From Rickettsiales bacterium (GTDB lineage Bacteria > Pseudomonadota > Alphaproteobacteria > TMED109), in assembly GCA_002689905.1 (NCBI GenBank), contig NZIN01000021.1, positions 1 to 32,523 of the forward strand: 32,523 nucleotides of DNA, written 5' to 3'. Under the pieces are notes generated by a model. It was given only the letters and a program-made list of their open reading frames with translations. It searched no databases and was not told the DNA's origin. The number at the start of each line of letters is the position of its first letter. Positions within the stretch are counted from its first letter, which is position 1. Positions 1-32,523 of the stretch are shown here, in pieces. The position numbers and the translations under genes are program-made.

Positions 1-294
1 AATCCATCACACGACCATAGTGGTGCTTTTAGTTTTGTTATCTTTGGTGATATAGATGAAAAGATATTTACAGAGAATACGCCTAAAACAAATAGTCAAT
101 ACGCTGGTCAATTAGTATTTCACTATGGTGAAAAAATAACAGGTTTACAACAAACACAATTAAATGTGAAACCATACAAAGGTCTAATGTATGTTTTCCC
201 TGCAACCTTACAACACTATGTACCACCATTCTTCACAGACTTTACAAGAATAAGTATTAGTGGAAATTACTTACTGGAATCAAATGTCAGATAA
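1..294 (+). CDS. 2OG-Fe(II) oxygenase-like protein, C-terminal part (5' truncated by window edge)
   Basis: Frame 1 is open from base 1 to TAA 292-294: NPSHDHSGAFSFVIFGDIDE...YKGLMYVFPATLQHYVPPFFTDFTRISISGNYLLESNVR. HDHSG and the distal QHYVPPF fit T4-like phage 2OG-Fe(II) oxygenases. Confidence 0.65.
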   Translation, partial: NPSHDHSGAFSFVIFGDIDEKIFTENTPKTNSQYAGQLVFHYGEKITGLQQTQLNVKPYKGLMYVFPATLQHYVPPFFTDFTRISISGNYLLESNVR

Positions 295-562
295 AGAAAC
301 AATAGAAAATATAAAATCAGTATTAGAACACAAAGTAGCACCTAGTGTAGCGGCACACGGTGGCTTTATAAACTTTGTATCATTTAAAGATGGTCATTTA
401 AAATTAGAAATGGCAGGTAGTTGCTCAGGTTGTGCAATGTCTCAATTAACTTTAAAACAAGGTGTTGAAAGTATGATGAAACATTATGTACCTGAAGTAA
501 TGTCTATTGAAAGTCAAGACGATGAAAAAGCCCAAGAAAAAGGATATACTCCTTGGGCGTAA
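284..562 (+). CDS. NifU C-terminal-domain-like Fe-S cluster scaffold/carrier
   Basis: KVAPSVAAHGGFINFVSFKDGHLKLEMAGSCSGCAMSQLTLKQGVESMMKHYVPEV has the NifU-C GG...GSCxxC pattern. The ATG at 284 (overlapping the upstream stop) is likelier than 260. Confidence 0.85.
   Translation: MSDKETIENIKSVLEHKVAPSVAAHGGFINFVSFKDGHLKLEMAGSCSGCAMSQLTLKQGVESMMKHYVPEVMSIESQDDEKAQEKGYTPWA
525..558 (-). terminator. Rho-independent-type terminator for the minus-strand operon
   Basis: Inverted repeat GCCCAAG (530-536)/CTTGGGC (552-558). On the minus strand the stem is followed by TTTTTC, just past the last minus-strand ORF (stop at 567). Confidence 0.55.
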
Positions 563-566
563 TCAT

Positions 567-656
567 TTAGAATATTCCTGGAATACAAACTAATTCTTTA
601 CTCACAGCACATCCCACAACAGAAACGGCCGTATATACAATAAGAAATGTTATCAT
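567..656 (-). CDS. Tiny hydrophobic peptide (29 aa), hypothetical
   Basis: Reverse strand MITFLIVYTAVSVVGCAVSKELVCIPGIF*. Start overlaps the stop of the next upstream minus ORF. Confidence 0.4.
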   Translation of the reverse strand: MITFLIVYTAVSVVGCAVSKELVCIPGIF

Positions 657-823
657 CTTTTGTTATACCTTTCATAATGGTTAATATCTACACAATATAA
701 ACTTTTGTGCTCTAGGTTTAGTTCTTCAGCAAAAGCAGCGGCCATTTCGCAGTTTTCAAATACTCCGACTTCAACCATACTTTCGTGTTCAAAATTAAAA
801 TAGCCACCGAATGATAACCACAC
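653..823 (-). CDS. Small hypothetical protein (start uncertain; GTG assumed)
   Basis: Reverse strand frame ...VIVWLSFGGYFNFEHESMVEVGVFENCEMAAAFAEELNLEHKSLYCVDINHYERYNKR*, TGA overlapping the next ATG. Confidence 0.4.
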   Translation of the reverse strand: MWLSFGGYFNFEHESMVEVGVFENCEMAAAFAEELNLEHKSLYCVDINHYERYNKR

Positions 824-865
824 GATGACAATAAAGGCTTCTAAATTATCGTAAATCTTTCCTCT

Positions 866-1132
866 CTATCTGTAATATATGGCGAAAGTATCTGCACCAT
901 TCATATGACAATAAGAGTAAGGTCTATCATAACCAAGTTTTGATTTACCTCTGTATCTGTATCTTATCTTTTTTGCATTTTTATGATTAGATATTTCTTT
1001 AAAATATTTTAAATACTTTATAGGAATACCTTTTGCAATACTTTCCTCATTACCGTGGGGATTTGTTAAATGTTTAAGTAAGAGAGGATTTACAATCCTC
1101 TCAAACACAGCTTTTCGTCTACCAGTCTTCAC
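866..1132 (-). CDS. Hypothetical protein (88 aa), basic
   Basis: ORF overlaps neighbour by 4 nt (ATGA-type junction). MKTGRRKAVFERIVNPLLLKHL... Confidence 0.65.
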   Translation of the reverse strand: MKTGRRKAVFERIVNPLLLKHLTNPHGNEESIAKGIPIKYLKYFKEISNHKNAKKIRYRYRGKSKLGYDRPYSYCHMNGADTFAIYYR

Positions 1133-1386
1133 GCCGCCTCCAACATTTGAAACGGTACTTGATAGATTGTACCTATTGCGCCATCCATCTTAACCAAACA
1201 TTTCTTTTGATTAATTTTTGTAATGACACCAGGTGTCTTTTTAGTCTTTTGAACAACAAAGACTTTCATCCCAACTTTGAGAGTTGCCTTTCCGTTTAAG
1301 ACTTTTACTTCTGATATAAAATCAGAAAGAGCGTTCAAATCAGATAATGACATTGCCATAATCTCTTTTTTCATAGATGTATTCAT
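1129..1386 (-). CDS. Hypothetical protein with KOW/SH3-like barrel appearance (85 aa)
   Basis: GMKVFVVQKTKKTPGVITKINQKKCLVKMDGAIGTIYQVPFQML resembles small KOW-like folds. AG-rich RBS-like sequence upstream. Confidence 0.6.
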   Translation of the reverse strand: MNTSMKKEIMAMSLSDLNALSDFISEVKVLNGKATLKVGMKVFVVQKTKKTPGVITKINQKKCLVKMDGAIGTIYQVPFQMLEAA

Positions 1387-1411
1387 AATATAATCTCCTT
1401 CAGATTAGTTA

Positions 1412-1774
1412 CTATTTAAGATATAGAGGTCCAGTCCATTGAATAGGATAATTACCTTCCAAGACATTTCCTCTAGGTTGATTTAAAGCAGGTGCATTAA
1501 AACCAGCGGGTTTTAATATATCACCTTTTTTAAAATGTTTAAAGTCTTCTTTAACAATAAAACAGAAGACACCAGTTTCTTGTACAATCTTAATGTACTT
1601 CTTACCAGGTCTAATAGATGTTTTACTATCCCAACTATCAACTTGTTCTTTACAATAACTTGATAATTCTTTGCCACCAAGTGTTGACCATTTCATATAG
1701 TCATCTTTAGCGCCTTTCATCAAGTTTTTTATTCCGTCGTTTAAATTATCGGCAGTTTTTTCAACTTTTATCAT
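1412..1774 (-). CDS. Hypothetical protein (120 aa)
   Basis: ORF with upstream AGGAGG-type RBS (reverse of tcctcctt at about 1781). Confidence 0.65.
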   Translation of the reverse strand: MIKVEKTADNLNDGIKNLMKGAKDDYMKWSTLGGKELSSYCKEQVDSWDSKTSIRPGKKYIKIVQETGVFCFIVKEDFKHFKKGDILKPAGFNAPALNQPRGNVLEGNYPIQWTGPLYLK

Positions 1775-1953
1775 TATAGGTCCTCCTTTGATTGAAAATA
1801 TAGTGTTAGAAACGCAGATACCAACATAATACCTGTCATTATAAAAAACATTGTCCAGTTATCATTACCGATACAATGTCCTCCACAATCTTCTATTGAA
1901 CCAACGGCCATAATGGCACTCAAAATGGTTGTAGTTGCGAAAAAAGTAGTCAT
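1774..1953 (-). CDS. Small membrane protein (59 aa)
   Basis: Reverse strand MTTFFATTTILSAIMAVGSIEDCGGHCIGNDNWTMFFIMTGIMLVSAFLTLYFQSKEDL*. Two hydrophobic segments. Stop overlaps downstream ATG. Confidence 0.5.
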   Translation of the reverse strand: MTTFFATTTILSAIMAVGSIEDCGGHCIGNDNWTMFFIMTGIMLVSAFLTLYFQSKEDL

Positions 1954-2027
1954 AGTGTTTTTTGTCCTTTCTTTTTATTTAATATACATACATATTACCA
2001 TTATTAGAAAGCATTGTCAAGCAAAAA

Positions 2028-2207
2028 ATGAAGAAAAATACAATTATTTTCACTATTTTAGTGGTTTTGTTCTTATTTTGTTCTTCTAGTTGTACTAGAA
2101 TTAACGAAAACTGCAAAATAGCGCCTGGATTGGGCGATGTTCCAGAAAATTACAAAAAAATGTTAAAAAATCCACCAGTAACGACACAACTTAAATGTAA
2201 CTTCTAA
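2028..2207 (+). CDS. Small predicted lipoprotein (59 aa)
   Basis: MKKNTIIFTILVVLFLFCSSSCTRINENCKIAPGLGDVPENYKKMLKNPPVTTQLKCNF*: lipobox-like Cys after a hydrophobic signal. Confidence 0.5.
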   Translation: MKKNTIIFTILVVLFLFCSSSCTRINENCKIAPGLGDVPENYKKMLKNPPVTTQLKCNF

Positions 2208-2214
2208 AAAAACT

Positions 2215-2222
2215 TATAAATA
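2215..2222 (+). promoter_or_regulatory. T4-like late promoter (TATAAATA)
   Basis: Exact TATAAATA, 20 nt before ATG 2242. Confidence 0.65.
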
Positions 2223-2241
2223 TTCTCGTAAAAAAGGATTT

Positions 2242-2391
2242 ATGGCACTACCAAAGTTTGGAGTGAGTTTATACGAACCTGGTAGAGGTAAAAAAACCTC
2301 GCAAGGGAAGAAAAAGAGAAGTATTAAGTTCAGTTCTATGAATAAGAGTAAAAAGCGAAGTTGGAAAGCATATCAAGGTCAGGGAAAGTAA
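2242..2391 (+). CDS. Small basic conserved phage protein (49 aa)
   Basis: MALPKFGVSLYEPGRGKKTSQGKKKRSIKFSSMNKSKKRSWKAYQGQGK*. Stop abuts next ATG at 2392. Late promoter upstream. Confidence 0.6.
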   Translation: MALPKFGVSLYEPGRGKKTSQGKKKRSIKFSSMNKSKKRSWKAYQGQGK

Positions 2392-2601
2392 ATGAAAGGT
2401 GAATATATCATAAGATTGAATGGTACTATTCACACTTACACCGATTTTGATGATATTCCTGACAAGATAGGTGCGGTCATATCGTTTAATCCTGATTATC
2501 CTGAACCTCCTCATACAAATGAGGAACACGAATTAATAGAAACCTTTAACGATAAGTTAAAACAATTAATGGAGAGAGAATGCCAGCAGTTACGAGGATA
2601 G
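2392..2601 (+). CDS. Hypothetical protein (69 aa)
   Basis: ORF overlaps the PAAR start at 2580. Confidence 0.6.
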   Translation: MKGEYIIRLNGTIHTYTDFDDIPDKIGAVISFNPDYPEPPHTNEEHELIETFNDKLKQLMERECQQLRG

Positions 2602-2867
2602 GTGACGCAGATGTTACACATTGTAGTGGAATGACACGAGCAGTAGGTTCACCAAATGTCAATGCAAACGGAATACCAGTAAGTAGACAAGGCGATAACA
2701 ATACAACACATCTATTACCAGGTGTACCTTGTCCTGCACATTCGGCTCCTATTGCAAGTGGTTCATCTACGGTCTTTATAAATGGTAAGGGTTGTGGTCG
2801 TATAGGAGACGGAATATCTGGTTGTACTTCTGTGGCTGCAGGAAGTCCTAATGTCTTTGCTGGTTAG
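2580..2867 (+). CDS. PAAR-domain baseplate spike tip protein
   Basis: MPAVTRIGDADVTHCSGMTRAVGSPNVNANGIPVSRQGDNNTTHLL...C.AHSAPIASGSSTVFINGKGCGRIGDGISGCTSVAAGSPNVFAG, classic PAAR pattern. Confidence 0.9.
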   Translation: MPAVTRIGDADVTHCSGMTRAVGSPNVNANGIPVSRQGDNNTTHLLPGVPCPAHSAPIASGSSTVFINGKGCGRIGDGISGCTSVAAGSPNVFAG

Positions 2868-2869
2868 TG

Positions 2870-2877
2870 TATAAATA
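2870..2877 (+). promoter_or_regulatory. T4-like late promoter (TATAAATA)
   Basis: Exact TATAAATA just upstream of ATG 2886. Confidence 0.65.
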
Positions 2878-2885
2878 TTAGTGTT

Positions 2886-3311
2886 ATGGCAAGTTACGAT
2901 AGTTCACAATCAACAAGCAAAAAAAGAGTTAATCGGATTTACTCTGATTTGGACCTTGACTTTACAAGGAATCCAGTTACTAGTGATGTGGTTAAACTAA
3001 CAGATGTTGAAGCCGTAAAGAGAAGTGTAAAGAATTTAATACAAACTAATCATTATGAGAGACCATTTCATCCAGAAATAGGTAGTGATGTAAGGGCATT
3101 GTTATTTGAAAATATGACACCATTAACTGCTCTTAATTTAGAAAGAAAAGTAGTAGAGGTTTTAGTTAACTTTGAACCTAGAGCAAAAATCGTTGATGTA
3201 AACGCAAACGCAGACATTGATGGTAATGGTTATCATTTAACAATAAGTTTTTATGTTGTAGGTATTCAATCACCAGTAACCGTAGAAACATTTTTACAAA
3301 GGCTAAGATAA
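2886..3311 (+). CDS. 25: Baseplate wedge subunit, gp25-like (GPW/gp25 family)
   Basis: SDLDLDFTRNPVTSDVVKLTDVEAVKRSVKNLIQTNHYERPFHPEIGSDVRALLFENMTPLTA matches the gp25 signature. Confidence 0.92.
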   Translation: MASYDSSQSTSKKRVNRIYSDLDLDFTRNPVTSDVVKLTDVEAVKRSVKNLIQTNHYERPFHPEIGSDVRALLFENMTPLTALNLERKVVEVLVNFEPRAKIVDVNANADIDGNGYHLTISFYVVGIQSPVTVETFLQRLR

Positions 3312-3312
3312 T

Positions 3313-5166
3313 ATGGCGTCCACAAAACTAGACATTTCAGAATTAGATTTTGACCAACTTAAATCAAATCTAAAATCATTTTTACAAAGTCAATCAGAAT
3401 TTTCAGATTACAATTTTGAAGGTTCAGGTTTTGCTGTTCTTTTAGATGTTCTAGCATACAATACTCACTATCTAGGTTTCAATGCTAATATGTTGGCAAA
3501 CGAAATGTATCTTGATAGTGCAGATGTAAGAGCCAATGTTGTTTCTCTTGCAAAGATGATTGGTTATACTTCTGCAAGTGCAAAGGCACCTGTGGCAAGT
3601 TTAGATATTACCGTTAATGACGCAACTGGTACTACTCTAACAATGGACAAAGGACAAACATTTACAACTTCAGTAGATGGAACAACTTATAACTTTATTA
3701 CAAATACAGATTTAACAATTACGCCAGTAGATGGTGTATTCAAATTTTCTAGTGTACCAGTTTATGAAGGTACACCTATAACTTTTAGATATACGGTTGA
3801 TAGTACAGACGCAGACCAAAAGTTTTTAATACCTAGTGTAAATGCTGATACTTCAACTTTAAGAATAAGAGTTCAAACAAGTTTAACAGATACAACTAGT
3901 GAAACATTTACAAATGTAAGTGGTCTAACTAATTTAAGTGATACTTCTGCTGTTTACTTTTTAAGTGAAACAGAAACAGGTAAGTTTCAAATTACTTTTG
4001 GTGATGGAGTACTAGGTAAAAAATTATCAAACGGAAATATCGTAATACTAGATTACATAGTTACAAATAAAGATGAAGCCAATGGTGCAAGTACATTTAC
4101 ACCTGCTGGTAACATAGGTAACTTTTCTAATTTAACGGTTGCAACCGTATCAAATGCTCAAGGTGGTTCTGAACCTGAAAGTAAAGAAAGTATTAGATAC
4201 AATGCACCATTACAATATACAGCACAGGACAGAGCAGTAACAACTTCTGACTATGAAGGCAAAGTAAGGTCAATATATCCTAATGCACAATCAGTTAGTG
4301 CTTGGGGTGGTGAAGATGATGAGACACCTATCTATGGTGTAGTAAAAATTGCAATCAAGGCCGCAAGTGGTTCAACTTTAACAACACAAACAAAATCAGA
4401 TATTGTTTCTAAACTAAAAGAATATAATGTTGGTTCTGTTACACCACAAATCGTAGACCCAGAGATTACATCTATTCTTTTAAATACAAGTGCAAAATAT
4501 AATGCTTCTGCAACTACTAAAGACGCTGAAACATTAAAGGCAAACATAATTACAAACTTAACAAACTATAATACTTCAACATTACAAAAATTTGATAGTG
4601 TTTTTAGATTTTCAAAAGTTTCAACACTTATTGATGGAACAGACGCAAGTATTCTATCAAACATTACAACTATTAAAATTAGAAAGAGTTTACAACCTAC
4701 TATTAATAGTTCATTAAAATATAACATCTACTTTAGAAATGGTTTATATAATCCACACACAGGACATAACTCAACTGCTGGTGGTATATTAACTTCAACA
4801 GGTTTTAAAGTAAGTGGTAATACTAATGAACAATTTTTAGATGATGACGGCAATGGAAATGTAAGAGCATATTATCTATCTGGTGCAACAAGAGTTTATA
4901 CAAACTCAACGCAAGGTACTATTGATTATACAACAGGTGCAATTACAATTAACTCACTACAAGTAACAGAAATTTCAAATATAAGAGGGAGTGCTTCTTC
5001 AGTTATAGAATTAACCGTACAACCTGCTTCAAATGACATTGTACCAGTAAGAGACCAGATTATAGAATTAGATATTTCTAACTCAACTATCTCGGTTCAG
5101 AAAGATACCTTTGTTGCTGGAAGTTCAGACGCTGGTGTTGGTTATACTACAACTAGTGCATACTAG
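3313..5166 (+). CDS. 6: Baseplate wedge subunit, gp6-like (baseplate J-like)
   Basis: Directly follows gp25. FDQLKSNLKSFLQSQSEFSDYNFEGSGFAVLLDVLAYNTHYLGFNANMLANEMYLDSA...AQDRAVTTSDYEGKVRSIYPNAQSVSAWGGED. Confidence 0.92.
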   Translation: MASTKLDISELDFDQLKSNLKSFLQSQSEFSDYNFEGSGFAVLLDVLAYNTHYLGFNANMLANEMYLDSADVRANVVSLAKMIGYTSASAKAPVASLDITVNDATGTTLTMDKGQTFTTSVDGTTYNFITNTDLTITPVDGVFKFSSVPVYEGTPITFRYTVDSTDADQKFLIPSVNADTSTLRIRVQTSLTDTTSETFTNVSGLTNLSDTSAVYFLSETETGKFQITFGDGVLGKKLSNGNIVILDYIVTNKDEANGASTFTPAGNIGNFSNLTVATVSNAQGGSEPESKESIRYNAPLQYTAQDRAVTTSDYEGKVRSIYPNAQSVSAWGGEDDETPIYGVVKIAIKAASGSTLTTQTKSDIVSKLKEYNVGSVTPQIVDPEITSILLNTSAKYNASATTKDAETLKANIITNLTNYNTSTLQKFDSVFRFSKVSTLIDGTDASILSNITTIKIRKSLQPTINSSLKYNIYFRNGLYNPHTGHNSTAGGILTSTGFKVSGNTNEQFLDDDGNGNVRAYYLSGATRVYTNSTQGTIDYTTGAITINSLQVTEISNIRGSASSVIELTVQPASNDIVPVRDQIIELDISNSTISVQKDTFVAGSSDAGVGYTTTSAY

Positions 5167-5169
5167 TAG

Positions 5170-7725
5170 ATGGCAAAGTTTAGTAAAAAGGTTACAAATC
5201 TTCTATCAGGTCAGGTACCTGAATTTGTATTAAGCGACCACCCCAAATTTTTAGAATTTTTAAAAGCGTACTACACATTTATGGAGTCCGCAGAGTTAGG
5301 TATTAGTGAAAGTCAATCTACAGATGGTATCTTACTAGAAACTGAAACTGGACAAAGTAATAATCTTTTACTTGACGCTAGTAGACTAGGTTCAGAAGCA
5401 ACTCAAATAGACACAGGCGATAAAATATTACAAGAACAATCTTCTTATGGTAAGTTTACTTTTGGTGAAATAATTAAAGGCCAAACTTCTAATGCAGAAG
5501 CAAGTATCTTACAAGAAGATTTAAGTAGTAACAGATTAATTATTTCTGCTCAAGATAAGTTTATAGATGGTGAAACTATTGTAGGGTTATCTTCTGGTGC
5601 TTCAGGTATTGCAGGAAGATATAAACCAAATCCTGTTCAGTCAATTCAAGACTTACTTAATTTTAGAGACCCCGATAAGGTCATTCAATATTTCTTATCT
5701 CAATTTAGAAATGAATTTTTAAATACTATACCCGAAGATTTAGCAGATGGTGTAAACAAAAGAGAATTAATTAAAAGAATAAACTCTTTGTATAGAACAA
5801 AGGGTACTGCAAAAGGTCACGAATTATTTTTTAGATTACTATTTGGTATTAACTCTGAAGTATTTTATCCTAGAGAACAAATGCTTAGAGTATCAGATGG
5901 TGAATTTACATTTAACAAAATATTAAGATGTATTACACCTATAGGAGATAATGGACTATTAATTGGTAGACAAATTACTGGCGAAACTTCTGGTGCAACT
6001 GCAATGGTAGAAAATGTAACTAGATTTAATATTGGTGATGAATTAGTATCTGAATTTCTTTTAGGTGATGATAGTATCGTAGGTACTTTTCAAGTAGGAG
6101 AAAAAATTAGAGGTACTGCAACTGATACAGACGATTTATATATCAAGTCAACTATTACAGGTATACCTGGAACATTTACTATTACAAATGATGGTTCATT
6201 TTCTAAAACAACTGACACCGTAGAATTAATAGGTGGTGGTCTTGGTTCACTTTGTCAAGTTAACTCAATTGGTCAAGGACCTATTACAAGTTTTTATATT
6301 AATGCGGCTGGTACACAATATCAAATTGGTGACCAATTAGTTTTCAATAACGCAAATACAGATGGTGGTGGAGCAATCGCTGAAGTCGCTGTAGTTAATG
6401 GTGCAATCGCAGGAGAAAGTTCAACGGGTTACGACCATATAATTTTTGAAGAAGCAACAAGTAGAAACGATATTAATCCAGGCGATAAAATAGTTTTAGA
6501 AAGTGGTCTAGGAGATATTACAGATATAAGATTGATTGATGGTGGTACAGGTTATAAAACTACACCAACCGTTTCTATTACAAGTACTAATGGTGTTAAC
6601 GCAGAGATATATCCATATGGAGATGAGATAGGTAAATTACTAGAAATTAAAATTGCAGAAACAGGTCGTTCTCACGAAACTGCACCAACACCTCCAACGG
6701 TATCAATACCTCAATCAATTATTGTTTTACTTGCAAACGGAAGTTATGTTGTAGGTGAAACCGTAACAGGTGGAAGTTCAGGTAGTACAGGTATTGTAAT
6801 AGGTTGGGATAATACAAGAGGTTTATTAAGATTAAAAAGTGTATCAGGAACATTTACTGGTCACGAAGTATTAACTGGTAGTACTTCAGGTACAACTGGT
6901 CTAATGGCAAAGACTGACCCTGCTGTTTCAACGGTAGATGTTGTTAGTGTTGCAACAAGTGAAGGTAGATATATTTCAGAAGATGGTCACTTATCAGAAA
7001 CAACTATGAAGATACAAGATAGTTTATACTTTCAAGATTTTTCTTATGTTATTAAAGTAGGTCGTACTATTGATGAATGGCGAGACGCATTTAAAAAGAC
7101 AATGCACCCTGCTGGTTTTTACTTTACTGGACAAGTTAATATTGAAAGTAGAATAAACTCAAAAATGAGAATGCCAGTTATTGGTAGAGTTACTGGTGTA
7201 TCTGCAAGTCCATTCTTATCTATTCTTAATACATTATTTGGTAGTGTATTTGGTAGAAGACTTGGAACAAATACAGATGGTACTACTCAAAGAGCAAACG
7301 CATTACTAGGTGTACCTGGCGATGTTGTACAAAGTGCAAAATCACCTTTTTCTACAACGACAAGGGATGTTACTTTATCAACGGTTCCAATATCATTTAG
7401 ATTTCAATTCAAACCTTTTTACAACTTTAGAACGGTTAATACAAACTTTGGTTCTGTATACGCTGGTCCTAAATTAAAAGGATTTGATAAGAGATTTCAA
7501 GGCGTAATGAATACAAGTGCGATGAATTGGGCAAGAGTAGCAGAATTAAAGGCAATAGGTACAAATACACCTGCCGATGGTACTGACATTCAATATGGCG
7601 ATTTATCAACAATTGCGAAGACTTATATTACAATGCCTGTAGAGATACTTGTACCTCAAGGTAGATTTAGTAACACGCAAAGAAAATTTGATAGTAATGT
7701 ATCCAAATTTGATAGTAGCGTCTAA
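5170..7725 (+). CDS. Large virion structural protein, baseplate wedge (gp7-like candidate by position)
   Basis: 851 aa between gp6-like and gp8-like genes. Repeated GE-I-G-(S/T)SGATG modules. Confidence 0.7.
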   Translation: MAKFSKKVTNLLSGQVPEFVLSDHPKFLEFLKAYYTFMESAELGISESQSTDGILLETETGQSNNLLLDASRLGSEATQIDTGDKILQEQSSYGKFTFGEIIKGQTSNAEASILQEDLSSNRLIISAQDKFIDGETIVGLSSGASGIAGRYKPNPVQSIQDLLNFRDPDKVIQYFLSQFRNEFLNTIPEDLADGVNKRELIKRINSLYRTKGTAKGHELFFRLLFGINSEVFYPREQMLRVSDGEFTFNKILRCITPIGDNGLLIGRQITGETSGATAMVENVTRFNIGDELVSEFLLGDDSIVGTFQVGEKIRGTATDTDDLYIKSTITGIPGTFTITNDGSFSKTTDTVELIGGGLGSLCQVNSIGQGPITSFYINAAGTQYQIGDQLVFNNANTDGGGAIAEVAVVNGAIAGESSTGYDHIIFEEATSRNDINPGDKIVLESGLGDITDIRLIDGGTGYKTTPTVSITSTNGVNAEIYPYGDEIGKLLEIKIAETGRSHETAPTPPTVSIPQSIIVLLANGSYVVGETVTGGSSGSTGIVIGWDNTRGLLRLKSVSGTFTGHEVLTGSTSGTTGLMAKTDPAVSTVDVVSVATSEGRYISEDGHLSETTMKIQDSLYFQDFSYVIKVGRTIDEWRDAFKKTMHPAGFYFTGQVNIESRINSKMRMPVIGRVTGVSASPFLSILNTLFGSVFGRRLGTNTDGTTQRANALLGVPGDVVQSAKSPFSTTTRDVTLSTVPISFRFQFKPFYNFRTVNTNFGSVYAGPKLKGFDKRFQGVMNTSAMNWARVAELKAIGTNTPADGTDIQYGDLSTIAKTYITMPVEILVPQGRFSNTQRKFDSNVSKFDSSV

Positions 7726-7732
7726 AACTGGT

Positions 7733-7740
7733 TATAAATA
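7733..7740 (+). promoter_or_regulatory. T4-like late promoter (TATAAATA)
   Basis: Exact motif 24 nt before ATG 7765. Confidence 0.65.
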
Positions 7741-7764
7741 TATTAGTAAATAGGAAAGAATAAT

Positions 7765-9384
7765 ATGGCTAAACAAACAATAGGATTAGGAAGTAGTGCA
7801 AACGACGGAACTGGTGATAGTCTCCGAGTTGGTGGTGATAAGATAAACGATAATATCAATGAAATCTATACTGCAATAGGTGATGGTACTGATTTAAAGA
7901 TTACTACTGCTGGTGCTTCTTCAAACCAAGTTCTACAATGGTCAACATCAAATAACAGATTTGAACCTACAAACTCTGCGGCTGCTGGTGATATATCAGT
8001 AGATACAACTCCGCAATTAGGTGGTGATTTAGATGTAAACGGAAGTAAAATTGTATCTACATCAAACTCTAATATAGAAATACTACCTCACGGTACTGGA
8101 AGAATTAAACTAGACGCTGTAACTTTTCCTAATGACGCTGGAACTGCAAACTATGTACTTGCTACAGATGGTTCAAGTGCAATGTATTGGAAACAAGTTG
8201 GTTCTAATATAACTTTATCAAATGGTTCAACTACAGATAATTATGTAATTGGTAACACATTATTGTTTTCTGCTGGTGCAGGATTAACTTCAAGTATTTT
8301 AGATGATACGGTTAAATACGATATTGATACTTCTGTAGTAGTTAACTTATCAGACGCACAAACTTTATCAAACAAAGTTTACGACAACCCGAATTTTACA
8401 GGTACTTCTCTTGGAACAGGTATCTTTAGACAATCAACACTAGGTTCTTTTATTGCTCAAGGAGCAACTTCATTGGCTGCATTTCAAAGTGCCGCTTCAT
8501 ATGCTGGTGCCTTTGGTGTTGATACAACAACTCATAAAGCTTATTATGCTTCAAACTCAACTTGGAATGAAATATTAAGTTCAACATCTTCTATTGACGC
8601 ATTATCAGATGTAGATACAACTACACAGGCACCTTCAAGTGGTCAAACACTTATATGGAATGTCGGTGCAAGTGCATTTAGACCTGGTACAATAACAACT
8701 AGTGTATCTTCTGATACTGCACCAAGTCTTGGTGGTAATTTAGATACTGCTGGTTACACGGTTCAAGGAACTGGTAAACTATCATTAAGTGGTTCTGGTT
8801 CAATGGCAAGATTTGATTTTGCCAATACAGCAAGTTTTCCAACTGCGTCTAGTAATGCAGGTGGTTTTGCTGTTGCAACTGGTTCATTAAAATCATATTT
8901 TGCTACTGCGTCTGGTTGGATTAGACACTTAAATGAAAACGATAGTATTGACGCATTTTCAGATGTAGACACAACAACTTCTGCACCATCATATGGACAA
9001 GTATTAGTGTATGAAAATGTTGGTGGTACTGGAAGATGGAGACCAAATGATTATACTCCTGCAACCAGAGTATCAGCACAATTTAATGTAACAAATAATG
9101 GTTCAACTGATTATGTGTTTAGTGGAGACGGATTTCCTACTAATCAGAATGACCCTGTGTTATATTTAAAGAAAGCACATACTTATCAATTTGTAGTAAA
9201 TGCAAGTGGACACCCTTTTCAAATATTAACGGCTTCAGGTGGTTCACTTTATAGTTTTGGAGTAACTAATAACCAACAAGCCGTAGCAACAATAACATTT
9301 ACGGTGCCAATGAACGCACCATCAACATTGTATTATCAATGTCAGGCACACTCGGGAATGGGAAATACAATTAATATCTCTTAA
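7765..9384 (+). CDS. Fiber-like virion protein with C-terminal cupredoxin-like domain
   Basis: N-terminus GLGSSANDGTGDSLRVGGDKINDNINEIYTAIGDG is typical of T4-like structural proteins. Internal duplicated modules. C-terminal cupredoxin-like segment. Confidence 0.75.
   Translation: MAKQTIGLGSSANDGTGDSLRVGGDKINDNINEIYTAIGDGTDLKITTAGASSNQVLQWSTSNNRFEPTNSAAAGDISVDTTPQLGGDLDVNGSKIVSTSNSNIEILPHGTGRIKLDAVTFPNDAGTANYVLATDGSSAMYWKQVGSNITLSNGSTTDNYVIGNTLLFSAGAGLTSSILDDTVKYDIDTSVVVNLSDAQTLSNKVYDNPNFTGTSLGTGIFRQSTLGSFIAQGATSLAAFQSAASYAGAFGVDTTTHKAYYASNSTWNEILSSTSSIDALSDVDTTTQAPSSGQTLIWNVGASAFRPGTITTSVSSDTAPSLGGNLDTAGYTVQGTGKLSLSGSGSMARFDFANTASFPTASSNAGGFAVATGSLKSYFATASGWIRHLNENDSIDAFSDVDTTTSAPSYGQVLVYENVGGTGRWRPNDYTPATRVSAQFNVTNNGSTDYVFSGDGFPTNQNDPVLYLKKAHTYQFVVNASGHPFQILTASGGSLYSFGVTNNQQAVATITFTVPMNAPSTLYYQCQAHSGMGNTINIS
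9067..9384 (+). other. Cupredoxin-like (plastocyanin/azurin type) domain within CDS 7765..9384
   Basis: HTYQFVVNASGHPFQILT...ATITFTVPMNAPSTLYYQCQAHSGMGNTINIS: upstream His and C-x2-H-x2-M in cupredoxin order. Confidence 0.6.
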
Positions 9385-9392
9385 AGATGATG

Positions 9393-9400
9393 TATAAATA
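9393..9400 (+). promoter_or_regulatory. T4-like late promoter (TATAAATA)
   Basis: Exact motif 24 nt before ATG 9425. Confidence 0.65.
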
Positions 9401-9424
9401 TAGACAAGAACATAGGAAAAAACA

Positions 9425-10885
9425 ATGCCAGCAATAATAACAAGCAAATTTAGACGAAATAACGCTCAACAATTTGAGGAATCTTTTGGTGAAGCGTCTC
9501 CTAATATCTATTATCTAGGTATTGGTAAACCAACCGCTTTTGGAACAAAGAATAGAGCAGATGATAGAACAGACAATATCGGAACTGATAGTGCTCCTGT
9601 AACTCCTGCTGATAGTGTACAAGACGAATACGATACTTTTGACGACTTGCTGGCCGCAAAAAGAATTCAGTCTTCCGATGTATCTTTCGCCGCTCCAAGA
9701 ATAAATTGGGTAACTAATACAACTTACGATATTTACAGACACGATTATGGTAATAGAATTACAGGTACTACAAATGTACAGGCTGCAAACTCTGGTGCTA
9801 CTAATCTATACGATAGTAACTTCTATGTTTTAACTTCAAGTTTTAATGTCTACAAATGTTTAGACAATAATAATAATAGTGCTTCAACTTCTGAACCAAC
9901 TGGTACAGGACAGAATCCTATTACAACTGCGGACTCGTACATATGGAAATATATGTTTACAATGTCTGCGTCTGCTCAGGCAAACTTTTTGTCTACAGAC
10001 TTTATGGGTGTATCATCTAATAGTACAATATCAAACAATGCTACAGATGGTGATTTAAATGTAATTAAAATTAAGGCTCCTGGTACTGGTGGTAGTAATG
10101 GAACATTTACTGGAATACCAGTTAGAGGTGATGGTACTGGCGGAACTTGTTCAGTAACAATTTCTTCTGGTTCTGTAACTGCTGTATCTGCAACAGGAAC
10201 ACCAACTGGTTATAGTTTTGCATATGTCAGAGTGGCAGATATAAATGCTGCTGGTGGTGGTGCATTAACAGGTGCTGAATTAGATGTAATTATTGAACCT
10301 AAAGGTGGTCACGGTTTTGACCCTTTTGAAGAATTAGGTGCTTTCTTTGTTATTCTTAATACTTCTTTTGAAGGTGCTGAAACTGCAAACTCTGGAGACT
10401 TTACAACTGCAAACGATTTTAGAAGAGTTGCATTAATTAGAGACCCGAAGGCAAGTGGTTCTGCCGCTACAACTTCAACATTGAGAGCAACAAAGGCTGT
10501 CAGATTGAATAGTGGTGCAGGTACATTTACTTCAGATGAAAAAATTACACAAACAAACACAGGCGCTGTTGGTAAAGTTGTTCAATACGATAGTGCAAAT
10601 AGAATTTTATTTTATACACAAACAAGGTATAATGACGAAGGCGTAGACGCAAACGGAAATCAAACTGCATTTTCAGGTACTAATCTGATAACTGGTGCAA
10701 CTTCTTCCGCAACTGGCACGCCGACAGGTAATACAGAAACGGTTAACAATGTTTCTTTAGTTGGTGGATATTCTTCTTCTGAATTGGATGCTGATAGTGG
10801 CGATGTAATGTACATAGAAAACAGAGCACCAGTAACGAGAAGTGTTGACCAAACAGAGAATGTTAAGTTAATTATTGAATTTTAA
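9425..10885 (+). CDS. 8: Baseplate wedge subunit, gp8-like
   Basis: MPAIITSKFRRNNAQQFEESF...NIYYLGIGKPTAF...VYKCLDNNNNSASTSEPTGTGQNPITTADSYIWKYMFTMS resembles cyanophage gp8. Position conserved. Confidence 0.8.
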   Translation: MPAIITSKFRRNNAQQFEESFGEASPNIYYLGIGKPTAFGTKNRADDRTDNIGTDSAPVTPADSVQDEYDTFDDLLAAKRIQSSDVSFAAPRINWVTNTTYDIYRHDYGNRITGTTNVQAANSGATNLYDSNFYVLTSSFNVYKCLDNNNNSASTSEPTGTGQNPITTADSYIWKYMFTMSASAQANFLSTDFMGVSSNSTISNNATDGDLNVIKIKAPGTGGSNGTFTGIPVRGDGTGGTCSVTISSGSVTAVSATGTPTGYSFAYVRVADINAAGGGALTGAELDVIIEPKGGHGFDPFEELGAFFVILNTSFEGAETANSGDFTTANDFRRVALIRDPKASGSAATTSTLRATKAVRLNSGAGTFTSDEKITQTNTGAVGKVVQYDSANRILFYTQTRYNDEGVDANGNQTAFSGTNLITGATSSATGTPTGNTETVNNVSLVGGYSSSELDADSGDVMYIENRAPVTRSVDQTENVKLIIEF

Positions 10886-10896
10886 GAGGAAAATAA

Positions 10897-13800
10897 ATGC
10901 CAGCAAAAACTGACTTTAACCTCTCGCCTTACTATGATGATTTCTCGGAAGATAAAAACTTTCATAGAATTCTTTTTAGACCAGCATTTGCTGTACAGGC
11001 CAGAGAGTTAACACAATCACAATCTATTCTACAAAGTCAAGTAGAGAAAATGGGTAACCACATATTTGAAAGTGGTGCTCAAATGATACCTGGCGAGATA
11101 ACTTATGACTTGGCTTACTATTCAATTAAGTTAACAAGTTTTACAGGTACAACTAATTTATCTGATTTTGTAGGTAAAGAAATTACAGGTGCAACGACAC
11201 AGGTTGTTGCTAAAGTTGTTGCTGTTGATGTTGCAACTTCAACTGACCCCGATACTCTATATGTAAAATATACAAAGACTGGTGTTGGTAATTCTACTAC
11301 AGACTTTACTGCTGGTGAAACTTTAAATGTAACTTCTTCTGCTATATCGGCAGTTTGTCAAGGTGCATTTATAGGTTCTGCGGCTAACATTGCGGCTGGT
11401 ACTTATTATATAAATGGTTTCGCTGTTGATGTATTACAACAAAAAATTATATTAGACAAATATACTAACTCACCATCTTATCGTATTGGTCTTTCTATTG
11501 CAGAAAGTTTTATTACACCAAACGATGACGCTTCACTTGTAGATAATGCTCAAGGTTCTTCAAACGCAAATGCTCCAGGTGCTCATAGATTTAAAATTGC
11601 ATTAACATTAACTAAACTTGCAAATACTTCCGTTTCAGATAGTAACTTCATAGAATTGTTGAGACTAGAAAATGGTGGTATACAAAATAGAGTTAGAACA
11701 ACTGAATACGCAATACTAGAAGATAGTCTTGCTCGTAGGACTTTTGATGAAAGTGGTGATTACATTGTAAGACCATTTGATTTAGAAGTTAGAGAACATT
11801 TACAATCAGGTAATAACAGAGGTGTATTTACTACTGCTGAAGGTGGTGTTGAAACTAAACTTGCATTAGGTTTATCTCCTGGTAAAGCATATGTAAGAGG
11901 TTATGAGATAGACAAGATTGGTACTAACTTTGTTTCTATAGATAAGGCAAGAGACTTTGGAACAGAGAATGGATTTAAAACTTTATTTGATGTTGCAAAC
12001 TTTATTAATGTAAATAATGTTTATGGTTCTCCAGATATTAATTTTATTACTGGTTCAACTGAAGCATTTAAAAAATTAGAATTTAAACTTGCTTCACCAT
12101 CATATGTTCCAGGTACAATTACTGCAAATAACGAAAACTTAATACTTGATATTGGTCGTGCAAAATCTAAAGGTTTTGAATACAACGCAAGTAAGGCTGG
12201 TGCGATTACAAGTGCAATACCTGTGGCTCCATCTGCTAATCAAGTATTCAAACATTATCTATTTGATATAGAAATGTTTAGTCATTTAGGTATTACAACT
12301 CAACAAGCATTTACAAATGGTGAAACAATTACTGGTGGTACTTCAGGTGCTACAGGTACTTACGAAAGTGTTTCAACGAATACGACTTCTGCAATTGCCT
12401 CATCTACTGCGGCTAATCCTGTAGTAATTACTATGGCTGCAGATTTAGATATTAAAAATGGAGACGCTGTTACTATAACTGGTGTTGCAACTGCAACTAG
12501 TTTAAATGGTAATGTCTATTATGTAAAACAACAAATTGGTGGTACTGCAAAACAAGATTTTGAATTATACAACGCAGACGGAACAAGTGTAGATGGTTCT
12601 GGTTTTGGTGTTGGTGCTGGAGGTGCAATTGCAACTTCTAAAGTAGTTCTATCAGATGTACAAGGCGAATTTACTGCTGGTGAAACAATCACAGGTAATA
12701 CTTCTTCTAATACTGCTGTAGTCAAGGCAAGTGTATTTGGCAATACTGCATTTACAAGTTTTGGTTCTAGTGATGTCAAAGAAATTACAATGGCAGGTAC
12801 TCCAACTTATACTGCACAGGCAGATTTATCTTCTGCATATGCTGACAATGCTCAATTGTCTGGTACAATTTCTATAACTGGTTCTGCTCAGGCAGTTACA
12901 GGTTTCAATACAAAATTTAATACAGAATTAAAAGTTGGCGATAGTATTCAATTCGCTGATACTTCTGGTTCTATTATAACAAAAGAAGTTTTAGAAATAA
13001 CTTCTTCAAGTGCAATAGTATTAGATAGTGCTATTAGTTCAACTGCCGTTTCTAACTCAATCGTTATAAGACGAAGAGCAAAACTACAAGGCGCAGATAA
13101 AAACATTTCTATTTTCAGTTTACCTTACGATACAATTAAAACTTTAAAGACAACTGCAAACTCTGGTATATCAGATACATCTTATACAATAAGAAAAACT
13201 TTTGTTGGTACTTTGACTTCAACTGGAGACATTACTATCAACTCTGGTACTGGAGAAACTTTTGTCTCTCAATCAGAAAGTGATTATTCAGTAACTATAA
13301 TGACTGCTGGTGGTTCTTCAAGTGCTGGTGCTGTTGGTAATAAACTATCAACGACTGGTAACAATCACGAAGGAACAAGTGCATTTACTTTAGGTGGTTC
13401 TCCTGTAGGTTCATCTTTAACTTTGGACTTTGGTGCAAACAACCAAGGACACGAAGTTAAAATTATTGCAACTTTAGATAAAACTTCTCAAGGAGAAAAA
13501 TCTAAAACACTTGTTTCAGGTGCTACTACTGCAATTACAACACAGGCAGACGCACAACATACAATCGTAAGTCTAGGTAAGGCAGACATTTATCAATTAA
13601 CTTCTGTCCATATGGCCGCAGACTTTAGTACAACACCTACAACTTCTGATACTGATATTACAGATAGATTTGATTTAGACAATGGTCAAAGAGATAACTT
13701 CTATGATATTGGTAGACTAGTTAGAAAACAAGGTAGTGTTGCACCAACTGGACAACTATTAATTACTTTCAATTACTTTACTCACGGTAATGGTGATTTC

Positions 13801-16800
13801 TTTAGTGTTGATAGTTATACAACTGCAATAGACTATACAAATATTCCATCTTACACTTCTGATACTTCAGGTGATACTTTTGAATTGCGTGATGTGTTAG
13901 ACTTTAGACCTAGAGTAGATGACGCAAGTACGCTTCGTTCTGGTGGTCAAAATAGAAGTTATGATGGTGCAGGTGCTTCAACGGTTGAAGTTATTAAGTT
14001 TGGTACTTCTGTATCAACTGACCACGAATTTTACAAAGGAAGAGTAGATAAATTATACTTAACTAAAGAAGGTGCTTTTAAAGTTCTTACAGGTGCTTCT
14101 TCTACAATTCCACAAGAACCAGGTACTATTGATAATGCAATGCACCTATTCACAATTACACTTCCTGCTTATACTTTATCTACAGACGATGTAGTTTTTG
14201 AAACTATGGACAATAGAAGATACACAATGAGAGACATTGGTACTATTGAAAAGAAAATTGATAGAGTAGAATACTATACACAACTTTCACTATTAGAAAC
14301 TGCCGCTCAGGCATTACAGATACAAGACGCAAATGGTTTTGATAGATTTAAAAATGGATTTATTGTAGACAACTTTAAAGGTCACGGTATTGGTGAAGTA
14401 ACAAACGGTAGTTATAGATGTTCAGTAGATTATGCAAAAGGCGAATTAAGACCTTTGTTTAATCAAGACGCAATTAGATTAGAAGAAATAGATGAAGATG
14501 GTTCTACTTTAGTGGCCGCAGATAGAACGGCTGCAAATTATCAGAAGACTGGTGATTGTTTAACATTACCTTATACTGAAACTGCAATGATTACACAACC
14601 ATTTGCTTCAAAGGCAATTAATGTAAACCCATTTGCTATCTTTAGTTGGATGGGTACTTTAGAATTAGACCCTAGTTCAGACGAATGGAGAGAAACACAA
14701 AGAACACCTGATTTAGTAGTTAACTCTACAACTGGTGCCTGGGACCAATTATTAAGAGAAAGAAATATACCTGACCAAGATAGTATCGCATTAGGTACCG
14801 TTTGGAATGAATGGCAAACAAATTGGGTAGGTGCTTCAATCGCAACCGTATCAACACAAAGATTTGGTGGTAGATGGAGAGAAGGTAGAAGAATACTACA
14901 ACAAGCAAGAGTAACAACTCTAAACCAAGTTAACCAAAGTAGAACAGGAATTACAACAACTGCAATACCTCAAACCGTACGAACAAGTATGGGTGATAGA
15001 GTAGTAGATGTTGCGTTTGTTCCATTTATAAGAAGTAGAGCAGTAGGATTTACTGCAACAAGAATGAAACCAAATACAAGAGTATTTCCATTCTTTGATA
15101 ATATTGATATTACAACTTATGTAACACCAACTGGTGGTTCTTCTGGTGGTAATTTAGTTACAGACGATAATGGTTCTGTATCAGGAACATTTAATATACC
15201 TGACCCAACTAACAATTCAAATCCAAGATGGCGTACTGGTGAAAGAACATTTAGATTAACTTCTTCATCAACTAACTCGCAAGACGCTGCCGCTGTTGAA
15301 ACGGCTGCAAACGCAGAGTATATCGCTAGAGGTTTATTGAATACGGTCAGAGATACAATTGTATCAACAAGAGAATTTAGAGGTGTACAAGAAACGGTAA
15401 CAGATAATAGAAATACTTTTCAAAATTCAACTAGAACGGTTACACAAACCGTTGGTTGGCACGACCCACTTGCACAAACATTTATGACAGACGATGAAGG
15501 TGGTGTATTCTTATCTTCTGTTGATTTATTCTTTAGTACAAAAGACGCAAACATTCCAGTAACGGTTCAAATTAGAAATACCGTCAATGGTTATCCTGGA
15601 AGTAAAATACTTCCATTTGGTGAAGTAACACTATTACCTAGTGCTGTAAATACAACGACAGACGGTTCAGTAAAAACTACATTTACTTTCCCAAGTCCTG
15701 TTTACATACAAGAAAAAGTAGAATATGCTTTTGTTGTTTTATCTAACTCCGATGAATACAATTGTTATGTTGGTAGATTAGGTGAAACTAATATTGGTTC
15801 TAGTAGAACAATATCTAAACAACCATATGCTGGTGTTCTATTTAAATCACAAAATGGTTCAACTTGGACTGCTGACCAAAACGAAGATATTAAATTTACA
15901 ATGAATAGATGTGAGTTTAGTAATGTTACTGGTACGGTTCATTTGGCAAACGAAACATTGGCTGCAAGAACATTAAAACAAAACCCATTGAGAACAACAA
16001 ATACTTCTGGTGTAATTAGAGTATTCCATCCTAATCATAACTTACACGATACAAACTCTGTAGTTACGATTGCTGGTGTTCCAAATGGTACACATAATGG
16101 AATTGCACATACAGATATTAATGGTACATATACTTCAATATCAAATATCACTCTTGATAGTTTTGATATTACGACAACTGGTACTGCAACTACCACAGGA
16201 GACATTGGTGGTACTGCTGTTACATCAACTGAAAACAGACAATTTGATGTATTAAGTTTAGGTGGTCTACAAACTTTAAGTGTACCTGGAACTTCTATTG
16301 TTCCATTTGTAAGAACAACATCAAGTAAATCTATTCACGGTGCTCAATCACCTTATAGTTTAACAACTGAATCCAATAGAGTACCTGTTACATTTTTAGA
16401 TGACATTTACTTTACTGCACCACAGGCAGTTATGTCTCAACCAAATGAGACAACTAGAATGGCAGGACAAAAATCTTTCTATACTATTATGGAAATGACA
16501 ACTGAAAACACTAAACTATCGCCAGTTATTGACTTGGCAAGAAGAAGTGCTTTTGCAATTGCAAATAGATTGAATAGTCCTACAAATAGTAATACACCTG
16601 ACTATGTTGCTGAAACGGCTGCAAATGGTTCATCAACTGCGTCTCAATATATTACTAAACCTGTTGTATTATCAAACAACTCAACTGCCCTAGATATTAG
16701 ACTGACACAATCAGTTAGAGATAGTGCAGAAGTAGAAGTATATTGGAGAGTATCTTCTGCTGACGAAGTTAGAAATATTAACTCACTAAACTGGACACCA

Positions 16801-16992
16801 TTTAATACAGATGGTAGACCTGATTTACCTGTAACTGCTTCAGAGGCAGACGATGACTTTAGAGAGTATCAATATTCACAACCTAATATTAATTCATTTA
16901 CTGCGTTTCAGATTAAACTAGTCTTGAAAGGCACTAACTCTAGTTATCCACCTATTGTTAGAGATTTACGAGGTATCGCATTGGCGATTTAA
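10897..16992 (+). CDS. Very large virion structural protein (2031 aa), DUF4815-type, gp10-like by position
   Basis: DFNLSPYYDDFSEDKNFHRILFRPAFAVQARELTQSQSILQSQVEKMGNHIFESGAQMIPGE is the N-terminal signature of this class. Confidence 0.75.
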   Translation: MPAKTDFNLSPYYDDFSEDKNFHRILFRPAFAVQARELTQSQSILQSQVEKMGNHIFESGAQMIPGEITYDLAYYSIKLTSFTGTTNLSDFVGKEITGATTQVVAKVVAVDVATSTDPDTLYVKYTKTGVGNSTTDFTAGETLNVTSSAISAVCQGAFIGSAANIAAGTYYINGFAVDVLQQKIILDKYTNSPSYRIGLSIAESFITPNDDASLVDNAQGSSNANAPGAHRFKIALTLTKLANTSVSDSNFIELLRLENGGIQNRVRTTEYAILEDSLARRTFDESGDYIVRPFDLEVREHLQSGNNRGVFTTAEGGVETKLALGLSPGKAYVRGYEIDKIGTNFVSIDKARDFGTENGFKTLFDVANFINVNNVYGSPDINFITGSTEAFKKLEFKLASPSYVPGTITANNENLILDIGRAKSKGFEYNASKAGAITSAIPVAPSANQVFKHYLFDIEMFSHLGITTQQAFTNGETITGGTSGATGTYESVSTNTTSAIASSTAANPVVITMAADLDIKNGDAVTITGVATATSLNGNVYYVKQQIGGTAKQDFELYNADGTSVDGSGFGVGAGGAIATSKVVLSDVQGEFTAGETITGNTSSNTAVVKASVFGNTAFTSFGSSDVKEITMAGTPTYTAQADLSSAYADNAQLSGTISITGSAQAVTGFNTKFNTELKVGDSIQFADTSGSIITKEVLEITSSSAIVLDSAISSTAVSNSIVIRRRAKLQGADKNISIFSLPYDTIKTLKTTANSGISDTSYTIRKTFVGTLTSTGDITINSGTGETFVSQSESDYSVTIMTAGGSSSAGAVGNKLSTTGNNHEGTSAFTLGGSPVGSSLTLDFGANNQGHEVKIIATLDKTSQGEKSKTLVSGATTAITTQADAQHTIVSLGKADIYQLTSVHMAADFSTTPTTSDTDITDRFDLDNGQRDNFYDIGRLVRKQGSVAPTGQLLITFNYFTHGNGDFFSVDSYTTAIDYTNIPSYTSDTSGDTFELRDVLDFRPRVDDASTLRSGGQNRSYDGAGASTVEVIKFGTSVSTDHEFYKGRVDKLYLTKEGAFKVLTGASSTIPQEPGTIDNAMHLFTITLPAYTLSTDDVVFETMDNRRYTMRDIGTIEKKIDRVEYYTQLSLLETAAQALQIQDANGFDRFKNGFIVDNFKGHGIGEVTNGSYRCSVDYAKGELRPLFNQDAIRLEEIDEDGSTLVAADRTAANYQKTGDCLTLPYTETAMITQPFASKAINVNPFAIFSWMGTLELDPSSDEWRETQRTPDLVVNSTTGAWDQLLRERNIPDQDSIALGTVWNEWQTNWVGASIATVSTQRFGGRWREGRRILQQARVTTLNQVNQSRTGITTTAIPQTVRTSMGDRVVDVAFVPFIRSRAVGFTATRMKPNTRVFPFFDNIDITTYVTPTGGSSGGNLVTDDNGSVSGTFNIPDPTNNSNPRWRTGERTFRLTSSSTNSQDAAAVETAANAEYIARGLLNTVRDTIVSTREFRGVQETVTDNRNTFQNSTRTVTQTVGWHDPLAQTFMTDDEGGVFLSSVDLFFSTKDANIPVTVQIRNTVNGYPGSKILPFGEVTLLPSAVNTTTDGSVKTTFTFPSPVYIQEKVEYAFVVLSNSDEYNCYVGRLGETNIGSSRTISKQPYAGVLFKSQNGSTWTADQNEDIKFTMNRCEFSNVTGTVHLANETLAARTLKQNPLRTTNTSGVIRVFHPNHNLHDTNSVVTIAGVPNGTHNGIAHTDINGTYTSISNITLDSFDITTTGTATTTGDIGGTAVTSTENRQFDVLSLGGLQTLSVPGTSIVPFVRTTSSKSIHGAQSPYSLTTESNRVPVTFLDDIYFTAPQAVMSQPNETTRMAGQKSFYTIMEMTTENTKLSPVIDLARRSAFAIANRLNSPTNSNTPDYVAETAANGSSTASQYITKPVVLSNNSTALDIRLTQSVRDSAEVEVYWRVSSADEVRNINSLNWTPFNTDGRPDLPVTASEADDDFREYQYSQPNINSFTAFQIKLVLKGTNSSYPPIVRDLRGIALAI

Positions 16993-16994
16993 TT

Positions 16995-17228
16995 ATGAGT
17001 AGACATTTAAAAGTACGACATTTTCAAAATTTAGTTAGAGATATTAATTCAAACGCAATTGTTAATACTAGTACTTCTGAATACGAAATTTATATGGAAA
17101 GAAAAAGATTAAGAGATACAGAGAAAGACAAATTAAAGGATATGTGTAGAGAGATAAATACTTTAAAGCAAGAATTATTTGAAATAAAAAATATATTAAA
17201 GTTAATGGGACAAAACAATGGCAGTTAG
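16995..17228 (+). CDS. Hypothetical protein, predicted coiled coil (77 aa)
   Basis: Charged heptad-like C-terminus. Overlaps the next ORF. Confidence 0.65.
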   Translation: MSRHLKVRHFQNLVRDINSNAIVNTSTSEYEIYMERKRLRDTEKDKLKDMCREINTLKQELFEIKNILKLMGQNNGS

Positions 17229-18519
17229 ACAAGTAACAGAAACAGATAGTTTAGATAAATTAAGAATAGAGTTTAATGCTCTTGCGGCTTCAGATTTTGG
17301 AGATATCGCAACATTGGATTCAACTCTTTCTGCAACAAGTGTAATCGGTGCTGTAAACGAAATTAACGCAATCGCAATTGCCGCTGCTGGTTTCATATTA
17401 TCAGATGGTTCAAACACTCAGGCGGTTGCTTCTGGTAACACGATGTTAGTAACAACTGGTACTGGATTAACTGCAACGGTATCATCACCTGATACATTAA
17501 ATCTTTCATTAAATACAAATTTAACAGGCCTAACATCAATTGATGTTGCAAGTACGGCTGAAATTTCAAACATCGCAATTGGTACTTCTTCTATAACTTC
17601 TGCAAGTGGTACAATTGACTTTGGTAACGAACAATTAAATACTACTGGTGGTATAACTGCTGGTGGTACATTAGTAGGCGCTGGTTTAACAATCAATGGT
17701 GCGTCTATGCAATTTGAAGGTGCTACTCCAGATAGTTTTGAAACTACTTTTAGAGTAGATGACCCAACTGCTGATAGAGTTATTACATTGCCAGATATTT
17801 CTGGTACCGTAATTACAACTGGTGATACTGGTTCAGTTACAGGGACAATGATGGCTAACTCTGCTGTAAGTACAAACCAAATCGCAGACAATTCAGTTAC
17901 GGTTGCAAAATTATCGGGATTTGCAAGTGCAACATTAACGGTTGACACTTTAGTTGCAAACACTATTACTGGTGTTGCTTCATCTGCTACTGCTGTAGCA
18001 TTAACTTCTGATAACACTTCAAACGCAACAAGATTTTTAACTTTTGCAGACGCTGGTTCTGGAAATCAGGCATTAAAAACTGATAGTTCCTTATACTACA
18101 ATCCATCAACGAATGTTTTAACTACAACTGCTACACAGGCTAACTATGCTGACTTGGCAGAAAAATATTTAACAGACAAAGAGTATTCAATAGGTACCGT
18201 TTTATGTATAGGTGGTCCTGCTGAAGTAACTCAATGTGTTGAAGACCATTGTCATAAAGTAATAGGTGTTGTTTCAGAGAAACCTGCCTTTACAATGAAT
18301 AGTGGATTAGAAGGTACAACTACAATGGTTGCAATGACTGGTAGAGTACCTGTAAGAGTTTGTGGTAAAGTAAGAAAAGGTGATATGATAGTATCTTGTT
18401 CTAAACCTGGTTGTGGAAGACCAGAGGCAGAACCAAGACCAGGAACATTAATAGGTAAATCATTAGTCAATGACGATAGAGAAGAGGAAAGACTTATTGA
18501 AATCGTAGTTGGCAAATAG
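17218..18519 (+). CDS. Tail fiber protein with Cys-rich variant of the conserved YADLAEKY C-terminal domain
   Basis: Fiber repeats, then YADLAEKYLTDKEYSIGTVLCIGGPAEVTQCVEDHCHKVIGVVSEKPAFTMNSGLEG...GRVPVRVCGKVRKGDMIVSCSKPGCG...VVGK. Confidence 0.8.
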   Translation: MAVRQVTETDSLDKLRIEFNALAASDFGDIATLDSTLSATSVIGAVNEINAIAIAAAGFILSDGSNTQAVASGNTMLVTTGTGLTATVSSPDTLNLSLNTNLTGLTSIDVASTAEISNIAIGTSSITSASGTIDFGNEQLNTTGGITAGGTLVGAGLTINGASMQFEGATPDSFETTFRVDDPTADRVITLPDISGTVITTGDTGSVTGTMMANSAVSTNQIADNSVTVAKLSGFASATLTVDTLVANTITGVASSATAVALTSDNTSNATRFLTFADAGSGNQALKTDSSLYYNPSTNVLTTTATQANYADLAEKYLTDKEYSIGTVLCIGGPAEVTQCVEDHCHKVIGVVSEKPAFTMNSGLEGTTTMVAMTGRVPVRVCGKVRKGDMIVSCSKPGCGRPEAEPRPGTLIGKSLVNDDREEERLIEIVVGK

Positions 18520-18528
18520 GAGTATATT

Positions 18529-19008
18529 ATGGATGAACAAACAACCCTTTGGATTAACCGATTAAAAGAAGAAATCCAATCACACGACAGATACGAAGCA
18601 AGACAACTATTTTACATAGACGATAATGGTCTTGACCGAGAGGTTAAAGAACATATGTCTTTTGGCGAATGGTTAAGAGAATACGATAGATATAAAACTA
18701 TTAAGGTGGAAGGTTTAGAAGACACACCTTGGTTGAGAGAAGTTTTAGATGAAGTTGTGTTAAATATCACAGGCAAAAAAAGACAAGATATTCATTTATT
18801 TGTAAATCAAAAACCAGGTGTAAGTTTCAAAGCACATAGAGACGATAAAGATGTTTACCTATATGTTGTTAAAGGTAAAAAGATTGTAGACCTAGATGGC
18901 ATAAAACAAATTGTCTATGATGACGAAGGAGTTATCATAAAAGAAGGTGTTAAACATTTTGTTGAGAATGAAGCAGATACTTGGGGGTTAAGTATTGGAG
19001 TTATATAA
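18529..19008 (+). CDS. Cupin/JmjC-like or 2OG-Fe(II) oxygenase-like protein
   Basis: FKAHRDDKDVYLYVVKGKKIVDLDG...GVIIKEGVKHFVENEADTWGLSIGVI: HxD plus distal His in a cupin-like strand order. Confidence 0.55.
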   Translation: MDEQTTLWINRLKEEIQSHDRYEARQLFYIDDNGLDREVKEHMSFGEWLREYDRYKTIKVEGLEDTPWLREVLDEVVLNITGKKRQDIHLFVNQKPGVSFKAHRDDKDVYLYVVKGKKIVDLDGIKQIVYDDEGVIIKEGVKHFVENEADTWGLSIGVI

Positions 19009-20060
19009 TGACGCTAAATTATGCGCCTATGAATTGGATGTTTTATTTAAAAACAACCGAAACCTGTAATCTAAATTGTAAACATTGTTTCACTTCAGGT
19101 ACAAATGGACCTAAAGTATATTGGAATACTGATAAAGTAGTACGATGGTTACAAAACTTCAGAAAATACAATTTTCAAAAAAACGATATTGCTCATTTAG
19201 AGTTTCACGGTGGTGAACCTTTTTTAGTACCTGTATCTGAAATGCAATATGTTTATGATAGAACAAAAGACTTATGGGAACATCAATCATTTGGTGTTAC
19301 AACTAATTTAGTCTTCAAACTAAAACAAGAACACATAGATTTTATGAAAGGTCCTCTTGGTGGTAGATGTGGTACTTCTTGGGACCCGAATATTCGTTTT
19401 GCAAACGAAAAACAATCAAACTTATGGAAAAGTAATGTTGAGACTTTACTATCTGAAGGTATTGATATAAAACTTTTCATATCCGTAACTAAAGACACCG
19501 TAAATATTGAACCTATTGAATTATTGAAATGGGTAAAAGATTTAGGCGTACAAGAAATGGCATTAGAAAGATTGACTGGAAATGGTAATGCAAATTTACA
19601 CCCAGAGATATTTCCATCAAATATAGAACAAGATAAATGGTTTCTAAAAATGCACGAACAATCTATACAATATAAGACTAGAGAGTGGTTTGATAATGAG
19701 TTTTTAGAGACAATATATTCTAAATTTGAAACTGGTAATACAAAACAAGGTACTTTTTGCAGAGATTGTGAGCAGAAATTGTTTACTTTAAACGCAACTG
19801 GTACTATAGGTGGTTGTCCTAACGCAAGTCCCGAGTTTAATTTCGGTTCTCTGGATGACCCTATGGTAGACCTTATAAATAATCCTAAGAGATTAAACAA
19901 TATTGCTTGTGAAGTTGCAAGAAATACTGAATGTTTTGATTGTGAAGTATTTAAGTATTGTGGTGGCGATTGTCACCAACTAGAATGGCAAAATGGTATA
20001 TGTGGTGCCCCTAAATCTCTTATGAAACAATTGGCACAGAGGAATGAAGCAAGATGGTAA
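19008..20060 (+). CDS. Radical SAM enzyme with SPASM-like C-terminal Cys cluster
   Basis: CNLNCKHC (C-x3-C-x2-C), HGGEPF, then CRDCEQKLFTLNATGTIGGCPN...CEVARNTECFDCEVFKYCGGDCHQ...C. ATG 19008 overlaps the previous TAA. Confidence 0.9.
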   Translation: MTLNYAPMNWMFYLKTTETCNLNCKHCFTSGTNGPKVYWNTDKVVRWLQNFRKYNFQKNDIAHLEFHGGEPFLVPVSEMQYVYDRTKDLWEHQSFGVTTNLVFKLKQEHIDFMKGPLGGRCGTSWDPNIRFANEKQSNLWKSNVETLLSEGIDIKLFISVTKDTVNIEPIELLKWVKDLGVQEMALERLTGNGNANLHPEIFPSNIEQDKWFLKMHEQSIQYKTREWFDNEFLETIYSKFETGNTKQGTFCRDCEQKLFTLNATGTIGGCPNASPEFNFGSLDDPMVDLINNPKRLNNIACEVARNTECFDCEVFKYCGGDCHQLEWQNGICGAPKSLMKQLAQRNEARW

Positions 20061-20827
20061 CATTAAACGACCCGATAACAAGTCAAAATATAGTAGATAG
20101 ATTTGAAGAGTTAGTAACAGATATTGCAGATACCCAAATAGTTTGGGGTACAGATAATCTACCTGGTCACTCTGCATTTTCAAGTGCTGACTTTGCAGGT
20201 GTAGTAGACGGAATGGAATTAGTTTTAACTAACGCCACTGGTACATTTACTGCAAACGAAACGGTAACAGGTTCTATATCAGGAACGGTAGGTACCGTAG
20301 TTACATATTCAAGTAACAATTTAAAAGTCAGAAATATAGTTGCAGGTTCAGGTCAAACAAATTTTTTACAAAACGATATTCTAACAGGTTCAAATTCAGG
20401 TGCTCAAGGTACAATCAGTACAATGACTACCATATCAGCAGTTACTATTGGTATTACAGGAACTCAAATAGGTAACTCTGGCACAGCCATTAATGCAGGT
20501 AACATTTATCAAACATTGAAAAATGAAATGAATACTTACACTAATATTAAAAATACAACTGCGTCTGTTACAATGACTGGTGCAGGACAACAATATTCAG
20601 ACACACAAATTGCTCACAATTTAACTTCAGTAAGAGTAACACTAAATCCTAGTCAACCATCATATCTAAACTCTGGACGACTTATAACTTCTGCAAATTT
20701 AGAAACATTTATTGCTGACCTTGCAAACGCATATAATACTGAAAGAGGAAATACTTATGGACTTGCAAAAACTATATGTCATAGTTCTTGTCATAGTTCT
20801 TGCCACGGTAGTAGAGGAAGAAGATAA
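20054..20827 (+). CDS. Virion-type structural protein with C-terminal Cys/His-Ser-Ser repeat tail
   Basis: LNDPITSQNIVDRFEELVTDIADTQIVWG...GTFTANETVTGSISGTVGTVV... (same module as the baseplate proteins), ends TICHSSCHSSCHGSRGRR*. ATG overlaps the radical SAM stop. Confidence 0.75.
   Translation: MVTLNDPITSQNIVDRFEELVTDIADTQIVWGTDNLPGHSAFSSADFAGVVDGMELVLTNATGTFTANETVTGSISGTVGTVVTYSSNNLKVRNIVAGSGQTNFLQNDILTGSNSGAQGTISTMTTISAVTIGITGTQIGNSGTAINAGNIYQTLKNEMNTYTNIKNTTASVTMTGAGQQYSDTQIAHNLTSVRVTLNPSQPSYLNSGRLITSANLETFIADLANAYNTERGNTYGLAKTICHSSCHSSCHGSRGRR
20777..20824 (+). other. CHSSCHSSCHGSRGRR C-terminal motif (candidate modification substrate)
   Basis: Tandem CHSS repeat ending in a basic tail at the extreme C-terminus of CDS 20054..20827. 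Confidence 0.8.
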
Positions 20828-21021
20828 TGATTGAAGTAATATGGACTTTAATATTAACTGCTTGTATGAATGATAGTTCTTGTCATTTTCAAGAAGTAAA
20901 AGAATTTAAAACAAAAAATGCTTGTATAGAATTAAAAGAAGAAATCTTATCTATACCAGCAGATGGTCCTTGGAAAACAATTGATTATAATTGTTTACCT
21001 AAAGGAGGAATGGAAGCATAA
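20827..21021 (+). CDS. Small Cys-containing protein with N-terminal hydrophobic segment (64 aa)
   Basis: MIEVIWTLILTACMNDSSCHFQEVKEFKTKNACIELKEEILSIPADGPWKTIDYNCLPKGGMEA. Overlapping start and stop. Confidence 0.65.
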   Translation: MIEVIWTLILTACMNDSSCHFQEVKEFKTKNACIELKEEILSIPADGPWKTIDYNCLPKGGMEA

Positions 21022-21695
21022 TGATTGAAAGTATAGTACCAATTGAATTGAAAAACTTAAAAAAATATTTTGAAGATAAAACTGAAACTTACTTATTAGA
21101 TTATAAAAATAGTACATTAAAAGGTGCTCAGTTTCTAACATATTTAAGTAATCTTGATATACCTTGCGATATTAAGAATATGGACGATGAATTAGTATCA
21201 GAATATCTAAACTCTCAAATGTTAGTAAATATACCGACATTAGAAAAAGAAGTAATCGCTATATTATTTCAACATAAAGGTTTATCACAAACGGATAAAT
21301 ATAGTAGTATAATAGAAAAGAATAAAGACATACTAGACAAATGGGCAAGTAAACTAGAAAGTCTACCTTTATACAATATGTCTATTGTTGGTGAAGGTGC
21401 ATTTAAAGACTTTCTTGAAACTTATCCTAAAGATGAGACAGAAGATGTTAGAGGTATAAATTTTGTTAGTATGTTGAAACACAAAGACTTCTATTTTTAT
21501 TATAATAGACCAAACGAAAGTATTGTAAAAAATTATGTAAAATACTTTCAAGAGTATATGTTCAAAGGTAAGTCGTTATATGATTTTTGGGCAAATACAA
21601 ACAATAGTATGTTTCTTATGACTTGGGCTGTCGCTGAAGGCAAGTTCAATACTAAAGAATACAATACTGCAAAACAAAAAGATTTAGGAAAATAA
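21021..21695 (+). CDS. Hypothetical protein (224 aa)
   Basis: Operon ORF with preceding GGAGGA RBS. No family recognised. Confidence 0.7.
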   Translation: MIESIVPIELKNLKKYFEDKTETYLLDYKNSTLKGAQFLTYLSNLDIPCDIKNMDDELVSEYLNSQMLVNIPTLEKEVIAILFQHKGLSQTDKYSSIIEKNKDILDKWASKLESLPLYNMSIVGEGAFKDFLETYPKDETEDVRGINFVSMLKHKDFYFYYNRPNESIVKNYVKYFQEYMFKGKSLYDFWANTNNSMFLMTWAVAEGKFNTKEYNTAKQKDLGK

Positions 21696-21696
21696 A

Positions 21697-22815
21697 ATGC
21701 TACACTTATTTAATAAAGTATATCTAAACTTTGACGATAGTATAGATTGTCATACTAACAGATATGTTATATCTGAAGAAGCAGGTAATGAAATGCACCA
21801 GGAACTTCAAACAACATATAGAGGTACTTTACTTAATTTTGCAAAGAATAGAAACGAAATGCAAACCAAGTATAATGGTTTAGATAATTTCTTTGATAGT
21901 GTATGTACAAAACAAAAAGAATTGAATACAAAAGTAATTATATATTGTGATACACAGGCATTTTTAGAATTGTCAACAATATGGTTAAAGTCTGTATTAC
22001 CTTTCGCAGAAAGTTCAGACATAGAAAAATATTTACAAATATTCTTACACCACGAAAAAATTATTGCAAATACACAACTACAGCCTACGCACACGCTAGC
22101 GCTCACGAAGTTATATGCAGGTCTAGGTGATGTTGTAGGTTACACAAATGTAATGCCAACACTAGATTTAGATAAATTAAAAGCACTTGATTTAGATTAT
22201 TCATTAGAGTTATTACTAGGTGAATATTTTGCAGGTGCAGATACACACGAAGATAAATTACTTTCTACTTACTTAAAATTTCTAAAAAGATTTTATAAAG
22301 AAACACTAACAGATATTAGAGAAGGTGCGGCTCTTAATCTGTTGAATACAAATTTGCAAACACAACTAGGTTATACTACAAGTGATGTTGACTTAACTGC
22401 CGACAATGTATTTGAAGGCATTACACCTTTTGCTCCGTTTGCTGATACAGATGTATTTACAACTAATCCAACTGCAAATGTTGGTGCTGTAAATATTGCT
22501 AATATAGATAATATGTCAAGTGATAAACAAACTGCATTAAAAGATTTAATTATATCATTACAGACTTTTGAAGAAAAGGTAACTGCTGACGATTTCTATA
22601 TGAAATATTTAGATAAGGCTTGTCAAAGTTCATTATCTAAAACAGATTTTGAAACAATTATAAATGAAACGGTGAATAGTCCTTCTGCATTGTCCTTTAT
22701 ACCTAGATTTGATATTGGTAATATTAATTATTCTTTTTTACAATATCTATTCTCACTTAAAAAAGATAACGATACAGACACATTAGCAAAGTATAGACTA
22801 TTCGCAAACTCGTAG
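21697..22815 (+). CDS. Hypothetical protein (372 aa)
   Basis: Operon ORF between two radical SAM genes. No family recognised. Confidence 0.7.
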   Translation: MLHLFNKVYLNFDDSIDCHTNRYVISEEAGNEMHQELQTTYRGTLLNFAKNRNEMQTKYNGLDNFFDSVCTKQKELNTKVIIYCDTQAFLELSTIWLKSVLPFAESSDIEKYLQIFLHHEKIIANTQLQPTHTLALTKLYAGLGDVVGYTNVMPTLDLDKLKALDLDYSLELLLGEYFAGADTHEDKLLSTYLKFLKRFYKETLTDIREGAALNLLNTNLQTQLGYTTSDVDLTADNVFEGITPFAPFADTDVFTTNPTANVGAVNIANIDNMSSDKQTALKDLIISLQTFEEKVTADDFYMKYLDKACQSSLSKTDFETIINETVNSPSALSFIPRFDIGNINYSFLQYLFSLKKDNDTDTLAKYRLFANS

Positions 22816-22823
22816 GAGTTTAA

Positions 22824-23876
22824 ATGCGAGAGTTCTTATTAGACCCCAAAAGAGACCCCGAACAAGAGTACACAATTCATCTATTTGAATTTTGTAATTT
22901 AAGGTGTGCTTTCTGTTGGCAAAATCACGAAGACACAATTGGCATTGACAATGTAATGAATAAACTTCCGTCAGTAGAGAAGTTTATATCAAAAGAGTTA
23001 ATGCAAAAAGTTACCTTTAACATAATGGGTGGCGAAGTCTTTGCACCTGCAATTTATAATAGAAACTTAAACGAGGGTTACAAACTATTTGTAAAAGGCA
23101 TACAAAAAATATGCGACCATTACGATAAGAAATGTGTAATGAATTGGGTATCTAATTTAGTTACTACAGAAGATGGTAATGAGTTAATAAGAGATTTAAT
23201 ATCTTGGTCAAGAGAAGAAGGTATAGAAACAAGACTTACTACAAGTTATGACCCTAGAGGTAGATTTAATAAAAAAGATTTTGAGATATTTAAATCAAAT
23301 GTAGAATATTGGGGAGACGAAGTAACTTGTTTTTCTTGTCTATTGACAAAACCTAATATCAATTATTATTTAAATGAAGGTGATGAATACTTTGATTATC
23401 TGTATAAACAAGGTAAGTATATTTACTTTGATTATTATATGCCAGATGAACACGCAAAGTTTAATATGCCTAGTGATGAATTACTATTAAAGTTTTTTAA
23501 ACATTGTGTTGACAAATATCCAAATGTTCATCCTGTTAGAGATTGGATATTCAACAAAAAGAATTTTGCAAGTTGCAGAGTTTCTAAATTAATATTAGCA
23601 GATGGTACATTATGTCAATGTGGAAATTTAGTACAGAGTGAAAAATCATTAAGTCAATATAAATCTCCAATCAAAAGAAAAGACAATAGTATAATAGAAA
23701 ATTCTTTTTTAGAAAAGTATAATTGTGCTAGTTGTGAATTTTTAGATAGATGTACACTTGGTTGTTTTATGAACCACGATTATAGATATAAGGAGGAGTT
23801 GAATGAGTGTGTCTACAAACTTACGCACAGATATATTGAAGATGTACGACTACAGCGAAACTATATCGCTACCTAA
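22824..23876 (+). CDS. Radical SAM enzyme with SPASM/twitch-like C-terminus
   Basis: FEFCNLRCAFC, MGGEVF, C-terminal LADGTLCQCGNL...CASCEFLDRCTLGCFMNHDYRYKEELNEC. Confidence 0.88.
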   Translation: MREFLLDPKRDPEQEYTIHLFEFCNLRCAFCWQNHEDTIGIDNVMNKLPSVEKFISKELMQKVTFNIMGGEVFAPAIYNRNLNEGYKLFVKGIQKICDHYDKKCVMNWVSNLVTTEDGNELIRDLISWSREEGIETRLTTSYDPRGRFNKKDFEIFKSNVEYWGDEVTCFSCLLTKPNINYYLNEGDEYFDYLYKQGKYIYFDYYMPDEHAKFNMPSDELLLKFFKHCVDKYPNVHPVRDWIFNKKNFASCRVSKLILADGTLCQCGNLVQSEKSLSQYKSPIKRKDNSIIENSFLEKYNCASCEFLDRCTLGCFMNHDYRYKEELNECVYKLTHRYIEDVRLQRNYIAT

Positions 23877-24384
23877 AATCAATACACCTGATAATGTTGA
23901 TGTTGTATTAGATAACATACCAACAAAATATCCTTATCTACCTAGATTGTGTAACAAACAAGGAATAGTATTAGTATGGTGGGGTACAAAAGATACTGAC
24001 CCAGAGATTTACGAAGACGCAATTAATAGTAAAGACGAAGAACAATGGTTAACTTTAAACGATAATAAAAAATTAATAAAAGGTCTTGCAATGGTACACA
24101 CATATGATAATGAAGTAATTGTTAGTTGTATTAAGTATGCAGGATATATGAATAGAAAACCTTGGAAAGAAGTCTTATCATTTCTTGAAAATATATATTC
24201 TACACTAGTAAATTTATATGGCAATCGTAAGATGATAATTCCTTCAGGTTCTTATTTAGAGCATATTCATTTAACAATGAACCAAATGAAAATACAAAGA
24301 CAACCTTACCACTATAAGAATATGAGAAGATATGGTTTTAAGAAACAGGATAATTATTGGGTAAGAAATGGGACCGAAATATAA
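23803..24384 (+). CDS. Hypothetical protein (193 aa)
   Basis: Overlaps the end of the upstream radical SAM gene by 74 nt. AAGGAGGAG RBS upstream of ATG 23803. Confidence 0.65.
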   Translation: MSVSTNLRTDILKMYDYSETISLPKINTPDNVDVVLDNIPTKYPYLPRLCNKQGIVLVWWGTKDTDPEIYEDAINSKDEEQWLTLNDNKKLIKGLAMVHTYDNEVIVSCIKYAGYMNRKPWKEVLSFLENIYSTLVNLYGNRKMIIPSGSYLEHIHLTMNQMKIQRQPYHYKNMRRYGFKKQDNYWVRNGTEI

Positions 24385-24493
24385 AAAATATATTTTGTAT
24401 GACAAGAATGGTAAAGTTATTATTATTACAACTGATAAAAAAGTTTACTATTACTATAAGGTAAAATATGGACTTAATAATAAAACCAACTGA
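24368..24493 (+). CDS. Small Lys/Tyr-rich peptide (41 aa)
   Basis: MGPKYKKYILYDKNGKVIIITTDKKVYYYYKVKYGLNNKTN*. Overlaps both neighbours in the coupled operon. Confidence 0.45.
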   Translation: MGPKYKKYILYDKNGKVIIITTDKKVYYYYKVKYGLNNKTN

Positions 24494-25562
24494 ATTATGT
24501 AATTTCAAATGTACTTTTTGTTCTAGCACACAATTAACAAATGAAAAAAAGAATTGGTTAAAACACGACCAGATATTTGAGTTTCTAACTAGATTTCCTG
24601 AAACTAAAACTATCATCGTAAATGGTGGTGACCCATTGATGATGGCACCTGATTATTATTGGAAGATTATAAAATGGTTAGACGAGAGAGATTATTCTAC
24701 TTCACTTGCATTAACAACAAACTTATGGCCGTTCTATAAGAAACCTAGTCTATGGGTTGACTTATTTAATAATGATAGAGTAGGTGTTACTACTTCATTT
24801 CAATATGGTGGTGGTAGATTAAAAGGCGACTATACAGAGTTTACAGAAGAAGACTTTTGGAAGTGTTCAAATGCAATGTTAGAGTATTGTAATTATAGAC
24901 CAGATTTTATATCTGTTATTACAAGAGAGAATGAACACAACGCAATTAAAAATGTAGAGTTGGCAAAGTATATGTCAGAAGATGTACAACCACAAGGTAC
25001 TCTTCATAACTTCTGGCGACAAGAAAAAACAGGTGTAGAATGTAAACTAAATTATGCGATGATGAGTGGCGAACAGGAAGAGCCGTTTTTGTTATCGGAT
25101 ATATATTCTTATTATGTAGAAATATATAACAAAGGTTTAGCACCTTGGGAATTTAATACTAGACAAATGATGTTAGCAATAGGTGACCGTGCTACAACTT
25201 GTCCTTTAAGTAGAAAATGTGATGAAGGTATCAGATGTCTACAACCCGATGGTGACTATTATAGTTGTGGTGCTTTTGGTGATGATAAAGATAAGGCAAT
25301 AGATTTTAAAGAAGAAATGTCAGGTAAGTTTTTTACTCCCTTACAAGACGACATAAAATTAAGTACAATGAAAAAGGGTTGTTATACTTGCCCTATGTTT
25401 AATATATGTAATGGTTGCAGAAAGACTATTAAAGATTATAAAGAGGCAGGTGTTGTAGAAAAACATTGTGAAAAAATGAAGACTATAGGTAAATATATTT
25501 TAAGAGCAAATAAAAGTGATTTACAGATGACGCCATATGTAAATGAGGAGGCAACTTGGTAA
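24468..25562 (+). CDS. Radical SAM enzyme with SPASM-like C-terminus
   Basis: TELCNFKCTFC, VNGGDPL, C-terminal CPLSRKCDEGIRCLQPDGDYYSCGAF...GCYTCPMFNICNGCRKTIKDYKEAGVVEKHC. Confidence 0.9.
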   Translation: MDLIIKPTELCNFKCTFCSSTQLTNEKKNWLKHDQIFEFLTRFPETKTIIVNGGDPLMMAPDYYWKIIKWLDERDYSTSLALTTNLWPFYKKPSLWVDLFNNDRVGVTTSFQYGGGRLKGDYTEFTEEDFWKCSNAMLEYCNYRPDFISVITRENEHNAIKNVELAKYMSEDVQPQGTLHNFWRQEKTGVECKLNYAMMSGEQEEPFLLSDIYSYYVEIYNKGLAPWEFNTRQMMLAIGDRATTCPLSRKCDEGIRCLQPDGDYYSCGAFGDDKDKAIDFKEEMSGKFFTPLQDDIKLSTMKKGCYTCPMFNICNGCRKTIKDYKEAGVVEKHCEKMKTIGKYILRANKSDLQMTPYVNEEATW

Positions 25563-26089
25563 AACATATAGAAAATGTTTTAGTTAACGGTGTATTTCCA
25601 CACAACGATAGAGTGCCGTTTGCATTTTTTGAAGGTATAGAAATACCTTTTAGAAATGTAGGTGAATATGGAGTTGCTGTACATACACCACAATTAGACA
25701 ACGCAATCAAAATATGCCATAATTATTTAGGTGATAAATATATTAAACTGCTGTCTAACAAATATAGTTTATATGGACAACCAGAAATAGTTAATGGTGT
25801 TGACGCACCATCTACTAATTGGCATAATGATTTGAAAGAAGGAGCAAATGTTGCTATATTAATGTATTTTACAAGTGCAAGTACACCAAAGACTGGTGGT
25901 TGTCTAAAAGTAAGAAATGCAGAAACAAAAAGTTTGAGTTGTATGATATACCCAGCGAAAGCAGATTTAGTTATTTTAAATCACAACAAAGTCTGGGAAC
26001 ATAAAGTTGAAGAATTTAAAAGAACCGTAGACGAAACAGGTATCTTTTCAGATGAACGAATAGTAGGATGTTTTGATTTTAATATATGA
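25556..26089 (+). CDS. Fe(II)/2OG-dioxygenase-like (prolyl-hydroxylase-like) protein
   Basis: NWHNDLKEGANVAILMYFTSASTPKTGGCLKV...DLVILNHNKVWEHKVEEF...: HxD...H arrangement with GG turn. TTG start overlapping the previous stop. Confidence 0.6.
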   Translation: MVKHIENVLVNGVFPHNDRVPFAFFEGIEIPFRNVGEYGVAVHTPQLDNAIKICHNYLGDKYIKLLSNKYSLYGQPEIVNGVDAPSTNWHNDLKEGANVAILMYFTSASTPKTGGCLKVRNAETKSLSCMIYPAKADLVILNHNKVWEHKVEEFKRTVDETGIFSDERIVGCFDFNI

Positions 26090-26655
26090 AAAATAAGTTA
26101 TTTCCAAATGGCAGAATACACGCCTCTGAAGAACAAGATTTAGATTACTCAAATGGGTACCTTGCATTATCAGTAAGTCCGTTTGATAAAAATTTTGATA
26201 AAGAAGTTGAGAAAGGTGTATTATCTCATTGCCACGAATTTATAAGAAAAGGTTTTTTACCTATATCAAGTTGTGAAGGACATTTCACAAAGAAACATTA
26301 TATGCCATTTTATATTATGATTGCAATTGGTGGTAAAAATAGATTAGATAGAATAAATGATATAATTAATAAGACAAGTAAAATACCTGGCATACATTAT
26401 AAGATTGCTGAACAACAAGCAAATGTAAAAGGTGATATAAGAGTTAATTATAGTTTAGAAAAAGAACAAGAGTATGCTGAATTAAATAGATTGTTTATGA
26501 GAAATCATCAAGAGTATACTTATCTCTGGATAGGTTTATTTAAAGATGATAGAAATTGGAAACAAAATTTTGTAAGAAGAATAATGTTTAATAAATGTAA
26601 GAAGATGTTACTAAAAAGTATTGAGGAATTTGATTATGACGCTGCCGAAGATTAA
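26086..26655 (+). CDS. Hypothetical protein (189 aa)
   Basis: Operon ORF, 4-nt overlap with upstream. Contains GFLPISSCEGHFTKKHYMPFYIMIAIGG. Confidence 0.65.
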   Translation: MKNKLFPNGRIHASEEQDLDYSNGYLALSVSPFDKNFDKEVEKGVLSHCHEFIRKGFLPISSCEGHFTKKHYMPFYIMIAIGGKNRLDRINDIINKTSKIPGIHYKIAEQQANVKGDIRVNYSLEKEQEYAELNRLFMRNHQEYTYLWIGLFKDDRNWKQNFVRRIMFNKCKKMLLKSIEEFDYDAAED

Positions 26656-27589
26656 CCTATCAATTAATCCATCGTATCATTGTAACTTTAGATGTCATTG
26701 GTGTTATCTTACACCTGAACAACTAGGTGATACAAAAACTATAGACCATATAAGACTAAATGACTTATTGGCTGAAGTTGCTACACATAGAGAAATAAAT
26801 CATATTGATTTGTATGGTGGTGAGATAGGTATATTAAAGAAAGACAAATTACAAGCAATAACTAATACAATAAAATTTTATTATAAAGATAAGATAAACA
26901 TAAACACAAATTTATCTGTATTAAGAGAAGAGTTTTTTAATCCTGAATATTATTTAAGTGTATCTTGGGATTTAACTACTAGACAAGATTATCGTTTAGT
27001 AAGAGAGAATATGGCAAAGTTGCCTGTAGACTTTTCAGTACTATGTCTTGCAACTAGAGAAGTAATGGCACATAGTGGTGAACACTTTTGGACTATGATG
27101 AATAGAATAAAATTTGAGAATAGTCATATGCAAAGTGTTGAGATAAAACCATATAGTAGTAATCAAGCAAATGACCTTAAAGTAAAGGATTCAGAATATG
27201 AAGATTATATTTTAAAATTACTACAAGATGAAGACGCAACTAAACGAGGTGACTATCAATTTGTAAATAGAGACTTAATTAAAGAAAGTCTAAACGGACA
27301 AAACAACGCATACAGCGATGACCATTTATATATTACGCCAAATGGTAAACTTGCTGTGTTAGATTTTGACGAAGACGATAAAGAATTCTTTTTAGAGTTA
27401 GATAGTTTCGCAGATTATGAAGTATGGTGTCAAAAAGAAAAAGAAAAGAATATATCTGATATATGTCGTAAGTGTGAATATCTTGGTAGATGTTTAACTG
27501 AACATTACAGATATGTAAAAGATTTAACTGACGGCTGCAATGGGTATAGGTATCTGTTAGATACTTTTAAAATGAGATATGGCAAATAG
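26636..27589 (+). CDS. Radical SAM enzyme with twitch-like C-terminal Cys cluster
   Basis: SYHCNFRCHWC, LYGGEI, C-terminal CRKCEYLGRCLTEHYRYVKDLTDGC. Internal ATG 26636 preferred over 26621. Confidence 0.88.
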   Translation: MTLPKINLSINPSYHCNFRCHWCYLTPEQLGDTKTIDHIRLNDLLAEVATHREINHIDLYGGEIGILKKDKLQAITNTIKFYYKDKININTNLSVLREEFFNPEYYLSVSWDLTTRQDYRLVRENMAKLPVDFSVLCLATREVMAHSGEHFWTMMNRIKFENSHMQSVEIKPYSSNQANDLKVKDSEYEDYILKLLQDEDATKRGDYQFVNRDLIKESLNGQNNAYSDDHLYITPNGKLAVLDFDEDDKEFFLELDSFADYEVWCQKEKEKNISDICRKCEYLGRCLTEHYRYVKDLTDGCNGYRYLLDTFKMRYGK

Positions 27590-28373
27590 AGCATTTTGTA
27601 TTGGTAACGGAAAAAGTAGAAGAGGTTTTAATCTAAATAAGTTAAAACCTAGAGGCACAATATTAGGTTGCAATAATTTATATAAAGATTTTGCACCAGA
27701 TGTATTAGTTGCAATTGACCACCCTATTATGCACAACATATATCAAAGTGGTTATTGTTATAATGCAAGATGTTATTTCAGAAGTTGGTCTACTATACCT
27801 GGTGAGAATTTTGAACAATTGATATTAAGTATGTTTCCTGAATATAGACATTTAAGAGCAATACGACAATCAGGTAAACTAATTGAGAACGGCAGACAAG
27901 GTGCAAAAGAATTTGTATTACACGGATACAACGATAAACAAACAAATGAAAATTTAGTATCTGTATCTTGGGTAACAAGTGATAAGGTTTTGAATATTAC
28001 AGATTTAATAAGAGAACCTGAACAAGAACATTGGTCGGCAGGACCTATGAGTGGTTATGTTGCTTGTAATACGATAGACGAAATGAAAGAAATTTATCTA
28101 ATAGGTCACGACTTGTATAGTATGGATAATAAATTTAATAACATCTATGCTGGTCAACCTTATTATAAATCTGATACTCATCCGTCTAACTATTATATTC
28201 AACAATGGATATATCAATGGAAGAAGTTATTTAAGTGGTATCATCATATTAAGTTTTATAAAGTGAATAGAAAGAATATGTTAAATGTCAATATTCCTGA
28301 ATGGAATGATTGCAAGAATTTGGAGTATATAAGTTATGAAAGAATGGAAAGTCAAACAAGAAATTTACCATAG
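27579..28373 (+). CDS. MptE/DUF115-like or glycosyltransferase-associated protein (tentative)
   Basis: FCIGNGKSRRGFNLNKLKPRGTILGCNNLYKDFAPDVLVAIDHPIM: nucleotide-binding-like GNGxSR start and D-P-D motif. Confidence 0.5.
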   Translation: MANRAFCIGNGKSRRGFNLNKLKPRGTILGCNNLYKDFAPDVLVAIDHPIMHNIYQSGYCYNARCYFRSWSTIPGENFEQLILSMFPEYRHLRAIRQSGKLIENGRQGAKEFVLHGYNDKQTNENLVSVSWVTSDKVLNITDLIREPEQEHWSAGPMSGYVACNTIDEMKEIYLIGHDLYSMDNKFNNIYAGQPYYKSDTHPSNYYIQQWIYQWKKLFKWYHHIKFYKVNRKNMLNVNIPEWNDCKNLEYISYERMESQTRNLP

Positions 28374-28770
28374 ATTGAATCCGACACACTCGGATACTTT
28401 ATATGATAAAGAAATATCTCTTATATGGGATAAGAAAGATATTATAGATTGGGCGATTAGACATTGGAACGAAAAAGTTGATAAGTTTATATACCCAGCG
28501 AAAAGTTATTGTGTAGCGATATGTTATGCAAAATGGATAGAGAGAGATTATGGAGATAAGTTTTATGACTTATTAAATGATGAGGCGTTATTGTATAGCA
28601 ATGACCCATACTTTGAAACATATAATAAAAGTAAAGAAATATATGACCCTATTATTAAAGCATTCCCAGATAGTGAAATGAAAGGAATGATACCAGATAT
28701 TAGAGGTTATTATGATAAAGAAATAAAGTATGATACTGGAATCAGTATAAATAGTAATATAAGGAGATAA
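28336..28770 (+). CDS. Hypothetical protein (144 aa)
   Basis: Overlapping operon ORF, last before the late promoter at 28746. Confidence 0.65.
   Translation: MKEWKVKQEIYHRLNPTHSDTLYDKEISLIWDKKDIIDWAIRHWNEKVDKFIYPAKSYCVAICYAKWIERDYGDKFYDLLNDEALLYSNDPYFETYNKSKEIYDPIIKAFPDSEMKGMIPDIRGYYDKEIKYDTGISINSNIRR
28746..28753 (+). promoter_or_regulatory. T4-like late promoter (TATAAATA)
   Basis: Exact motif 20 nt before ATG 28774, inside the 3' end of the preceding ORF. Confidence 0.55.
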
Positions 28771-28773
28771 ATT

Positions 28774-29013
28774 ATGGCTATTAAGATAAATGGTAAAGAG
28801 TACGATGAGAACACTTTTGACGATAAGACTAAAAATTATGTAATTGCGAGACAAGAGTTGGTTCAAAATCGTGCAAGGTTAGAAGTTGAGGCGGAAAAGA
28901 TTAATGTATTGATAAATTATTACAATGCTAAAATCTGCGACTTTTTGGGAATAGACCCAAATGTCAAAGCTCCAGAGACTACCGAAGAAGTTAAAACAGA
29001 AAAAACGGAATAG
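28774..29013 (+). CDS. Small phage protein, predicted coiled coil (79 aa)
   Basis: MAIKINGKEYDENTFDDKTKNYVIARQELVQNRARLEVEAEKINVLINYYNAKI... AAGGAG RBS upstream. Confidence 0.7.
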   Translation: MAIKINGKEYDENTFDDKTKNYVIARQELVQNRARLEVEAEKINVLINYYNAKICDFLGIDPNVKAPETTEEVKTEKTE

Positions 29014-29016
29014 AAA

Positions 29017-29358
29017 ATGGCGGCGATTGCTAATTTAAGGATAGACCAGGGAACAACATTCTCTAGTAATGTAACTCTTGCAGGAAATGAAGGCGCTATG
29101 TTTGACCTTACAGGTCATACAGCGGCTGCTAAGATGGCAAAAGGGTACGAAAGTACTAAAACACGAACAACTATCACAACTGCGATTGCTAACCCTACAA
29201 CAGGTATTATTACACTTTCACTAACTGCGGCTCAGACAAGTGCCCTTGACGCACCTGCGAGATATGTTTATGATGTAGAGGTCACTAGAACCTCTGACGG
29301 AATGATTACAAGAGTTATTGAAGGCATAATAACTATACGCCCAAATGTTACTATTTAA
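29017..29358 (+). CDS. Baseplate/fiber accessory protein, BppU-N-like
   Basis: ANLRIDQGTTFSSNVTLAG...DLTGHTAAAKMAKGYEST...GIITLSLTAAQTSAL...ARYVYDVEV...RVIEGIITI. Confidence 0.65.
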   Translation: MAAIANLRIDQGTTFSSNVTLAGNEGAMFDLTGHTAAAKMAKGYESTKTRTTITTAIANPTTGIITLSLTAAQTSALDAPARYVYDVEVTRTSDGMITRVIEGIITIRPNVTI

Positions 29359-29397
29359 ATTTTTCTAAATACTAGTAAGTTTTGAAGACCCTTCGGT

Positions 29398-29405
29398 TAT
29401 AAATA
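29398..29405 (+). promoter_or_regulatory. T4-like late promoter (TATAAATA)
   Basis: Exact motif 24 nt before GTG 29430. Confidence 0.65.
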
Positions 29406-29429
29406 TTAACAATTAAGGGAGAAAACCAA

Positions 29430-29687
29430 GTGGCGCAAATTAAAGCAAGAATAGATAGTACAATATCCAGACCGCAACAAGTATCAGTTACTATGCCTGC
29501 TGGGGCTCAGTCTCAAACGGCTGTAACCAATTCTACTTTAAAGTTGAGATTACTGGCAGATGTAGACGCTGGTACCTTGGCTGATGGTTCTATGATACAA
29601 TACTCGTCAACAAGTGATAAGTTTGTTGTGAGAGACGAGATATCTACTACCACAGGTTCAATAACACTAAACGGCGGAAGTTTTTAA
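29430..29687 (+). CDS. Small virion structural protein (85 aa, GTG start)
   Basis: AQIKARIDSTISRPQQVSVTMPAG... with GGGAGAA RBS and late promoter. Confidence 0.65.
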   Translation: MAQIKARIDSTISRPQQVSVTMPAGAQSQTAVTNSTLKLRLLADVDAGTLADGSMIQYSSTSDKFVVRDEISTTTGSITLNGGSF

Positions 29688-29700
29688 AGGGTAAAGCACT

Positions 29701-31437
29701 ATGTCAACAATAATCAGAATAAAAAGAAGTACAGGAACATCGGCACCAGGAACACTTAAACTTGGTGAATTGGCGTTAACATATGGTACTGGTACATCGG
29801 GTAATCTTGGAGATAGATTATTTGCTGGTACTGGTGGTGTAGATGGTAGTGGAAATGCAAATAGTATTGATGTAATTGGTGGTAAATATTTTACCTCACT
29901 ATTTCCTAGTACAAACGGACAGGCAACTGCCGAAAAATTAATCACAACGGATTCAAATAACGCAATTGACCAATTAGTATTTGGTAACTCAAATACGGAC
30001 TCTGGTCAAATTACTTTTAATGAGGCAACTAACAACGGTTCAAACAATGTTGTTATTAAGGCTCCATTATCACTAACAAATTCATCTACAATTTATTTAC
30101 CAGATGGTGCTGGTAATACAGGACAATTTTTAAAAGTTATATCTGGTTCAGGTTCAAACACTACTTTAGGATTTGACGATGTAGATACAACACTTACATT
30201 AGAAGATAGTGCTGGTTCAACAATTAACTATGGTACAAACGCAACATTACTTTTAACTGGTGATGGAACGATTGATACTGCTGTAACTGCAAACACGGTT
30301 ACTATAAAAGTACAAGACGCAAGTATTGGAACAACTCAACTTACAGATGGTGGAGTTACAAATGTAAAACTTGCAAATCAAGGAGTAACAATTGGTACTT
30401 CAAGTGTTAACCTTGGTGCTACACAACAAGATATCGCTGGACTTAATAGTTTAGAAGTTGATGACTTAACTTTAAATGGTCAAGACATTTCAACAACTGC
30501 AAGTAATAAAAATGTTACTATATCTCCACACGGAACTGGAACGGTTACCGTACCAAGTGGATATAAAGACAGAAGTGGTTTTGCCGCTGATAGTTTGGCA
30601 ACAAAAGAATATGTTGATAGTGCTTCATCTGGTTTAGATGTTAAAGATAGTACAAGAGTTGCTACAACTGCAAACTTGGCTGCTACTTATGACCAATCAA
30701 ATGGAAGACTAGACAACTCTGGAACACAGGCCGCTCTATCAATAGACGGTGTTACTTTATCACTTAACGATAGAGTATTAGTTAAAGACCAAACAGAGGC
30801 AAGACAAAATGGAATTTATATTGTAGAAATAGTTGGAACTAATTCTACTAACTGGAGACTAACAAGGGCTCAAGACGCAAATGTTGGTTCAGAAATTACT
30901 GGTGGTACATTTACTTTCGTAGAAGAAGGTACTGCTAATAGTGATAACGGTTATGTATTTACTCACAATGGTACTCCTGTAATAACAGATAGTACACTTT
31001 CAAGTAATACTGAATTACCTGTATCACAATTCTCTGGTGCTGGTCAAGTAGTCGCTGGTGCGGCTATGGTAAAAGCAGGAAATACTTTAGATGTTAATGT
31101 AGATAACTCTTCAATAGAAGTAGTATCAGACGCATTACAAGTTAAGGCATTAGGAATTACTGCTGCTATGTTGGCAGGTTCTATACCTAACTCAAAATTA
31201 TCTGACCCTAATATTTCACTTGCAGGTGAAAGTGGTACTGGTTCAGTTGGATTGTCTGGAACATTAACTATTTCTGCTGGAGAAGGAATTGATACAACTG
31301 CTTCTGGTTCTGCAATTACAATTGCTGGAGAAGAGGCAAGTACAAGTAATAAAGGAGTTGCGTCATTTAATAGTACAAACTTCACGGTAACAAGTGGTGA
31401 TGTTGCATTGAATACTATTGACGGTGGTCTGTTCTAA
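29701..31437 (+). CDS. Tail fiber-like structural protein (578 aa)
   Basis: [26 protein letters not shown]...[34 protein letters not shown]...[27 protein letters not shown]... Confidence 0.8.
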
Positions 31438-31817
31438 TGACCGCAATACTTAAACCAAAAAGAAGTTTTACAGCTTCTGCTGTTCCTCAATTATCTGATT
31501 TAGAAATTGGTGAATTAGCAATGAACATTGCTGACGGTAAGTTTTACACGAAGCAAAATGCGAACACTATTAGAGAAGTAGGTGGTGCTTCTGCTGTTAA
31601 TATCCAATCGGTATTACAAGCAGGTGCTGTTTCAACAACAGACTTAACCTTTAATAACGCAAACATTATTTTTGAAGGTAGCACAGCTGACGCCTTTGAA
31701 ACAACATTAACGGTAGAAAATCCGACTGCTGATAGAACGATTAAACTACCAGATTCTAGTGGAACACTAGCATTGACAGGAGATATTCTTGCCTTTGCTG
31801 TGGTATTTGGAGGATAA
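31437..31817 (+). CDS. Structural protein (126 aa) sharing a module with the fiber at 17218
   Basis: AILKPKRSFTASAVPQLSDLEIGELAMN...IIFEGSTADAFETTLTVENPTADRTIKLPDSSGTLALTGD. Confidence 0.75.
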   Translation: MTAILKPKRSFTASAVPQLSDLEIGELAMNIADGKFYTKQNANTIREVGGASAVNIQSVLQAGAVSTTDLTFNNANIIFEGSTADAFETTLTVENPTADRTIKLPDSSGTLALTGDILAFAVVFGG

Positions 31818-31820
31818 TAA

Positions 31821-32150
31821 ATGGCTAGTGCTTTTAAAAACGCAGGAATGACAAACTCGCAAGTTGATGATTCAACTGCAAATGTTTATACAGCACCATC
31901 AAATGGTACTGCTGTATTACACGCTGTTTACATTTCAAATACTTCAACTGATACACAAGCAGAAGTTGATGTAAAAATAACAATAGATGGTGGAACGACT
32001 TTTAAGACTATGATGTCCAATATTATCATTCCACAAAACAACACATTTATATTAGATAAACCTGTAAACCTTGAAGCAAATGACATTATAAGAGTTATTG
32101 CGTCTCACGGAAATACAGATACGGTAATGTCGGTATTAGAAAATACTTAA
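31821..32150 (+). CDS. Structural protein (109 aa)
   Basis: MASAFKNAGMTNSQVDDSTANVYTAPSNGTAVLHAVYISNTSTDTQAEVDVKITIDGG... Confidence 0.7.
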   Translation: MASAFKNAGMTNSQVDDSTANVYTAPSNGTAVLHAVYISNTSTDTQAEVDVKITIDGGTTFKTMMSNIIIPQNNTFILDKPVNLEANDIIRVIASHGNTDTVMSVLENT

Positions 32151-32173
32151 TAGTTTTTAGACGCTGGTTATTG

Positions 32174-32181
32174 TATAAATA
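32174..32181 (+). promoter_or_regulatory. T4-like late promoter (TATAAATA)
   Basis: Exact motif 25 nt before ATG 32207. Confidence 0.65.
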
Positions 32182-32206
32182 TAAAGAAACGAAGAGGAAT
32201 AATTAA

Positions 32207-32523
32207 ATGGCATTAGCATTACCAACAGGAGCTTCACAAGCAGTAGCAGTAGACGCCGCTGGTTTTCAAATCTCTAACGAATATGCAATGCACGCCCTTA
32301 ACCGTGATGTTAATGGTCTCTTAATCTATACTAAAGTAAAATTAGATAGTAATGAGACAATTGAAGTTAACTCTGGTGAAGGATTTGGGTTTAATGGTTT
32401 TGAAGGACTTGCACTAGGTAAAGCAAGTGATGGTACAACGGTTCAGAATACACTACAAAGTGATTATGATGAAACAACGGACTCCCATTATCAAACAAAC
32501 GCAAAGTTTAGAAAGTATCAACA
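32207..32523 (+). CDS. Virion structural protein, N-terminal part (runs off window)
   Basis: Open frame MALALPTGASQAVAVDAAGFQISNEYAMHALNRDVNGLLIYTKVKLDSNETIEVNSGEGFGFNGFEGL... with late promoter and RBS. Confidence 0.7.
   Translation, partial: MALALPTGASQAVAVDAAGFQISNEYAMHALNRDVNGLLIYTKVKLDSNETIEVNSGEGFGFNGFEGLALGKASDGTTVQNTLQSDYDETTDSHYQTNAKFRKYQ

Follow-up and report, generated by a model that had tools for sequence, protein, structure and literature searches.

The precursors of ranthipeptide and thioether maturases are short peptides. Jumbo phages and T4-like marine phages have been described that carry genes for several radical SAM (rSAM) enzymes each (PMC12390700, PMC5332604, PMC5468394, PMC8066314, PMC11898562). 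According to passages of these papers, phage 332-Vera has eight rSAM genes within its structural-gene cluster, an arrangement called highly unusual, and a 183-kb T4-like marine genome has twelve. The passages available from the five papers name no substrate for the phage enzymes, and a literature text search for the C-terminal motif described below returned no relevant paper.

We analysed an rSAM cassette in the window, i.e. the whole 32,523-nt stretch of DNA under study (C30:1-32523), which is part of an 872-kb draft genome. The first rSAM gene, r1, precedes a gene whose product ends in a short Cys/His repeat, hereafter the tail. We put at roughly 75% the probability that, in large phages, the Cys/His tail of a protein from the tail/baseplate region is modified by r1 after translation, in a RiPP-like manner, and stays on its folded body. 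The main features are the following.

2886..10885, + strand: baseplate and tail genes located before the cassette (gp25, gp6, gp10-like 851-aa, tail-fibre connector and gp8 homologues)
18981..20060, + strand: r1, radical SAM/SPASM enzyme with CxxxCxxC, CX10GX4C and CX2CX5CX3C...C motifs, directly upstream of the tail gene and overlapping it
20054..20827, + strand: tail-bearing protein, 257 aa, with residues 1-241 forming a body that is divergent among relatives
20216..20467, + strand: GETVTG-type structural module (approximately residues 55-138), common to the body of the tail protein and the 851-aa baseplate-type protein
20777..20824, + strand (exact coordinates): C-terminal tail CHSSCHSSCHGSRGRR, 16 residues, the proposed modification site

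As the preliminary description had it, CHSSCHSSCHGSRGRR constitutes the last 16 residues of the protein, and the tail gene follows and overlaps the first radical SAM/SPASM gene, its ATG at 20054 giving a 7-nt overlap with the end of r1. The structural-protein character attributed to the body was borne out as well. Its GETVTG module aligns with the 851-aa baseplate-type protein encoded in the window (31% identity, E 3e-5) and, by predicted fold, resembles structural proteins of cyanophages. Since most homologues have bodies of 170-200 aa devoid of this module, we consider it an insertion of ~80 residues. In the AlphaFold2 model of the 257-aa protein, the pLDDT is 87 overall and ~50 for the tail, which is thus an unstructured end on a confident body, as expected for an exposed substrate. 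A PDB fold search with the body gave no significant match. The location of the gene among tail and baseplate genes and the shared module suggest that the protein is part of the virion.

DNA-pattern scans for CHxxCHxxCHG ending an ORF were run on 2.9 million viral contigs, many of which are fragments. Numerous ORFs end with CHxxCHxxCHGS, in most cases followed by R[GS]RR, and at least 112 distinct proteins have the tail at their exact C-terminus, as do all 12 close viral relatives of the window's protein. Among the matches listed, C1, H2, C5, H6, C9 and H10 are invariant in 101 of 101 16-residue tails, and R13, R15 and R16 are kept in 100 of the 101. The tail harbours HxS at three successive positions, with Ser occasionally replaced by Asn or Ala. 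It had been suggested that homologues be aligned to see whether the tail alone is conserved, and this is what we found: identity between bodies drops to 23%, or similarity is no longer detectable, and the tail is kept. At least three body families carry it with no profile similarity outside it (hhalign probabilities of 6.9, 0.1 and 0.2%). When the tail is included, two body families match with an E value of 1e-18, and the match is confined to the last 60 residues.

The tail is neither a DNA element nor a chance repeat. The pS values are the same in the tail (0.47) and in the body (0.48), which argues for selection on the peptide rather than on DNA; the pN of the tail (0.12) is inflated by TCN/AGY serine switches. 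As for chance matches to the pattern, they are mostly found inside other reading frames or in low-complexity repeats, without rSAM genes. Binding of heme c (CXXCH) by the tail was also rejected, based on its CX3C spacing.

Some groups of tails end with CHSNCHGSCHGS[LI]; the CHGS[LI] group has kept the CH repeats without the RxRR end. The number of repeats ranges from three to five, in line with a modification unit that occurs in repeats. Extra repeats and no basic end characterize the tails CHTNCHSSCHSSCHSSCHGSSGGW (L068 545..1138, on a 504-kb viral contig) and CHSSCHYSCHSSCHGDGPGNGGGV (L039 5277..5849), each adjoining an r1-like gene. The CH repeat is therefore what all these tails share, and the basic end can be missing. 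It is common for RiPP enzymes to bind at one conserved segment and act on a different one, and a basic RxRR end would suit docking, so the tail might serve solely as a docking signal for r1, with the modified residues in the body. This is very unlikely, given that almost no residues are conserved between body families, in contrast with the invariant Cys and His residues of the tail, and that the CH repeats persist in the group devoid of RxRR. We thus retain the tail as the proposed site of modification.

Other arrangements were also encountered. In a tandem family (L063, L064, L080, L096, L171, L172, L178, L179, L199, L201 and L207), two overlapping genes code for proteins of ~110-145 aa that both end with CHxSCH[YQ]SCHGSRGRR, and the rSAM cassette is found several kb away rather than next to them. 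At L160 (6862..7998), a Bacteroidales membrane-protein-like ORF cut by the end of the locus contains a run of CHxS/CxxS repeats, and no rSAM gene was found within this 8-kb locus. tblastn searches of GenBank phages with the whole tail protein and with a 31-aa tail gave no match, owing to low-complexity filtering or divergence, and a search through r1 succeeded.

The co-occurrence of tails and rSAM genes proposed in the preliminary description holds both ways. Searching with models derived from the rSAM proteins of the window, we found an rSAM gene in 102 of 111 tail loci among the viral matches listed, versus 0 of 47 control loci collected with the same patterns but matching by chance (Fisher p 1.9e-31, a value that overstates certainty since related loci are not independent). 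Despite this kinship, the association holds across three body families, several groups of phages and one bacterial order. L039, L046 and L087 have variant or truncated true tails and were excluded from the tail loci and the controls alike; the C-terminal match in L130, which has no rSAM gene, is due to chance. In the usual layout, r1 immediately precedes the tail ORF (100 of 147 tail ORFs among the matches listed), and the ORFs without an adjacent r1 mostly belong to incomplete loci or to the tandem family. Conversely, using r1 alone as bait, a C-terminal CHxxCHxxCH tail is encoded downstream on the same strand in 76 of the 80 loci listed; the other four end at most 300 bp past r1, so that all 76 informative loci have a tail. 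Tails in phages lacking any rSAM gene would have argued against the pairing. A whole-record Pfam search of 18 records that are unusual or have no nearby rSAM gene detected rSAM in 16; of the 12 viral records without a nearby rSAM gene, 10 have one elsewhere, and the other two, in which none was detected, are viral fragments 33 and 36 kb long. All rSAM core and SPASM auxiliary Cys residues are kept in 94 tail-adjacent r1 homologues and are invariant in 17 diverse r1 proteins. A SPASM-type rSAM enzyme is thus encoded beside its candidate substrate, and the pairing of r1 and tail as enzyme and substrate is strongly supported.

The preliminary description had also envisaged a metal-binding tip. 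The tail would then fold around Fe or Zn through its six invariant Cys and His residues, as in iron-bearing spikes, and the rSAM enzymes would act elsewhere. Marine phage tail fibres with potential iron-binding domains have been reported (PMC11705849), and a PAAR-motif protein is also encoded on the window contig. Nevertheless, the C-H-x-x repeats contain no HxH motif, unlike histidine-type iron-binding tail spikes, and a metal site explains neither the conserved RxRR end nor the near-constant pairing of the tail with r1 across unrelated bodies. We consider this possibility unlikely, and modification of the tail by r1 remains our preferred reading.

The cassette extends on both sides of r1 and the tail gene, with a further gene of interest at the start of the contig.

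260..562, + strand: NifU-like Fe-S cluster assembly domain (PF01106, E 6.7e-24)
18529..19008, + strand: cupin-fold protein, conserved directly upstream of r1 (at least 148 loci)
21021..21695, + strand: conserved cassette protein of 224 aa, in phages and bacteria (at least 176 loci; AlphaFold2 pLDDT 91.5)
21697..22815, + strand: conserved cassette protein of 372 aa, no Pfam family (at least 157 matches in at least 149 loci)
22824..23876, + strand: r2, second radical SAM enzyme of the cassette
23803..24384, + strand: accessory cassette protein of 193 aa, in some relatives (at least 62 loci)
24468..25562, + strand: r3, third radical SAM enzyme, 50-61% identical to its homologue in cultured jumbo phages
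25556..26089, + strand: 2OG-Fe(II) oxygenase-like cassette protein
26621..27589, + strand: r4, fourth radical SAM enzyme

The confident model of the 224-aa protein has no significant fold match in the PDB and hence perhaps represents a new fold; based on this model, the protein is perhaps a candidate substrate-presenting partner. 2OG-oxygenase-like proteins recur in at least 89 of the fetched loci. No RRE/PqqD recognition domain was found with Pfam or NCBIfam in the enzymes or partner proteins. Just upstream of the cupin gene, 17218..18519 codes for a tail-fibre-like protein whose C-terminal region is rich in Cys; it recurs upstream of the cassette in close relatives. The NifU-like gene, a possible source of Fe-S clusters for the rSAM enzymes, fits the Fe-S assembly genes reported in rSAM-rich T4-like marine phages.

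Homologues of r1 with 41-49% identity are present in Agrobacterium phage Atu_ph07, Sinorhizobium phage Phosso, Burkholderia phages FLC6, FLC8 and SURPRISE13 and Pseudomonas phage pPa_SNUABM_DT01. We inspected five of these isolated jumbo phages (Atu_ph07, Phosso, FLC6, SURPRISE13 and DT01). In each, the gene after r1 codes for a protein annotated as 'hypothetical protein' that ends with CHxSCHxSCHxSRxRR or a close variant; r1 itself comes after a cupin or cupin-like gene, and more rSAM genes are found behind the pair, along with 2OG-oxygenase genes in several of them. FLC8 also has both genes, and its tail protein is the same as that of FLC6. As in the window, structural genes are close to the tail gene in Atu_ph07, SURPRISE13 and DT01. 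FLC6 and SURPRISE13 were already reported to have rSAM genes, and their cassette is the same as that of the window.

In GTDB genomes, real tails are few. Most pattern matches in genome contigs are due to chance, the only real ones being L150, L158, L162 and L167. Three real GTDB tails belong to one order, the predatory Bacteriovoracales: they were found in a Halobacteriovoraceae MAG, a Bacteriovoracaceae MAG and one further MAG. In two of these three MAGs, examined at length, the neighbours of the tail gene are ordinary chromosomal genes, and the gp25 baseplate gene is absent from all three. An r1-like gene is present in 13 of 130 Bacteriovoracales genomes, with a tail in five of the 13. No tail gene with an RxRR end was found in the other eight, indicating that r1-like paralogues can have other substrates. 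Such tail-less paralogues often adjoin a prepilin-like gene. Thus, in L311, L312, L314, L316 and L317, an r1 paralogue without a CHxS tail gene is found beside an r3-like rSAM gene, a gene for a small protein starting with MNRR and a prepilin-like gene, possibly reflecting the same chemistry on another surface protein.

The occurrence of tail proteins in bacterial chromosomes devoid of gp25, as well as their location inside an enzyme cassette, would be compatible with a role as non-virion partners or redox carriers (thiol donors or metallochaperones) for the rSAM enzymes rather than as their products. We regard this as highly improbable: the window's tail protein has a structural-protein module, and freely diverging bodies and tandem or duplicated tail proteins are more in line with a substrate than with a component of the catalyst. 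We keep the tail protein as the probable substrate of r1. Both Bacteriovoracales tail cassettes that we inspected have in their vicinity a gene for a prepilin-like protein fused to a tail-fibre chaperone domain (Peptidase_S74). The chromosomal cassettes at L304/L305 (G014:C7), L306/L307 (G016:C66) and L162 comprise two r1-like genes, r2-, r3- and r4-like rSAM genes and genes for the tail protein and the 224-aa homologue, and they adjoin such a prepilin-S74 gene. A gene for a B12-binding radical SAM methyltransferase-like protein is also present in a Bacteriovoracales cassette (L305 6571..8307), with a similar ORF at L306 13568..15277. Bdellovibrio recognizes its prey with S74 fibres (PMC10769870). 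The Bacteriovoracales tail cassettes resemble these MAT fibres, which are S74 chaperone adhesins, in that they adjoin a prepilin-S74 fusion; radical enzymes are not mentioned in PMC10769870. Together, these features suggest that a surface-contacting appendage is the common theme of the phage and Bacteriovoracales versions.

We propose that r1 is a dedicated radical SAM/SPASM enzyme that would act post-translationally on the tail CHxSCHxSCHxSRxRR. As with the precursor of a RiPP, the enzyme would both recognize the tail and modify it, here in place on a folded body of 110-290 residues, to which the tail would remain joined. From what is known of rSAM/SPASM biochemistry, r1 might abstract a hydrogen from a tail residue and link that residue to Cys, or otherwise alter Cys or His. 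The likely product would be a set of Cys-centred cross-links, i.e. thioethers to neighbouring residues or Cys-His links, and would give a surface-contacting appendage a tip that is rigid and possibly metal-competent. Additional modifications, on the tail or on other proteins, may come from the cupin, the 2OG oxygenases and the remaining rSAM enzymes. Catalysis on the tail, its chemistry (a thioether or other Cys/His cross-link), its place in the virion and a role in host contact are what we infer from these data. More tentatively, and with slightly more doubt than confidence, we envisage a new class of enzyme-installed, Cys/His-cross-linked tip common to the tail machinery of many giant phages and the surface appendages of predatory bacteria, with a dedicated rSAM cassette moving together with the tail between unrelated carriers.

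The combination, in many large phages and some predatory bacteria, of a near-invariant tail on otherwise unrelated proteins with one radical SAM enzyme, by which the tail is probably chemically modified, points to a mode of constructing phage parts that has not been described so far. It possibly answers the puzzle in phage papers of up to eight or more rSAM genes within the structural clusters of some giant phages, and it provides a specific candidate enzyme-substrate pair in phages already in culture. If true, RiPP-type chemistry would reach beyond small peptides to the proteins of viral particles, with viruses encoding a RiPP-like maturation of their structural proteins, and phage tails would be linked to the surface proteins of predators.

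How, then, does this system compare with those already described? The reading of the tail as an RiPP-type rSAM substrate, put forward in the preliminary description, stands as regards co-occurrence in both directions. It does not hold as regards family membership or precursor layout, as r1 scores under the cut-offs of known maturases, including those of the His-Xaa-Ser system, and the candidate substrates are proteins of 125-310 aa, conserved in their last 16 residues, rather than short leader/core peptides. The best NCBIfam matches of r1 are mostly peptide maturases, and among the named RiPP maturase families of NCBIfam tested, r1 is far under every cut-off. By sequence, the nearest solved structures are distant rSAM enzymes, including the anaerobic sulfatase-maturating enzyme and chain 5wgg, which we take to be CteB. 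As in the PapB (NF047865) and CteB/SCIFF ranthipeptide or thioether systems, an rSAM enzyme with a SPASM domain adjoins a protein with a Cys every four residues. PapB is the best match of r1 (E 4e-12), but at 45.9 bits for a cut-off of 340, and the motif is here at the extreme C-terminus of a 125-310-aa protein. The His-Xaa-Ser system (HxsA with HxsB and HxsC) shares with ours the HxS motif, present three times in the tail, and several rSAM genes in the cassette. Its maturases, TIGR03978 and TIGR03977, are both among the weak matches (r1, 31.8 for a cut-off of 370 with HxsB; r3, 30.6 for 267.9 with HxsC), and an invariant Cys before each HxS sets the tail apart. Lastly, the tail is itself a C-x-x-x repeat, as are the targets of the CXXX-repeat rSAM family (TIGR04115), for which our literature search returned no paper. 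r1 is a weak match to this family (23.8 bits for a cut-off of 350), and tail position 2 is always His, with an RxRR end being usual. Maturase scores far under the cut-offs and a large substrate with no short leader/core layout thus place the pair outside the named families; by analogy, the tail and r1 would work like an RiPP thioether or His-Xaa-Ser system.
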